A stretch of DNA of 64,000 nucleotides, taken from positions 1 through 64,000 of the forward strand of contig NZ_JAMXMC010000017.1 of assembly GCF_024055665.1 (NCBI RefSeq). The letters are read 5' to 3'. The notes beneath the pieces are model-generated. The model saw only the letters and a list, made by a program, of their open reading frames with translations, searched no databases and was not told the origin of the DNA. This document shows positions 1 through 64,000 of the stretch, one piece after another. Positions within the stretch are counted from its first letter, which is position 1, and each line of letters starts with the position of its first letter. The position numbers and the translations under genes were made by a program. The DNA is from Ideonella oryzae (GTDB taxonomy: Bacteria; Pseudomonadota; Gammaproteobacteria; Burkholderiales; Burkholderiaceae_C).

Positions 1-445
1 GGGGGTAGTCGGCGAAGAGGTCGTCCAGGATCTGCTGGACCGTCTTGTCCTGGAAGACGAAGCTGTCGCGGCGCAGCTGGAGAGCGGCCACCCAGGGCGC
101 CATCACCAAGCGGTAGCGGGCCAGGCCGCCGTCGCTGCCCAACTGAGCCGCCTCGGTCACGTAACCGTGCCAGGGCGTGTAGATGCCATCGGCCTGGCGC
201 AAGCCCACGGTCATCTGCTCGCCGATCAGCGTCTTGAGCGGCAGGTAGGCGGAAGTGGAGACCGCGTCCAGGATCAGCTCGAAGCCCTGGCCCTCGGCTT
301 CGCGCATGACCAGCCGGGTGGCCACCAGGTTCAGCGCCGGCAGCGCGGTGCGCAGCGTGATCAGCCGCTCGGTCTCTTCCAGCCAGGTGAAGGCACTGAG
401 GGCATCGAGTTCAGAGGACAAAGCGGCAGAAGGCAGGGCAGCCAT
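1..445 (-). CDS. VgrG-type T6SS spike protein, N-terminal part (runs off left edge)
   Basis: About 148 residues are visible; the rest lies outside the window. VgrG trimers form the puncturing tip of type VI secretion systems and recruit effectors. Reading inward from the start, the protein shows the usual N-terminal VgrG (gp27-like) features: LKTLIGEQMTVGLRQ, then HGYVTEAAQLGSDGGLARYR, then LRRDSFVFQDKTVQQILDDL. This pattern is typical of Burkholderiales VgrG proteins. The start was placed at the ATG at 445 because the family usually begins a few residues before the SALSAxLDALSAF-like segment. An in-frame ATG at 502 would add 19 residues. The gene follows ligA on the same strand, but a functional link is unlikely. 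Only a tip gene is visible, so it could be an orphan vgrG rather than part of a full T6SS cluster. Confidence 0.85.
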   Translation of the reverse strand, partial: MAALPSAALSSELDALSAFTWLEETERLITLRTALPALNLVATRLVMREAEGQGFELILDAVSTSAYLPLKTLIGEQMTVGLRQADGIYTPWHGYVTEAAQLGSDGGLARYRLVMAPWVAALQLRRDSFVFQDKTVQQILDDLFADYP

Positions 446-579
446 GGGGGCACCGGCGTTTGACGAAGCGACGAGTGTCGCCAGCCTGTACACCGTCACC
501 ATCCCCCGCCAGAGGGAGTCACCGTCGAAACACCCGCCGATGGCAAGATTTGGATACGGGTGTTACGCCGGCAACGACC

Positions 580-2685
<2,106 letters not shown>

Positions 2686-3588
2686 TCAGGTACCGCTTGC
2701 GGCGCCCTCTGTCGAAGGCGAATTGTCGGCCAGAAGCCCTTGCTCGGTCAGTCGCAACCTCAGTTGCTGCACGGGTGAGGCCTCGGGCACGAGAGCTTCT
2801 CCTGCCCCCAGCCAGCGCAGAGCGCCCGCAGAGTCATCCGCGTTGAGCCGCCGCAGGCCCCGCGTCCCGCACAGATAGGCCCGGAAGTGCGTGTTGAGCC
2901 GCCTGCGACGGCGCACGATGTCCAGGGCGTCTGCGGGCTTGGCATGCAGACAGGCCTGCAGGATCGGCCCCATGGACTCGCGCCCGGTCAGCATCCTCAT
3001 GGTGTCATGGCCGCAGTGACGCATGGGCACGAGTACGTTGTCGCCGGCCGGCAGCAGGCGCTCGACATGCCACCAGTCCAAGGCAAACCCGGGATCCACG
3101 AACAGGTAGGCTCGGCCAGCCCGGTCGCCAGCGCGCACCCCCATGCCCTTCATGGATGGTGTGAAGGCCCAGTCCTTGCGCTCGTCCCAGGGCGCCTCCT
3201 CGGGGTCGACCGACCACTGGGGTGAAAAGGCCAGCACCCGGTCCAGTCCCAAGGCCTTGCTGTGCTTGAGCGCGGCATAGGCTCCCATGCTGTAGCCGTA
3301 GCCCACCTTGAGCACATGACTCGCCATGGCTTCGCGGGCAGCGGCCAGAGCCTGGGGCCACTCGTCGCAGAGGTACCAGTGCGGGCGCTTGGAAACGATG
3401 CCCACGGCCGACATGCGCAGGTTGCATATCAACTCGTCGGCGTAGAAGCGATCCCCTTCGGTCTGAAACTTGCCCCAGTTGAAGCAGACGACGACCGCGC
3501 GGGACCGGGCTGGCTGCACCACGACCCGAAGGTCCTGCCCGTCGAAAACAATGCGGCGTGGTCCCGCGGCGGCTGGCGCCCCGCCCAT
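2686..3588 (-). CDS. Alpha/beta-hydrolase-like protein of unknown role between zipA and ligA
   Basis: 300 residues, not recognised as a named gene. The protein has a nucleophile-elbow-like G-Y-S-M-G within VGYGYSMGAYAALKHSKALG and a possible catalytic histidine in MRHCGHDTMRML, which suggests an alpha/beta-hydrolase fold. Early residues (VVVCFNWGKFQTEGDRFYA) could form the core beta strands. No signal peptide or membrane segment was seen. The start is the ATG at 3588, two bases past the zipA stop; a longer open frame upstream is only zipA read out of frame. The coupling to zipA implies co-transcription with the division and chromosome genes. In related bacteria zipA and ligA are usually adjacent, so this gene looks like an insertion. 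Substrate and function are unknown. Confidence 0.75.
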   Translation of the reverse strand: MGGAPAAAGPRRIVFDGQDLRVVVQPARSRAVVVCFNWGKFQTEGDRFYADELICNLRMSAVGIVSKRPHWYLCDEWPQALAAAREAMASHVLKVGYGYSMGAYAALKHSKALGLDRVLAFSPQWSVDPEEAPWDERKDWAFTPSMKGMGVRAGDRAGRAYLFVDPGFALDWWHVERLLPAGDNVLVPMRHCGHDTMRMLTGRESMGPILQACLHAKPADALDIVRRRRRLNTHFRAYLCGTRGLRRLNADDSAGALRWLGAGEALVPEASPVQQLRLRLTEQGLLADNSPSTEGAASGT

Positions 3589-3590
3589 CT

Positions 3591-4646
3591 TCAGCTGAAC
3601 AGCCGTCGCGCCGCGGCGGTGCCGGCGGCCAGGTCGTGCTGCTCCAGCGCACGGTACAGCCGGCCCAGTTCCTGGCCGATGGTGGCGAAGGCGTGCAGCG
3701 TGATCACGGTGCCGCGGTCGTCCACCAGGGTGGCGTCCAGGTCGTCGGCCAGGCGGCGGGCGCATTCCTGCCACGCGGCAAAAGGCTCCCCCCCCTCGGG
3801 CGTCTGCGGCACGTCCAGGCTCAGGGACACCTCGCGCAGCGCGGCCTGGCCCGGGTCGTCGGACAGGGCCACCTGGGAATCGAAGGCCAGCACCAGCACC
3901 GGCGGTGCCCCCTCGTCGTTCGAAGGCAGCACCAGCCGGCCCGGCACCGCCCCCGGCACAAAGCCATGGCGGGCCGCGCACTGCTGCAGATAGCCCACCG
4001 ACCAGGCCACCGAATTGGCCCGCAGCACCGCGCCCAGCTGGGCGTCATGCTGGCTGGCAAAGGCGTCCAGCTCACGGGCGCGGGCCACCACGTCCAGCAT
4101 GTCGGGGAAGTCCACCGTGGCGCCCAGCGCATCGGCAAAGGGCTGGATCTTCTGCACGAACTCGGAGTACTCGATCTCGTTGACGGCGCCGCTGCGGTTG
4201 GCCATCTGCAGACCGGCCTGGAACTCGCCATAGCGTTGTCCCGGCCGTGGCACTTCCCATTCACCGCTGTCGGCGTTCAGCCCCTCGATCTGGAAGGATT
4301 TGCCGCCAGCGCGCCGGGTGGGCGGCAGGTGTTGCAGAGCCAGCTCGCCACTCACCGGCCCTTCGGGCGTGAGGGTGGCGATGGCGTCGATCAGGGCATC
4401 AATGCGGGTGCTGCGGCGGGTGGGTGCCGGCCGAACCACGGCGGGCTCGTCCAGGCTCGCCACCGGGTCGACCAAGGGCGACTCCTCGGCCCCGGCCATC
4501 CCCCCCTCGCCCAATGAGGGCTCCTGGCGTTCACCCGGCTCCGGCAGGGCCCGCGGCCCCGCCTTGCGGGCCGCCCAGGCGCCCTGCACCACCACCCCCA
4601 GCAGCACCACGCCAGCCAGGATGGCCAGCCCCACGGTCAATGTCAT
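3591..4646 (-). CDS. zipA: Cell division protein ZipA
   Basis: 351 residues. ZipA tethers FtsZ to the inner membrane at the division septum. The N-terminus is a single membrane anchor (LTVGLAILAGVVLLGVVVQ). A Pro/Glu-rich linker follows, then a C-terminal ZipA FtsZ-binding domain of about 150 residues (FADALGATVDFPDMLDVVARA, then the VTLHAFATIGQEL-like end). Sequence similarity to enterobacterial ZipA is low, as is normal in Betaproteobacteria, but position and architecture agree. The start codon overlaps the end of smc by four bases (ATGA), showing translational coupling, and the next gene starts two bases after the stop. Confidence 0.88.
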   Translation of the reverse strand: MTLTVGLAILAGVVLLGVVVQGAWAARKAGPRALPEPGERQEPSLGEGGMAGAEESPLVDPVASLDEPAVVRPAPTRRSTRIDALIDAIATLTPEGPVSGELALQHLPPTRRAGGKSFQIEGLNADSGEWEVPRPGQRYGEFQAGLQMANRSGAVNEIEYSEFVQKIQPFADALGATVDFPDMLDVVARARELDAFASQHDAQLGAVLRANSVAWSVGYLQQCAARHGFVPGAVPGRLVLPSNDEGAPPVLVLAFDSQVALSDDPGQAALREVSLSLDVPQTPEGGEPFAAWQECARRLADDLDATLVDDRGTVITLHAFATIGQELGRLYRALEQHDLAAGTAAARRLFS

Positions 4647-7600
4647 GCCGCCTCCATCATGTTGACGGCGGCATCCATGTCCACCGCGACGATGCGGGAC
4701 ACGCCTTGCTCTTGCATGGTCACCCCAATGAGCTGTTCGGCCATTTCCATGGCGATCTTGTTGTGCGAGATGAACAGGAACTGCGTGCCCTTGGTGGACA
4801 TCTCGGCCACCAGGCGGGCGTAGCGTTCCGTGTTGGCGTCGTCCAGCGGCGCATCCACCTCATCGAGCAGACAGAACGGCGCCGGGTTCAGCATGAAGAT
4901 GGCGAACACCAGCGCGATGGCGGTCAGGGCCTTCTCGCCACCCGACAGCAGGTGGATGGTCGAGTTCTTCTTGCCCGGCGGCTGGGCCATCACCTGCACG
5001 CCGGCATCCAGCACCTCGTCGCCGGTCATGATGAGCTTGGCCGTGCCACCGCCGAACAGGCTGGGGAACATGCGGCCAAAGCCCTCGTTGACCTGGTTGA
5101 AGGTGCTCATCAGCAGGTCGCGGGTTTCCAGGTCGATCTTGTGGATCGCGCCTTCCAGCGTGGTGATGGCGTCGGTCAGGTCGGCGTTCTGCGCGTCCAG
5201 GAAGGTCTTGCGCTCGCGCGCGGCGGCCAGTTCGTCCAGGGCGGCCAGGTTGACGGCGCCCAGGCTGGCGATCTCGCGGTTGATGCGGTCGATCTCGCCC
5301 TGCAGGCCGTAGAGCTTGACCTGCCCTTCCTCGATGGCGCGGGCCAGGGCCTCCAGGTCCACCTCGGCCGCGGTCAGCTGCTCCAGGTACTGCTGGCCAC
5401 CCAGCGCAGCGGCCTGCTGCTCCAGCTGCAGCTTGGTGATGCGCTCGCGCAGCGGCTCCAGGCTGCGCTCGAAGCCCAGGCGCTGCTCGTCGGCCTGGCG
5501 CAGCTGGTGCGACAGCTCGTCGTAGCGGATGCGCGTTTCGGCCAGGGCCTCTTCCTTCTCGGCGCGGATGGCCAGGGCCTCCTGCAGGCCGGCCTGGGCG
5601 GCGGCGTCGTTGAAGCTCTCGAGCTCCAGCTGCAGCTGTTCGCCGCTGGCGGTGTTGGCATGGATCTGCTGCTGCGCGGTTTCGATGGCCCGCTGCAGCT
5701 CACCCCGGCGCGAGGCCAGCGCGCGGGCCTGGAACTGGGCCTCCTGGGCCTGGCGCTCCAGGGCGCGCAGTTGCTCGCGGGCGCCGGCCAGCTTGCGCTC
5801 GGCCTGGATCACCGCCTCTTCCAGCTCTGCATGGCGCTCCTGGGTGTTGGCCAGCTCCATGTCGAGTTCCTCGAAGCGGGCCTCGCCGGTGGCACGGCGC
5901 TCCGAGAGCTCGTCCATCTGGCCATCGATCTCGGCCAGTTCCTCTTCCAGCTGGCCGCGCCGGGTGTTGGCGGCCTCGGCCTGCTGGCTCAGCTGCACCC
6001 ACTGCATCTGCAGCTGGTGCGCCTGGGACTGGGTGTCGCTGGCTTCGCGACGGGCCTGGGCCAGACGCTGGGCGGCCTCGGTGTAAGCCGCCTCCATGCG
6101 GACCAGCGCGGTGCGGGCCTCGTCCACCAGCAGGGCCTGCGCACGGGTGCCGCGGTCCAGGTTCTCGATCTCCTGGGCCCGGGCCAGCATGCCGGCCTGC
6201 TCGGAGTCTTCGGCGTAGAAGTTCACCGCGAACTGCGAGACCGCGTGGCCCTTCTGGGTCATCAGCAATTCGCCATGCTGCAGCTGAGCGCGGCGGGCCA
6301 GCGCGTCTTCCACGCTGGCAGCGGTGTAGACGCCGGCCAGCCAGTCGGTCAGCAGGGCCTTGAGACCCGCGTCCTCCACCCGCAGCAGGTCGGCCAGCGG
6401 GGCCAGGCCCGCGGTGCCGGCCGGCGGATGGACCGCCCCCGAGGCCGGCGGTGAGTAGAAGGCCAGCTTGGCCGGCGGTGCGTCCTGCTCGAAGGCCCGC
6501 ACCGTCTCCAGCCGGCCCACGGACAGGGCGTTCAGGCGTTCGCGCAGCGCGGCTTCCAGCGCCACCTCCCAGCCCGGCTCGATGTGCACCTTGGTCCACA
6601 GGCCTTGCAGGCCTTCCAGCCCGTGCTTTGCCAGCCAGGGCTTGAGCTTGCCCTCGGTCTGCACCTTCTCCTGCAGGGTGCGCAGGGCCTCCAGACGGGC
6701 GGTCAGGTCGGCCTGCCTGGCGCCTTCGCGGTTGACCAGGGTCTGCTGGGTGCGTCGCTGCTCGTCCAGCGCGGGCACTTGCTCGCCCAGTTCGTGCAGC
6801 CGGGCCTCGGCCTCGGCCGCGGCCTCTTCGGCGATGGACAGTTCCTCGCGCAGGTGCTGCAGCTTGTCGGCGTCCGGCGCGGCCAGGCCCTGGCGCTCGC
6901 TGGCCAGGCGCTCGCGCCGGGCACGCAAGCCACGGCTCTGCTCGTCGATGTTGCGGCTTTCGGCGGCCAGCACCTGGATCTGCTGCTGCACCTGGGCCAC
7001 CACCGTGCGCTGCTCGTTGGCGCGGGCCTGGGCGGCGCGCACGGCCTCCTCGTGCTGGGGCGAGGAACCGGCCTCTTCCTCGGCCTGGGCGGCCAGGATC
7101 TCGGCCTGTTCCTCGGCCGCGGCGATCTGCTCGGCGATGGTTTCTTGCTCGATCAGGGCCTCTTCGCGGCGCCGCTGCCACTGCTCGTTCTGGGCCTGCA
7201 GCTCGCCCAGGCGGGCCTGGGCCCGCTGGCGGCCTTCGACCACGTAGCGGATGCGCTCTTCCAGCCGGCTCACCTCCAGCGAGGCCTGGGCCAGGTCACC
7301 CTGCCGGGTGTGCAGCGCATCGGAGGCCTCGTAGTGGGCCTGGCGGATGGTCTCGAGCTGGGCCTCGACATGGCGCAGCTCGGCCATGCGCGACTCCAGC
7401 GCATTGGTGGCCTCCAGCATGGCCAGCTTGACCCGCTCTTCCTCGGTGGCCGCGTCGCGGTGCTTGAGGAACCAGAGCTGGTGCAGCTTGAGCGTGCCCT
7501 GCTCCTGCAGGCCGCGGTAACGGGTGGCCACCTCGGCCTGGTGTTCCAGCTTGTCGAGGTTGGCGTTGAGCTCGCGCAGGATGTCCTCGACCCGGGTCAG

Positions 7601-8170
7601 GTTCTCGCGCGTGTCCTTCAGCCGGTTCTCGGTCTCGCGGCGGCGCTCCTTGTACTTGGAGACACCGGCGGCCTCTTCCAGGAACAGGCGCAGCTCCTCG
7701 GGCCGCGACTCGATGATGCGGCTGATGGTGCCCTGGCCAATGATGGCGTAGGCCCGCGGGCCCAGGCCGGTGCCCAGGAACACGTCCTGCACGTCGCGCC
7801 GGCGCACCGCCTGGTTGTTGATGAAGTAGCTGCTGTTGCCGTCGCGGGTGAGCACGCGCTTGACGGCGATCTCGGCGTACTGGTTCCAGACGCCACCGGC
7901 CCGGCCGCTCTCGTTGTTGAACACCAGCTCGACGCTGGCGCGGCTGGCCGGCTTGCGGTTGCCCGAGCCGTTGAAGATCACGTCCTGCATGGATTCGCCA
8001 CGCAGTTCGCTGGCCTTGGATTCGCCCAGCACCCAGCGGACCGCATCCATGATGTTGGACTTGCCGCAGCCATTGGGGCCCACCACGCCCACGCGCTGCC
8101 CAGGCAGCTGGAAGGTGGTGGGCTCGGCGAAGGACTTGAAGCCGGAAAGCTTGATCTGGTTGAGCCGCAT
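4643..8170 (-). CDS. smc: Chromosome partition protein SMC
   Basis: 1,175 residues, normal for bacterial SMC. The condensin-type ATPase compacts and segregates chromosomes with ScpA/ScpB. The N-terminal head has the Walker A GPNGCGKSNIMDAVRWVLGE. Two long Ala/Glu/Gln-rich coiled-coil arms flank a central hinge (about residues 500-660; LAKHGLEGLQGLWTKVHIEP starts it). The C-terminal head has the signature HLLSGGEKALTAIALVFA and Walker B CLLDEVDAPLDDANTERY. It is the first gene of the minus-strand operon, with a 224-base divergent region separating it from queF. The ATG at 8170 begins the typical MRLNQIKLSGFKSF start. Confidence 0.97.
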   Translation of the reverse strand: MRLNQIKLSGFKSFAEPTTFQLPGQRVGVVGPNGCGKSNIMDAVRWVLGESKASELRGESMQDVIFNGSGNRKPASRASVELVFNNESGRAGGVWNQYAEIAVKRVLTRDGNSSYFINNQAVRRRDVQDVFLGTGLGPRAYAIIGQGTISRIIESRPEELRLFLEEAAGVSKYKERRRETENRLKDTRENLTRVEDILRELNANLDKLEHQAEVATRYRGLQEQGTLKLHQLWFLKHRDAATEEERVKLAMLEATNALESRMAELRHVEAQLETIRQAHYEASDALHTRQGDLAQASLEVSRLEERIRYVVEGRQRAQARLGELQAQNEQWQRRREEALIEQETIAEQIAAAEEQAEILAAQAEEEAGSSPQHEEAVRAAQARANEQRTVVAQVQQQIQVLAAESRNIDEQSRGLRARRERLASERQGLAAPDADKLQHLREELSIAEEAAAEAEARLHELGEQVPALDEQRRTQQTLVNREGARQADLTARLEALRTLQEKVQTEGKLKPWLAKHGLEGLQGLWTKVHIEPGWEVALEAALRERLNALSVGRLETVRAFEQDAPPAKLAFYSPPASGAVHPPAGTAGLAPLADLLRVEDAGLKALLTDWLAGVYTAASVEDALARRAQLQHGELLMTQKGHAVSQFAVNFYAEDSEQAGMLARAQEIENLDRGTRAQALLVDEARTALVRMEAAYTEAAQRLAQARREASDTQSQAHQLQMQWVQLSQQAEAANTRRGQLEEELAEIDGQMDELSERRATGEARFEELDMELANTQERHAELEEAVIQAERKLAGAREQLRALERQAQEAQFQARALASRRGELQRAIETAQQQIHANTASGEQLQLELESFNDAAAQAGLQEALAIRAEKEEALAETRIRYDELSHQLRQADEQRLGFERSLEPLRERITKLQLEQQAAALGGQQYLEQLTAAEVDLEALARAIEEGQVKLYGLQGEIDRINREIASLGAVNLAALDELAAARERKTFLDAQNADLTDAITTLEGAIHKIDLETRDLLMSTFNQVNEGFGRMFPSLFGGGTAKLIMTGDEVLDAGVQVMAQPPGKKNSTIHLLSGGEKALTAIALVFAIFMLNPAPFCLLDEVDAPLDDANTERYARLVAEMSTKGTQFLFISHNKIAMEMAEQLIGVTMQEQGVSRIVAVDMDAAVNMMEAA

Positions 8171-8394
8171 GCAGTGGGGGAACGGCGCCGACCCTTCGGT
8201 GGATCAGGCCTCCTCGCTAACCTGTTGATTTATGTGTGTTTTTTGCCTGATTCCAGGCAAGGCAAGAGCGCAGCATGATACCATTGCGGCCTTCCCGTCC
8301 GGGCTGGTGCAGCAGCCCGAATCCCCTGTTCTGGGCCGCCCGGCCATCCGCCGGCACCGGCCCTGTTTGTTTTGCGCATAGCGCATGTGCTGCC
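8171..8394. other. Divergent intergenic region smc/queF
   Basis: This 224-base gap must hold the start signals for smc (leftward) and queF (rightward). It contains a T-rich run at 8239-8244 and an inverted repeat TTGCCTG/CAGGCAA at 8243-8260. No convincing -35/-10 pair and no preQ1 riboswitch-like fold could be identified by eye. Confidence 0.4.
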
Positions 8395-8907
8395 ATGGCC
8401 CGTACCCCTGCCGCCCCCAAGACGCCCGTGAAGACCCCCGTGAAGACGGCTCCGAAGACCGCCGCCCCGAAGGAACGCCCGATGCCGGTCAACCCGCCGA
8501 GCGCCCCTTCGAAGGAGCTGCACGTCTTCCCCAACCCGGCGCCCGAGCGTGACTACGTCATCCAGTTCCAGATCCCCGAGTTCACCTGCCACTGCCCGCT
8601 GACCGGCCAGCCGGACTTCGCCCACTTCGTCATCGACATGGTGGCCGACAAGCTGTGCGTCGAGCTCAAGAGCCTGAAGATGTACATGTGGAGCTTCCGC
8701 AACGAGGGCGCCTTCCACGAGAAGGTGACCAACGACATCCTCGGCAAGATCGTGGCCACCACGAACCCGCGCTACGCCCGCATCACCGCGCGCTGGTATG
8801 TGCGCGGCGGCATCTACACCAATGTGATCGCCGAGCACCGCAAGCGCGGCTGGAAGGGCGACGCCGTGGTGCCGACCCCTCAGCTGCCGCACGCCACCGG
8901 CCTCTGA
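8395..8907 (+). CDS. queF: NADPH-dependent preQ0 reductase QueF
   Basis: 170 residues. It reduces 7-cyano-7-deazaguanine (preQ0) to preQ1 in queuosine tRNA-modification synthesis. The core shows FTCHCPLTGQPDFAHFVID with the catalytic cysteine in the xCPxTGQPD motif, and FRNEGAFHEKVTNDI, the substrate/NADPH-binding region. This is the short, unimodular QueF class. The start at 8395 (MARTPAAPKTPVKTPVKTAP) gives a Lys/Pro/Ala-rich N-terminal extension of about 35 residues before the conserved fold; an upstream in-frame ATG at 8275 would add a segment with no family resemblance. The SET-domain gene follows closely. Confidence 0.93.
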   Translation: MARTPAAPKTPVKTPVKTAPKTAAPKERPMPVNPPSAPSKELHVFPNPAPERDYVIQFQIPEFTCHCPLTGQPDFAHFVIDMVADKLCVELKSLKMYMWSFRNEGAFHEKVTNDILGKIVATTNPRYARITARWYVRGGIYTNVIAEHRKRGWKGDAVVPTPQLPHATGL

Positions 8908-9001
8908 CGCCTTGCCCAAGCTCGCCCCGCGTGTCCCGTCGCCAACCGCTCACGCACCGGTCATCTTCGGGCCACCCGCGCCCGACCGGGAGGCGCTGCT
9001 G

Positions 9002-9430
9002 ATGGGCTGTCTCGCCATCCGCCCGCCCTACCAGAAGTACGACGTGGCGGTGCGACGCAGCCCGATCGACGGCTTCGGCGTGTTCGCGCTGGAGCCGGTG
9101 CCGCGCTGGCAAAAGATCGGCGAGGTGCGGGGTGAATCGATCACCGTGGCCGAGGCGCGGCGACGCGCGGCCACGCTGGCGCGCATCATGATCGTCGAGG
9201 TCTCGCACAAGACAGCGGTGGACCTGGCCCGCTCCACCGACCCGATGCGCTTCACCAACCACAGCTGCCAGCCCAATGCACGGCTGAGCGTGGACGAGGG
9301 GCGCATCGAGTTCTATGCGCTGCGGGACATCGCCGTGGGCGAAGAGCTGACCGTGAACTACGGCGACACCCACCACGAAGGCCGGCTGGCCTGCCGCTGC
9401 GGCGCCCCGGGCTGCCTGGGCCGGCTCTGA
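9002..9430 (+). CDS. Small SET-domain protein (putative lysine methyltransferase)
   Basis: 142 residues from the ATG at 9002, which has a good GGGAGG ribosome site eight bases upstream. An in-frame TTG at 8912 would add 30 low-complexity residues. The SET fold is clear: SPIDGFGVFALEPVPRWQKIGE, the pseudoknot motif NHSCQPNARL, the GEELTVNYGD segment with the catalytic tyrosine, and a post-SET-like CRCGAPGCLG that could bind zinc. SET proteins methylate lysines using S-adenosylmethionine. Bacterial versions of this minimal size are widespread, but their targets are mostly unknown. It follows queF by about 90 bases and converges on the kinase gene, whose end is one base away. Confidence 0.85.
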   Translation: MGCLAIRPPYQKYDVAVRRSPIDGFGVFALEPVPRWQKIGEVRGESITVAEARRRAATLARIMIVEVSHKTAVDLARSTDPMRFTNHSCQPNARLSVDEGRIEFYALRDIAVGEELTVNYGDTHHEGRLACRCGAPGCLGRL

Positions 9431-9431
9431 G

Positions 9432-11782
<2,351 letters not shown>

Positions 11783-11786
<4 letters not shown>

Positions 11787-12781
11787 GGCAGCAGGTCTCC
11801 GTCCAGCAGGTCCGTGGCGATCAGCGGCCGCGCCACCGAACCCTTGTCGACGAAATAGTCGCTGTAGCGCTGCACGATGGGCGCCAGGCCAGGCCCCTTG
11901 CCGTCGCTCCCAATCATCAGTTGCCGGTTGCGGGCCAGGTCGACCAGCCGCAGCCCCTGCAGGGAGATGCGGTCCGGCTCCATGTTCACCCGACGGGCCA
12001 GCAGCTTGCGCGCTTCGTCCGGGTGGGCCAGCCACCAGTCCACGGCCTGGAACCAGAAGCGCAGAAAGTACTTGAGCAGACGTTCGCGGCGCTGGATGGT
12101 GGCATTGGTGGCCACCAGCACGTCGGAAACCAGGCTGGGCGTCTCCAGGCTGGTGAAGAGCCGCTGCGCCCCGCCGGCCACTGCGCGGGTGGCATAGGGA
12201 TCCCAGGTGTGTCCCACGTCCAGCTTGGCGGCCCCGAGCAAGGCGGGCACCTCGGCCGCATCGGCGTTGACCCAGGACCACTGGGCCGACTCCAGGTGGT
12301 GGCGTCGGATGAATTCCTGCAGGAAGACCTCGCCGAAGCCGCCCAGGTTGGTGCCGATGGTGTAGTGACCATCGGGGCGCAGCTTCAGCCCAGGCCGGGC
12401 CAGCACCATGTCGCCACCGGCGGATTCGTCGGTGATGGTGATGACCTTCACCGACAGGTGGCCGCGCGTGATGGTGATCAGGTCCCCCAGCGAAGCCCCC
12501 ATCACGTCGTAACGGCCGGCCGTGAAATCGGCCAGCATCTTGTCGGTGTCACCCGGGTAGAAGACCTTGAGCTGGATGCCCTCGGGCGACAGCCAGCCCA
12601 ATTCGTCGGCCAGCACGCCAGGCAGGTAGCCCGGCCACAGGTCGATGGCCAGGCGCAAGGTCTCGGTGGCCTGCGGGGCTTCGGGCGAACGGCCACAAGC
12701 CACCAGCCCCCCCGCCAAGACCGGAAGGGCCGCCGCATGCAGCAGCTGGCGCCGCCTCATCGCCTTGCCCCTGCTCGCCAC
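11783..12781 (-). CDS. Periplasmic substrate-binding lipoprotein (NMT1/SsuA-like)
   Basis: 332 residues from the ATG at 12781; a second ATG at 12760 ([10 protein letters not shown]) is equally possible and gives a cleaner twin-Arg/lipoprotein-like leader. The lipobox is LAGGLVAC. The mature part resembles nitrate/sulfonate/taurine or thiamine-precursor binding proteins: [19 protein letters not shown], then [19 protein letters not shown]. No ABC permease or ATPase lies nearby; the only partner is the overlapping sensor kinase. It therefore probably acts as a sensing rather than a transport component. The ligand is unknown. Confidence 0.85.
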
Positions 12782-12966
12782 ATGCTCAGTGCTCTCGACG
12801 CCAATCGTTCTGCCGGATCATGAACCGGCCCCCAACATACCCCAGCCGGCACACGCCTGTCTGACGTAACCGGGTGGGTCCGGTCGATGCTACAAGATTT
12901 GTTGCAAATTCGGACTTGCCGTTTCACGCAGGCGACATCCCGACCGCTCGCCGATAATTCGCGCCC

Positions 12967-14157
12967 ATGAACCCGCTGCTCGGCCGGCTGCACGCCTACC
13001 CCTTCGAACGCCTGCGCGCCCTCACGCGCGACATCACCCCCAACCCGGCCCTGCGGCCCATCAGCCTGGGCATTGGCGAACCCAAGCACCCGGCCCCGCC
13101 CTTGGTGGAAGAGGCCCTGTGCGCCCACCTGGCCGGCCTGTCCAGCTACCCCGCCACCGCCGGTGAGCCGGCCCTGCGCGAGGCGATTGCCGGCTGGGTG
13201 CAACGCCGCTATGGCGTGGCGCTGGACGCCGCCGCCCAGGTGCTGCCGGTCAATGGCTCGCGCGAGGCCCTGTTCTCGCTGGCCCAGACGGTGCTGGACC
13301 CGAGCGAGCGCGACGCGGTGGTCGTCTGCCCCAATCCGTTCTATCAAATCTACGAAGGTGCGGCCCTGCTGGGTGGCGCCAACACCGCCTTCGCCAACAG
13401 CGACCCGGCCCGCAACTTCGCCTGCGACTGGTCGCAGATCGACGAGGCCACCTGGGCCCGCACCCGCCTGGTCTTCGCCTGCTCGCCCGGCAACCCCACC
13501 GGCGCGGTGATGCCGCTGGAGGAATGGCAGCGCCTGTTCGAGCTGAGTGACCGGCATGGTTTCGTGATCGCCAGCGATGAGTGCTATTCGGAGATCTATT
13601 TCCGTTCTGAAGCCCCGCTGGGCGCCCTGCAGGCCGCCAAGGCACTGGGCCGCGACGATTTCCGCAACCTGGTGGTGCTCTCCAGCCTGTCCAAGCGCTC
13701 CAACGTGCCGGGCATGCGCTCGGGTTTCGTGGCCGGCGACACCCGCATCCTGAAAGCCTTTCTGCTCTACCGCACCTACCACGGCAGCGCGATGAGCAAG
13801 ACGGTGCAGATGGCCAGCATCGCGGCCTGGAACGACGAGGCGCATGTGGAGGCCAATCGGGCGCTCTACCGCCAAAAGTTCGAGCGCGTCACCCCCATGC
13901 TGGCCGAGGTGCTGGACGTGAAGCTGCCCGACGCCGGCTTCTACCTCTGGGCCGCCGTGCCCGGGGGCGACGACATTGCCTTCAGCCTGGGCTTGCTCGC
14001 TCAATACAATGTCGCCGTGCTGCCCGGCAGCCTGCTGGCCCGTGAGGCCCATGGCGTGAACCCCGGCGCCGGCCGCATCCGCATGGCCCTGGTGGCCGAA
14101 ATCGACGAGTGCATGGAAGCCGCCCAACGCATCGTCGCCTACACCCGCTCCCTCTGA
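12967..14157 (+). CDS. dapC: N-succinyldiaminopimelate aminotransferase DapC
   Basis: 396 residues, a fold-type I PLP aminotransferase. It converts N-succinyl-2-amino-6-ketopimelate to N-succinyl-LL-diaminopimelate in lysine and peptidoglycan synthesis. The start [19 protein letters not shown] is typical of proteobacterial DapC. The PLP lysine lies in [18 protein letters not shown] and the substrate region in [13 protein letters not shown]. It leads the plus-strand dap cluster with dapD following after 20 bases. No Shine-Dalgarno sequence precedes the ATG, and a GATAAT lies at 12953-12958, so the transcript could be nearly leaderless. Confidence 0.94.
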
Positions 14158-14177
14158 CCTTCCCTCCCCGCCCTGTC

Positions 14178-15011
14178 ATGACGCAACAACTGCAGAACAC
14201 CATCGAAACCGCCTGGGACCAGCGCGCCGAACTGAGCACCACCCAGGCCCCGGCCGACGTGCGCGAGGCGGTGGCCCATGTGATCGCCGAACTCGACGCC
14301 GGCCGTCTGCGCGTGGCCGAGCGCCAGGCCGTGGGCCAATGGCAGGTCAACCAATGGATCAAGAAGGCGGTGCTGCTGTCCTTCCGCCTGAACGACAACC
14401 GCGTGATGCGCGCGGGCGAGCTGGCTTTCTTCGACAAGGTGGACACCAAGTTCGGCGCCATGGACGACGCCACCCTGGCTGCCACCGGCGTGCGCGTGGT
14501 GCCGCCGGCCATGGCCCGCCGCGGCAGCTTCGTGGCCAAGGGCGCCATCCTGATGCCCAGCTACGTGAACATCGGCGCCTACGTGGACGAAGGCACCATG
14601 GTGGACACCTGGGCCACCGTCGGCTCCTGCGCCCAGGTGGGCAAGAACGTGCACCTGTCGGGCGGCGTCGGCCTGGGCGGCGTGCTGGAACCCCTGCAGG
14701 CCAACCCGACCATCATCGAGGACAACTGCTTCATCGGCGCCCGCTCCGAGGTGGTCGAAGGCGTGATCGTCGAAGAGAACTCGGTGATCGGCATGGGCGT
14801 GTACATCGGCCAGAGCACCCCGCTGTTCAATCGCGAGACCGGCGAGATCAGCTACGGCCGCGTGCCCAGCGGCTCGGTGGTGGTCAGCGGCAACCTGCCC
14901 AAGACGACCGCCTCCGGCCAGGCCTACAGCATGTACGCGGCCATCATCGTCAAGCGCGTGGACGCCCAGACCCGCTCCAAGACCAGCATCAACGACCTGC
15001 TGCGCGGCTGA
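14178..15011 (+). CDS. dapD: Tetrahydrodipicolinate N-succinyltransferase DapD
   Basis: 277 residues, normal length. It succinylates tetrahydrodipicolinate using succinyl-CoA, the step before DapC. The N-terminal helical domain ([20 protein letters not shown]) is followed by the left-handed beta-helix of hexapeptide repeats ([40 protein letters not shown]) and the C-terminal [20 protein letters not shown]. The ATG at 14178 was chosen over an upstream in-frame one inside dapC because it gives the conserved start. Confidence 0.97.
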
Positions 15012-15090
15012 CACGGCACGCTCACCAGCGGCCCCCTTCGCCCCTTTTTCCACCTATGCTGTCGGCTCCGACCTTTGGGAGATCTCGCGG

Positions 15091-16272
15091 ATGAACATGC
15101 AACGTGTCCTGCAGCTGATGGCGGAAAAGGGGGCGTCCGACCTCTACCTGTCGGCCAATGCCCCGGCGCTGCTGAAGATCAATGGGCAGCTGATGCCCAT
15201 CACCGACCATGTGCTGGCGCCCAGCATGCCCCGCACCCTGCTGGCCGAGGTGCTGACGACCGAGCAGCTCGAAGAGCTCGACCAGACCGGTGAACTGAAC
15301 ATCGGCATCGGCATCCCCAAGGTCGGCAGCTTCCGCCTCTCGGGCTTCAAGCAGCGCAACAGCATTGCCGCGGTGGTGCGTTGCGTGCCGGTCAAGATCC
15401 CCTCGATCGACACGCTGAACCTGCCGCCCATCCTGGCGCCGCTGTCGCTGGAAAAGCGCGGCCTGATCCTGATGGTGGGGGCCACCGGCACCGGCAAGAG
15501 CACCACCATGGCCGCCATGCTGGAGTGGCGCAACCAGAACGTCTCGGGCCACATCCTCACGATCGAAGACCCGATCGAGTTCCTGTTCAACAACAAGCGC
15601 TCGATCGTCAACCAGCGCGAGGTGGGGCGCGACACTGCGAGCATGCACATCGCGCTGAAGAACGCGCTGCGCCAGGCCCCGGACTGCATCATGATCGGCG
15701 AGATCCGCGACCGCGAAACGATGTCGCAGACGATCTCCTATGCCCTGTCGGGCCACCTGGTGCTGGCCACGCTGCACGCCAACAACAGCTACCACGCCTT
15801 GGGCCGGATCCTCTCCTTCTACACGCCAGAAGCCCGTCCCGCCCTGCTGGCCGACCTCTCGGCCGCCCTCAAGGCCATCGTCTCGCAGCGTCTGCTGCGC
15901 TCGATGAAGGGCGGCCGCATCCCGGCGGTGGAGGTGATGCAGAACTCCAAGCTGGTCTCCGAGATGATCGAGAAGGGCGATTTCGCCGGCGTCAAGGAAG
16001 CCATGGAGCGTTCGCTGGCCGAGGGCTCCCAGACCTTCGAGCAGGAGCTGGCCAAGATGATCAAGGACGGCCTGGTCTCGCGTGACGAGGCCCTGGCCCA
16101 GGCCGACTCGCCCACCAACCTGCTGTGGCGCCTGCAGAACGAGCAGGCCCCGGTCTCGCGGGTGACCCCGGCGCCGGCCGAACCCGACAGCCCCTCCTTC
16201 ACCGAGATCACGCTGGACGTCGTGCCCGAGACGGCCGCGCCGGCGCCTCTGGTCAGCGCCCGCACCCGCTGA
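15091..16272 (+). CDS. pilU: Type IV pilus retraction ATPase, PilU-like
   Basis: 393 residues. This secretion-type hexameric ATPase depolymerises type IV pili with PilT. Visible motifs are Walker [16 protein letters not shown], the Asp box [12 protein letters not shown], Walker [15 protein letters not shown], the His box [20 protein letters not shown], and a C-terminal helical part ending in an extended tail ([20 protein letters not shown]). The short N-terminus ([20 protein letters not shown]) and the PNHSYQ-like region favour PilU over PilT. It lies inside the dap cluster between dapD and dapE, 79 bases after dapD and 19 before dapE, away from other pilus genes. Confidence 0.9.
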
Positions 16273-16291
16273 ACCTGTTCCTGCAGTCCTG

Positions 16292-17437
16292 ATGTCCGAT
16301 ACCCTGCGCCTGGTCGAAGACCTGATCGCCCGCCCTTCCGTCACCCCGGCCGACCATGGCTGCCAGGACCTGATCGCCCAGCGGCTTTCCGCCCATGGCT
16401 TTGTGACCGAGCACCTGCCCTTCGGCCCGGAGGACTTCCGCGTCCAGAACCTCTGGGCCGTGCACGACGGCCACCGCCCGGGCCCCACGGTGGTCTTTGC
16501 CGGCCACACCGACGTGGTGCCGCCCGGCCCGCTGGCCCTGTGGAACAGCGACCCCTTCGTGCCCAGCCACCGCGAGGGCAAGCTCTTCGGCCGCGGTGCG
16601 GCTGACATGAAGACCTCGGTGGCCGCCATGGTGGTGGCGGCCGAAGAGTTCGTCCGTTCCCATCCGGACCATGCCGGCCGCGTCGCCTTCCTGATCACCA
16701 GCGACGAGGAAGGCCCTTCGGTCGACGGCACGGTCAAGGTGGTGCAGGCCCTGCGCGAGCGCGGCGAGCGGCTGGACTGCTGCATCGTCGGCGAGCCCAC
16801 CTGCGTCGAGAAGCTCGGCGACATGATCAAGAACGGCCGCCGCGGCTCGCTGTCGGGCAAGCTCGTCGTCACCGGCGTGCAGGGCCATGTGGCCTACCCG
16901 CAGCTGGCGCGCAACCCGGTGCACGAGGCGGCGCCCGCGCTGGCCCAGCTGGCCGCCACCGAATGGGACGCGGGCAACGAATACTTCCCGCCCACCACCT
17001 GGCAGATCTCCAACATCCACGCCGGCACCGGCGCCACCAACGTGATTCCGGGCGAGCTGGTGGTCGATTTCAATTTCCGCTTCTCCACCGCCTCCACACC
17101 GGAAAGCCTGAAGGCCCGCGTGGCCCAGGTGCTGGACCGCCATCTGCTGCAGTGGCGCATCGACTGGACGCTCGGCGGCGAGCCTTTCCTGACCCCGGTG
17201 GGCAGCCTGGTCACGGCGCTGAGCGAGGCCATCCAGGCGGAGACCGGTGTGACGACCGAGCTCTCCACCACCGGCGGCACCTCCGACGGCCGCTTCATTG
17301 CCAAGCTGTGCGAACAGGTGGTGGAATTCGGTCCGGTGAACGCCACCATCCACAAGGTCAACGAGCATGTGGCCGTGGACAGCGTGGAGCCGCTGAAGAA
17401 CATCTACCGCCGCACCCTGGAAACCCTGCTGGCCTGA
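16292..17437 (+). CDS. dapE: Succinyl-diaminopimelate desuccinylase DapE
   Basis: 381 residues of the M20 metallopeptidase family. It removes succinate from N-succinyl-LL-diaminopimelate. Metal-binding motifs are visible: [13 protein letters not shown] with the first histidine, [15 protein letters not shown] with the bridging aspartate, [14 protein letters not shown] with the catalytic glutamate pair, and the C-terminal [17 protein letters not shown] histidine. The [12 protein letters not shown] substrate loop is intact. It is packed between pilU (19 bases) and prmB (3 bases), implying co-transcription. Confidence 0.97.
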
Positions 17438-17440
17438 CCC

Positions 17441-18343
17441 ATGACTGTTCTGGAACTGATCGAGCGCAGCAGCGCCCGCCTCACCGAGGCGGGCGTTTCG
17501 TTTGGGCATGGCACCACCAACGCCTTCGACGAGGCGGCCTGGCTGGTGCTGTGGTCGCTGGACCTGCCGCTGGACGCGCTGGACGAAGTCGCCGAGCAAC
17601 CGGTGCCGCCCGACGAGGTGGCCAAGGCGCAGGATCTGATCGAGCGCCGCATCCACAGCCGCCAACCCGCCGCCTACCTGACCGGCGAAGCCTGGCTGCA
17701 GGGCGTGGCCTTCACGGTCGACCCGCGGGTCATCGTGCCGCGTTCGCTGATCGCCGAATGCCTGGCCGATGCCACCATCGACCCCTGGCTCAGCGAACAC
17801 ACCCGCGCCGTGCTGGACCTGTGCACCGGCAACGGCAGCCTGGCCGTGCTGGCCGCCATGGCCTGGCCCGAGGTGCAGGTCACCGGCGCCGACCTCTCCG
17901 ACGATGCGCTGGCCGTGGCCCGCATCAACATCGCGCGGCACGGCCTGGCCGACCGCATCCACCTGGCCCAGGGCGACGGCCTCCACGCCGTCACGGGCCA
18001 GACCTTCGACCTCATCCTCTGCAACCCGCCCTATGTGAACGCCGAAGCGATGGCGGCCCTGCCGCCGGAATACCGGGCCGAACCCCAGCTTGCCCTGTCC
18101 GGCAACGCCGCCGGCGGACACGACGGCATGGACTTCATCCGCCCGCTGCTGCAACAGGCCGCGGCGCACATGAACCCCGGCGCCGTGCTGGTGCTGGAGA
18201 TCGGCCATGAGCGCGACTTCTTCGAAGCCGCCTTCCCCCTCCTGGACGTCGTCTGGCTGCCCACCAGCGCCGGCGACGACCAGGTGCTGCTCGTCACCCG
18301 CGATGCGCTGACCGCGCCCGGCGCCCTGCCCGGCCCGGCCTGA
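17441..18343 (+). CDS. prmB: 50S ribosomal protein L3 glutamine methyltransferase PrmB
   Basis: 300 residues. It N5-methylates a glutamine of ribosomal protein L3 using S-adenosylmethionine, aiding ribosome assembly. The N-terminal helical part precedes a Rossmann methyltransferase core: VLDLCTGNGSLAVLAAMAWP (SAM loop) and the NPPY glutamine-methylase motif in LILCNPPYVNAEAMAALPPE. The following YRAEPQLALSGNAAGGHDGM is characteristic of PrmB rather than PrmC. It starts three bases after dapE. Confidence 0.95.
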   Translation: MTVLELIERSSARLTEAGVSFGHGTTNAFDEAAWLVLWSLDLPLDALDEVAEQPVPPDEVAKAQDLIERRIHSRQPAAYLTGEAWLQGVAFTVDPRVIVPRSLIAECLADATIDPWLSEHTRAVLDLCTGNGSLAVLAAMAWPEVQVTGADLSDDALAVARINIARHGLADRIHLAQGDGLHAVTGQTFDLILCNPPYVNAEAMAALPPEYRAEPQLALSGNAAGGHDGMDFIRPLLQQAAAHMNPGAVLVLEIGHERDFFEAAFPLLDVVWLPTSAGDDQVLLVTRDALTAPGALPGPA

Positions 18344-18379
18344 ACCCGCGGGGGACGTCGAACCGCATTCGGACGTTCC

Positions 18380-20407
18380 ATGATCACTCTTCGCAATGTG
18401 ACGCTGCGCCGCGGCGTCAAGGTGGTGCTCGACAGCGCCACCGTCACCCTCAACCCCGGCGAGAAGGTCGGCCTGGTCGGCCGCAACGGCGCCGGCAAGT
18501 CCAGCCTGTTCGCCATGCTGGCCGGCCGCCTGGGCGCCGACGCCGGCGACTTCGAGATCCCGCCCAAGTGGCGCCTGGGCGAGGTGGCCCAGCACATGCC
18601 CGAGGTGGACACCCCGGCCACCGACTTCGTGCTGCAGGGCGACCTGCCGCTGATGGAGGCCCAGGCCGCGCTGGATGCCGCCGAAGCCGCCGATGACGGC
18701 CACGCCATGGCCGAGGCCCACCTGGCCCTGGAAGAAGCCGGCGCCTTCGACGCCAAGGCCCGCGCCCAGACCCTGCTGCTGGGTCTGGGCTTCAAGCTCG
18801 ACCAGGTGATGGCACCGGTCAACAGCTTCTCCGGTGGCTGGCGCATGCGCCTGCAGCTGGCCCGCGCCCTGATGTGCCCCAGCGACCTGCTGCTGCTGGA
18901 CGAGCCCACCAACCACCTGGACCTGGACGCCCTGGTCTGGCTGGAAGGCTGGCTGCAGCGCTATGCCGGCACCCTGCTGGTCATCAGCCATGACCGCGAG
19001 TTCCTGGACGCCATCACCACCGTCACCCTGCACCTGGACGAGGCCAAGCTGACCCGCTACGGCGGCAACTACACCCGCTTCGAGGAAATGCGCGCCGAGC
19101 GCATGGAGCAACAGAGCGCGGCCTTCGCCAAGCAGCAGGACCGCATCGCCCACCTGCAGAAGTTCATCGACCGCTTCAAGGCCAAGGCCACCAAGGCCAA
19201 GCAGGCGCAGAGCCGGGTCAAGGCCCTGGCGCGGATGGAGAAACTGGCGCCGGTGCTCACCGCGGCCGACTTCAGCTTCGAGTTCCGCGAGCCGATCAGC
19301 CTGCCCAACCCGATGCTGGCCATGCGCGACGTCGTGTGTGGTTACGTCGGCGCCAATGAGGACGGCAGTGACAAGCCCATCGTCCACGACATCAGCCGCA
19401 CCGTGCTGGCGGGCCAGCGTATCGGCATCCTGGGCGCCAACGGCCAGGGCAAGTCCACCGTGGTCAAGACCATCGCCCGCGTCCACCCGGCGCTGGCCGG
19501 CACGCTGACCGAAGGCAAGGGCCTGGCCATCGGCTACTTCGCCCAGCAGGAGATGGACCTGCTGCACAGCGACGACAGCCCGCTGCAGCACATGGTGCGC
19601 CTGGCCAAGACCTGCGCCGCCCACCTGGGCGGCGAGGGGCGCGAGCAGGACCTGCGCAACTTCCTGGGCCAGTTCCGCTTCGAAGGCGACATGGTGCACC
19701 AGCCCATCGGCACACTCTCGGGTGGCGAGAAGGCGCGCCTGGTGCTGGCCAGTCTGGTCTGGCAGCGCCCCAACCTGCTGCTGCTGGACGAGCCGACCAA
19801 CCACCTGGACCTGCAGACCCGCGAGGCGCTGTCGATGGCGCTCAACGAGTTCGACGGCACGGTGATGCTGGTCAGCCATGACCGGGCCCTGCTGCGCGAG
19901 ACCTGCGACGAATTCTGGCTGGTGGCCGACGGCGAGCTCAAGCCCTTCGACGGCGACCTGGACGACTACCAGAAGTGGCTGCTGGAGCGCAGCCGCGAGG
20001 CCCAGCGCGCTGCCAGCGGCAAGGCCGCGTCCAGGGCCTCGGCACCGGCCAAGGCCTCCCCCTCTCCGGCCACCGCGCCCACGGCGGCCCCCGCACGCGC
20101 GTCCGCACCGGCCCCCGCCCCTCAGGGCCGGGAAGACCGCAAGGCCGCCGCCCAGGCCCGAGCCAAGCTGGCCGACCTGACCCGCCCGCTGCGCAACGAG
20201 CAGGCCCAGATCGACAAGCGGCTGGAGAAGCTGGGCGGCGAGAAGACCGAGGTCGAGGCCCTGCTGGCCACGCCGGGCCTGTCGGGCGAGCAGTTCGCCG
20301 AGCATGGCCGGCGCCTGGCCTATGTCCAGGCCGAGCTGGCCATGCTGGAAGAGCGCTGGCTGGCGCTGGGCGAGGAAATCGAGGCGCTCACCCGTCAGGC
20401 GGGCTGA
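18380..20407 (+). CDS. ABC-F family ATPase (YheS/Uup type)
   Basis: 675 residues with two ATP-binding domains and no membrane segments, the layout of ABC-F proteins, which act on ribosomes. First domain: Walker A GLVGRNGAGKSSLFAML, signature NSFSGGWRMRLQLARAL, Walker B DLLLLDEPTNHLDLDALVWL. The interdomain linker (KQQDRIAHLQKFIDRFKAKA) is the P-site tRNA interaction motif. Second domain: GILGANGQGKSTVVKTI, TLSGGEKARLVLASL, and LLLLDEPTNHLDLQTREAL. A long Ala/Pro/Lys linker (about 545-590) leads to a C-terminal coiled coil (LRNEQAQIDKRLEKLGGEKT). Start and order of motifs resemble YheS most. It ends 13 bases from the convergent tsdA stop. Confidence 0.93.
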   Translation: MITLRNVTLRRGVKVVLDSATVTLNPGEKVGLVGRNGAGKSSLFAMLAGRLGADAGDFEIPPKWRLGEVAQHMPEVDTPATDFVLQGDLPLMEAQAALDAAEAADDGHAMAEAHLALEEAGAFDAKARAQTLLLGLGFKLDQVMAPVNSFSGGWRMRLQLARALMCPSDLLLLDEPTNHLDLDALVWLEGWLQRYAGTLLVISHDREFLDAITTVTLHLDEAKLTRYGGNYTRFEEMRAERMEQQSAAFAKQQDRIAHLQKFIDRFKAKATKAKQAQSRVKALARMEKLAPVLTAADFSFEFREPISLPNPMLAMRDVVCGYVGANEDGSDKPIVHDISRTVLAGQRIGILGANGQGKSTVVKTIARVHPALAGTLTEGKGLAIGYFAQQEMDLLHSDDSPLQHMVRLAKTCAAHLGGEGREQDLRNFLGQFRFEGDMVHQPIGTLSGGEKARLVLASLVWQRPNLLLLDEPTNHLDLQTREALSMALNEFDGTVMLVSHDRALLRETCDEFWLVADGELKPFDGDLDDYQKWLLERSREAQRAASGKAASRASAPAKASPSPATAPTAAPARASAPAPAPQGREDRKAAAQARAKLADLTRPLRNEQAQIDKRLEKLGGEKTEVEALLATPGLSGEQFAEHGRRLAYVQAELAMLEERWLALGEEIEALTRQAG

Positions 20408-20420
20408 GCGCCCCCGGGGC

Positions 20421-21353
20421 TCACTTCACGCCCTGGCCCAGCAGCACACCGTCCACCACCACGCCGTAGAGGTTCACCCCGTCGCCCTCGTGGAACTTCT
20501 TGCGGGTGGCCTCGATGTCCTGGTTGACCAGGCGCGGGTCCTGCGGCCGCTCGTGCGCATTGACGAAGGCGGCCACGTCCCAGGCCTCCTGGTCGCTCAG
20601 CGTCTCGCCCTTGCCCAGCGGCATGTTGTGCTGGATGAAGCCGGCCGCCGTGTTGATGCGGTGCATGCCGGCGCCCCAGTTGTAGGAATCCTTCCCCCAC
20701 AGCGGCGGGAAGACCTGGGTGGCCCCGACCTTCTTGCCCTCGCCGTTGGCGCCGTGGCAGAGGGCGCATTGGGCGCTGTAGACCTTCGCCCCGCGGGCGA
20801 TGTCGTAGCCACCCTTGGGCGGCATCGGCTCGTCAAAGCCGCGGCCCGGCAGGGCCTGCCCCACCGGTGCGCCGGTGGACAGCCAATAGGCATAGGCGGT
20901 CAGCGCGCTCAGCACCTCGCTGTCGGCCGCCGGCGCCTTGCCGTTCATGCTGAACTGGAAGCAGCCCTGCATGCGCTCGGCGAAGCTGTTGACCTTGTCG
21001 TTCTTCTTCCGGTAGGCCGGGTACATGGTGTAGGCCGCCCACAACGGGGCCGAGTTGGCCTTGCGGCCGCGGTCCAGGTGGCAGTTCACGCAGGCCAGCT
21101 CATTGCCCACGTATTGCGGCGCCAGGGCCCGGGTGTTCAGGAACAGGGCCTGGCCCTGGCGCACCAGCGCGCCAAAGGCGTTGTTGGGCAGACTGCTCTC
21201 GGCCGGTGGCTGGAACCAGGGGCTGCTGGCGGCCTTGGCCGGGGCCTTGGGCAGCTGGGTCTGGTCGTCGGTGCGCGGGCTGGCGGCCTGGGCGCCCAGG
21301 CTGGCCAGCAGGGACGCGGCCAGGGCGAATGAAAAGGCGGAGGAGGTCTTCAT
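20421..21353 (-). CDS. tsdA: Thiosulfate dehydrogenase TsdA (di-haem cytochrome c)
   Basis: 310 residues with a signal peptide (MKTSSAFSFALAASLLASLG, cleavage near AQA-AS). There are two c-haem sites: CVNCH in GNELACVNCHLDRGRKANSA and CALCH in AQCALCHGANGEG. The segment APLWAAYTMYPAYRKKNDKV and the later MQGCFQFSMNG match the TsdA family as I know it. The cysteine in MQGCF is a candidate axial ligand of the catalytic haem, and the Met of HNMPLGKG could ligate the second haem; both are inferences. TsdA oxidises two thiosulfates to tetrathionate in the periplasm, or runs in reverse. It lies 31 bases downstream of tsdB. The start at 21353 precedes the signal peptide; an in-frame ATG seven codons upstream is less suitable. 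Confidence 0.86.
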   Translation of the reverse strand: MKTSSAFSFALAASLLASLGAQAASPRTDDQTQLPKAPAKAASSPWFQPPAESSLPNNAFGALVRQGQALFLNTRALAPQYVGNELACVNCHLDRGRKANSAPLWAAYTMYPAYRKKNDKVNSFAERMQGCFQFSMNGKAPAADSEVLSALTAYAYWLSTGAPVGQALPGRGFDEPMPPKGGYDIARGAKVYSAQCALCHGANGEGKKVGATQVFPPLWGKDSYNWGAGMHRINTAAGFIQHNMPLGKGETLSDQEAWDVAAFVNAHERPQDPRLVNQDIEATRKKFHEGDGVNLYGVVVDGVLLGQGVK

Positions 21354-21384
21354 GGCGTCGGGTGTCCGGGTCAAGCAGGCGCCG

Positions 21385-22125
21385 TCAGCGCAGCCGGTGC
21401 TGGGTGTCGTCGAAAGGCTCGCTGGAATCGCCCAGGCTGCCGAAGTACTCGGCCACGGCCTTCATCTCGGTGGGGGTGAGGCTGGCGGCGATGTGCTGCA
21501 TCAGCCCGTTCGGGTCGTTCTGCCGGCTGGGCGGCACGGCGGCCACGGCCTTGGTCTTGCCGTGGGCCGCCACGGCCGGCACGCCACGCCAGGCCTTGAG
21601 CTGGTTCTCGATGTAGGCCACGCCCTGCCCGGCCAGCGGTGGAAAGGACGGATCCACGCCCACGCCACTGGGGCCATGGCACAGCGTGCACTCGGGGATG
21701 CTGCGGTCCCAGGCGCCACGCAGGGCGATCCAGGCACCGCTGCCTTCGGGCGGCACGCCCACCGGTTGCGGGGCCACGTTCACCCGCGGGCGGGCCGCGT
21801 AGGCGCTGGCCACGGCGTCGATCTCCTCCTCGGTCAGCGCGGTGGCGATGGGCTGCATCACCCCGTTCTGGCGCCGGCCGGCCTTGAAGTCGTGCAGCTG
21901 CTTGCGGATGTAGTCGGCCGGCAGGCCGGCCAGGCGGGGAAAGCCGGCCGCGGCCATGCCCTTGCCGTCCGGTGCGTGGCAGCTGATGCAGGGCATGGCC
22001 ACCGGGTTGGCGCCGCCCTTCTGCATGAGGGTTTCGCCATCGGTGGCGGCCTGGCTGGCCAGGCACGTCAGCAGGAGCAGGCCGGCCAGCGGCCACGCCC
22101 GGGCGCGCGGGGTCGGAAGATGCAT
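21385..22125 (-). CDS. tsdB: Di-haem cytochrome c TsdB, electron acceptor of TsdA
   Basis: 246 residues with a signal peptide (PLAGLLLLTCLASQAATDGE). Two cytochrome c4-like halves each carry one haem site: CISCHAPDGKG and CTLCHGPSGVG. Each half ends in a similar helix with a ligand methionine region (GVMQPIATALTEEEIDAV; GLMQHIAASLTPTEMKAV). This twin-domain cytochrome directly upstream of tsdA matches the tsdB-tsdA arrangement known in thiosulfate-oxidising bacteria, where TsdB passes electrons from TsdA toward the respiratory chain. Confidence 0.84.
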   Translation of the reverse strand: MHLPTPRARAWPLAGLLLLTCLASQAATDGETLMQKGGANPVAMPCISCHAPDGKGMAAAGFPRLAGLPADYIRKQLHDFKAGRRQNGVMQPIATALTEEEIDAVASAYAARPRVNVAPQPVGVPPEGSGAWIALRGAWDRSIPECTLCHGPSGVGVDPSFPPLAGQGVAYIENQLKAWRGVPAVAAHGKTKAVAAVPPSRQNDPNGLMQHIAASLTPTEMKAVAEYFGSLGDSSEPFDDTQHRLR

Positions 22126-22342
22126 GGGAAGTCCTTGGGAGGGGTCACGAGGCCGCCCAGGCGGCCATCCAGCATGCTATCGAGCCCCCTTTCGAGCGCC
22201 GACCCGGGCTTTTCCGTGAGGGATTCCTGAGGAGGTAGACCGGAACCGCCGGCCGAGATGCCCGGGCTTGTCGCCGCATTTCCGGCCACCAGCCCCTGGA
22301 GCACCTCCTTAGCATCGGGACACGACTCTTCATGCACCCGAC
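22126..22342. other. Divergent promoter region tsdB / glycosyltransferase-T1SS operon
   Basis: This gap of 217 bases separates the leftward tsdBA genes from the rightward OGT-T1SS run and must carry at least one promoter for each. No confident -35/-10 pair, operator palindrome or riboswitch could be picked out by eye. Confidence 0.4.
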
Positions 22343-24211
22343 ATGATCGCCACCGCCCCGTCCTCCGAGCACGCCACCCCGTCGCCCGCCGTCAGCCCCT
22401 GGCCGGCGGTCTGCCTGCCGGCGCTGGCGCGCGCAGCCACCGGCCAGATGCCCCTGGCCGAGCTGCTCGACACCGCCCAGCAGTGGCAGGACCGGGGCCT
22501 GGCCGCCGCCGCGGTGGCGCTGTATGCCCAGTGGCTGGCCCACACCGAATCGCCGCTGCGCCATGTGGCCGGCTTCAACCAGGGCACGCTGCTGGCGGCC
22601 CTGAACCGCGATGCCGAGGCCGAGGCCGCCTACCGCGAGGCCCTGGCCTTCTCGCCCCACTTCCCGCAGGCCCACCTGAACCTGGGCCACGCCCTGGAGC
22701 GCCGCGGCGACGCCGAAGGCGCCCTGGCCGAATGGCAGCAGGTGGTGGACCAGGTCAGCGACAGCACCCACGATCACCTGACCCTGCGCCTGCACGCCCT
22801 GAACAACATGGCCCGGCTGCAGGAACAGCGACGCCAGTTTCCCCAGGCCGAGGCGCTGATGGTGCGCAGCCTGCAGCTCAAACCGGCCCAGTTCGACGTG
22901 CTGCAGCACTACGTCCACATCCGCCAGAAGCAGTGCGAATGGCCGCTCTACCAAGCGGTGGGCGACGTGACCGCCAATCAGCTGCTGGTGGGCACCTCGC
23001 CGCTGGCCATGCTCAGCGTCAGCGACGACCCGGCCCTGCAACTGATGGCCGCGCAGCGCTTCGTGCACGAGCGGGTGGCCCAGCCGCCCGCCCAGCCCCT
23101 GTTCGCCAGCCGGCCGCCGCGCCAGGGCAAGATCCGCCTGGGCTACCTTTCGGGCGACCTGCACATGCACGCGGTGGGCCTGCTCACCGCCGAGCTCTTT
23201 GAGCTGCATGACCGCGAGCGCTTCGAGGTCCATGCCTTCAGCTGGAGCCGCGAGGACGGCAGCCCGCTGCGCGCCAGGCTGCGCCGGGCCATCGACCACT
23301 ACCACCCCATCACCGGCCTGAGCGATGCCCAGGCCGCCGCCCTGATCGCCGACCAGGGCATCGATCTGCTGGTGGACCTGCAGGGCCTGACCAACGGTGC
23401 CCGTCCGGACATCCTGGTGCAGCGCCCGACCCCGGTGCAGGTGAGCTACCTGGGCTTTCCCGGCACCTGCGGCCTGCCCGGGGTGGACTGGATCATCGCC
23501 GACGACTTCCTGCTGCCCCCGGCGCTGGAGCCCTTCTGCACCGAAAAGCCGCTGCGCATGCCGGTGTGCTACCAGGTCAGCGACCGCCAGCGCGAGGTGG
23601 GCGCCGTGCCCAGCCGCGCCCAGTACGGTCTGCCCGCGCAGGGCACAGTCTTCTGCACGTTCAACAACACGTTCAAGGTCACCGAGCCGGTGTTCGCCAG
23701 CTGGATGCGCATCCTGCAGGCGGTGCCCGGCAGCGTGCTGTGGCTGCTGGCCGACAACGACTGGGCCCGCGACAACATGCTGCGCCAGGCCCAGGCCCTG
23801 GGTGTCGCAAGCGATCGCCTGATCTTCGCCCCCCGCGTGGCCCCAGCCGACTACCTGGCCCGCTTCGCTCTGGCCGACCTGATGCTGGACACCTTCCCCT
23901 ACAACGCCGGCACCACCGCCAGCGACGCCCTGTGGATGGGCCTGCCCATCGTCACGCTGGCCGGTCGCAGCGTCATCTCGCGCATGGCCGGCAGCCTGCT
24001 GACCGCCATCGGCCTGCCCGAGCTGATCACCGAGACCCTGGCCGACTACGAGGCCCTGGCCATCCGCCTGGGCCGCCAGCCTGCCCGTGTCGCCTCGCTC
24101 AAGCGCTACCTGGCTGAGGAAGGCCGGCGCTCGCCGCTGTTCGACGTGCCGGCCCGCGTGCGCGACATTGAATCGGCCTTCGAACGCCTGGCCCTGCAGG
24201 CCCGCGGCTGA
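22343..24211 (+). CDS. TPR-containing O-GlcNAc-transferase-like glycosyltransferase (GT41)
   Basis: 622 residues. The first 200 or so include tetratricopeptide-like repeats (AEAAYREALAFSPHFPQAHL; LNLGHALERRGDAEGALAEW). The remainder matches the catalytic half of OGT/SPINDLY enzymes: LGYLSGDLHMHAVGLL with the conserved histidine, VQVSYLGFPGTCGLPGVDWI, FNNTFKVTEPVFASWMRIL, and the UDP-binding LDTFPYNAGTTASDALWMGL followed by RSVISRMAGSLLTAIGLPEL. GT41 enzymes move a sugar, usually GlcNAc, onto Ser/Thr of proteins in the cytoplasm. The gene stops 22 bases before the type I secretion ABC gene, so they are probably co-transcribed. Modification of the exported protein before secretion is an inference from this context. 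Confidence 0.88.
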   Translation: MIATAPSSEHATPSPAVSPWPAVCLPALARAATGQMPLAELLDTAQQWQDRGLAAAAVALYAQWLAHTESPLRHVAGFNQGTLLAALNRDAEAEAAYREALAFSPHFPQAHLNLGHALERRGDAEGALAEWQQVVDQVSDSTHDHLTLRLHALNNMARLQEQRRQFPQAEALMVRSLQLKPAQFDVLQHYVHIRQKQCEWPLYQAVGDVTANQLLVGTSPLAMLSVSDDPALQLMAAQRFVHERVAQPPAQPLFASRPPRQGKIRLGYLSGDLHMHAVGLLTAELFELHDRERFEVHAFSWSREDGSPLRARLRRAIDHYHPITGLSDAQAAALIADQGIDLLVDLQGLTNGARPDILVQRPTPVQVSYLGFPGTCGLPGVDWIIADDFLLPPALEPFCTEKPLRMPVCYQVSDRQREVGAVPSRAQYGLPAQGTVFCTFNNTFKVTEPVFASWMRILQAVPGSVLWLLADNDWARDNMLRQAQALGVASDRLIFAPRVAPADYLARFALADLMLDTFPYNAGTTASDALWMGLPIVTLAGRSVISRMAGSLLTAIGLPELITETLADYEALAIRLGRQPARVASLKRYLAEEGRRSPLFDVPARVRDIESAFERLALQARG

Positions 24212-24233
24212 GGACGGGCCCACCCGCTTGACC

Positions 24234-26516
24234 ATGAGCACCGCCACCGTCCCGGGTTCCGCCACCGCCGCCGCCCAGGCGCCGGTCGGGCCGGACGAGG
24301 ACGCCCTGCTGCAATCGCTGCTGTGGCTGACCCGCCACCACGGCCGGCCGCGCTCGGCCGCGTCCCTGCTGGCCGGCACGCCCATCTCCGGCGCGCTGCA
24401 GCCGGACCAGGCGATGCGGGTGATGCAGCTGGCGGGCTACCAAGCCCGCTGGATCCGCCGCCCGCTGGACGGCATCTCCGGCCTGCTGATGCCGGTGGTG
24501 GCCCTGCTGCGCGATGGCGACGCCTGCCTCATCACCCGCCGCATCGAGACCGAGGGGCAGGACATCCGCTACGAGCTGGTGCTGCCGGCCGCCCGCGGGG
24601 CCAGCTGCGTCGTCACCGAGGCCGAGCTGAGCGAGGAATACCTGGGCCATGCCCTGGTGGTGGCGCCGCAGCTGCCCGACGCCACGCCCGACGACCCCCT
24701 GCTGCACCCCGGCGGTCACTGGCTGTGGGGCACGCTGCGCCGCTTCATGCCCTACTACCGCTCGGCCCTGGCGGCCGCGCTGGTGAGCAACGTGATGATG
24801 CTGGTGACCGGCCTGGTCACCTCGGTGGTGTTCGACAAGGTCATCCCGCACCAGGCCTTCGTCACCCTGTGGACGCTGGCCAGCGGCGCCGGCCTGGCCC
24901 TTCTGATGGACCTGGCGGCCAAGCAGCTGCGGGCCCACCTGATCGACCACTCCGGCCGCAAGGCCGATCTGATCATCGGCAGCCTGCTCTTCCGTCAGGC
25001 CCTGGGCGTGCGCATGGAGCACCGCCCGCAGAGTGCCGGCGCCTTCGCCTACCACCTGGTGCAGATCGAGCAGGTGCGCGACTTCTTCGCCTCGGCCACC
25101 CTGGCCACGCTGTCGGACCTGCCCTTCATCGTGATGTTTGTGGCCATGGCCTTCATCATCGGTGGGCCGCTGGGCTGGGTTCTGACGCTGGCCATCCCGG
25201 TGATCCTGCTGTCGGTGCTGGCCATCCAGGGCCGGCTCAAGCGCAACATGCAGGCCAACATCGCCCACCAGACCGACCTGCAGGGCGTGCTGGTGGAAGC
25301 CGTGGAAGGACTGGAAGACCTCAAGGCCTGCGGGGCCCAGGGCCGCTTCCTGAAGCATTACGAGAACGCCACCGCCCAGGCTGCCAGCTCGGCCATGCGC
25401 GCCCGCGCGCTCTCGGCCTGGTCCAACAACCTCTCGGCCATGGCCCAGCAGGCCGTCACCGTGGTGATGCTGGTCTGGGGCGTGTACCTGATCCACGACG
25501 GCGCGATCACCGCCGGCTCGCTGATCGGCGCGGTGATGTTCGCCGGCCGGGCCGTGGCCCCGCTGGGCAGCGTGGTGGCCCTGGCCACCCGTTACCAGGG
25601 CGCCCGCGCCGCCATGCAGTCGCTGGACCGCATGATGAACCTGCCCTCCGAGCGCGACGCCCAGCGCCAGTACATGGTGCAGCCCCGCATCCAGGGCGGC
25701 CTGGTGCTGCGCCAGGCCAGCTTTGCCTACCCGCCCACCGGTTCGGACAAGCCGCCCACCGTGCTGCAGGGCGTGAACCTGCAGATCCGCCCGGGCGACA
25801 AGGTGGCCATCCTGGGCCGCATCGGCAGCGGCAAGTCCACCGTGCTACGCCTGCTGGCGGGGCTCTACCAGCCCACCGAAGGCCGGGTCGAGGCCGACGG
25901 CGTGGACCTGCGCCAGATCGACCCGGCGGACTTCCGCGCCGCGGTGGGCTTCGTCTCGCAGGAGCCGCGCCTGTTCGCCGGCACGCTGCGCGAAAACGTA
26001 CTGCTGGGCCGGGCCGACGCCGATGCCCAGCGCCTGCAGGCCGTGGCCCAGCTCACCGGGCTGGACCGCCTGGTGGCGGAGCACCCGCTGGGCTGGGACC
26101 TGCCGGTGGGCGAACGCGGCGGCCTGCTCTCGGGTGGCCAGCGGCAGCTGGTGGCCCTGGCCCGGGCCCTGGTCACCGCACCCCAGGTGCTGCTGATGGA
26201 CGAGCCCACCAGCTCCATGGACGCGCAGAGCGAGATCCAGTTCCTGCAGCGCCTGCAGGCCGCCGCCGGTCAGCGCACCCTGGTGATGGTGACCCACCGC
26301 CCGGCCGTGCTGGCCCTGGTGAACCGCCTGATCGTGGTGGATGGCGGCAAGGTCATCATGGACGGCCCCAAGGCCCAGGTGCTGGCGGCCCTGGGTGGCC
26401 AGCCACCGGGGGCGGCAGCACCGGGCGCCGCCGGCCCGGCCCCCACCCAGGCCCCGCCCCAGCCCGGTCAGGCGCCCGCCCAGGCCGGCCATGCGCCGGC
26501 CGCGGGGGTGCGCTGA
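24234..26516 (+). CDS. Type I secretion ABC exporter (LapB/HlyB type)
   Basis: 760 residues. The N-terminal 130 residues resemble a C39 peptidase-like domain but lack the catalytic cysteine, as in exporters of leaderless giant substrates (HlyB, LapB). A six-helix transmembrane domain follows (ALVSNVMMLVTGLVTSVVF; DLPFIVMFVAMAFIIGGPLG; GWVLTLAIPVILLSVLAIQ). The ATPase has Walker A ILGRIGSGKSTVLRLLAG, signature GLLSGGQRQLVALARAL and Walker B VLLMDEPTSSMDAQSEI. A C-terminal Pro/Ala/Gly tail is present. The start at 24234 follows the OGT-like gene; a longer frame from 24087 is out-of-frame overlap. The HlyD gene starts one base after the stop. Confidence 0.94.
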   Translation: MSTATVPGSATAAAQAPVGPDEDALLQSLLWLTRHHGRPRSAASLLAGTPISGALQPDQAMRVMQLAGYQARWIRRPLDGISGLLMPVVALLRDGDACLITRRIETEGQDIRYELVLPAARGASCVVTEAELSEEYLGHALVVAPQLPDATPDDPLLHPGGHWLWGTLRRFMPYYRSALAAALVSNVMMLVTGLVTSVVFDKVIPHQAFVTLWTLASGAGLALLMDLAAKQLRAHLIDHSGRKADLIIGSLLFRQALGVRMEHRPQSAGAFAYHLVQIEQVRDFFASATLATLSDLPFIVMFVAMAFIIGGPLGWVLTLAIPVILLSVLAIQGRLKRNMQANIAHQTDLQGVLVEAVEGLEDLKACGAQGRFLKHYENATAQAASSAMRARALSAWSNNLSAMAQQAVTVVMLVWGVYLIHDGAITAGSLIGAVMFAGRAVAPLGSVVALATRYQGARAAMQSLDRMMNLPSERDAQRQYMVQPRIQGGLVLRQASFAYPPTGSDKPPTVLQGVNLQIRPGDKVAILGRIGSGKSTVLRLLAGLYQPTEGRVEADGVDLRQIDPADFRAAVGFVSQEPRLFAGTLRENVLLGRADADAQRLQAVAQLTGLDRLVAEHPLGWDLPVGERGGLLSGGQRQLVALARALVTAPQVLLMDEPTSSMDAQSEIQFLQRLQAAAGQRTLVMVTHRPAVLALVNRLIVVDGGKVIMDGPKAQVLAALGGQPPGAAAPGAAGPAPTQAPPQPGQAPAQAGHAPAAGVR

Positions 26517-26517
26517 C

Positions 26518-27897
26518 ATGCTCGGAGCACTGCGCCGCCGCTGGGGCAGCGTCCCCTCGCGCCGCGAGCCGGCCTCGCCCGAAGGCCTGATCCACCCCGC
26601 CGACCTGCCCACCCGACCGGGTCCGGAGGGCAGGGCTGCTGCGGCTGCCCCCCGCACCACCCGCCCGACGCCACGCCAGGCCCTGAGTGACCGGCGGCTG
26701 CGCCCGGGCGATCTGGAACTGCTGGGCGCCGTGCAGGCCGCCCAGCGCACCGAATCCCACCCCCGGGTCACCGGCGCGATCTACCTGATGCTGGCCACCG
26801 TGGTGCTGGCCACCGCCTGGGCCTCGCTGACCCACATCGAGATGGTCACCCGCGCCGAAGCCCGGGTGGTGCCCGAAGGCCGCGAGCAGATCGTCGCCAG
26901 CCTGGAAGGCGGCATCCTGCGCGAGCTGCTGGTGCACGACGGCGACCAGGTGCGCCGCGGCCAGGTGCTCGCCCGCCTGGACCCGACCCGCTTCGAATCG
27001 CAGCAGAACGAGGGAGAGGCCAAGCGCCTGGCCCTGCTGGCCACCCAGGCCCGGCTCAAGGCCGAGGCCAGCGGACGCGCGCTGGTCTTCCCGGCCGAGC
27101 TGGCCGAGCACCCCGAGCTGCAGGCCACCGAACGCGAGGCCTACCAGGACCGTCGGCAGGTGCTGGACGAAGCCAGCGCCGCCAGCCGCCACAGCATCGC
27201 CCTGGTGCGGCGCGAACTGGACATGTCCGAGGCCCTGTCCCGCAAGGGGCTGATGTCCGACGTGGAGGTCATGCGCCTGCGCCGCCAGATCGGCGAAATG
27301 CGCCAGCAGGCCGACGAGCGCCGGGGCCGTTTCCGCCAGGAGGCCAGCACCCAGTTGCTGCAGGTGCAGTCCGAACTGGCCCAGCTGGCCCAGCAGCAGG
27401 TGGCCCGCGACGACGCGGTGCGCCGCACCGAGCTGGTCTCGCCGGTGGACGGCCTGGTCAAGAACATCCGCACCCGCACCCCCGGCGGCGTGGTGGCCGC
27501 CGGCGCGCCGGTGCTGGAGATCGTGCCGGTGGGCCAGCGCCTGCTGGTCGAGGCCCGCATCAAGCCCGGCGAGATCGGCTTCGTGCACGTGGGCCAGAAG
27601 GCAGAGATCAAGCTCGCCGCCTACGACTACAACCTCTACGGGGGCCTGGAAGGCACGGTGGAGAACATCAGCCCCGACGTGCTGGGTGACGCCGAGCGGG
27701 CCAACGGCGGCCCCGACGCGACCTGGTTCCGCGCCCTGGTGCGGGTGGAGCGCTCCACCCTGCGCGGACCGGACGGCACGCTGGCCGTGCAACCCGGCAT
27801 GACCGGCTCGGTGGAGATCAACACCGGCCAGCGCACCGTGCTCGAGTTCGTGCTGCGCCCCCTGCTCAAGGCCCGCGAAGCCTTCCGCGAGCGCTGA
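26518..27897 (+). CDS. Type I secretion membrane-fusion protein (HlyD/LapC type)
   Basis: 459 residues. It has a cytoplasmic N-terminal stretch of about 90 residues rich in Pro/Arg, then one membrane helix (AIYLMLATVVLATAWASLTH). A lipoyl/barrel-sandwich half follows (VVPEGREQIVASLEGGILRE), then a long alpha-helical hairpin (residues about 180-290) and the second lipoyl half (VSPVDGLVKNIRTRTPGGVV). The C-terminal beta domain ends the protein (GMTGSVEINTGQRTVLEFVL). This is the bridge between the ABC exporter and the outer-membrane channel. The longer frame upstream lies inside the ABC gene, so the ATG at 26518 was chosen. Confidence 0.94.
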   Translation: MLGALRRRWGSVPSRREPASPEGLIHPADLPTRPGPEGRAAAAAPRTTRPTPRQALSDRRLRPGDLELLGAVQAAQRTESHPRVTGAIYLMLATVVLATAWASLTHIEMVTRAEARVVPEGREQIVASLEGGILRELLVHDGDQVRRGQVLARLDPTRFESQQNEGEAKRLALLATQARLKAEASGRALVFPAELAEHPELQATEREAYQDRRQVLDEASAASRHSIALVRRELDMSEALSRKGLMSDVEVMRLRRQIGEMRQQADERRGRFRQEASTQLLQVQSELAQLAQQQVARDDAVRRTELVSPVDGLVKNIRTRTPGGVVAAGAPVLEIVPVGQRLLVEARIKPGEIGFVHVGQKAEIKLAAYDYNLYGGLEGTVENISPDVLGDAERANGGPDATWFRALVRVERSTLRGPDGTLAVQPGMTGSVEINTGQRTVLEFVLRPLLKAREAFRER

Positions 27898-27932
27898 CAC
27901 GCCGGAAACTGAACCGACACAGTCCACTTCAT

Positions 27933-27948
27933 CGGGGGACTGCCCCCG
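27933..27948 (+). other. Intercistronic hairpin between HlyD and TolC genes
   Basis: CGGGGG/CCCCCG inverted repeat with an ACTG loop in the 76-base gap between the adaptor and channel genes. No T-run follows, so it is not a standard terminator. It could be an mRNA-processing or stability element that tunes channel levels relative to the exporter. Weak evidence. Confidence 0.35.
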
Positions 27949-27973
27949 GCCGCGCGCCGGTCTACTGACGGGC

Positions 27974-29335
27974 ATGAACAAGCCGCCCATCAGCCCCCCG
28001 TCCGCCACGCACCTGGTCTGGCCCGCCGCCGTGCTCATCGGCCTGCTGGCCGGGCTGCTGCTGTTGGCGCCCGCGGCCCAGGCGGCCTGCGCCGAGGGGC
28101 TGCAACCCCTCTCCACGCCGCCTCAGGCCGCGCCCGACGTCTCCCCCCGGACCAGCCTGCTGACCCTGGTGCGCGCCGCCGAGCAGCGCAGCAAGCTGGT
28201 GGGCGCGGCCCGCCTGCTGACCGATGCGGCCCAGGCCGATGCCGAGGAAGCCCGGGCCGGGGGCCTGCCCCAGGCCGCGCTGAGCACCACGGCAGGCCCG
28301 GTGGGCAGCCAGGTCGAAGGGGACCCGCTGCGCACCCGCTCGCAGCTGCGCCCGGCCCTGACGGTCAGCGCGCCGCTGTACGACGCCGGCCGCGTGGATG
28401 CCCTGGGCCGCTGGCGCGACAGCCTGGCCGAAGCCGCCCACCAGGGCCAGCTCAGCACCCAGGAGCAGGTGGCCCTGCAGGCCGTCACCCTGGCCCTGGA
28501 CCGTGACCGCTACCGCCTGCACCAGCAGGTCTGGAACCAGTACGCGCAGAAGGTCTGCGGCCTGGTGGATGCGCTGGAGCAGATCGTCGCGGTGGACAAG
28601 GGCCGCCGCAGCGAGCTGGTGCAGGCCCGCAAGACGCTGCAGCAGGTGCTTCTCTCACGGGCCCAGTCCATGACCCAGCTGCGCCAGACCGAGGTCAAGC
28701 TGCGCCGCCTGGTGGGTGACACCCTGCCCGAGATCGGCCCGCTGTCGGCCCTGCTGCTGGACGTGCCCGGCCTGGACGACCTGGACCGGCTGGCCGCCAA
28801 CAGCCCCGCCATCGTGCAGATGGACGCCCAGGCCCAGGCCGCCAACCACCTGGCCGACGCCACCCTGGCCGGCCAGAAGACCCAGGCCAGCTGGCAGCTG
28901 GCGGTCAGTCGCAACCTGATGGGCGACCACACCGCCGCCTGGAGCGCCGGCGTGACGGTGAGCATCCCGCTGTTCAACCCTGGTTTCGCACCGGCCGCGC
29001 AATCGGCCCAGCTCAAGGCCGAGGCCGCCCGGCTGCAGCGCGAGGACACGCTGGAATCCCTGGTGTCGCGCCTGGCCGAGGTGCATGAGCAGGCCCGTGC
29101 CGCGATGACCCGCGCCCACGACGTGGTGGACACCCTGCAAAGCAGCGAACAGGTGCGCGAGGCGACCCTGCAGCAGTGGCAGCAGATGGGCCGCCGCTCG
29201 CTGTTCGACGTCGTCTCGGCCGAAGGCGACCACTACAGCCTGCGCATCGCCTATGTCGATGCGCTGCACGACGGCCAGCAGGCCGTGGCCCTGCTCTGGT
29301 CCCTGGCCGGCGGGGTGACACAGCCCTTGCGCTGA
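27974..29335 (+). CDS. TolC-family outer-membrane channel protein
   Basis: 453 residues. It has a signal peptide (AVLIGLLAGLLLLAPAAQA-ACAEG), then the two-repeat coiled-coil layout of outer-membrane efflux proteins. Repeat features include LYDAGRVDALGRWRDSLAEA (the strand-turn region typical of TolC/LapE) and its counterpart VTVSIPLFNPGFAPAAQSAQ. Each is followed by long helices. It completes the exporter (ABC, adaptor, channel) in one plus-strand run, 76 bases after the adaptor gene. Confidence 0.9.
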   Translation: MNKPPISPPSATHLVWPAAVLIGLLAGLLLLAPAAQAACAEGLQPLSTPPQAAPDVSPRTSLLTLVRAAEQRSKLVGAARLLTDAAQADAEEARAGGLPQAALSTTAGPVGSQVEGDPLRTRSQLRPALTVSAPLYDAGRVDALGRWRDSLAEAAHQGQLSTQEQVALQAVTLALDRDRYRLHQQVWNQYAQKVCGLVDALEQIVAVDKGRRSELVQARKTLQQVLLSRAQSMTQLRQTEVKLRRLVGDTLPEIGPLSALLLDVPGLDDLDRLAANSPAIVQMDAQAQAANHLADATLAGQKTQASWQLAVSRNLMGDHTAAWSAGVTVSIPLFNPGFAPAAQSAQLKAEAARLQREDTLESLVSRLAEVHEQARAAMTRAHDVVDTLQSSEQVREATLQQWQQMGRRSLFDVVSAEGDHYSLRIAYVDALHDGQQAVALLWSLAGGVTQPLR

Positions 29336-29362
29336 GCCGAGCCCCTCTCTGTCAACGGGGGA

Positions 29363-29935
29363 TCAGCGTGCCTTGGGCCGCCCGTAGGTGGCGGTGAAGC
29401 TGGCCTGGCCCAGGGTGTTGGCGTGGATCATGAAGCCCGCCAGCGCGGGGCTGGCATCCGCCGGGATCTCCAGCTTGTCGGTGCGCAGGGCATGCACCGT
29501 GAACACATAGCGGTGGGGCTTGTCCCCCGGGGGCGGGCACATGCCACCCCAGCCGGCCTGGCCGTAGTCGGTCCGGATCTGCCGGGCGCCTTCGGGCAGG
29601 TGCGCGCCGCCGACGGCGCCGGCATCCGGCGCCAGGGTATCGACGCCCGCGGGCAGATCGACCACCACCCAATGCCACCAGCCCGAGCCGGTGGGCGCGT
29701 CCGGGTCGTAGACGGTCAGGGCAAAGCTGCGCGTCCCGGCGGGGGCACCGTGCCAGCGCAAGGCCGGGGAGCGGTTCTCGCCGGCGCAGCCAAAGCCGTT
29801 GAACTCGAAGCGCGGGTCGATGCGGTGACCGGCCCGGATGTCCGGGCTCTCCAGCACGAAGCCGGCCGCATGGCTCCCGCTGCAGGCGCCCATCAGCGCC
29901 GCGATCATCACGGTGGATCTCAAGGTGGAAGGCAT
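29363..29935 (-). CDS. YbhB/YbcL-type Raf kinase inhibitor-like (PEBP) protein
   Basis: 190 residues with a signal peptide (TLRSTVMIAALMGACSGSHA). The mature part is a phosphatidylethanolamine-binding-protein fold: NRSPALRWHGAPAGTRSFAL, then VYDPDAPTGSGWWHWVVVDL, then YGQAGWGGMCPPPGDKPHRY and HRYVFTVHALRTDKLEIP. These are the conserved ligand-pocket motifs of the bacterial YbhB/YbcL family. Its physiological role in bacteria is unclear. The ATG at 29935 gives the proper signal peptide; the longer frame is an extension into the AraC gene. Confidence 0.9.
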   Translation of the reverse strand: MPSTLRSTVMIAALMGACSGSHAAGFVLESPDIRAGHRIDPRFEFNGFGCAGENRSPALRWHGAPAGTRSFALTVYDPDAPTGSGWWHWVVVDLPAGVDTLAPDAGAVGGAHLPEGARQIRTDYGQAGWGGMCPPPGDKPHRYVFTVHALRTDKLEIPADASPALAGFMIHANTLGQASFTATYGRPKAR

Positions 29936-30033
29936 GGGAGGTTCCCGTCTGTGGAAGAGACGCCCATGTTCGGCCGGATGGGGCCACGGCGCTGGCCCCA
30001 CCGCGTCAGATGCTGTGCGCAGACCGCCAGGCC

Positions 30034-30849
30034 TCAGGGCCGCAGGTGGGTGGGCGCGTAGCCGAAGCGCTGGCGGAAGGCCGCGCTGAAGCGGCTGTGG
30101 GACTGGTAGCCGCAGCGCACCGCGATCTCGGAGACCTGCAGCTCCGAGCCCTGCAGCAGGGCCATGGCGGTCAGCAGCCGGGCCTCGCGCACGCAACGGC
30201 TGGCGGTGGTGCTCTCCTCGGCCAGCCGGCGTTGCAGCGAGCTGGCGCTCAGGTGAAAGGCCTGGGCCAGCGTGTCCACCGTCCAGTCCACATGGGTGCG
30301 CTGGCCCACCAGGCGGTGCACCCGATCGGCCCAGCCCAGCGACTGCACCGGGGCGAACACCAGCCCGCGCTCGGCCAGCAGCAACAGCACCTCCAGGGCC
30401 CGGTGCTCGCGCATGGCCTCGGAGGCCTCGGGGTCGGACAGGGCCGCGCAGGCATGGTCGAAGGTGGCCGCGAAAGCCGGATCGGCGTCGGTGCCCGCAC
30501 CGCCCTGCACGGCCGGCACGCCGGCGTACTGGCCGAAGCGGGCATGGAAGCGCTCGATGGTCTGGGGCGCGAAAGCCATCACCCGGGCCTCGTAGTGGCC
30601 GCCCGGAGGTGGGTCGTTCAGCACATCCCACTGGGTGGCGCGCGGGATGCAGAACACCCGCCCCCGCTCGAAGGCCATGCCGCCCCCGGGCGACACCAGG
30701 CGCTTGCGTCCCCGCAGCACCCAGCCCACCAGGTCCTCCCGCACGGTCAGGGTGCGGATGCCATGGGGCACCTGGCTGCGCACCAGCTGCACGGCGGCAG
30801 GCTGGGGCGCCCAGGGCGTTCCGGGCGTGGACGAGGGGATGGCGGACAT
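30034..30849 (-). CDS. AraC-family transcriptional regulator
   Basis: 271 residues. The C-terminal 100 residues contain two helix-turn-helix motifs (VDTLAQAFHLSASSLQRRLA; VSEIAVRCGYQSHSRFSAAF) ending in RQRFGYAPTHLRP, the AraC signature. The N-terminal half has a cupin-like sensor part (VLRGRKRLVSPGGGMAFERG; RVFCIPRATQWDVLN). The target is unknown; candidates are the neighbouring YbhB-like gene downstream on the same strand or the glycosyltransferase pair upstream. The start at 30849 gives a standard length. Confidence 0.88.
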   Translation of the reverse strand: MSAIPSSTPGTPWAPQPAAVQLVRSQVPHGIRTLTVREDLVGWVLRGRKRLVSPGGGMAFERGRVFCIPRATQWDVLNDPPPGGHYEARVMAFAPQTIERFHARFGQYAGVPAVQGGAGTDADPAFAATFDHACAALSDPEASEAMREHRALEVLLLLAERGLVFAPVQSLGWADRVHRLVGQRTHVDWTVDTLAQAFHLSASSLQRRLAEESTTASRCVREARLLTAMALLQGSELQVSEIAVRCGYQSHSRFSAAFRQRFGYAPTHLRP

Positions 30850-30913
30850 GGTGGGGCAGCGGCGGTGGAACCGGCCGCCAGCATAGGGCACGCGCCAGGG
30901 CACGCGCCCGACC

Positions 30914-32296
30914 TCAGACGGCGGCGAACCCCAGGTCGGTCCGCGCCGCGCGGGCGCGGCTGCGCTCCTGCAGGCCGGTGTGGCGGCGCACCAGCACCAC
31001 CCGCAGGGTGTGGGCCTCGGCCAGCGCGCAGGGTTGGTCGTCGGCGCCCAGGCCACCCAGGTGCACCAGCCCCAGCGCGCGGTCCAGCGGGCCGGGCCGT
31101 TGCCAGAAGCTGTGGGTCCAGGGGGCCAGCTGGTGGACGATGGCCGCAGCCGGGTCGCCACCGGCCGGACGGGGGCAGCGCAGCACCACCCGCCCTTCCG
31201 GGGCCAGGTGGGCCAGCGCGGCGTCAAGCCGGTCCGCGTCGGTCGCGGGATGCCAGCGGCCCAGTTCGATCAGCTCGAAGGCCGCATCCGGTTCGGATGT
31301 GAAAGTCTCGGCAGCCTGACCCGGGCCGGGCCAGGCCTGCCAGCCGGCCAGCGCGCCCAGGCGGGCGAGGTCGGCGTTCAGGCGACGCGGCGCGCCGTGC
31401 GCGGCGACGGGCGGATGGGCCTGCCACCAGGCGGACAGCGTGGCCAGGGCCTCGCGCAGTTCGTCCAGGGCCGCGACCCCCCGCCTCTGCTCGGCCTGCA
31501 GGCCCGCTTCGGCCTGGGCGGCCAGGGTCTGGGGCGTCCAGGGCCAGGGGGCGCCCTGGGGCCAGCTCAGCACCGACTCAGCCAGTTCGGCCGGCCAGCC
31601 CGCGAGACCGTGGCCCTCCGGCGTTTCGACCACCACGGCGGTGCCACGGGCCAGGGCCAGCTGGGCCAGCAAGGGCTCGGCGCTCTGCCCGGGCTGGGGA
31701 GCGAGCAGCAGCACGGCGCGGGCCTGGGCCAGCATCTCGTCCCATTCCGGGCCATGCAGGGCCTGCTCCAGCCGGGCCACGCTCACGCCCTGGCGTTCCA
31801 GGGCCAGCAGCGTAGTGCGCTGGTGATCGGTCGGGGCATGGGGCAGCAGCAGGTCCAGCGGCCTGGCGGCCAGCGCGCGGCGCTCGGCGCCGGGCGCTGC
31901 CGCGGGCTGCCAGCGCAGCAGCGGCGGGGTTTGCTGCGTTGCGCCGCGCTGCGCCGCCAGGGTCTGGGGCTCGGTGCACAGCAGCGGCCAGCGCTGGGCC
32001 AGCCGCCAGGGCACGGCGGCATGGCCGGGGGCGCCCGGCGGGGCCAGCGGGGGGGTCACCAGGGCCACTCGGTGGCCCTGGGCGGCTTCTTCGTCAAAGC
32101 CCCAGCCGATGCCCAGCACCAGGTTGAGTGCGTCGGGGCGCAGCTGGCGGGCGGCCAGACTCACCGGGTGGCCCAGGGCGCCCAGCTGCGCCTTCAGGGT
32201 CAGGGCCAGGTCCAGGCTGCCCAGGGCCGCGGCCTCGCCCTCGGGCAACTGCAGGCACAGGTGGATGGGGCCCTGGGGTTCGGAAATGGCGCTCAT
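30914..32296 (-). CDS. Unrecognised 460-residue protein coupled to a glycosyltransferase
   Basis: 460 residues; not assigned to a known family. It is rich in Ala, Leu and Pro, with no signal peptide or membrane segment. The N-terminal part (LHLCLQLP-like start, LVLGIGWGFDEEAAQGHRVA) could be a GT-B-like Rossmann half. The C-terminal part (AFELIELGRWHPATDADRLD, then AHLAPEGRVVLRCPRPAGGD) resembles the late strands of a class I SAM methyltransferase. The ATG at 32296 overlaps the glycosyltransferase stop by four bases, so the two are made together and may act on the same substrate. Longer frames upstream are out-of-frame readings of the glycosyltransferase gene. Confidence 0.7.
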   Translation of the reverse strand: MSAISEPQGPIHLCLQLPEGEAAALGSLDLALTLKAQLGALGHPVSLAARQLRPDALNLVLGIGWGFDEEAAQGHRVALVTPPLAPPGAPGHAAVPWRLAQRWPLLCTEPQTLAAQRGATQQTPPLLRWQPAAAPGAERRALAARPLDLLLPHAPTDHQRTTLLALERQGVSVARLEQALHGPEWDEMLAQARAVLLLAPQPGQSAEPLLAQLALARGTAVVVETPEGHGLAGWPAELAESVLSWPQGAPWPWTPQTLAAQAEAGLQAEQRRGVAALDELREALATLSAWWQAHPPVAAHGAPRRLNADLARLGALAGWQAWPGPGQAAETFTSEPDAAFELIELGRWHPATDADRLDAALAHLAPEGRVVLRCPRPAGGDPAAAIVHQLAPWTHSFWQRPGPLDRALGLVHLGGLGADDQPCALAEAHTLRVVLVRRHTGLQERSRARAARTDLGFAAV

Positions 32297-33291
32297 GCCA
32301 GTCGCTCCAGACGCTGCCGGCGGGCCGCGACGATGTCGGCCTCCAGCGCGCTCAAGACGGTGAAGACCTCGTCGTCGAAGGCCTGGCGCTGGCGCTCGAT
32401 CCACTGCCGGTAGGGCTGCAGCTCGGCGGCCAGGCGGCCATGGTCGGCCAGGGCCTGGGCGATGCGGCGCAGCACCTGCGGCACGGTGCCGGGCTGGCGC
32501 TCGTCGAACTTGCTGGCCGCCGGGATGGGCACGTCCACCATGTTGCCCGCGCTGCCCTGGGTGTTGGTGATGACCACCGCGCCGCACAGCGCCGCCTCGC
32601 GCGGGATGCGGTCGCGCCCCGGGTGCGGGCCGAAGTCGATGTAGACCTTGGCGGTGGCCAGCAGCTGGGCCACCTCGGCCGGGCTCATGTTCTGGATGGG
32701 CACCCAGCGCCAGCTGGGGGGCGCCACCTGCATCAGGGCCTGGGTGAAGGCCAGGCCCTTCTTGGGGTTGTAGGCGATGATGTCCTCGCGCGGGCCGTCG
32801 CGCAGCGCGCGGGCCCGGTCCAGGATCTCGTCGCGCACGTAGTCGGTCAGCAGCCGCGCGCTGGCGCCGCGCTGGGCCACCCACTGGCGGGCGTATTCGG
32901 ACTGGGCCCAGTGCACCACCCGCTGCGCGGGGTCGAACACGAAGTCCAGCGGACTGGCACCGGTCAGCCCGGCGCCGCGCTGGGCCTCGGCCCGGCTCTG
33001 GAAGTGCTCCACGCTGAGCCACCACAGCACGCGGCGGGCGTGGCGCAGCTCCAGCAACAGCTGGGGGCCGGTCTCGGGCACCACCACAACGCTGTCGGGC
33101 GCATCCACCACCTCGCGCACCACCCGCGGCCGGTAGAGGCGGAACACGCCGGGCGTGGGGTCCGGGTCGTCGTCGGGCAGGTAGCGCATGGCCATGTCGA
33201 AGCCCAGCCGCTGGCCGGCATCGACGAACTGGTGCAGCGCTTCCGGTCCGCCGGTGACGGACGAGGCTGGGCAAAGGACGTGGACCTTCAT
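32293..33291 (-). CDS. GT-B-like glycosyltransferase
   Basis: 332 residues. The start MKVHVLCPASSVTGGPEALH is typical of GT-B glycosyltransferases (N-terminal Rossmann strand with a Gly-rich acceptor loop). The C-terminal half carries REDIIAYNPKKGLAFTQALM and VYIDFGPHPGRDRIPREAAL followed by CGAVVITNTQGSAGN, a donor-nucleotide-sugar site with a conserved Glu in PREAALCG. The end is a charged helix (YRQWIERQRQAFDDEVF). It lies just after the terminator of the giant repeat gene, on the same strand, and is coupled to the unrecognised gene at 30914-32296. Donor and acceptor are unknown. Confidence 0.82.
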   Translation of the reverse strand: MKVHVLCPASSVTGGPEALHQFVDAGQRLGFDMAMRYLPDDDPDPTPGVFRLYRPRVVREVVDAPDSVVVVPETGPQLLLELRHARRVLWWLSVEHFQSRAEAQRGAGLTGASPLDFVFDPAQRVVHWAQSEYARQWVAQRGASARLLTDYVRDEILDRARALRDGPREDIIAYNPKKGLAFTQALMQVAPPSWRWVPIQNMSPAEVAQLLATAKVYIDFGPHPGRDRIPREAALCGAVVITNTQGSAGNMVDVPIPAASKFDERQPGTVPQVLRRIAQALADHGRLAAELQPYRQWIERQRQAFDDEVFTVLSALEADIVAARRQRLERLA

Positions 33292-33330
33292 GCGCGCCAG
33301 TCTCGCCGCCCTGCCCCGCCCCCAAGACGT

Positions 33331-33360
33331 GAAAAAGCCGGGCCCGAGCCCGGCTTTCCC
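33331..33360 (-). terminator. Rho-independent terminator of the giant repeat gene
   Basis: Perfect 10-bp stem AAAGCCGGGC/GCCCGGCTTT (33334-33343 and 33348-33357) with a four-base loop. On the minus strand it is followed by a T-run (CTTTTTC across 33337-33331). It starts about 33 bases after the stop codon of the giant gene and precedes the glycosyltransferase start at 33291. Confidence 0.85.
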
Positions 33361-33390
33361 TGTCTCTGGCGCCCGGGGGGCGCCTGGGCC

Positions 33391-36300
33391 TCAGATCAGC
33401 GGCAGGTTCTGGTGGCGGGCCAGTTCATCCTGCAGGCTGCTGTGCAGCGTCGGCGACACCTGCGTGTTGGCCATGTGGTGGGCCGCGGTGGCCGCGCCGC
33501 CCAGCAGATCGGTGCTCGGACCGGCCAGCAGCTCATGCAGCGACGGCGTGGCGGTGGTGGCCGCGACCGTGTGCGTGGCCGACACCTCGGTGCCGGTGGT
33601 GTCCGCCGTGCCGGCCGTGGTGCCACTGGTGTTCTTGCTGAACCAGACGTCGGCCACCTGGTGGGTGCTGCCGTCCGTCGTGGTGTAGCTCGACACCAGG
33701 CCCACGTAGTTGCCGTTGTTCACCTCGCTGGTGGTCTGGGCATGCAGGTTGATGCTGGCCACGCCCACCTCGGCCAGGGTCTTGAGTTCCCCGGTTTCGG
33801 TGACACCATCGTGGTTGGCATCCACCCACACCTTCAGCTCGTTCCAGTGGGCGTCCTTGGCATCCAGCACGCCGTCGTGGTTGCTGTCCTCGAAGGCCAT
33901 GGCCGCGTAGCCGTTGCCGGCGCGCTGGCCATTGGCGCCCACGGTGGCCACACCGAACAGCTCGCTGCCGTTGTTGATCAGGCCGTCGCCGTTGCGGTCC
34001 ATCACCAGCAGGCCGTCGCCGCTGCCCACCCAGCCGACCTGCTGCTTCGTGCCCGAAGCGTTCAGGTCGAAGGACACGCCCGACGAGGCGGCGATCGTGT
34101 GGATGCCGTCGCCGTTGAGGTCCAGCACGATGGGCGAGGCGGCGAAGAAGGCGTCCAGCTGGGAGGCCGACATCACCGCCACGTCGTCGGTGGCGAAGGC
34201 GGCGATCTGGTCCATCGACATCTTGGCGATGTCCGCGGTGGACAGGGCCTGGATCTGGTCGGTGGTGAAGGCCACGATCTGGTCGGTCGTCAGCGCATGC
34301 GCCTGGGCCGTGGTCAGGGCCGCGATCTGGTCGGTCGTCAGCGCGGCGAACTGGTCGGTGGTCAGCGCGGCCACCTGGGCGGTGCCCATGGCGGCGAACT
34401 GGCTGGCGCCCAGGGCCTGCAGGTCCTCGGTGGCGATGGCGGCCACCTGGTCGGAGGTCAGGGCCACCACGGCCGCGGTGCCGAGCTGGGCGAACTGGTC
34501 GGTCGTCAGCGCGACGATCTGGTCCGTCGTGAAGGCATGCAGCGCGGTGGCACTGAGCGCCCGCAGGTCGGCCGATTCCAGCACCGCCACCTGGTCGGTG
34601 GTCAGCGCGGCGATCTGGGCGGTGGACAGACCGGCCACCTGGGCGGCGCTCATGGCCACCACGTCGGCCGTGCTCAGGGTCTGCAGCGCATCGGTGGCCA
34701 GGGCGTGCACACCGGCAGTGCCCAGGGCCACGATGTCGGCCGTGCCCAGCGCGGTCAGCTGGTCGGTGGTCAGCGCGGCCACCTGGGCGGTGGTCAGCGC
34801 GGCGATCTGCGTGGTGCTCAGGGCGTCGATGTCCTCGGTGCCCAGGGCCTCGATCGCGGCCGTGCCCAGGACCCGCAGGTTGGTCGTGCCCAGGGCCGCC
34901 ATGTCGGCCGTTTCCAGCGCGGCCACCTGGTCGGTGGTCAGGGCCGCCACCTGGGCGGTCGTCAGGGATGCCACCTGGGTGGTGGTCATGGCCTCGATCG
35001 CGGCGGTGTCCAGGGCCTGGATGCTGCCGGTGCTCAGCAGGCGCAGGTTGGCGGTGCTCAGGGCCGGGATGTCGCTGGTGTCGAAGGCCGCCAGCTGAGC
35101 CGTGGTGAGCGCCAGCGCCTGGGCCGTGGTCAGCGCCGCAATCTGGCTGCTGCTCAGGGCGTTCAGGCTGTCGGTGGCCAGGGTGGCGATCTGGGCGGTC
35201 GTCAGCGCGGCGACCTGGGTGGGGGTCAGGGCCACCAGCTGGTCGCTGCTCAGCACGGCCAGTTGATCGGACGACAGGGTGCGCAGGGCCACGGTGCTCA
35301 GATGGGCCAGGTCGGCGGTCTCCAGCGCGGCCATCTGGCCGGTGGTGAAGGCCGCTGCCTGTGCACTGCTGAGGGCGGCAAACTGGGTCGTGGTCAGCGC
35401 GTTGAGCTGGTCGGTGCCCAGGCCGGCGATCTGGGCCGTGGTCAGCCCGCTGATCTGCAAGGTGGACAACACGGACAGCTGGCCCGAGCTCAGCGCATTG
35501 AGCTGGTCCGTACCCAGGGCGGACACCCCGGCCTTGCTGATGGCCAGCAGGTCCGCGGTTTCCAGCACGGGCATCTGGTCGGTCGTCAGCGCGGCCAGCT
35601 GGGCCGTGCTCAGACCCACCACCTGGGCCGTGCTCAGGGCCACCACGTCGGCGGTGCTCAGGGCGGCCACCTGGGCGGTGCTGAAGCTGGCCAGCTGGGC
35701 GGTGCTCAGCGCGGCGATCTGGGCGGTGGTCAGCGCCCCCACCTGGTCGGTGGTCAGCGCACGCAGCGCGGCCGTGCCCAGGGCCCGCAGGTCGACGGTC
35801 TCGATGGCAACCACCTGGTCGGTGGTCAGCGCGGCCACCTGGGCGGTGGTCAGCGCCGCCGCCTGCAGCGAGCTCAGCGCGGCCACCTGGGCGGTGCCGA
35901 GCGAAGCCAGCGTGGCGGTGGCCATCGACTGCAGCGCGATCGTGCTGATGGCGGCCAGATCGGCCGTTTCCAGGCCGATGCCCTGGTCGGTGGTCAGCGC
36001 AGCCACCTGGGCGGCGGTCAGTGCAGAGGCCTGGGCCGTGGTCAGGGCCGCGATCTGGTCGGTGCCCAGCACGGCCACCTCAGCCGTGCCCAGGGCCTTC
36101 AGGGCCGTGGTGCCCACGGCGGCCAGGTCCTGGGTGGACAGGGCCGCGGCCTGGGCCGTGGTCAGGGCCGCCAGCTGGGTGGTGGTCAGGGCCGCGAACT
36201 GCGCAGTGGTCAGGGCATCGAGGTTGTCGGTGCTCAGACCGGCCGTCTGCGAGGCGGTCAGGCCGGCCACCTGGGTGGCGGTCAGCGCGGCCATCTGGTC

Positions 36301-39300
36301 ACTGGTCAGCGCGTTGAGCTGGTCGGTCCCCAGGGTCTTGAAGTTGGCCACGCTCAGGGCACGCAGGTCGTCGGTGCCGATGGCAACCATCTGGTCGGTG
36401 CTCAGGGCCGACAGCTGCACCGTGCTCAGCGAAGCCATCTGGCCGGTGGTGAGCGCGGCCACGGCCGCCGTGCTCAGCGCAGCCATGCCCTGGGTGGACA
36501 AGGCCGACAGGGCCAGGGTGCTCAGCGCGGCCACGTCGGCGGCTTCCAGCGCGGCAATCTGGTCGGTGCCCAGGGCCCCGAGCTGCGCGCTGGTCAGCAC
36601 CTTGTAGTGGTCGGTGGTGAGCGCCGTCAGGTTCTCGGTGCCCAGACCGGCCAGTTGGGCGGTGGTCAGGGCATAGGCCTGGGCGGTGGTCAGGGCCGCG
36701 ATCTGGTCGGTGGTCAGCGCATTGAGCTGGGCGGTGCCCAGGCTCTTGAAGCTGGCCGCGCTGATCGCACGCAGGTCGGCGGTTTCGATCACGGCGACCT
36801 GGCCGGTGGTCAGGGCCACCAGCTGGTCGGTGCCCAGCGCGGCCACCTGGGTGGTGGTCAGCGCCTGGATGCCGTCACTGCTCAGCGCAGCGACGGCGGC
36901 CGTGCTCAGGCCGCGCAGTGCGGCCGTGCTCAGCGCGGCCAGGTCGGCCGCCTCCAGCGCGGCGGCCTGGTCGGTGCCCAGGGCCGCCGTCTGGCTGGCG
37001 TTGAGCATGGCGTACTGAGCCGTGGTCAGGGCCACGAGTTGGGCCGTGCCCAGCCCGGCCAGTTGCGCGGTGGTCAGCGCGCTGACTTGGGCAGTGCCCA
37101 GCGCGGCCACCTGGTCGGTGCCCAGCGCATTGAGTTGGCTGGTGGACAGAGCAGCCACCTGCATGCCATTCCAGGCCCGCAGGTCGGCGGTTTCCATGGC
37201 GGCGATCTGGCCGGTGGTCAGGGCCGCCACCTGGGCGGTGCTCAGCGCGGCGGCCTGCAGCGTGCCCAGGGCCTGGACAGCGTCGGTGGTCAGGGCCGCC
37301 ACCTGGGCGGTGCTCAGGGCACGCACGTCCACCGTGGTGAGGGCCGCCAGATCGGCGGTCTCCAGCGCGGCGATCTGGTCGGTGGTCAGCGCGGCCACCT
37401 GGGCGGTGGTGAGCTGGGCGAACTGGGCGGTGCCCAGGGCGTTGAGGTGGTCGGTGGTCAGGCCGGCCAGTTGGGCCGTGCCCAGGCCCTGCACCTGGGC
37501 AATGGTCAGGGCGCCGACCTGGTCCGTGGTCAGTGCATTGAGCTGGTCGGTGCTCAGCACGGCGAGCTGGGGCAGACCCAGGGCGCGCAGGTCGCCGGTC
37601 TCCAGCGCGGCCACCTGGTCGGTGGTCAGGGCAGCGGCCTGTGCGGTGGTCAGGGCGGCCACCTGGGCGGAGCCCAGCGCCTGCACGGCGGCGGTGCCCA
37701 GCGCGGCCACCTGGTCGGTGCCCAGGACGCGCAGCTGGCCGGTGGTGAAAGCGGCCACCTGGTCGGTGGTGAGGGCGGCGACCTGGTCGGTGCTCAGCGC
37801 TCCCAGCGCCGCGCTGCCAAGCTGGCGCAGATCGACTGTTTCGATGGCGGCCACCTGGTCGGTGCTCAGCGCGGCCACCTGGGCGGTGGTCAGCGCCGCG
37901 GCCTGGGTGCCGGTGAGCGCGGTGACCTGGTCGGTGCCCAGGCCCGCCAGGGCGGCGGTGGTCAGCGCGGCCACGGCGGCCGTGCTCAGGGCAGCCAGCG
38001 AGACCGTGCCCAGGCCGACGAGCTGACCGCTGGTCAGGGCGGCAGCCTGGCTGGCGCTCAACACGGCGGCCTGGGTGGTGCTCAGGGCGCCCAGGGCATC
38101 GGTGGTCAGCGCCGCCATCTGGCCGGCGCCCAGGCCCCGCAGGGCTGCGGTGCTCAGGGCGGCGACGTCAGCGGTTTCCAGCGCCAGCACCTGGTCGGTG
38201 CTCAGGGCGGCCAGCTGGGCCGAGGTGAGCATCGCGAACTGGCCGGTGCCCAGGGCATTGAGGTTGTCGGTGCTCAGCGCGGCCACCTGGGTGGTGGTCA
38301 GGGCCTGCACCTGGCTGTTGGCCAGGGCGGCGACCTGCCCCGTGCCCAGGGCGTTGAGCTGGTCGGTGCCCAGCGAGGCCAGCTGGGTGCCGCTGAGCTG
38401 GCGCAGGTCAGCCGTGCTCAAGGCCGGCATCTGGTCGGTGGTCAAGGCCGCGAGCTGGTCGGTGCTGAGCTGGGCCACCTGGGCGGTGCCCAGGGCCTGC
38501 ACGGCGTCGGTGGTCAGCGCGGCGATCTGCGCCGTGGTGAGACGGGCCACCTGGGCGGTGCTCAGGGCGGCCACCTGAGCGGTGGTCAGCGCATCGATCT
38601 GGACGGTGCTCAGGGCCTGGATGGCGGCGCTGCCCAACTGGCGCAGGTCAGCAGTTTCCAGGGCTGCCACCTGGTCGGTGGTCAGCGCGGCAATCTGGCC
38701 GGTGGTCAGGGCCGCCGCCTGGGCGCCGGTCAGCGCGACAACCTGATCGGTCGTCATGGCCGCCAGGGTCGCGGTGGTCATGGCCGCCACGGCATTGACG
38801 CTCAGGGCCGCCAGGGCGCCGGTGCCCAGGGCAGCGATCTGGTCGCTCGTCAGGGCCGCCGCCTGGGCGGTGGTCAGGGCGGCCGCCTGGGCGCTGCCCA
38901 GGGCCGCAATGCCGTCGGTGGTGAAGGCCGCGATCTGCCCGGCCCCCAGACCACGCAGTGCGGCGGTGCCCAGGGCGGCCACATCGGCCGTCTCCAGCGC
39001 GGCGACCTGATCGGTGCTCAGCGCGGCCAGCTGTGCACTGGTCAAGGCGGCGAACTGGGCGGTGCCCAGGGCGTTGAGGTTGTCGCTCACCAGATTGGCC
39101 AGGTCGCTGGTCTCCAGCCCGGCCACCTGGGCCACGCTGAGCTGGGCGAACTGATCGGTGCTCATCGCGTTGAGCTGGTCGCTGCCCAGCGCGGCCACCT
39201 GGGCCGAGCTGAAGCGGGCCAGATCCTCGGTCTGCAGGGCCGCGGCCTGGTCGCTGGTGAGTGCGGCCACTTGGGCGGTGGTCAGCGCGCCGGCCTGGTT

Positions 39301-42300
39301 GGTGGTCAGGGCCTGCACGGCGTCGGTGGTCAGCGCGGCGATCTGCCCGGTGGTGAGCTGGCGCAGCTGGGCCGTGCTCAGCGCGGAGAACTGGTCGGTG
39401 GTCAGGGCCGCCACCTGGTCGGTGGTCAGAGCCTGCAGGGCGGCGGAGCCCAGGGTCCGCAGGTCACCGGTCTCGATGGCCTGGATCTGGTCGGTGGTCA
39501 GGGCCGCCATCTGGGCCGTGGACAGGCCGGCCATCTGGTCGCTGGTCAGGGCCTGGATCTGGCTGGTGCTCAGGGCGGCCAGGGTGGCGGTGACCATGCC
39601 GCTGAGCGCGGCGGTGCTCAGCATGGCCAGGTCGGCGGTTTCCATGCCGACGATCTGGTCGCTGCTCAGCGCAGCCACCTGGCCGGAGGTCAGCGCCTCG
39701 GCCTGGGCCGTCGTCAGCGCGGCCAGTGCGTCGGTGCCCAGAGCGCCGATCTGGCCGGCGTTCAGGGCCCGCACGGCGGCGGTGCTCAGGTGGGCCAGGT
39801 CCTGGGTCTCGAGGGCGGCGATCTGGTCGGTGGTCAGGGCAGCGGCCTGGGCCGCGCTCATCACCGCAAAGTGCTGGGTGCCCAGGGCGTCGAGGTTGTC
39901 GGTGCTCAGGCCGGCCAGTTGGCCGGTGGTCAGGGCCACGAGTTGGGCCGTGCTCAGGGCCGCCACCTGGTCCGTGGTCAGTGCATTGAGCTGGTCGGTG
40001 CTCAGGGCCTTGATGGCGTCGGCATCCAGCATCCGCAGGTCGGCCGTTTCGAGCGCGGCCACCTGGTCGGTGGTCAACGCAGCCACTTGGGCGGTGCTCA
40101 GCAGGGCCACCTGGGCGGTGCTCAGGGCCACCACCTGGTCGGTGGTGAACGCGGCGAGCTGACCGGTGGTCAGGGCCACCACCTGCTGGGTGGCCAGTGC
40201 GGCCACCTGGGTGCCGGTCAGGGCCTGGATCTGGTCGGTGCTCAGGGCGTGCAGTGCGGCAGCGCCCAGCTGGCGCAGATCACCCGTCTCCAACGCGGCC
40301 ACCTGGCCAGTGGTCAGGGCCGCCACCTGGGCCGTGGTCAAGGCACCCGCCTGGGCGCCCGTCAGGGCGACGATCTGCCCGGTGCTCAGGGCAGCCACGG
40401 CATCGGTGCTCAGTGCGGCCAGGGCTGTGGTGCTCAGGCGCGCCAGATCGGCCGTCTCCAGGCCCGTGATCTGGTCACTGCTCAGCGCGGCGGCCTGGGC
40501 CGAGGTCAGCACGGCCACTTGGTTGGTGGTGAGGGCCGCGACCTGGTCGGAGTTGAGGGCGGCCACGGCGGCCGTGCCCAGATTGTGGATGGCCGCGGTG
40601 CTGAGCACGGCGACATCAGCCGTCTCCAGGGCGGCCACCTGGTCGGTCGTCAGGGCAGCGGCCTGGGTGGCGCTGATCGCAGCGAACTGGTCGGTGGTCA
40701 GGGCATTGAGCTGGTCGGTGCCCAGCCCGGCCAGCTGCCGGGTGGTCAGGGCCGCCACCTGGTCGGTGGCCAGGGCCGAGAGCTGCGTGCTGTCCAGGGC
40801 ATTGAGCTGGGCCGTGCTCAGGCTCACCAGTTGGCTGGTGTTCAGGGCCAGCATGTCCTCGGTGCCCAGGGCGGTGACCTGGTCGGTGGTCAGGGCGGCG
40901 ACCTGGCTGGTGGTGAGCTGCGCGACCTGCGTCGTGGTCAGGGCGGCCACGGCATCGGTGGTCAGGGCGGTGATCTGGGCGGTGTCCAGGGCGCGCAGCG
41001 TGGCCACCTTCAGGGCGGCCACATCGGCGGTCTCCAGCGCCGCGATCTGGGCGGTGGTCAGGGCCGCCGCCTGGGCGGCGCTCAGGGTGGCGAACTGGGC
41101 AGTGGTCAGGGCGTCGAGCTGGTCGGACCCCAGGCCCGCCAGCTGGGCGGTGGTCAACGAAGCCACCTGGGCCGTGGTCAGGGCCGCCATCTGGCCGGTG
41201 GACAGGGCATTGAGCTGGGCGGTGCCCAGCGTCACCAGCTGAGCGGTGCTCAGGGCCATCAGGTCCTGGGTTTGCAGCGCCGCCACCTGGTCGGTGGTCA
41301 GGGCCCCCAGCTGGGCGGTGGTCAGTTGGGAGACCTGGCCCGTGGTCAGGGCCTGGATGCCATCGGTCGTCAGGGCAGCCACCTGGCCGTTGGACAGGGC
41401 GCGCAGCTGACCGACGGTGAGGCCGGCCACCTGAGCGGTGGTCAGTGCAGCCACCTGGGCGGTGCCCAGGGCCCGCACGGCGGCGGTGCCGAAGCTGCTC
41501 AGATCCTGGGTCTGCAGGGCGGCGACCTGGTCGGTGCTCAAGGCGGCAACCTGGGCGGTGGTCAGAGCCGCCGCCTGGGCGGTGGTCAGGGCCACCACCT
41601 GGGCGGTGCTGAGGCCGGCCAACGCGGTGGTGTTCAGTGCATCCAGCGTGGCAGTGGCCAGGGCGGCCAGGTCCTGGGTTTCGAAGCCGGCGAGCTGGTC
41701 GCTGGAGAGCGCGGCGGCCTGCGTGGTGGTGAGGGCCGCGGCCTGCGTGGTCGTCATGGCCACCAGCTGATCGGTGCTCAGGGCGGCGATGGCGGCCGTG
41801 CCCAGCGCGCGCCAGGACGCGGTGTTCAAGGCGGCGATCTGGGCCGTCTGCAGGGCGGCGATCTGGGCCGTGCCCAGCACGGCGACCTGGGCCGTGCCCA
41901 GCGCGGCCACCTGGGCCGTGGTCAGGGCGGTGAGCTGGTCGGTGCCCAGGCCAGCCATCTGGGCCGTGCCCAGGCGGCTCACCTGGTTGGCGCTCAGCGC
42001 GGCCACCTGGCCCGAGGACAGGGCGTTGAGCTGGGCGGTCTGCAGGGCAGCAACCTGGGCCGTGGTCAGCGCCGCCAGATCCGCTGTTTCCATGGCGGCC
42101 ACCTGGTCGGTGGTCAGCGCGCGCAGCTGGGTGGTGGTCAGGGCGGCGGTCTGGGCGGTGCCCAACGCGCGCAGGTCATCGGTGCCCAGCGCAGCCACCT
42201 GGGCCGTGGTCAGCGCGGTCAGCTGGGTGGTGCCCAGGGCCGCCGCCTGGGCGGTGGTCAGGGCGGCCACCTGGGCGGTGGTCAGGGCTTGGACGGCCCG

Positions 42301-44490
42301 CGTCTGCAGGGAGGCGAGGTCCACCGTCTGCATGGCCTGGATCTGGTCCGTGGTCAGCGCCGCCACCTGGGCGGTGGTGAGTGCAGCCACCTGGCCGGTG
42401 CTCAGCGCCACGATCTGGTCGGTGCTCAGCGCGGCCGTGGCCGCGGTGCCCAGGGCGACCAGCGAGGTGGTGCTCAGGCGCACCAGGTCGGTGGTCTCCA
42501 GGCCCGCCACCTGGTCGCTGGTGAGGGCGCCCACCTGGGCGCTGGTCAGGGCGGCCGCCTGGGCGGTCGTCAGGGCCTTGATTTCGTCGGTGGTCAACGC
42601 GGCCACCTGGGCGGTGCTCAGGGCACGCAGGGTCGCGGTGTTCATCGCGGCCAGGTCGGCGGTTTCCATCGCCTGGATCTGTGCGGTGGTCAGGGCGGTG
42701 ACCTGGGTGGACTTGATCGCGGCCACCTGGGCCGTGGTCAGGGCGGCCAGGTTGTCGGTGCTCAGCCCGGCCAACTGCCGGGTGGAGAGTGCGCCCACCT
42801 GGGCGGTGGTCAGTGCACCCACCTGCGCGGTGGTCAGGGCGTTCAGATGGGCGGTGCCCAGCCCGGCCAGCTGGGCGGTGGTCAGCGCGCTCAGGTTGGC
42901 CGTCTTCAGGGCAGGCATCTGGTCGGTGGTCAGCGCGGCCACCTGGGCGGTGCTGAACTGCACCGTCTGTGCCGTGCTCAGGGCGCGCAGGTCATCGGTC
43001 GACAGCGCCGCCACCTGGGCGGTGGTGAAGGCGCGCACCTGGGCGGCGCTCAGATTGGCCACCTGGGCCGTGCTCAGCGCGGCGATCTGGTCGGTGCTCA
43101 GCGCCGCGACCTGGGCGGCGCTCAGGGCCTTGATCTGGCTGGTCTTGAGCGCGGTCAGGCCGTCGGTGCCCATGGCCACCAGGGCCGAGGTGCCCAGCGC
43201 AGCCACCGCGGCGGTGCTCAGCGCGGCCACGTCGGCCGTCTCCATGGCGGAGGTCTGGGTGCTGGTCAGTGCCGCGGCCTGGGCCGTGGTCAGGGCCGCC
43301 ACCTGGGTGGTGGTCAGGGCATTCAGATGCGTGGTGTCCAGCGCGGCAATCTTGCCGGTTGCCAGGGCCACCAGCTGGGCCGTGCTCAGGGCCTGCACGC
43401 CATCGGTCGTCAGCGCATTGAGCTGGGCGGTGCTCAGCGCGCCCAACGCCGCGGTGGTGATGGCCCGCAGATCGGCCGTTTCCATCGCGGCCAGCTGGTC
43501 GGTCGTCAGGGCCGCCAGCTTGGTGCCGCTGAGCGAGGCGAACTGGGCCGCGGTCAGTGCCCGCAGGTCTTCGGTGGTGAGATGGGACAGCTGGTTGGTG
43601 GTCAGCGCGCCCACCTGGGCGGTGGTCAGACCAGCAATCTGGCTGCTGCTCAGGGCCTCCAGCTGCGCCGTGCTGAGCGCGGCCAGACTGCTGGTCTTGA
43701 GGGCATTCAGGCTGGCGGTGCCCATCACCGAGATCTGATCGGTGCTGAGGGCCGCGGCCTGGGTGGCCGACAGGGTGTTGGCCTGGGCCGTGGTCAGGGC
43801 CTGGACGCTGCCGGTGCTCAACGCAGCGACCGCCGCCGTGCCCAGCACCGCGATGGAGGCCGTGCTCAGCGCGCGCAGGTCGGCCGTCTCCAGGGCTGCG
43901 ATCTGGTCGGTGGTCAGCGCCACCACCTGGCGGGTGGTCAGGCCGTTGACCTGGGCGGTGGTCAGCGCCTGGATGCTGTCGGTGCTCAGCGCCGCCACCG
44001 CCTGGGTGGTCAGGGCCCGCACATTGGCCACGGACAGCGCGGCGAGATCGGCGGTCTCCAGCTCCGAGGCCTGCCGGGTGGTCAGCGCCGCCGCCTGGGC
44101 CGTGGTCAAGGCCGCAAACTGGCTGGTGGACAGCGCGTTGAGGTGATCGGTGCTCAGGGCGGAGAACTGCGCCGTGGTGAGCTTGCTGACCTGGGTGGTG
44201 GTCAGGGCCGCCATCTGGGTCGAGGTCAACGCGTTGAGCTGGGCGGTGGTTATCGCCACCAGTCCGGCCGTGGAGATGGCCCGCAGGTCCTGGGTCTCCA
44301 TCGCGGCCACCTGGGTGGTGGACAGCCCGGCCAGGCGGGAGGCCGGGATGACGGCCACCTGGGCGGTGGTCAGGGCAGCGATCTGAGCCGTGCTGAACGC
44401 GGCCCAGTCCTCGGTCGTCAGCTTGGCGATCGACGCCGTGGACAGGGCGGCAATCTGGGCGGTCGACAGACTGGGGATGATCGTTGCCAT
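33391..44490 (-). CDS. Giant octapeptide-repeat protein, probable T1SS substrate
   Basis: 3,699 residues. After seven residues (MATIIPS) come about 430 unbroken tandem octapeptides of consensus L-[ST]-T-[AD]-Q-[VIL]-A-A. A variant octad, [LM]-E-T-A-D-[LV]-x-x, recurs at intervals of 7, 7, 10 and 10 octads, giving a 34-octad unit. The last 252 residues are different: IVLDLNGDGIHTI, LLVMDRNGDGLINNGSELFG, AFEDSNHDGVLDAKDA and VWVDANHDGVTETGELKTL form four EF-hand-like calcium loops common at the ends of type I secretion substrates. There is no N-terminal signal peptide. I saw no cysteine in the repeat stretches I traced. The start at 44490 has GGAG eight bases upstream. Export by the nearby type I system and a surface or matrix role are inferred; the fold is unknown. 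T-x-x-Q resembles a helix capping box, so short helices are as possible as a beta solenoid. Confidence 0.9.
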   Translation of the reverse strand: MATIIPSLSTAQIAALSTASIAKLTTEDWAAFSTAQIAALTTAQVAVIPASRLAGLSTTQVAAMETQDLRAISTAGLVAITTAQLNALTSTQMAALTTTQVSKLTTAQFSALSTDHLNALSTSQFAALTTAQAAALTTRQASELETADLAALSVANVRALTTQAVAALSTDSIQALTTAQVNGLTTRQVVALTTDQIAALETADLRALSTASIAVLGTAAVAALSTGSVQALTTAQANTLSATQAAALSTDQISVMGTASLNALKTSSLAALSTAQLEALSSSQIAGLTTAQVGALTTNQLSHLTTEDLRALTAAQFASLSGTKLAALTTDQLAAMETADLRAITTAALGALSTAQLNALTTDGVQALSTAQLVALATGKIAALDTTHLNALTTTQVAALTTAQAAALTSTQTSAMETADVAALSTAAVAALGTSALVAMGTDGLTALKTSQIKALSAAQVAALSTDQIAALSTAQVANLSAAQVRAFTTAQVAALSTDDLRALSTAQTVQFSTAQVAALTTDQMPALKTANLSALTTAQLAGLGTAHLNALTTAQVGALTTAQVGALSTRQLAGLSTDNLAALTTAQVAAIKSTQVTALTTAQIQAMETADLAAMNTATLRALSTAQVAALTTDEIKALTTAQAAALTSAQVGALTSDQVAGLETTDLVRLSTTSLVALGTAATAALSTDQIVALSTGQVAALTTAQVAALTTDQIQAMQTVDLASLQTRAVQALTTAQVAALTTAQAAALGTTQLTALTTAQVAALGTDDLRALGTAQTAALTTTQLRALTTDQVAAMETADLAALTTAQVAALQTAQLNALSSGQVAALSANQVSRLGTAQMAGLGTDQLTALTTAQVAALGTAQVAVLGTAQIAALQTAQIAALNTASWRALGTAAIAALSTDQLVAMTTTQAAALTTTQAAALSSDQLAGFETQDLAALATATLDALNTTALAGLSTAQVVALTTAQAAALTTAQVAALSTDQVAALQTQDLSSFGTAAVRALGTAQVAALTTAQVAGLTVGQLRALSNGQVAALTTDGIQALTTGQVSQLTTAQLGALTTDQVAALQTQDLMALSTAQLVTLGTAQLNALSTGQMAALTTAQVASLTTAQLAGLGSDQLDALTTAQFATLSAAQAAALTTAQIAALETADVAALKVATLRALDTAQITALTTDAVAALTTTQVAQLTTSQVAALTTDQVTALGTEDMLALNTSQLVSLSTAQLNALDSTQLSALATDQVAALTTRQLAGLGTDQLNALTTDQFAAISATQAAALTTDQVAALETADVAVLSTAAIHNLGTAAVAALNSDQVAALTTNQVAVLTSAQAAALSSDQITGLETADLARLSTTALAALSTDAVAALSTGQIVALTGAQAGALTTAQVAALTTGQVAALETGDLRQLGAAALHALSTDQIQALTGTQVAALATQQVVALTTGQLAAFTTDQVVALSTAQVALLSTAQVAALTTDQVAALETADLRMLDADAIKALSTDQLNALTTDQVAALSTAQLVALTTGQLAGLSTDNLDALGTQHFAVMSAAQAAALTTDQIAALETQDLAHLSTAAVRALNAGQIGALGTDALAALTTAQAEALTSGQVAALSSDQIVGMETADLAMLSTAALSGMVTATLAALSTSQIQALTSDQMAGLSTAQMAALTTDQIQAIETGDLRTLGSAALQALTTDQVAALTTDQFSALSTAQLRQLTTGQIAALTTDAVQALTTNQAGALTTAQVAALTSDQAAALQTEDLARFSSAQVAALGSDQLNAMSTDQFAQLSVAQVAGLETSDLANLVSDNLNALGTAQFAALTSAQLAALSTDQVAALETADVAALGTAALRGLGAGQIAAFTTDGIAALGSAQAAALTTAQAAALTSDQIAALGTGALAALSVNAVAAMTTATLAAMTTDQVVALTGAQAAALTTGQIAALTTDQVAALETADLRQLGSAAIQALSTVQIDALTTAQVAALSTAQVARLTTAQIAALTTDAVQALGTAQVAQLSTDQLAALTTDQMPALSTADLRQLSGTQLASLGTDQLNALGTGQVAALANSQVQALTTTQVAALSTDNLNALGTGQFAMLTSAQLAALSTDQVLALETADVAALSTAALRGLGAGQMAALTTDALGALSTTQAAVLSASQAAALTSGQLVGLGTVSLAALSTAAVAALTTAALAGLGTDQVTALTGTQAAALTTAQVAALSTDQVAAIETVDLRQLGSAALGALSTDQVAALTTDQVAAFTTGQLRVLGTDQVAALGTAAVQALGSAQVAALTTAQAAALTTDQVAALETGDLRALGLPQLAVLSTDQLNALTTDQVGALTIAQVQGLGTAQLAGLTTDHLNALGTAQFAQLTTAQVAALTTDQIAALETADLAALTTVDVRALSTAQVAALTTDAVQALGTLQAAALSTAQVAALTTGQIAAMETADLRAWNGMQVAALSTSQLNALGTDQVAALGTAQVSALTTAQLAGLGTAQLVALTTAQYAMLNASQTAALGTDQAAALEAADLAALSTAALRGLSTAAVAALSSDGIQALTTTQVAALGTDQLVALTTGQVAVIETADLRAISAASFKSLGTAQLNALTTDQIAALTTAQAYALTTAQLAGLGTENLTALTTDHYKVLTSAQLGALGTDQIAALEAADVAALSTLALSALSTQGMAALSTAAVAALTTGQMASLSTVQLSALSTDQMVAIGTDDLRALSVANFKTLGTDQLNALTSDQMAALTATQVAGLTASQTAGLSTDNLDALTTAQFAALTTTQLAALTTAQAAALSTQDLAAVGTTALKALGTAEVAVLGTDQIAALTTAQASALTAAQVAALTTDQGIGLETADLAAISTIALQSMATATLASLGTAQVAALSSLQAAALTTAQVAALTTDQVVAIETVDLRALGTAALRALTTDQVGALTTAQIAALSTAQLASFSTAQVAALSTADVVALSTAQVVGLSTAQLAALTTDQMPVLETADLLAISKAGVSALGTDQLNALSSGQLSVLSTLQISGLTTAQIAGLGTDQLNALTTTQFAALSSAQAAAFTTGQMAALETADLAHLSTVALRTLSSDQLAVLSSDQLVALTPTQVAALTTAQIATLATDSLNALSSSQIAALTTAQALALTTAQLAAFDTSDIPALSTANLRLLSTGSIQALDTAAIEAMTTTQVASLTTAQVAALTTDQVAALETADMAALGTTNLRVLGTAAIEALGTEDIDALSTTQIAALTTAQVAALTTDQLTALGTADIVALGTAGVHALATDALQTLSTADVVAMSAAQVAGLSTAQIAALTTDQVAVLESADLRALSATALHAFTTDQIVALTTDQFAQLGTAAVVALTSDQVAAIATEDLQALGASQFAAMGTAQVAALTTDQFAALTTDQIAALTTAQAHALTTDQIVAFTTDQIQALSTADIAKMSMDQIAAFATDDVAVMSASQLDAFFAASPIVLDLNGDGIHTIAASSGVSFDLNASGTKQQVGWVGSGDGLLVMDRNGDGLINNGSELFGVATVGANGQRAGNGYAAMAFEDSNHDGVLDAKDAHWNELKVWVDANHDGVTETGELKTLAEVGVASINLHAQTTSEVNNGNYVGLVSSYTTTDGSTHQVADVWFSKNTSGTTAGTADTTGTEVSATHTVAATTATPSLHELLAGPSTDLLGGAATAAHHMANTQVSPTLHSSLQDELARHQNLPLI
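34150..44469 (-). repeat. Tandem 24-bp coding repeats (430 octads) with 816-bp higher-order unit
   Basis: 10,320 bases, exactly 430 x 24 bp without a frame break. Tracing ETADL-type marker octads shows spacings of 7-7-10-10 octads in successive units, for example around LETADVAV, LETADLAR, LETGDLRQ, LETADLRM and LETQDLAH. This makes a 34-octad (816-bp) superunit, about 12.6 copies, with at least one shortened 7+10 unit. The array therefore probably grew by duplication of a large block rather than one octad at a time. Confidence 0.9.
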
Positions 44491-44590
44491 TCGGCGTACT
44501 CCGACAGGTGAACAGATGGAATCCCCTCCCTGGGGACTCCCTGGTTCTGGAGTTCGGCCGGTGCGCTACAGACTTGAAGCCATCCCTTCG

Positions 44591-44631
44591 AATATCTTTG
44601 CAGTCCTTCACAAGCCGTGATGCATGTCACG
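44591..44631 (-). promoter_or_regulatory. CRP-like palindrome and candidate promoter of the giant gene
   Basis: CGTGATGCATGTCACG at 44616-44631 fits the CRP core GTGA-N6-TCAC. On the minus strand a GATATT (-10-like, 4 of 6) lies at 44596-44591. If transcription starts about seven bases after it, the palindrome centre is near -40, the place of a class II CRP site. No good -35 box is present, as expected for such promoters. A possible start near 44584 leaves a leader of about 95 bases. Confidence 0.45.
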
Positions 44632-44670
44632 GTTGTATCGAGATATTGCCGTAGCACAGGACACTGCTTT

Positions 44671-44703
44671 CCAGGTAAACGTCAGGCAAACCTGACGACC
44701 TGG
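44671..44703 (-). terminator. Long stem-loop after the HD-GYP gene
   Basis: Inner stem CGTCAGG/CCTGACG (44680-44686, 44691-44697) with a CAAA-side loop. An outer stem CCAGGT/ACCTGG (44671-44676, 44698-44703) is offset by three unpaired bases. It begins 28 bases beyond the HD-GYP stop on the minus strand and insulates it from the giant gene. There is no T-run, so it may be a Rho-assisted end or an RNA-stability hairpin. Confidence 0.5.
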
Positions 44704-44730
44704 TCCTGCGTGCCTTGTGGCGCCTTGTGT

Positions 44731-45978
44731 TCAGGTCGACAGCCACTGCGCCTCGAGGTCGGCAAAGCGCCAGCCCTCGGGCGATTCCAGGTCCGCGATG
44801 CGGTCGGAGCAGCTGGGCTTGGACAGGTCCAGCACGAAGGGCTCGACCCGGTGGCGCTCGGCCACGCTGTAGAACACCCGCACTTTGGGAGTGAGGAGGC
44901 TGCCGCCGTGCTGCTCCAGCACCACAGCCAGTTGCTCGGACTTCAGGCGCACCAGGGCCCCCACGGGGTAGATACCCACGGTCTTGACCAGGTGCTGGAA
45001 CACCACGGCGTCGTACAGCCCCTTGGAGCGGGCCAGCTGGCGCATGGCCTCGGCCGGGTCCCAAGGCGCGCGGTAGGGACGCCGCGACGTCACGGCGTCG
45101 TACACGTCGCACAGAGCGGCCATGCGGGCGATCAGCGGAATGGCCTCACCCCGCAGGGCCTGGGGATAGCCGCTGCCATTGAGCCGCTCGTGGTGCAGCA
45201 GCACCGCCTGCAGCACCCCCGGGTCATAGCCCCCTTCGGCCACCAGCAGGTCATGGCCGCGCTGGGCGTGGGTGCGCAGCAGCGTGCGCTCCTCCGGATT
45301 CAGGCGGCCAGCCCGCTGCACCAGGTCGTCGGGCAAAGTGGCCTTGCCCACGTCCAGCAGCAGGCCGGCCAGGGCCGCCTGTCGGACATCGGCCTCCTCC
45401 CAGCCCATCTGGCGAGCCAGGCCGGCCATCAGCGCGCAGACCGCCACGGCGTGCAGGTAGGTGTAGTCGGACACCGACTTCAGCCGGGCGATGCTGATCA
45501 GCGCATGCGGCTTGCGGGCCACCGAGACCACGACATCCTCGACCACGTTGCGGCAGGCATCCTGGTCCAGCGTGCGGCCCAGCCGGGCGGCGCCATACAG
45601 GTCGATCACCTGCCGCACCGCCGTGCGGCTCAGGGCGGCCGCATCCTGGTAGGCGGGGCCGGCCAGGGCCAGCGCCGGGTGGGACTCCGGCAGCGGCAGG
45701 ATGATGGGCTCATCGATGGCCACGGCGGGTGGGACATCGGCCGCCGTGACGACATCGTCCGACTCGGACGGCGACTCGGCCACATCGAGCCCCTTGTCGG
45801 TGTCGATCACCAGGGAGGTCAGGCCCATCTCCTGGATCTTGGCCAGGTCACGGGCGTCGCGCAGCAGGAAGCGGCTGCGCCAGAAGGGATGGGATATCCA
45901 CGAGCCAGAAAACTGGTGGACGAACATCCCCAGGCGCAGTTGATCGGTACGGATGGTCTTCAGCACGGGCCGAAGCAT
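44731..45978 (-). CDS. HD-GYP domain protein with N-terminal DUF3391 (HD histidine replaced)
   Basis: 415 residues. The N-terminal 120 residues are of DUF3391 type (IRTDQLRLGMFVHQFSGSWI). The C-terminal half is an HD-GYP domain, the class that hydrolyses cyclic di-GMP: YTYLHAVAVCALMAGLARQM, then VLLHHERLNGSGYPQALRGE with the GYP-like GSGYP, then ARMAALCDVYDAVTSRRPYR. The usual HD pair reads LLLDVGKATLP here, with Leu208 in place of histidine before Asp209, so metal binding and activity may be altered. The start at 45978 fits the family; longer frames extend into pirin in the wrong frame. It lies beside the giant surface-protein gene, whose expression could be tied to cyclic di-GMP. Confidence 0.88.
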   Translation of the reverse strand: MLRPVLKTIRTDQLRLGMFVHQFSGSWISHPFWRSRFLLRDARDLAKIQEMGLTSLVIDTDKGLDVAESPSESDDVVTAADVPPAVAIDEPIILPLPESHPALALAGPAYQDAAALSRTAVRQVIDLYGAARLGRTLDQDACRNVVEDVVVSVARKPHALISIARLKSVSDYTYLHAVAVCALMAGLARQMGWEEADVRQAALAGLLLDVGKATLPDDLVQRAGRLNPEERTLLRTHAQRGHDLLVAEGGYDPGVLQAVLLHHERLNGSGYPQALRGEAIPLIARMAALCDVYDAVTSRRPYRAPWDPAEAMRQLARSKGLYDAVVFQHLVKTVGIYPVGALVRLKSEQLAVVLEQHGGSLLTPKVRVFYSVAERHRVEPFVLDLSKPSCSDRIADLESPEGWRFADLEAQWLST

Positions 45979-46042
45979 GCCACGGCCCGGCAGCCGGACG
46001 GCCGCCGGGCCGGGCCCAGCCCGCCTGAACGCGGGCTGCGCT

Positions 46043-46744
46043 TCAGGCTTCCAGGTCGAAGACCAGCACTTCGGCGCCCTCGCCGCCGGACACCTCCAGC
46101 CGCGTCTCGCCGCTGAGCGCCAGAGCGTCACCGGCCTGCAGAGCATGCCCGTTGACGGTCAGCGTGCCGCGGGCCAGATGCACCCATGCCTTGCGTGCAG
46201 GGTCCAGCATCAGCTCGGCGGACTCATCGCCGTCGAACAGGCCGGCCCGCAGGCTGGCATTGGCATGCAGCGTCACCGAGCCCTCGCGCCCGTCGGGCGA
46301 GGCCACCAGCCGCAGCCGGCCGCGCTTGTCCTCATCGGAAAAGGCCTTTTGCTCGTAGCCCGGGGTGTGGCCCAGGCGATCGGGCAGCAGCCAGATCTGC
46401 AGGAAATGCGTGGTCTGCCCTTCGGCATGGTTGAACTCGCTGTGCCGCACACCGGTGCCGGCCGTCATGCGCTGCACCTCGCCCGGGCGGATGGCCGTGC
46501 CATTGCCCATGCTGTCCTTGTGCGCCAGCTCGCCGTCCAGCACATAGCTGACGATCTCCATGTCGCGGTGGCCATGGGTGCCGAAACCGGTGCCCGGCGC
46601 CACCCGGTCCTCGTTGATCACCCGCAGGTTGCCGAAGCCCATGTGGGCCGGGTCGTAGTAGTCGGCAAACGAGAAGGTGTGGAAGCTGCGGAGCCAGCCG
46701 TGGTCGGCCAGGCCCCGTTCGCCGGACTTGCGCAGAGTGATCAT
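46043..46744 (-). CDS. Pirin-family bicupin protein
   Basis: 233 residues. The N-terminal cupin carries GTHGHRDMEIVSYVLDGELA and the metal-ligand pattern GVRHSEFNHAEGQTTHFLQI of pirin/YhhW proteins. The shorter C-terminal cupin ends in LEVSGGEGAEVLVFDLEA. YhhW-type pirins bind iron and have quercetinase-like activity in vitro; the role in vivo is open. It is transcribed divergently from a LysR regulator 115 bases away, an arrangement common for pirin genes. Confidence 0.93.
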   Translation of the reverse strand: MITLRKSGERGLADHGWLRSFHTFSFADYYDPAHMGFGNLRVINEDRVAPGTGFGTHGHRDMEIVSYVLDGELAHKDSMGNGTAIRPGEVQRMTAGTGVRHSEFNHAEGQTTHFLQIWLLPDRLGHTPGYEQKAFSDEDKRGRLRLVASPDGREGSVTLHANASLRAGLFDGDESAELMLDPARKAWVHLARGTLTVNGHALQAGDALALSGETRLEVSGGEGAEVLVFDLEA

Positions 46745-46826
46745 GGTGTGCCTCCTGTCGGGGTAGTGGTTGGAACCGTGTGCATCCAATGTAGGAGCGC
46801 CCCCCTGGGCGGCCATGTCCCCGGGC

Positions 46827-46843
46827 TTGAAGCGATCTTTCAA
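46827..46843. promoter_or_regulatory. Candidate LysR operator
   Basis: Inverted repeat TTGAA-N7-TTCAA (TTGAAGCGATCTTTCAA) in the pirin/LysR divergent gap, 16 bases before the LysR start. Its form and place fit a LysR-type binding site that controls both genes. Confidence 0.5.
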
Positions 46844-46859
46844 ATAACATGAACCTCTT

Positions 46860-47867
46860 ATGCCCGATCGCCGCCACGCTCTCACCCCCGACGCCCTCGC
46901 GATGATGGACACCATCGCCCGCACCGGCAGCTTTGCCGCCGCGGCCCGCGAACTGGGCAAGGTGCCCTCGGCCCTCACCTACAGCGTGCGCCAGCTGGAG
47001 GACGCGCTGGACGTGCTGCTGTTCGACCGCCGCTCGCGTCAGGCCCGGCTGACCGCCGCGGGCGAGGAACTGCTGCAGGAAGGCCGGCGCCTGCTGGCCC
47101 AGATGGACGCGGTGGCCAACCGGGTGCGCCGCGTGGCCACTGGCTGGGAAACCCAGCTGACCATCACGGCGGACGACGTGCTGTCGCGCCGCACCCTGCT
47201 GGAGCTGTGCGAGGCCTTCTACGCCATCCGGCCGCAGGGCGGTACCGAGGGCACCGGCACCCGGCTGCGCCTGCGCGCCGAGGTGCTGGCCGGCACCTGG
47301 GACACCCTGCTCTCCGGCCAGGCCGATCTGGCCATCGGCGTGCCTTTCGACATGGTCTTGCCCTCGGGCTTCGAGATGCGCTCGCTGGGCAAGGTGGACT
47401 TCGTCTTCGTGATGGCGCCGCACCATCCCCTGGCGGGCCAGGAAGAACCGCTGACCGACGCCGAACTGCTGCACCACCGCGCCATCGCCGTGGCCGATTC
47501 GGCCCAGCGCGTTTCGCCCATCACCGTCAACCTGCTGCCGGGCCAGGACGTGCTGACCGTGCCCACCATGCAGATGAAGATCGACGCCCTGCTGCGCTGC
47601 CTGGGCTGCGGCTTCGTGCCCGAGCCCATGGTGCGCGACCATCTGGCCCTGGGCCACCTGGTGCAGCGCGAGGTGCGCCGCGCCCGCCGCGAAACCACCC
47701 TGGCCTATGCCTGGCGCAGCGCCGCGGTGGGCCAGCCCCGGCAGGCGCCGCGCGGCCTGGCCCTGCAGTGGTGGCTGCAGCAGCTGGAAAGCCCGGCCAC
47801 CCGCCAGGCCCTGCTGAGCCTGCCCAGCGGCCTGCCACGCGCGGAATCTGCCGCCCATGGCCACTGA
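46860..47867 (+). CDS. LysR-family transcriptional regulator
   Basis: 335 residues. The N-terminal winged helix-turn-helix ([20 protein letters not shown], then [18 protein letters not shown]) is followed by the LysR effector-binding domain ([40 protein letters not shown]). It is divergent from the pirin gene, its probable target. The last eleven bases overlap the start of gluQ. Confidence 0.92.
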
Positions 47868-48792
47868 CCCAGAAGCTCCCGGCGTCCGGCCCACCCAGCG
47901 GATCGGCCGCTTCGCTCCCTCCCCCACCGGCCTGCTGCACGCCGGCTCCCTGGTGGCCGCGCTGGCCAGCTGGCTGGACGCCCGCGCCCAGGGCGGCCTG
48001 TGGCGGGTGCGCATCGAGGACGTGGACACCCCGCGCTGCGTGCCCGGCGCGGGCGAAGAGATCCTGCGCCAACTGGCCTGCTGCGGCTTGCACCCCGATG
48101 GCGAGGTGTGGTGGCAATCGCGCCGGGGCGAGGCCTATGCCGCGGCCCTGAAGCGCCTGGTGGACGCCGGCCAGGCCTACCCCTGCGGCTGCAGCCGCAA
48201 GGAGATCGCCCAGGCCCAGGCGGCCCTGGGCCACGGCCACGCGCGGCATGGCGAGCTGGTGTACCCCGGCACCTGCCGCCACGGCCTGCAGGGCAAACCC
48301 GCGCGCGCCTGGCGCCTGCGCACCGACGCCCCCAACGGCGGCGACCGGCACATCGACTGGACCGACCGCCGCCTGGGCCCGCAGACCCAGAACCTGACCC
48401 AGGCCGTGGGCGACTTCGTGCTCAGGCGGGCCGACGGCCTGTGGGCCTACCAGCTGGCCGTGGTGGTGGACGACGCCGAGCAAGGCATCACCGACGTGGT
48501 GCGCGGCGAGGACCTGGCCGACAACACCCCGCGCCAGATCCACCTGCAGCGCCTGCTGGGCCTGCCCACCCCGCGCTACCTGCACACCCCGCTGGTGCTG
48601 GCGGCCGACGGGCAGAAGCTCTCCAAGCAGAACGGCGCCACGCCGCTGGACCTGCGCGACCCGCTGGCCGCCCTGCGGCAGGCCGGCCAGGCCCTGGGCC
48701 TACCGACCGACCTGCCCGGGGCCAACTTGGCGGACTGGCTGGGCACTGCCGTGCCGGCCTGGGCCGCACGCTGGCCCGTTCCCGGCACCTGA
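47857..48792 (+). CDS. gluQ: Glutamyl-Q tRNA(Asp) synthetase
   Basis: 311 residues. A shortened glutamyl-tRNA synthetase paralogue that attaches glutamate to queuosine in tRNA(Asp). The class I HIGH-like motif is in [19 protein letters not shown], zinc ligands in [12 protein letters not shown] with a later Tyr/Cys pair (VYPGTCRHG), and KMSKS is represented by [13 protein letters not shown]. The anticodon-binding domain is absent, as is typical. It starts inside the end of the LysR gene. queF in this window belongs to the same queuosine pathway. Confidence 0.95.
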
Positions 48793-48895
48793 CGCAGCCC
48801 TGGCCTGCGGACATCCACAAGCCCCCGGCCGACCGGGCCCGGCGCGGACGGTGGCATGATCCGCCCTTTCCGAGATTCGACAAGAAAGACCGCCC

Positions 48896-49600
48896 ATGAG
48901 CTCCCTGCCCCAAGGCCTGCAAATCGACGATCTGGTGACCGGTGACGGTGCCGAAGCCCGTGCCGGCCAGAGCGTGACCGTGCACTACACCGGCTGGCTG
49001 CACGACCCCGCCGCCCCCAACAGCCGCGGCGCCAAGTTCGACTCCAGCCTGGACCGCGACGAACCCTTTGAATTCGACCTGGGCGCCGGCATGGTCATCC
49101 AGGGCTGGGACCTGGGTGTGCAGGGCATGAAGGTGGGCGGCAAGCGCGTGCTGACCATCGCCCCCGAACTGGGCTACGGCGCCCGCGGCGCCGGCGGCGT
49201 CATTCCCCCCAACGCCACCCTGGTGTTTGAAGTGGAACTGCTGCCCACGGCCGAACTGCCGCCGCTGCAGATCACCGACGTGACCGAAGGCAGTGGCGAC
49301 GAAGCCCGCGCCGGCCGCCCGGTGACCGTGCACTACACCGGCTGGCTGTTCGACCCCAGCGCCGCCGATGGCCGCGGCGCCAAGTTCGACTCCAGCAAGG
49401 ACCGCGACGAGCCCTTCCGCTTCCACCTGGGCCGCGGCATGGTCATCCGTGGCTGGGACGACGGCGTGCAAGGCATGAAGGTGGGCGGCACCCGCCTGCT
49501 GCTGATCCCGCCGCACCTGGGCTACGGCCCGCGCGGCGCCGGCGGCGTCATTCCCCCCAACGCCACCCTGCTGTTCGAAGTGGAACTGCTGGGCGCCTGA
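48896..49600 (+). CDS. FKBP-type peptidyl-prolyl isomerase with two tandem domains
   Basis: 234 residues made of two complete FKBP domains. Domain 1 (about 5-118) and domain 2 (about 122-234) share [13 protein letters not shown] / [13 protein letters not shown], GAKFDSSxDRDEPF, [18 protein letters not shown] and [17 protein letters not shown]. The corresponding DNA is nearly identical in places, so this is a recent internal duplication. Single-domain cytoplasmic FKBPs of about 115 residues are usual. FKBPs speed cis-trans proline isomerisation. No signal peptide was seen. Confidence 0.94.
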
Positions 49601-49626
49601 TCGGGCCCCTTCAGCTTTCAGCTTCT

Positions 49627-49685
49627 TGAGCCGTTCGGCGGCTCAGCCCCAACGGCCACCCTCGGGTGGCCGTTGTGCTTTCTGG
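49627..49685 (+). terminator. Tandem hairpins after the FKBP gene
   Basis: Two stems: TGAGCCG/CGGCTCA (49627-49633, 49639-49645) and the perfect 10-bp AACGGCCACC/GGTGGCCGTT (49651-49660, 49665-49674) followed by GTGCTTTCT. They lie between convergent genes and could end transcription from both sides. Confidence 0.65.
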
Positions 49686-49688
49686 CCT

Positions 49689-50474
49689 TCAATCTCCGGT
49701 ACAGCCACCGCTGCCACCATCACCACCGCCACCCCCGTCTGCGCCGATGCTGTCACCGCCGCCATCCCCCCCAGGGCCGTGACCACCCCCATCCCAATCC
49801 CCATGATGCCCACCATGGCCGGAGGAAGCGCCATCAACGCCAAAACCATCGGCCCCGCCGTCAAAGGACGAACTGGCAAAGTCAGCGCCGCAGTAGGGTG
49901 TGCCGCCATCCCCGGCCCCGCGCTCACGGCGCACGCCTCCGCAGTCCGGCACATAGTGAAAGCCTCCGGCGATGCCCAGGGACGCATCCAGCCCGAACAG
50001 CAGCGGCAGTCGCCGCGCCGCGCGCGGATCCAATCTCTCCAACCGACACGCATGCCACCAGCAACGCCGCAGCCCAGCATTGCCCCGCCGGTCAGGCCCC
50101 AGCACCACCGCTTTCTGCACCACACGCCGGCGGTGGTGCAGAAAGCCTCCAAAGGCGCGGCGGCAGAACTGCTGGTAATGGCGCGTGTAGAGGATGAACT
50201 CGTGCCACAGATCGTCCACCACCTGCGAAGGCATGGAGACGAAGCGGCATCCGCTCGCCAGGTAGACCAGAAAGAACTGCCGCAACCCATGCCCCACCCG
50301 CTCCAACTGGGCCGGGTTCAGTTCGGGGCGCCTGGCCTGCAACCTGGCCATCAGGCCAGGGGGAAATTCATACCTGCGGATGAAGGCCTCTCGGCGCCGA
50401 GCTAGATGGCGTGCCCACCAAACCACACCCAGCATCGCCCCTGCACCGCCCATCAGAACCGGAGTCAACGTCAT
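49689..50474 (-). CDS. Membrane-anchored protein with WHEFIL motif and Gly/Asp-rich tail
   Basis: 261 residues; no named gene recognised. An N-terminal membrane helix (LTPVLMGGAGAMLGVVWWAR) precedes a domain with MPSQVVDDLWHEFILYTRHY followed by QQFCRRAFGGFLHH. This pattern is like that of glycine-rich-domain (GRDP-like) proteins found in plants and bacteria. After an Arg-rich stretch the last 75 residues are almost entirely Gly, Asp, Ser and His (GHGGHHGDWDGGGHGPGGDG), a disordered, possibly metal-binding tail. No functional claim is made. Confidence 0.75.
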   Translation of the reverse strand: MTLTPVLMGGAGAMLGVVWWARHLARRREAFIRRYEFPPGLMARLQARRPELNPAQLERVGHGLRQFFLVYLASGCRFVSMPSQVVDDLWHEFILYTRHYQQFCRRAFGGFLHHRRRVVQKAVVLGPDRRGNAGLRRCWWHACRLERLDPRAARRLPLLFGLDASLGIAGGFHYVPDCGGVRRERGAGDGGTPYCGADFASSSFDGGADGFGVDGASSGHGGHHGDWDGGGHGPGGDGGGDSIGADGGGGGDGGSGGCTGD

Positions 50475-50530
50475 GAACGTCCCTGAAATGACCCGTCGCC
50501 GTCCCCGTCACAGTATCGGCGCACCGCCGG

Positions 50531-50797
50531 TCAGGACAGCGCCGAGCCCAGCGCCCGCTGCAGCCTGTCCAACAGCGCCGCCTGCTCGGTGGACGTGTTG
50601 ACGGGCCACCGCGTGAAGCTGGCCCCATCGAGTTTGACGTCCGCAAACAGGCCCGATGAGTCTTCGTGGAAATGGAGAAAGGCCTTCCCTCCACGGTAAA
50701 AGATGCCCGGCTTGCGTTCCACCAAGCTACCCACTTGTCGAAAACTTTCCAGCAGCGGCAGAAGTGTCGTCAAGGTATCAGGACTGGCGTGTCTCAT
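50531..50797 (-). CDS. Small conserved hypothetical protein
   Basis: 88 residues from the ATG at 50797, which has a GGGGAAG ribosome site. An in-frame ATG at 50869 would add 24 residues with no family resemblance. The core (GIFYRGGKAFLHFHEDSSGL, then FADVKLDGASFTRWPV) is the kind of short, single-domain protein often annotated as hypothetical. No signal peptide or membrane segment. It is 56 bases upstream of the Gly/Asp-rich protein gene on the same strand. Confidence 0.7.
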   Translation of the reverse strand: MRHASPDTLTTLLPLLESFRQVGSLVERKPGIFYRGGKAFLHFHEDSSGLFADVKLDGASFTRWPVNTSTEQAALLDRLQRALGSALS

Positions 50798-50869
50798 CAC
50801 GTCTTCCCCGCAAGCAGTTGGATGTTCGTAGTTCACGGATCCACAGGAAATCTGATTGATCTCAACCAC

Positions 50870-51070
50870 CCGTGACCTGCATTATCACCAAACATCATCA
50901 AATCTATTGATATATCCATTTTGCATCTGCGTCTTATAGGGTTGGCATCTGAAATTCCACCAACCCATGGCGCGAAAACGCGCGCGCCCCATCCTCTTCC
51001 ATTCAAGGGATATCACCCAATCCGGCAAGAACATAGCATCCACTTACAACTGAAATTTGAGGAAATTCGT
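50870..51070. other. AT-rich leader region
   Basis: These 201 bases between two divergent small genes are clearly less GC-rich than the rest of the window (for example ATCATCAAATCTATTGATAT near 50891). They probably carry the promoters of both neighbours. No single -35/-10 pair stands out. The low GC suggests relatively recent acquisition. Confidence 0.45.
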
Positions 51071-51472
51071 ATGTTGAAGACTGGAATGTGGCCGGGTATC
51101 TTGTTTGCACTGGTCGGACTGTCGTCTAGCGCTGCATGGGCTGACAACTGCCCGGAATTGGCCGGCAAAACCATGTGCATCTCTGCCACCAACAGCAACG
51201 GTGCCAGTTGGAGCATGAATGCACAGTTCGGATCTTTTGACCCGATCACCGCCGACGGAACCGCTGTCATTGGATCCAACAGTGCTTCCTACAGTTGCGT
51301 TGGCAACAATTTCACGCGCGTCATGGTCTATGACACCACGGGCGAGACCCTGATCTGGAACGCCACGGTGGGCAAAAACGCCAAGAAGGTCAACGGAACA
51401 GGCCAAAACGCTGCTGGCACTTCGGCGTTTCGATACAAAGCAGTGAAGGGTGCCTGCCCTACTGCGCCGTAA
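51071..51472 (+). CDS. Small secreted four-cysteine protein
   Basis: 133 residues, family not recognised. A signal peptide (MLKTGMWPGILFALVGLSSS, cleavage near AWA-DN) is followed by a mature domain of about 108 residues rich in Asn, Ser, Thr and Gly. It has four cysteines (DNCPEL, TMCISA, YSCVGN, GACPTA) that could form two disulfides. The predicted beta content suggests a small periplasmic or extracellular beta protein. GAGGAA lies eight bases before the ATG at 51071. Codon use is less GC-biased than in the neighbours. Confidence 0.8.
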   Translation: MLKTGMWPGILFALVGLSSSAAWADNCPELAGKTMCISATNSNGASWSMNAQFGSFDPITADGTAVIGSNSASYSCVGNNFTRVMVYDTTGETLIWNATVGKNAKKVNGTGQNAAGTSAFRYKAVKGACPTAP

Positions 51473-51483
51473 GACCACGATCG

Positions 51484-51780
51484 TCAATCTCCCTCCAACA
51501 CGCCCTCCAGCCGCGGGTCGGCCGCACCAAGCCAGCGGCCATCGCGCCGCTGTTGAGTTCCATCTTGCCCACTTCGTAGACCAGGAACTTCAGGCCGACG
51601 GTGGTATCGGAGTTGAATTGGCCGGCCCCAGCACGGTGGGGCCGTTGAAGCTGCCGAACTGGGGCCAGTTGGCGGCCTGTTGGGCGTACAGCCCCCCGCA
51701 GTTGGATGGCCAGCAGCAGTTTGCTGACGTGATCATGGCGCGCGGGCCGATGAGCGTGGCGCGCTGGTGCAGGTAGGCGG
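51484..51780 (-). pseudogene. Decayed duplicate of the ggt 3' end
   Basis: 51484-51733 matches the end of the intact gamma-glutamyltransferase gene from its stop (52335) to about 52610, and 51731-51780 matches about 52984-53033. The intervening 375 bp of the parent are missing; both parent breakpoints have ATGGC (52609-52613 and 52984-52988), so deletion between short direct repeats is likely. The remnant also has small indels (one frameshift after the FGSFNGPT segment) and a premature stop, so it is not functional. Confidence 0.85.
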
Positions 51781-51864
51781 GGCTTGCTGCTGACCGGGTC
51801 CTGCCCGCATGCCGACGCTCTGCCGGTCAGAAGCGGGCCGAGTCTTCGTGAAAATGAAGACTGG

Positions 51865-52011
51865 CTATTTGGTCTTGAGCTTTCCCTTGGGCAGAACCGT
51901 TGTCGTTGGCGGTATGGGGCGTGTGGAAACCGCCGTTGAATCTTTGGGGGCGCTGGTGTCTTTCTTCGGCTTCTTCGCCATCTTGTTGCTGCGCTGTTCG
52001 CCCTTGGGCAT
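51865..52011 (-). CDS. Lys-rich 48-residue conserved small protein
   Basis: 48 residues, MPKGEQRSNKMAKKPKKDTS at the start and LPKGKLKTK at the end. The MPKGEQxSNKxxKKPK opening recurs in small proteobacterial proteins of unknown role, as far as I recall. A strong AAGGAG lies a few bases before the ATG at 52011. It is highly basic and soluble, perhaps RNA- or ribosome-binding; that is speculation. It is read on the same strand as, and just downstream of, the second small basic gene. Confidence 0.72.
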   Translation of the reverse strand: MPKGEQRSNKMAKKPKKDTSAPKDSTAVSTRPIPPTTTVLPKGKLKTK

Positions 52012-52074
52012 GGTGTTCTCCTTGTGTCGGTTCTGCGTCGCAGTGGGTGATATGGACCCAGCGCTAGAGCACCC

Positions 52075-52227
52075 TCACACAGGCGTGTGGTACTCAGGCG
52101 CCAGTTGGGTGTCCGCTTCTGGCGCCAGCGGCGTTGGTTGCGCCTTGCGCTGAGCCTTTTCCGCCTTTTTTTGCTTCTTCTGTTGCTCGCGTTGGCGCTT
52201 TTCGAACTGGTAGTTGGGCTTGGCCAT
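52075..52227 (-). CDS. Basic 50-residue conserved small protein (MAKPNYQFEKRQ type)
   Basis: 50 residues beginning MAKPNYQFEKRQREQQKKQK and ending in LAPEYHTPV. The [AP]KPNYQFEKRQ opening followed by a Lys/Gln/Glu helix is a recurrent small-protein pattern in Proteobacteria, from memory. Function unknown. It lies 63 bases upstream of the other small basic gene, so they may be co-transcribed. Confidence 0.72.
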   Translation of the reverse strand: MAKPNYQFEKRQREQQKKQKKAEKAQRKAQPTPLAPEADTQLAPEYHTPV

Positions 52228-52334
52228 GTAGCTTGCTTTCTGACGGTTGGGGACTCACCTTAACACCAGCCTGCGCATGCCGGAACTTCGCGATGCGCTG
52301 CAGCGGGAGAGTTCTCACACCGCCCCAGCTTCCC

Positions 52335-54227
52335 TCACTCCCCCTCCACCGCCCCCTCCCGCCGCGGATCGGCTGCGCCAAACCAGCGGCCCTCGCGCCG
52401 CTCCAGCAGTTGGGCACCACTGTTGAGTTCCATCTCGCGCACCTCGTGGCCCAGGGTTTTCAGGCCGGCGATGGTGTCTGGGCCGAATTGGCCGGTTTCC
52501 AGCGCGGTGGGGCCGTTGAAGCTACCGAAATTGGGCAGGTTGGCGGCCTGTTGCGCATCCAGCCCCCACACCTGGGTGGCCAGCAGCAGCTTGGTCACGT
52601 AATGGATGATGGCCGCGCCGCCCGGGGAGCCCAGGGTCATCAGCAGTTGGCCGTTGTCGCGCCGGAAGACCAGCGTCGGGCTCATGCTGGAGCGGGGGCG
52701 CTTGCCGGGCTGCACGCGGTTGGCGGTGGGCCGGCCCTGGGCGTCGTCGGGGGCGAAGTTGAAGTCGGTCAGTTGGTTGTTGAGCAGGAAGCCGCCGGGC
52801 AGGCCGGTGCCACCATCCACCAGCAGGCCGGTGCCGAAGGCGCTTTCCACCGTGGTGGTGAAGGCAATGGCCTGGCCCTGCGCATCGACGATGCTGATGT
52901 GGCTGGTGCCGTGCTCGGGCTGCGGGGCGGCTGGCCCATAGGCCACGGTGGCGCCGGGCGGCACGCCGGCCGTGGCACTGCCCATGGCGCGCGGGCCGAT
53001 GAGGGTGGCGCGCTGGTGCAGGTAGGCCGGGTCCAGCAGACTGGCCCAGCGGCCGGCTGGCGGCTTCACAAAGGCCGGGTCGCCCACATAGAGGCCTCGA
53101 TCGGCAAAGGCCAGGTTGGAGGCCTCGGTGTAGCGGTGCAGCGTCTCCACCGTGGGCCGGCCGTCCTTCAGCGCGGGGCCGCTGGCCGGGGGCAGCGCGT
53201 CCAGCAGGGTGAGGATCTGGGCGATGGCGATTTCGCCTGACGAGGGCGGCGGCATGCCGCAAACGCGCAGGGTGCGCCAGTCGGCGCACAGGGCCTCGCG
53301 CTTGACCGGCAGGTAGGCAGCCAAGTCGGCCTCGGTCAGCAGGCCGGGGTTCCCGGGGTGGCTGCGCACCTTGGCCACGATGCTGGCAGCCACCGGGCCG
53401 GTCAGCAGCGCGCGGCTGCCCTGCTGGGCGATGCGGCGCAGCACCTCGGCCAGCGCGGGGTTGCGCAGCACATGGCCCACCGGCCAGGGCTGCAGGGCCT
53501 GGCCGGCCACCTCGGGTTGGTAGTAATAGGCCCGGGCGGCCGGGTCGGCCTTCAGCACCTTGCTGTCCAGAAGCAGGCTGTAGAGGCGGGGGCTGATGGC
53601 AAAGCCGGCGTCCGCCAGGCGGATGGCGGGCTGGAACAGCCGGGCCCAGGGCAGGCGACCATGGGCGCGGTGCACGGCTTCGAGCATGGCCACGGCGCCG
53701 GGCACGCCCACCGCCCGGCCCCCCTGCACCGCGTCGGCAAAGGCCATGGGCTGGCCGTCGGGCTTGAGGAACAGGCGTTCAGTGGCGCCAGCGGGCGCGG
53801 TCTCGCGGCCGTCCCAGGCCTCCAGGGCATGGCCGTCCCACAGCAGCAGAAAGCCGCCGCCGCCAATGCCGCTGGACTGGGGCTCCACCAGGGCCAGCAC
53901 CATCTGCACGGCCACGGCGGCGTCCACGGCGGAGCCGCCTGCGCGCAGCATCTCGGCCCCGGCTGCTGCGGCCAGCGGGTTGGCGGCCGCCACGGCCTGG
54001 TGGTCAAACCACCAGCCGGGCTTGGCCTGCCAGCCGGTGGCCTGTTCGGGGGCCAGGCTGGCCGGTGCGGTGGAAGGAAGCGCCGCGGGCCCGGGCCCCT
54101 GGCAAGCCGCCAGGCCCAGGGCCAGCACCAGGGGGCCCGCCCGCCACAGGCCGCGCCGGCGAGGGCTCACCCCGAGGGGCATCAGAGGGTCGGCGGGGGC
54201 GGATGTCTGGGATGGGAGACCGTTCAT
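52335..54227 (-). CDS. ggt: Gamma-glutamyltransferase
   Basis: 630 residues. It cleaves and transfers the gamma-glutamyl group of glutathione in the periplasm. A lipoprotein-like leader (GPLVLALGLAACQGPG) precedes the large-subunit region (LRAGGSAVDAAVAVQMVLAL; SSGIGGGGFLLLWDG). The self-cleavage and catalytic threonine is Thr441 in PEHGTSHISIVDAQG, followed by AFGTGLLVDGGTGLPGGFLL and LNNQLTDFNFAP, and the late glycine loop TLGSPGGAAIIHYV. The start at 54227 was chosen because it leads directly into the leader. A truncated copy lies about 550 bases downstream. Confidence 0.95.
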   Translation of the reverse strand: MNGLPSQTSAPADPLMPLGVSPRRRGLWRAGPLVLALGLAACQGPGPAALPSTAPASLAPEQATGWQAKPGWWFDHQAVAAANPLAAAAGAEMLRAGGSAVDAAVAVQMVLALVEPQSSGIGGGGFLLLWDGHALEAWDGRETAPAGATERLFLKPDGQPMAFADAVQGGRAVGVPGAVAMLEAVHRAHGRLPWARLFQPAIRLADAGFAISPRLYSLLLDSKVLKADPAARAYYYQPEVAGQALQPWPVGHVLRNPALAEVLRRIAQQGSRALLTGPVAASIVAKVRSHPGNPGLLTEADLAAYLPVKREALCADWRTLRVCGMPPPSSGEIAIAQILTLLDALPPASGPALKDGRPTVETLHRYTEASNLAFADRGLYVGDPAFVKPPAGRWASLLDPAYLHQRATLIGPRAMGSATAGVPPGATVAYGPAAPQPEHGTSHISIVDAQGQAIAFTTTVESAFGTGLLVDGGTGLPGGFLLNNQLTDFNFAPDDAQGRPTANRVQPGKRPRSSMSPTLVFRRDNGQLLMTLGSPGGAAIIHYVTKLLLATQVWGLDAQQAANLPNFGSFNGPTALETGQFGPDTIAGLKTLGHEVREMELNSGAQLLERREGRWFGAADPRREGAVEGE

Positions 54228-54344
54228 CGGGCGACCTGGGCAGGGTGGCGGATCGCCCCATCCTAGCGCCCGCCCAGCTTGATGCCGGTCAAGCCCCTGC
54301 GGACCTCGCACTCCAAGAATGGGTCAGGCCACCTCCCCTGCGCG

Positions 54345-55067
<723 letters not shown>

Positions 55068-55071
55068 CGCG

Positions 55072-57453
55072 ATGAAGGCCCTGAACCTCAAGCTGCTGCG
55101 CGACCTGCGCCTGATGTGGAGCCAGGCGCTCACCATCGCCCTGGTGGTGGCCAGTGGCGTGGGTGGCTTCATCACCACCCTGTCGGCAGTCGATTCGCTG
55201 GCGCGGGCGCGCGATGCCTTCTACGCCCAGGGCCACTTTGCCGATGTGTTCGTCGGCCTCAAGCGCGCACCGCTGTCGCTGGCCGACACCCTGCGCGCTC
55301 TGCCCGGCGTGGCCGATGTGCAGACCACGGCGGAAGCCGATGTGCGGGTGCAGATCGAGGGGCAGAACGACCCGATCATCGGCCACCTGATCGGTGTGGA
55401 CGCGCGCCGCCGGCCCCGCCTGAACCTGACCACGCTGCGCGGGCCCCATGCGGGCGATGCGGCCGAGCACCCCGGCCGGCCGCGCAGCGACGGCACGCTG
55501 CCGGTCTGGGTGTCCGAAGCCTTTGCCCAGGCCCGCGGGCTCGCGCCGGGCAGCCGCCTGTCCGCCTTGGTCAACGGCCGCCAGCGCACGCTGGTGGTGA
55601 CGGGCACAGCCCTGTCGCCCGAATACATCTTCGCCGGCCCCTTCGGCATCCCCGACCAGCGCGGCTTCGGCGTGTTCTGGGTGGATGGCGAGGCCCTGGC
55701 CGCGGCCTACGACATGGCCGACGCCTTCAACCACGTGGCGGTGAAGCTGGCCCCCGGGGCCGACCTGCCGACGGTGCGCGACGCGCTGCAGCGCCGACTG
55801 GCCCGCTACGGCGGGCGCGAGGCCATCGCCCGCGAGGACCAGACCTCCCACGCCATGCTGGACAACGAGATCAAGGAGCAGCATGTGCTGGGCAGCGTGC
55901 TGCCGGCCATCTTCCTGGGGGTGGCCAGCTTTCTGCTCAACGTGGTGGTCTCGCGCCTGGTGGCCACCCAGCGCGAGCAGATCGCCACCCTCAAGGCCCT
56001 GGGCTACCCCAACCGCAGCATTGGCGCCCACTACCTGAAGCTGGTGCTGCTCATCGTCGCGCTGGGCTGCCTGCTGGGCCTGGGGCTGGGCAGCGTGCTG
56101 GGGCGCATGCTCACCGGCCTGTACGCCGAGTTCTTCCGCTTCCCCCGCTTCGTGCATGTGCTGCCGGCCTGGCTGGTGCTGCTGAGCGTGGGCACGGCCG
56201 TGCTGACCGCCGTGGCCGGCACCCTCAACGCCATTGCCGCCACGGTGCGGCTGGCCCCGGCCGAGGCCATGCGCCCGCCGGCCCCCGGGCGCTACCGCCG
56301 CACCCTGGCCGAACGCCTGGGCCTGAGCCGCCTGAACACCACGCTGCGCATGATTCTGCGGCAGATAGAGCGCCGGCCGCTGCGCACCGCCCTGTCCATC
56401 GGCGGGGTGGCGGCGTCGGTGGCCATCGTGGTGATGGGCAGCTTCTTCCGCGACGCGATGGACCGCATCATGGACATGCAGTTCCACGTGCGCATGCGGG
56501 CCGATGTGCAGGTCTGGCTCTACGAGCCCGGGCCGCAGCGGGCCGGCCTGGAACTGGCCCGCCTGCCCGGGGTGCTGGCCGTGGAGCCGGCCCGGCAGGT
56601 CGCGGTCAGTTTGGTCAACGGCCACCACCGCGAGCGCGCGGGCATCCTGGGTCAGCCGCCGGATGCGCAACTGCTGCGCGCGGTGGACCTGGACAACCGC
56701 GTGCACCCGGTGCCCGGCCAGGGCCTGCTGCTGACCGACCGCCTGGCCACCAAGCTGGGCCTGCGCGTGGGCGACACCGTGCAGGTGGAGGTGCTGGAGG
56801 GCCGTGGCCGGGTGCTGCAGCTGCCGGTGGACGCGGTGGTGGACGAGATGATGGGCCTGAACGCCTACATGGACCTGCACACCCTCAACCGTCTGCTGGG
56901 TGACTACGACCTGGCCAATGCCTACCTCGTGCAGGTGGCGCGCGGACAGGAGGACGCCTTCCTGGCGGCCACCCGTGCCCTGCCGCAGGTGGCCGGCGCC
57001 TTCAGCAAGGCCAGCATGCTGCGCAACATGCAGGAGGTCAGTGCCCGCAATGTCCGCATCATGGGGGCGGTGCTGACGGCCTTCGCCGCGGTGATCGCGG
57101 TCGGCGTGGTCTACAACAATGCCCGCATCGCCCTGGCCGAGCGGGCCTGGGAACTGGCCAGCCTGCGCGTGCTGGGCTTCACCCGGGGCGAGGTCTCGGC
57201 CCTGCTGCTGGGCGAGCTGGGCCTGTCCATCGCGGTGGCATTGCCGCTGGGCATGCTGCTGGGCAGCGGCCTGGTGCATGCCGTGACCGAACTGCTCAAG
57301 AGCAACCAATTCCATTTTCCGGTGGCCTTGCAGCCCCGCAGCTACGCCTGGGCGGCCCTGTGCGTGACCGCGGCCGGGCTGGCCAGCGCGCTGGTGGTGC
57401 GACGGCGCATCGACCGGCTCGACATCGTCGCCGCCCTCAAGACCCGCGAGTGA
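55072..57453 (+). CDS. FtsX-like ABC transporter permease (duplicated)
   Basis: 793 residues with two periplasmic MacB-type domains and two FtsX-type three-helix segments. Membrane segments include [20 protein letters not shown] near the start, [20 protein letters not shown] and [20 protein letters not shown] in the middle, [20 protein letters not shown] at the start of the second half, and [20 protein letters not shown] and [20 protein letters not shown] near the end. Overlap and spacing tie it to the ATPase before it and the adaptor after it. The likely role is driving export or lipoprotein/toxin release with the adaptor; substrate unknown. Confidence 0.9.
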
Positions 57454-57458
57454 CCGCC

Positions 57459-58673
57459 ATGCAACGACGTTCCTGGATCACCCTGAGCCTGGCGGCCGCG
57501 GCCGCCGCCCTGCTGCTGGGCTGGGCCTTCCGGCCCCGGCCGGTGGAGGTGGAGGTGGCGGCGGCCCGCCTGGGCCCCTTCGAAACCACGGTGGACGAGG
57601 ACGGCCGCACCCGCCTGCGCGACCGCTTCGTGGTGGCCTCGCCGCTGGCCGGCCAGTTGCAGCGCATCACTCTGCGCGAAGGTGACAGCGTGCAGGCCGG
57701 CCAGGTGCTGGCCACGCTGCAGCCGGCGCTCAGCCCCCTGCTGGGCGCGCGCGACCGGGCCCAGCTGCAGGCCGCTCTGGCCGCGGCCCAGGCGGCGCTG
57801 CAGGCGGCCCGCCATCAGGCCCAGGCGGCCCAGGCCCGGCTGGCGCAGGCCGAGCTTGCGCTGCGCCGCAGTGCCGACCTGGCCGGCCAGGGCTTTGTCT
57901 CGGCCAGCCAGCTGGACAACGAGGCCCTGGCCGCCGCCCAGGCCCGCGCCGAACACGAGGCCGCCCGGTCCGCCGAGGACACCGCCCGCTTCCAGTGGGA
58001 GCAGGCCCGCGCTGCATTGCAGGCCGCCCAGCAGATCGAGGCCGGCGAGCCCTTTGCAGTGCGCGCGCCAGTGAGCGGCCGGGTGCTGAAGGTGCACCAG
58101 GCCAGCGAGGCCACGGTGGCACTGGGCACCCCGCTGCTGGAGCTGGGCGACACCCGGCGTCTGGAGGTGCTGGCCGAGCTGCTGACCACCGACGCCCTGC
58201 AGGTGCACCCGGGTAGCCCGGTGCGCATCGAGGGCTGGGGCGGCCCGGTGCCGCTGCAGGCCCAGGTGCGGCTGGTGGAGCCCGGCGGCTTCACCAAGGT
58301 GTCGGCCTTGGGGGTGGAGGAGCAGCGGGTAAACGTGCTGATGGACCTGACCAGCCCGCCCGCGCAGTGGGCGGCCCTGGGCGACGGCTACCGGGTGGGC
58401 GTGCGCATCATCACCGGCCAGCAGGCCCGGGTGCTGACGGTGCCGGTGGGCGCGCTGTTCCCTCTGCCGGCCGACCACGGTGGCGCGGCGGCAGGCTGGG
58501 GCGTGTTCGTGCTGGACGGCGGCCATGCCCGGCTGCACACGGTGGCCCTGCGGGGTCGCAATGCCCAGCAGGCCTGGCTGGGCGAAGGCGTGCAGGCGGG
58601 CCAGTCGGTGATCATCTACCCGCCCGAGGCGGTGCGCGACGGCGCCCGGGTGAGCCCGCGCAACAGCCCGTGA
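57459..58673 (+). CDS. Periplasmic adaptor (HlyD/MacA-like)
   Basis: 404 residues. An N-terminal membrane anchor (ITLSLAAAAAALLLGWAF) is followed by a lipoyl half (SPLAGQLQRITLREGDSVQA), a long Ala/Gln-rich helical hairpin (about 90-190) and the second lipoyl half (FAVRAPVSGRVLKVHQASEA). The beta-barrel and membrane-proximal parts end the protein (GYRVGVRIITGQQARVLTVP). It is the third gene of the ABC/FtsX operon. No outer-membrane channel follows, so it may use a channel encoded elsewhere. Confidence 0.92.
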   Translation: MQRRSWITLSLAAAAAALLLGWAFRPRPVEVEVAAARLGPFETTVDEDGRTRLRDRFVVASPLAGQLQRITLREGDSVQAGQVLATLQPALSPLLGARDRAQLQAALAAAQAALQAARHQAQAAQARLAQAELALRRSADLAGQGFVSASQLDNEALAAAQARAEHEAARSAEDTARFQWEQARAALQAAQQIEAGEPFAVRAPVSGRVLKVHQASEATVALGTPLLELGDTRRLEVLAELLTTDALQVHPGSPVRIEGWGGPVPLQAQVRLVEPGGFTKVSALGVEEQRVNVLMDLTSPPAQWAALGDGYRVGVRIITGQQARVLTVPVGALFPLPADHGGAAAGWGVFVLDGGHARLHTVALRGRNAQQAWLGEGVQAGQSVIIYPPEAVRDGARVSPRNSP

Positions 58674-58731
58674 GCGCCCGCCGCAGGCTCTGACACGCAC
58701 GGCACGCCCACCCGGGCCAGAATGGGGTCGA

Positions 58732-58750
58732 CACCCGCAGCCCGCGGGTG
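58732..58750 (+). other. Inverted repeat before the FMN reductase gene
   Basis: CACCCGC/GCGGGTG (58732-58738 and 58744-58750), ending 16 bases before the ATG of the FMN reductase. It could be an operator or a 5' mRNA hairpin. No T-run follows, so it is not a terminator. Confidence 0.35.
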
Positions 58751-58766
58751 ACTTGCTGGAGCGACC

Positions 58767-59312
58767 ATGACCGCATCCCCCCGATTTCTCGGCATCGCCG
58801 GTAGCCTGCGCCGCGCCTCCACCAACCGCGGCCTGCTGCGCGCCGCCCAGGCCGCCCTGCCCGAGGGCGTGTCGATGGAGATTGCCGACCTGACGGACAT
58901 CCCGTTCTACAACGCCGACATCACCGAGAAGCCGGCCAGCGTGCAGCGCGTGCTGGCCCAGATCGGCCAGGCCGACGCTCTGGTGCTGGCCTGCACCGAG
59001 TACAACTATTCGCTGGCCCCGGCGCTGAAGAACATTCTGGACTGGGCCTCGCGCGAGCCCAACAACGCGCTGCTGGCGGGCAAGCCGGTGGCCCTGATGG
59101 GCGCGGCCGGCGGCATGGGCAGCTCGCGGGCGCAGTACCACTTGCGCCAGGTCTGCGTGTACCTGGACCTGCACCCGCTGAACAAGCCGGAGGTGTTCGC
59201 CAACGCCTTTGCCGGCGCCTTCGATGGCGAGGGCAATCTGGTGGACGAGAAGCTGCGTGGTCTGGTCGGCCAGCAGATGGTGGCCCTGCGGGCCGCGCTG
59301 CCCCAGGGCTGA
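58767..59312 (+). CDS. NAD(P)H-dependent FMN reductase (ChrR/azoreductase type)
   Basis: 181 residues, a flavodoxin-like NADPH:FMN/quinone reductase. The FMN phosphate loop is GIAGSLRRASTNRGLLRAA, and the second flavin loop is CTEYNYSLAPALKNILDWAS, which is characteristic of the ChrR/YieF/azobenzene reductase family. GAAGGMGSSRAQYHLRQV completes the site. Such enzymes reduce quinones, azo dyes or chromate as side activities. It converges on the AraC gene six bases away. Confidence 0.92.
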   Translation: MTASPRFLGIAGSLRRASTNRGLLRAAQAALPEGVSMEIADLTDIPFYNADITEKPASVQRVLAQIGQADALVLACTEYNYSLAPALKNILDWASREPNNALLAGKPVALMGAAGGMGSSRAQYHLRQVCVYLDLHPLNKPEVFANAFAGAFDGEGNLVDEKLRGLVGQQMVALRAALPQG

Positions 59313-59318
59313 GGACGT

Positions 59319-60137
59319 TCAGCCGCCCGAGGCCGCACCGACCGTCTGCCGGTAGGCGCTGGGGCGCTGCCCCATGGCCTGGTGGAACATGGCGGTGAAG
59401 GCCGAGGGGCTGGCATAACCCAGTGCCAGCGCCACCTGGGTCACGTCCTGCCCGCCGGCCAGCAGTTCCACCGCCTTGAACAGGCGCAGGCGCTGGCGCC
59501 AGGCGCGCAGGGTCATGCCGGTCTCGCGCTGGAAGCGCCGGCTCAGGGTGCGGCCGCTCTGGTGCAGCTGGGCCGCCCAGGCCGCCAGGTCGCGCGGGTC
59601 GGCCGGATCGGCATAGAGCGCCTCGCACAGGGGCGCGAGGCCGGGTGAATCGGGCCAGGGCAAGGCCGCCGGCAGGGGCCGCAGGCGGGCCAGGCGCGAG
59701 AGGATCAGTGCGAACAGGTGCTGGGCATCGGGGCCGCTGCGCTCCTCGGGCGAGAGGCTGCCGGCCTCCAGGATGAGCGCCCGCAGAAAGGGCGTGACCG
59801 CCAGCAGTGCGCACCGCCCCTGCGGCCCCGGCAGGGCCTCGGGCGCCACATACAGGCTGCGGAACTCCGCGCCCAGCAGCGAGCCGGTGCGGTGCGGCAA
59901 CCCTGCCGGCACCCACACCGCCTGCTGGGGCGCGATGACGAAGCACTGGCCGGCGGCCGTCACCGTCAGCACCCCGGTGCTGGCATAGACGAACTGGTGC
60001 CAGGGGTGGGTGTGTTCCGCAAAGAAACCGCGCGCCGGCAGCGACTGCACGCGCAGCGCCAGAGGACAGGGTTCCTCCTGATCTTCCGGGCGCTGCAGGG
60101 GCTGCCAGGGTTCGGGGGACGCTGCTTGTCGTTTCAT
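59319..60137 (-). CDS. AraC-family regulator with N-terminal cupin
   Basis: 272 residues. The N-terminal cupin (FFAEHTHPWHQFVYASTGVL; WVPAGLPHRTGSLLGAEFRS) precedes the AraC helix-turn-helix pair (LAAWAAQLHQSGRTLSRRFQ; VTQVALALGYASPSAFTAMF) ending in GQRPSAYRQTVGAASG. This layout is common in regulators of divergently transcribed MFS exporters, which is the arrangement here. The start at 60137 overlaps one of two direct repeats that could be its own operator. Confidence 0.92.
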   Translation of the reverse strand: MKRQAASPEPWQPLQRPEDQEEPCPLALRVQSLPARGFFAEHTHPWHQFVYASTGVLTVTAAGQCFVIAPQQAVWVPAGLPHRTGSLLGAEFRSLYVAPEALPGPQGRCALLAVTPFLRALILEAGSLSPEERSGPDAQHLFALILSRLARLRPLPAALPWPDSPGLAPLCEALYADPADPRDLAAWAAQLHQSGRTLSRRFQRETGMTLRAWRQRLRLFKAVELLAGGQDVTQVALALGYASPSAFTAMFHQAMGQRPSAYRQTVGAASGG

Positions 60138-60164
60138 CGACAGTCATTGTCCTTCCGTCGACAG
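60137..60164. promoter_or_regulatory. Candidate AraC operator (direct repeats)
   Basis: TCGACAG occurs at 60137-60143 and 60158-60164, 21 bp apart (two helical turns), within the gap between the divergent AraC and MFS genes. One copy overlaps the AraC start codon. This spacing fits the tandem binding of an AraC-type protein and autoregulation. Confidence 0.5.
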
Positions 60165-60195
60165 ACAGACAGGCCTGGGGTTTTCAGAATGGGGC

Positions 60196-61428
60196 ATGGA
60201 CACGGCAGCCCCTCGGACCCATTCCCCCCACGCCCCGCGCGAGCTGCAGCCCTGGCAGGTGCTGGCCGCCGGCGTGTGCGCCCTGCTGCTCACCGTGGGC
60301 CTGGCCCGTTTTGCCTACACCCCGCTGCTGCCGGTCATGCAGGATCAGGCGGGCCTGAGCGCCGCGGCCGGGGGCTGGCTGGCGTCGTGGAACTACGCGG
60401 GCTACATGGCGGGCTGCTGGGTGGCCACCTGGCTGCACCAGCCGCGCCTGCGCTTTGCAGCCTACCGGCTGTGCCTGGTGACCGGCGTGATCGGCACGGC
60501 CGGCATGGGTCTGACGCAGACGCTGTGGGTGTGGGGCCTGCTGCGCTTCATCGCCGGTGTGGCGGCGGTGGGCGGCATGCTGCTGGGCTCGGGCATGGTG
60601 CTGGCCTGGCTGGTCACCCACGGGCGCCGGCCGGAGCTGGGCATTCACTTCATCGGCCTGGGCCTGGGGCTGGCCGTGTCGGGCGTGGCCGCCATGCTGA
60701 TGGCTCATCACCTGGACTGGGCCGCCCAATGGCAGGCGCTGGGCCTGCTGACGGTGCTGCTGGCCGTGCCGGCCTGGCACTGGATGCCGGCCCCGGCACC
60801 CAAGCCCGCCACCGCAGCGCCTGCGGCCGCTGGTGGCCCTGCTGCGACAGCCCCGCCCCGTCTGGGCCTGCTGCTGCCGGCGGCCTACTTCTGCGCGGGT
60901 GTGGGCTATGTGATCAGCGCCACCTTCCTGGTGGCCATCGTCGTGCGCCAGCCCGGCATGGCCGGCGGCGGCAACCTGACTTGGGTGGTGGTGGGCCTGG
61001 CCGCGGCCCCAGCCGTCATCTGGTGGGACCGCCTGGCCCGGTGCGCGGGTGACGTGCGCGCCCTGCTGGCGGCCTATGCGGTGCAGATCGTCTCCTTCCT
61101 GCTGCCGCTGTTCTTCGAGGGCCTGGCCGCCGCTCTGCTGGGCGCGGTGTTGTACGGCGCCACCTTCATCGGCATCGTCGGGCTGACGCTGGCCTATGTG
61201 GGCCGCCACGAGCCCGCCAACCCGGCGCGCGCCATGGCCCGGCTGACGTTGAGCTACGGCGCCGGCCAGATCCTGGCGCCGGCCGTGGCGGGGCAGATCG
61301 CGCAGCGCACCGGCAGCTACCAGGGCGCGCTGTGGATGGCCGCCGCCATGATGGCCCTCGGCATGGTGCTGCTGGGGCTGCTGGATCGGCAGCAGCGGAG
61401 GCTGGCCGGCGATCGCGCCACTGTCTGA
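60196..61428 (+). CDS. YbfB/YjiJ-family MFS transporter
   Basis: 410 residues with about 12 membrane segments, for example VLAAGVCALLLTVGLARFAY, WGLLRFIAGVAAVGGMLLGS, FIGLGLGLAVSGVAAMLMAH and MAAAMMALGMVLLGLLD. The GLARFAYTPLLPVMQ start is typical of the YbfB/YjiJ subfamily. Its substrate is unknown. The gene is divergent from the AraC regulator, which probably controls it. Confidence 0.9.
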   Translation: MDTAAPRTHSPHAPRELQPWQVLAAGVCALLLTVGLARFAYTPLLPVMQDQAGLSAAAGGWLASWNYAGYMAGCWVATWLHQPRLRFAAYRLCLVTGVIGTAGMGLTQTLWVWGLLRFIAGVAAVGGMLLGSGMVLAWLVTHGRRPELGIHFIGLGLGLAVSGVAAMLMAHHLDWAAQWQALGLLTVLLAVPAWHWMPAPAPKPATAAPAAAGGPAATAPPRLGLLLPAAYFCAGVGYVISATFLVAIVVRQPGMAGGGNLTWVVVGLAAAPAVIWWDRLARCAGDVRALLAAYAVQIVSFLLPLFFEGLAAALLGAVLYGATFIGIVGLTLAYVGRHEPANPARAMARLTLSYGAGQILAPAVAGQIAQRTGSYQGALWMAAAMMALGMVLLGLLDRQQRRLAGDRATV

Positions 61429-61519
61429 CAGACAGGCGCCGACCGGCGCGCATACTCAGGGGTCCCCGATCGCTCCGGATCACGCCAGATGGCGCCGGGG
61501 CCGATGACGAAAGGACCCT

Positions 61520-61972
61520 ATGAAGATCCGCACCCTCGCCTTGTTGATCGCCCTGTTTCTGCTGGGCCTGTTCTGCGCCCTGAACTGGCAGGCGCTGAGC
61601 GCGCCATCGACCCTGTCACTGGGCCTGGTGCAGGTGCAGGCACCGCTGGGCTTGATCCTGCTGGGCGCCACGGTGGTGATCTCCGGCCTGTTCCTGTTCT
61701 ACATCGTCGCGCAGCAGGCCCATCTGCTGATGGAGTCGCGCCGCTTCACCAAGGAATTGCAGGCCCAGCGCCAATTGGCCGACCAGGCCGAGGCCTCGCG
61801 CTTCACCGAACTGCAGGCCCGGCTGGACGCCCTGGTGACCCGGCTGGAACAAGAGCACCAGGGTGCGGAGCAGCGTCTGTTGGCCCGTTCGGACGAGGTG
61901 GTGCGCGAGCTCAGCGCCCACCTGGCTGAAATGGAAGACAAGCTGGACCGTGCGCTGGCCCGCCTGGGCTGA
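61520..61972 (+). CDS. LapA-domain (DUF1049-like) membrane protein
   Basis: 150 residues. Two membrane segments (LALLIALFLLGLFCALNWQA; GLILLGATVVISGLFLFYIV) match the LapA/YciS-type domain, followed by a cytoplasmic coiled coil (QQAHLLMESRRFTKELQAQR and onward to the end). In E. coli LapA helps control LpxC turnover with LapB. Here no lapB neighbour is present and the coiled-coil tail is long, so equivalence is uncertain. An AAAGGA ribosome site precedes the ATG. Confidence 0.8.
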   Translation: MKIRTLALLIALFLLGLFCALNWQALSAPSTLSLGLVQVQAPLGLILLGATVVISGLFLFYIVAQQAHLLMESRRFTKELQAQRQLADQAEASRFTELQARLDALVTRLEQEHQGAEQRLLARSDEVVRELSAHLAEMEDKLDRALARLG

Positions 61973-62201
61973 ATTCGCACCGGGGACGTGACCCGACGGC
62001 GCTGGGATGCCGTTTCATCACACGGTATTCCTCGGGCACTCCAATGCGTGGCATGTGCGCGCGAGCCGCTGTGCGGCGTGGCCGGAGCCCGCCTTCCCCT
62101 CGTGGCACGCGCAAGCAGCATCCATCAATGCTCGCATTTGTCCAAATCTAGAATGGGACCTCGTTCCTCTTCTTCTACAGCCGACCCCAGGAGACTGCAC
62201 G
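61973..62201. other. Intergenic region with no recognised gene
   Basis: 229 bases between the LapA-domain gene and the next hypothetical gene. The part near 62120-62180 is locally less GC-rich (CATTTGTCCAAATCTAGAAT) and probably holds the promoter of the downstream gene. Nothing else was recognised. Confidence 0.4.
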
Positions 62202-62639
62202 ATGACCAGAAACGCCGCCCCGCAGAAGAACGCACTGCGTCACGCTGCCGACGCCATGGCCCTCCTCCTGCGCCTGGACGATGAGTTCGTGCTGCGCCTG
62301 CCCGAGGATCCGGATGAGCTCACCCTGGCCGAACTGGACGAGCTGCGCCAGTGGCTGGACGACACCCTGCGCGCCGACCGCCGCCACTACTTGGTGCTGG
62401 GCTCCTGCGCCCAGGATTCCCACGAAACCCGATCGGATGCACTCGCACGGCTCACTGAGCGCCTCGTGGCCCTGGGTGTGGAGCCCGACACCATCCGCTG
62501 CACCCATGACGGGCTGAATCTGCCGCGCGGGGTGAATGCCGAGCTGCAGCAGCGGGTCGTGCGGCTCAAGGCCGTGGAAGGCGCACAGATGGCACGGGCC
62601 TCGGTCCAGCCGATCAGTCAGCTCTTCCTGGCGGCCTGA
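62202..62639 (+). CDS. Hypothetical 145-residue protein
   Basis: Not recognised. It is acidic and Leu-rich, predicted mostly helical (LTLAELDELRQWLDDTLRAD; RSDALARLTERLVALGVEPD), with no signal peptide or membrane segment. The start at 62202 has GGAG eight bases upstream; a longer frame from 62007 lacks this support. It is convergent with the HtrA gene. Confidence 0.65.
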   Translation: MTRNAAPQKNALRHAADAMALLLRLDDEFVLRLPEDPDELTLAELDELRQWLDDTLRADRRHYLVLGSCAQDSHETRSDALARLTERLVALGVEPDTIRCTHDGLNLPRGVNAELQQRVVRLKAVEGAQMARASVQPISQLFLAA

Positions 62640-62643
62640 GCGA

Positions 62644-62670
62644 GCGCCCTGCCCGTCCTCGGGCAGGCGC
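62644..62670. terminator. Hairpin between convergent genes
   Basis: CTGCCCG/CGGGCAG stem (62649-62655, 62660-62666) extended by GCGC/GCGC with one bulged C. It lies directly between the stops of the hypothetical gene and the HtrA gene. No T-run is present in either direction, so it may be a weak bidirectional terminator. Confidence 0.5.
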
Positions 62671-62673
62671 GAC

Positions 62674-63765
62674 TCAATCTTCGGAAGCCGCCAGGGTCAC
62701 CCGCTGCTGGCGGGTCTGACCGGCCCGCCACAGGGTCACGGTGCACACATCGCCCGGCTGCAGCTTCTCCAGCGCGGTGAGCATGTCGTCCAGCGTGGCC
62801 ACCGCCTCACCGTTGATGGTGGTGATGACATCGCCCTGCACCACCCCGCCGTCTCCCCGGCTGAAAGGCTTGAACCCGGCCTGCGCAGCCGGCCCCTGGC
62901 GCTGCACCCGCACGATGGCCACGCCCTTGGGCAGGCCCAGCGCGCGGTTCCATTCGGGCGGGGCGGTGGTCACGCCCAGGGCTGGCCGCACCATGCGGCC
63001 GTCGCGGATCAGCCGCGGGACGATCCGGTTGACCTCATCCACCGGGATGGCGAAGCCGATGCCCGCGCTGGCGCCGGAAGGACTGTAGATGGCCGTGTTC
63101 ACGCCGATGAGCCGGCCTGCCGAATCGAGCAGCGGGCCGCCGGAGTTGCCAGGGTTGATGGCGGCATCGGTCTGGATGGCGCCCTTGATCGGTCGGCGTG
63201 TGACCGATTCGATCTCGCGGCCCAGCGCGCTGATGATGCCCGTGGTGAGCGACTGGTCGAGCCCGAAGGGATTGCCGATGGCATAGACCTTCTGACCCAC
63301 CTGCAGATCCCGGCTGGTGCCCAAGGGCACGGGCTTGAGCTTGGCCTCGGGAACCTGGATGCGCAGCACGGCCAGGTCCCGGTCCGGAAATGCGCCCACC
63401 AGTTCGGCCTTGTAGCTGGATTGGTCGGCCAGGGTCACCCGGGCAGCATTGGCGCCCTGGATGACATGGAAGTTGGTGACGATGTGGCCCTGCGCATCCC
63501 AGACGAAGCCGGTGCCGGTGCCCTGGGGCACCTGCTGCACGTTGAGGGACAGAAAGTCCCGCTCCAGCCCCAGCGCGGTGATGTTGACCACCGAGGGCGA
63601 GACGTTCTTGAAGACGGCGATGTTGTTCTGCTCTTCCGCATCCAGCGCCCCTCGGGGTGCCACGGCACGCGGCGTGGCCGCCGGCCGGGCCTGGGCCGGG
63701 TCGGGCGCACCGGCCAACGAAAGCATCAACAGAAGAAGCAGTGTCTGGATCTGGACAAGGCGCAT
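62674..63765 (-). CDS. HtrA/DegP-like periplasmic serine protease (S1C)
   Basis: 363 residues with a signal peptide (QIQTLLLLLMLSLAGAPDPA). The trypsin-like domain carries the catalytic triad: His in HIVTNFHVIQGANAARV, Asp in AFPDRDLAVLRIQVPE, and Ser in AAINPGNSGGPLLDSAGRLI. One C-terminal PDZ domain follows (ALGLPKGVAIVRVQRQGPAA; VVQGDVITTINGEAVATLDD). A single PDZ is the DegS-like/short HtrA form. It handles misfolded envelope proteins. It lies downstream of the Hsp20 gene on the same strand, separated by a terminator. Confidence 0.93.
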   Translation of the reverse strand: MRLVQIQTLLLLLMLSLAGAPDPAQARPAATPRAVAPRGALDAEEQNNIAVFKNVSPSVVNITALGLERDFLSLNVQQVPQGTGTGFVWDAQGHIVTNFHVIQGANAARVTLADQSSYKAELVGAFPDRDLAVLRIQVPEAKLKPVPLGTSRDLQVGQKVYAIGNPFGLDQSLTTGIISALGREIESVTRRPIKGAIQTDAAINPGNSGGPLLDSAGRLIGVNTAIYSPSGASAGIGFAIPVDEVNRIVPRLIRDGRMVRPALGVTTAPPEWNRALGLPKGVAIVRVQRQGPAAQAGFKPFSRGDGGVVQGDVITTINGEAVATLDDMLTALEKLQPGDVCTVTLWRAGQTRQQRVTLAASED

Positions 63766-63803
63766 GGTGCGTCGTGCGGAGTGCGTTCAGGTCACCAACA
63801 AAA

Positions 63804-63829
63804 CGAGAGCGCGGGCCGAAGCCCGCGCT
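63804..63829 (-). terminator. Rho-independent terminator of the Hsp20 gene
   Basis: Perfect 9-bp stem AGCGCGGGC/GCCCGCGCT (63808-63816, 63821-63829) with a UUCG-type tetraloop on the minus strand, followed by CTCGTTTTGTT. It is located about 40 bases past the Hsp20 stop. Confidence 0.8.
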
Positions 63830-63866
63830 GTCCGAGGCCGATGTTCCATCGGCCCCATGGTCATGC

Positions 63867-64000
63867 TCAGTCGATCTGCAGCTTGCGCACCCCCTGCGTG
63901 GCAGCCTTCTTGGGCAGCGTCAGGGTCAGCACGCCCGCGTCGTACTTGGCACTGGCCCGCGCCTCATCAATGTCCACCGGCAGCTGGAAGCTGCGGGAAA
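63867..64000 (-). CDS. Hsp20/alpha-crystallin small heat-shock protein, C-terminal end
   Basis: Only the last 44 residues are visible; the start lies beyond the right edge. They read SRSFQLPVDIDEARASAKYD, then AGVLTLTLPKKAATQGVRKL and a short end (QID). The RSFQLPxxID...A.Y.xGVLTLTLPK pattern is the end of the alpha-crystallin domain of bacterial Hsp20 proteins, which hold unfolded proteins in the cytoplasm. A strong terminator follows. Confidence 0.88.
   Translation of the reverse strand, partial: SRSFQLPVDIDEARASAKYDAGVLTLTLPKKAATQGVRKLQID

Follow-up and report, generated by a model that had tools for sequence, protein, structure and literature searches.

A giant octapeptide-repeat protein of Ideonella oryzae with a base period of 3.4 octads, encoded beside type I secretion and glycosyltransferase genes

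What kind of protein is built from several hundred octapeptides in a row, and what could lie behind a longer order superimposed on so short a repeat? The question is raised by the window analysed here, a stretch of 64,000 nucleotides from Ideonella oryzae (contig NZ_JAMXMC010000017.1, positions 1 to 64,000). Its minus strand encodes, at 33391..44490, a giant protein of 3699 aa with an ATG start, of which residues 9-3448 (34147..44466, minus strand) form an array of exactly 10,320 bp: 430 consecutive octads in a single phase, with the frame unbroken, a super-period of 34/17 octads and a base period of 3.40 octads. Protein length, octad number, array length and the intact frame had been given by the first-pass annotation and are confirmed on the minus strand. 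The last residue of the octad is L, M, F, I, V or W in 430/430 cases, and Ser or Thr occupies position 1 or 2 in 416/430. An overlapping plus-strand frame (32128-44511; 4127 aa, GTG start), which mirrors the GC-rich array, was considered as an antisense gene and rejected, because both PF20080 and the FrpC-type module described below are read on the minus strand.

The octad has a family. Pfam PF20080 (ALTTAQ repeat) matches the giant in 128 stretches (E=0; 2652.5 bits against a curated cut-off of 26.4), and HeliScrew4, a protein of solved structure (PDB 9zem), aligns gaplessly with the array over 110 residues (E=3e-26). The first-pass claim that the repeat belongs to no characterised family is therefore not supported: a profile search places the octad in a known family, and the array aligns with a solved structure. 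What PF20080 and the giant have in common is the octad itself, whereas neither the order at 17/34 octads nor the period of 3.40 is captured by the 38-position model of this family, whose function is unstated. Up to E=1 the giant has four Pfam matches, and the haemolysin calcium-repeat family, with the glycine-rich nonapeptides that mark RTX proteins, is absent among them. CAAP1 and LRR_EndoS, for which no single stretch passes alone, were set aside together with leucine-rich-repeat PDB chains as matches to a Leu-periodic sequence. A search of PMC returned nothing on the ALTTAQ repeat, on HeliScrew, or on GT41 together with type I secretion; judged from PMC alone, such proteins are undescribed.

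The longer order is evident at both protein and DNA level. Identity between octads is maximal at a lag of 34 octads (0.563 against a mean of 0.448 over lags 1-139), the highest value in 1000 shuffles of octad order being 0.472 at lags 1-59, and among DNA lags of 24 to 2399 bp the one of 816 bp ranks first; the proposed 816-bp superunit of 34 octads thus stands. Further peaks at 17, 51, 68, 85 and 119 octads show 17 octads to be the common unit. Strict marker octads of the form [EQ]xxD[LVIM] number 38, and 35 of their 37 gaps are sums of 7s and 10s; random placement of the markers gave on average 8.5 and at most 16 such gaps in 2000 draws. The 7+7+10+10 order described at the outset holds only in stretches, for example octads 168-297, a stretch read by eye that counts the weaker or missing marker octads 236, 253 and 270; elsewhere it is mixed with 7+10 alternation. 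The two orders are two fillings of the 17-octad unit or units, and below that unit lies a period of 3.4 octads.

This base period dominates the Fourier spectrum over octads (3.401; 11.3 times the median, compared with no more than 2.3 times in 100 shuffles). The integers nearest to multiples of 3.40 are 7, 10, 17, 24, 27, 34 and 44; the idea of 3.4 multiples arose after the lags 7, 10, 17 and 34 had been seen, and the structural prediction was fixed after the Fourier analysis and ahead of any model. For charge mapping, the giant was folded at 5/17 turn per octad. In this folding Asp at octad position 3 clusters (R=0.70, centre 55 degrees), as do the Glu and Asp residues that the marker octads contribute (R=0.89 and 0.79, with centres at 141 and 136 degrees), while neutral or weakly basic octads fill the arc between 191 and 296 degrees and Arg at position 6 gathers on the margin of the acidic sector (R=0.61, centre 194 degrees). 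Judged from the folded sequence, it is the acidic octads that carry the 3.40 period, grouped in one sector. We read the sequence period as suggesting a screw with about 3.4 helices in each turn; per-octad sampling is unable to separate 3.4 from its aliases or to give handedness. Spacings of 7, 10, 17 and 34 octads would therefore be near-whole turns (2.06, 2.94, 5 and 10). The one estimate drawn from structure, a coarse ratio of spans to armadillo-type chains taken from 16 self-chosen rows of 50, is 3.60 +/- 0.06, not 3.40. Residue coupling, a contact test, is strongest at lag 3, and every lag from 1 to 14 lies far above the null because of the super-repeats, so that the test is supportive of a screw at most; the gapless repeat alignment used 13 windows of the 21 tried.

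AlphaFold2 predicts a solenoid for octads 175-228 with a mean pLDDT of 92.6 and one helix of 5-6 residues per octad. In this model the helix of each octad would be capped by Thr/Ser and Gln/Asp, with Leu and V/L/I packing the solenoid, which agrees with the regular rod and the T-x-x-Q capping of short helices suggested earlier. AlphaFold2 may be confident and yet wrong on perfect repeats, as described for beta-solenoids (PMC11795689). None of the nearest solved folds is close; they are those of mesothelin, of armadillo repeats and of a receptor-binding protein from a phage. The armadillo repeat has 42 residues in three helices. Human mesothelin chains (7ued, 8cyh and 8fsl) lead the Foldseek list (best E 1.7e-4, probability 1.00) with a TM of 0.21-0.39 and an rmsd of 8-11 A over long alignments, and the fragment 7u9j gives 2.2 A over 66 residues. 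The giant may have a superhelical form in common with mesothelin, with no mesothelin chain among the giant's sequence matches; mesothelin, stereocilin and otoancorin have been predicted to be superhelical (PMC2628672). The receptor-binding protein of Clostridium difficile phage CDHS-1 (7qlr) has 12% identity and a Z typical of common helical arrangements; residues 358-505 of its chain C superpose on the C-terminal model with an rmsd of 2.2 A over 120 residues, as a similar stack of short helices.

Does the base period extend beyond this one protein? A genome scan, of whose 544 confirmed matches the best 80 were retained, provided 73 named loci; 66 arrays with at least 60 octads in phase entered the period test, the seven loci with fewer being left out. 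A peak between 3.2 and 3.6 exceeded the array's own 20 shuffles in 62/66 (mean 3.401, s.d. 0.018), the exceptions being L110, L117, L127 and L135. The leading super-repeats differ among arrays (24, 27, 31, 34, 44 and others), and of the 330 top-five lags 302 coincide with the integer closest to a multiple of 3.4, compared with 29% of all lags. In the full-residue spectrum the global peak falls within the band in 48 of the 66 arrays and another peak is higher in 18; the signal is cleaner for net charge, which has its global maximum in the 3.28-3.57 band in 61/66 and reaches p<0.01 there in 62/66. Since the 73 loci were found by likeness to the giant's array, the sample favours the same pattern. 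Among these best-matching loci 59 are from Burkholderiales (Roseateles, Rhizobacter, Aquabacterium, Ideonella, Duganella, Rugamonas and others), 11 from Pseudomonas, Rhizobium/Sinorhizobium/Ensifer, Azospirillum, Nitrospirillum, a Spartobacteria MAG and an Acidobacteria MAG, and three are MAGs without closer placement, the scan being tilted to relatives of the array.

A second sample, the array loci of PF20080 genomes of the order, was not picked by likeness to the giant. Here the full-residue peak near 3.4 exceeds shuffles in four of seven loci (G058, G278-C3, G278-C4 and G187-C11; not in G281, G096 and G187-C16), and a charge peak at 3.38-3.50 is the global maximum in six of nine, failing in G187-C16 and in G193 and G245, which have 27 and 35 octads. 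G166, G180, G131 and G129, which lack a long run in phase, as well as G234 and G251, in which octads are very few, stand outside these counts. This weaker sample agrees in part with the 3.4 period. Taken together, a simple structural reading of the nested repeat appears to hold, at the level of primary structure, in most of the long arrays tested.

Several arrays depart from the regular form. In L058 (G129), L052 (G166) and L056 (G131) extra residues such as NG or QG interrupt the array every few octads, which accounts for their shifts of 8-residue phase. A 9542-codon frame in G180 (C16, about 292722-321348; L054 and L055) consists of irregular, interrupted ALTTAQ-like octads, with a GT41 gene at a distance of about 1 kb. 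The array of G187 on C16 (about 118300-122200) lacks both the 3.4-octad charge period and a nearby GT41, and the other array of that genome (C11) has both.

The octads of the giant are followed by a calcium domain (residues 3453-3618; 33637..34134, minus strand) resembling the FrpC-type self-processing module, with the fold of that module and four calcium sites. The cleavable Asp-Pro is missing from its start, where Ser3452-Pro3453 is found instead. Ser or Thr replaces the cleavable Asp in 55/55 array-linked X-Pro modules, a redundant set whose pattern demands Pro, which includes near copies (L064, L065 and L079) and to which four loci contribute two modules each; self-cleavage is therefore unlikely. 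FrpC Asp478, missing in 35/35 array-linked modules, was considered as a second lost catalytic ligand and dropped, because it is also missing in 4/5 Asp-Pro modules of the same genomes and so does not discriminate. Nor does Ser/Thr-Pro mark octad proteins only: the nine X-Pro modules without octad arrays (16 regions with other module-like matches) have five Asp, three Ser and one Thr. Asp-Pro modules of the FrpC type with no octads just upstream occur in the same genomes at L138, L143, L144, L146 and L148 and are possibly self-cutting relatives. The C-terminal tail (33394..33636, minus strand) is modelled by AlphaFold2 with low confidence (pLDDT <50 at model residues 295-303 and 312-357) and ends in a short helix (359-364); it is possibly a type I secretion signal.

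A set of plus-strand genes in the window would offer a route for export. It comprises a type I secretion ABC permease/ATPase of the LssB subfamily (24087..26516; TIGR03375, 787.3 bits, cut-off 693.1), a HlyD-type periplasmic adaptor (26341..27897; TIGR01843, 320.8 bits, cut-off 208.65) and a TolC-like outer membrane channel (27974..29335; PF02321, 5.8e-19; TIGR01844 at 73.9 bits, short of the cut-off of 225.15). A type I substrate is expected to have ABC, HlyD and outer-membrane genes linked to it, as the giant does, and together with the FrpC-type module these genes support the earlier suggestion that a calcium-loop C-terminus points to secretion. Ahead of them lies a gene for an OGT-like GT41 glycosyltransferase with TPRs (22343..24211, plus strand; PF13844, 2.9e-74, 250.7 bits against a cut-off of 25; TPR matches within residues 78-182), whose closest PDB relative is the Xanthomonas OGT (XcOGT, 2jlb; 2.4e-89, aligned over residues 92-614). 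The order GT41-ABC-HlyD-OEP beside an array is retained in G058 (L047). Just downstream of the giant, a 332-aa protein (32293..33291, minus strand) matches WsaF_C below the cut-off (E=0.027; 14.7 bits, cut-off 27) and is possibly a second glycosyltransferase, a weak assignment from sequence; its homologues occur in 2/73 loci from the best 80 of 544 matches, directly after the giant in L073. Directly upstream, a DUF3391/HD-GYP protein (44731-46146, minus strand) was considered as a c-di-GMP partner and rejected, no homologue being found at 1e-10 in the same 73 loci. The genome of the giant has two further GT41 genes. The second adjoins three flagellin genes (G000, C2, 56193-62130) and is a probable FlmG-like flagellin glycosyltransferase; the third has no evident exported partner.

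The link between GT41 and octad arrays recurs across genomes. Among 300 genomes of the order, PF20080 occurs in 14 (the giant's own included; weakly in G234 and G251) and GT41 in 163. In 8 of the 14 a GT41 gene lies within 13 kb of the array (expected 0.21, P 1e-12), or in 7/13 without the giant's own genome. Three of the 14 have no GT41, two of these having weak PF20080 matches, and in G096, G166 and G193 the array sits at a contig end with GT41 on another contig; none was found in the 40 kb around the C16 array of G187. GT41 presence itself is not significantly commoner in the 14 PF20080 genomes than in the other 286 (p 0.097). Among the 73 loci from the best 80 of 544 matches, flanks of up to 10 kb hold a GT41 match in 17, and in none do they hold a match to the HD-GYP or AraC neighbours. 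A whole-genome search of 22 of the 73 found GT41 in 22/22, within 30 kb of the array in 10 (expected 0.63, P 1e-10; 12 when the second module copies in G315 and G319 count) and within 7 kb in four (expected 0.22). In seven of the 22 (Roseateles, Pelomonas and two MAGs) GT41 is off the array's contig despite enough flank, and in G307, G308 and G313 the array is less than 30 kb from a contig end. The limits of 13 and 30 kb were chosen after the distances had been seen.

Could the 34-octad super-repeat be the mere footprint of an 816-bp tandem duplication, with no structural cause? Duplication did occur, since similarity at third codon positions is higher for lag 816 (0.607) than for lags of 24, 168 or 240 (0.550-0.573), and super-repeats alone lift residue coupling at every lag tested. 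A duplication unit governed by nothing need not, however, land on the 3.4 lattice, where 302 of 330 top lags fall, and the base period is common to 62 of 66 arrays despite their different leading lags. At a lag of 272 residues, moreover, 1384 of the 1967 differing codons are non-synonymous and the marker spacing is nevertheless kept. We regard duplication without structural cause as unlikely; the simplest joint reading is that duplications were retained when they preserved the phase of the screw.

The partners and the role of the giant leave more room for other explanations. The type I system may export the giant while GT41 acts on another target, for GT41 is common in the order and lies off the array's contig in the seven named genomes with enough flank; its proximity to arrays far above expectation in two samples and the gene order kept in G058 speak against this, and we consider it possible but less likely than not. 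Closer to an even chance, in our estimate, is that the rod, instead of being an adhesin, coats the surface, works as a motility fibre or is released freely. Giant adhesins of the LapA/MpAFP type have an N-terminal retention module and Ig-like repeats. Neither is among the Pfam matches of the giant, whose octads begin at residue 9, and Pfam reveals no N-terminal domain other than octads. The Pfam-scanned neighbours show no motility or coat marker. Other giant cargo of type I systems has adhesion or matrix roles, and by this analogy adhesion or matrix building would be the likeliest role.

We therefore propose, as a probable reading, that the giant is an extracellular rod of screw turns with about 3.4 helices each, O-glycosylated by GT41, exported by the type I system, capped by the calcium module and forming a surface or matrix fibre; its export, glycosylation and adhesion we infer. 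The chain would be made in the cytoplasm, where the neighbouring GT41 would O-glycosylate some Thr and Ser residues, and would leave through the type I system with the C-terminus leading. The C-terminal module would then fold on external calcium and cap the rod without cutting itself. Outside the cell the chain would fold into a thin screw; with an assumed rise of 9-10 A per turn, the rod would comprise about 126 turns and measure roughly 110-130 nm. Marker octads at spacings of 7, 10, 17 and 34 would align as an acidic stripe along it, sequence duplications surviving mainly as near-whole-turn units, and the acidic side could bind cations or neighbouring rods. The rod would most likely serve adhesion or cell-cell contact as a surface or matrix fibre. 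More tentatively, and with somewhat less than even confidence, we speculate that such proteins form a widespread, undescribed class of bacterial nanorods, each a single chain: alpha-helical screws with 3.4 helices in every turn, whose super-repeats (17, 24, 27, 34 and 44 octads) are read-outs of the pitch that align charged stripes, with a dedicated cytoplasmic OGT that coats each rod in sugar, type I export and a non-cutting calcium cap. If true, a large family of unexplained surface giants would acquire a fold, a rule for its repeats and a likely modifying enzyme; sequence alone would reveal the pitch of a superhelix, just as heptads identify coiled coils; and the rods would be natural scaffolds with a surface chemistry set by octad order.

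Among known systems, HeliScrew4 resembles the giant in sequence. It is absent among the structure-search rows of the array and C-terminal models; its name suggests a designed protein. It has 120 residues, mostly with Pro at octad position 2 (TPEQIAAL), and lacks the giant array, the calcium module and the operon. The FrpC self-processing module (6sjw; PMC7078468) has Asp at the cut site where the giant has Ser/Thr, and the Ser/Thr-Pro modules may be its natural, probably non-cutting counterpart. The proposed glycosylation has parallels in HMW1A-HMW1B-HMW1C and in FlmG with flagellin, where, as proposed here, a cytoplasmic glycosyltransferase serves one or a few exported surface proteins. The HMW system relies on two-partner secretion and modification of Asn (PMC3983070), and FlmG modifies flagellins (PMC7591256), whereas the partner of the giant is type I secretion. 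If the proposal is true, GT41, the giant and its type I exporter would be to type I secretion what the HMW adhesin triad is to two-partner secretion.
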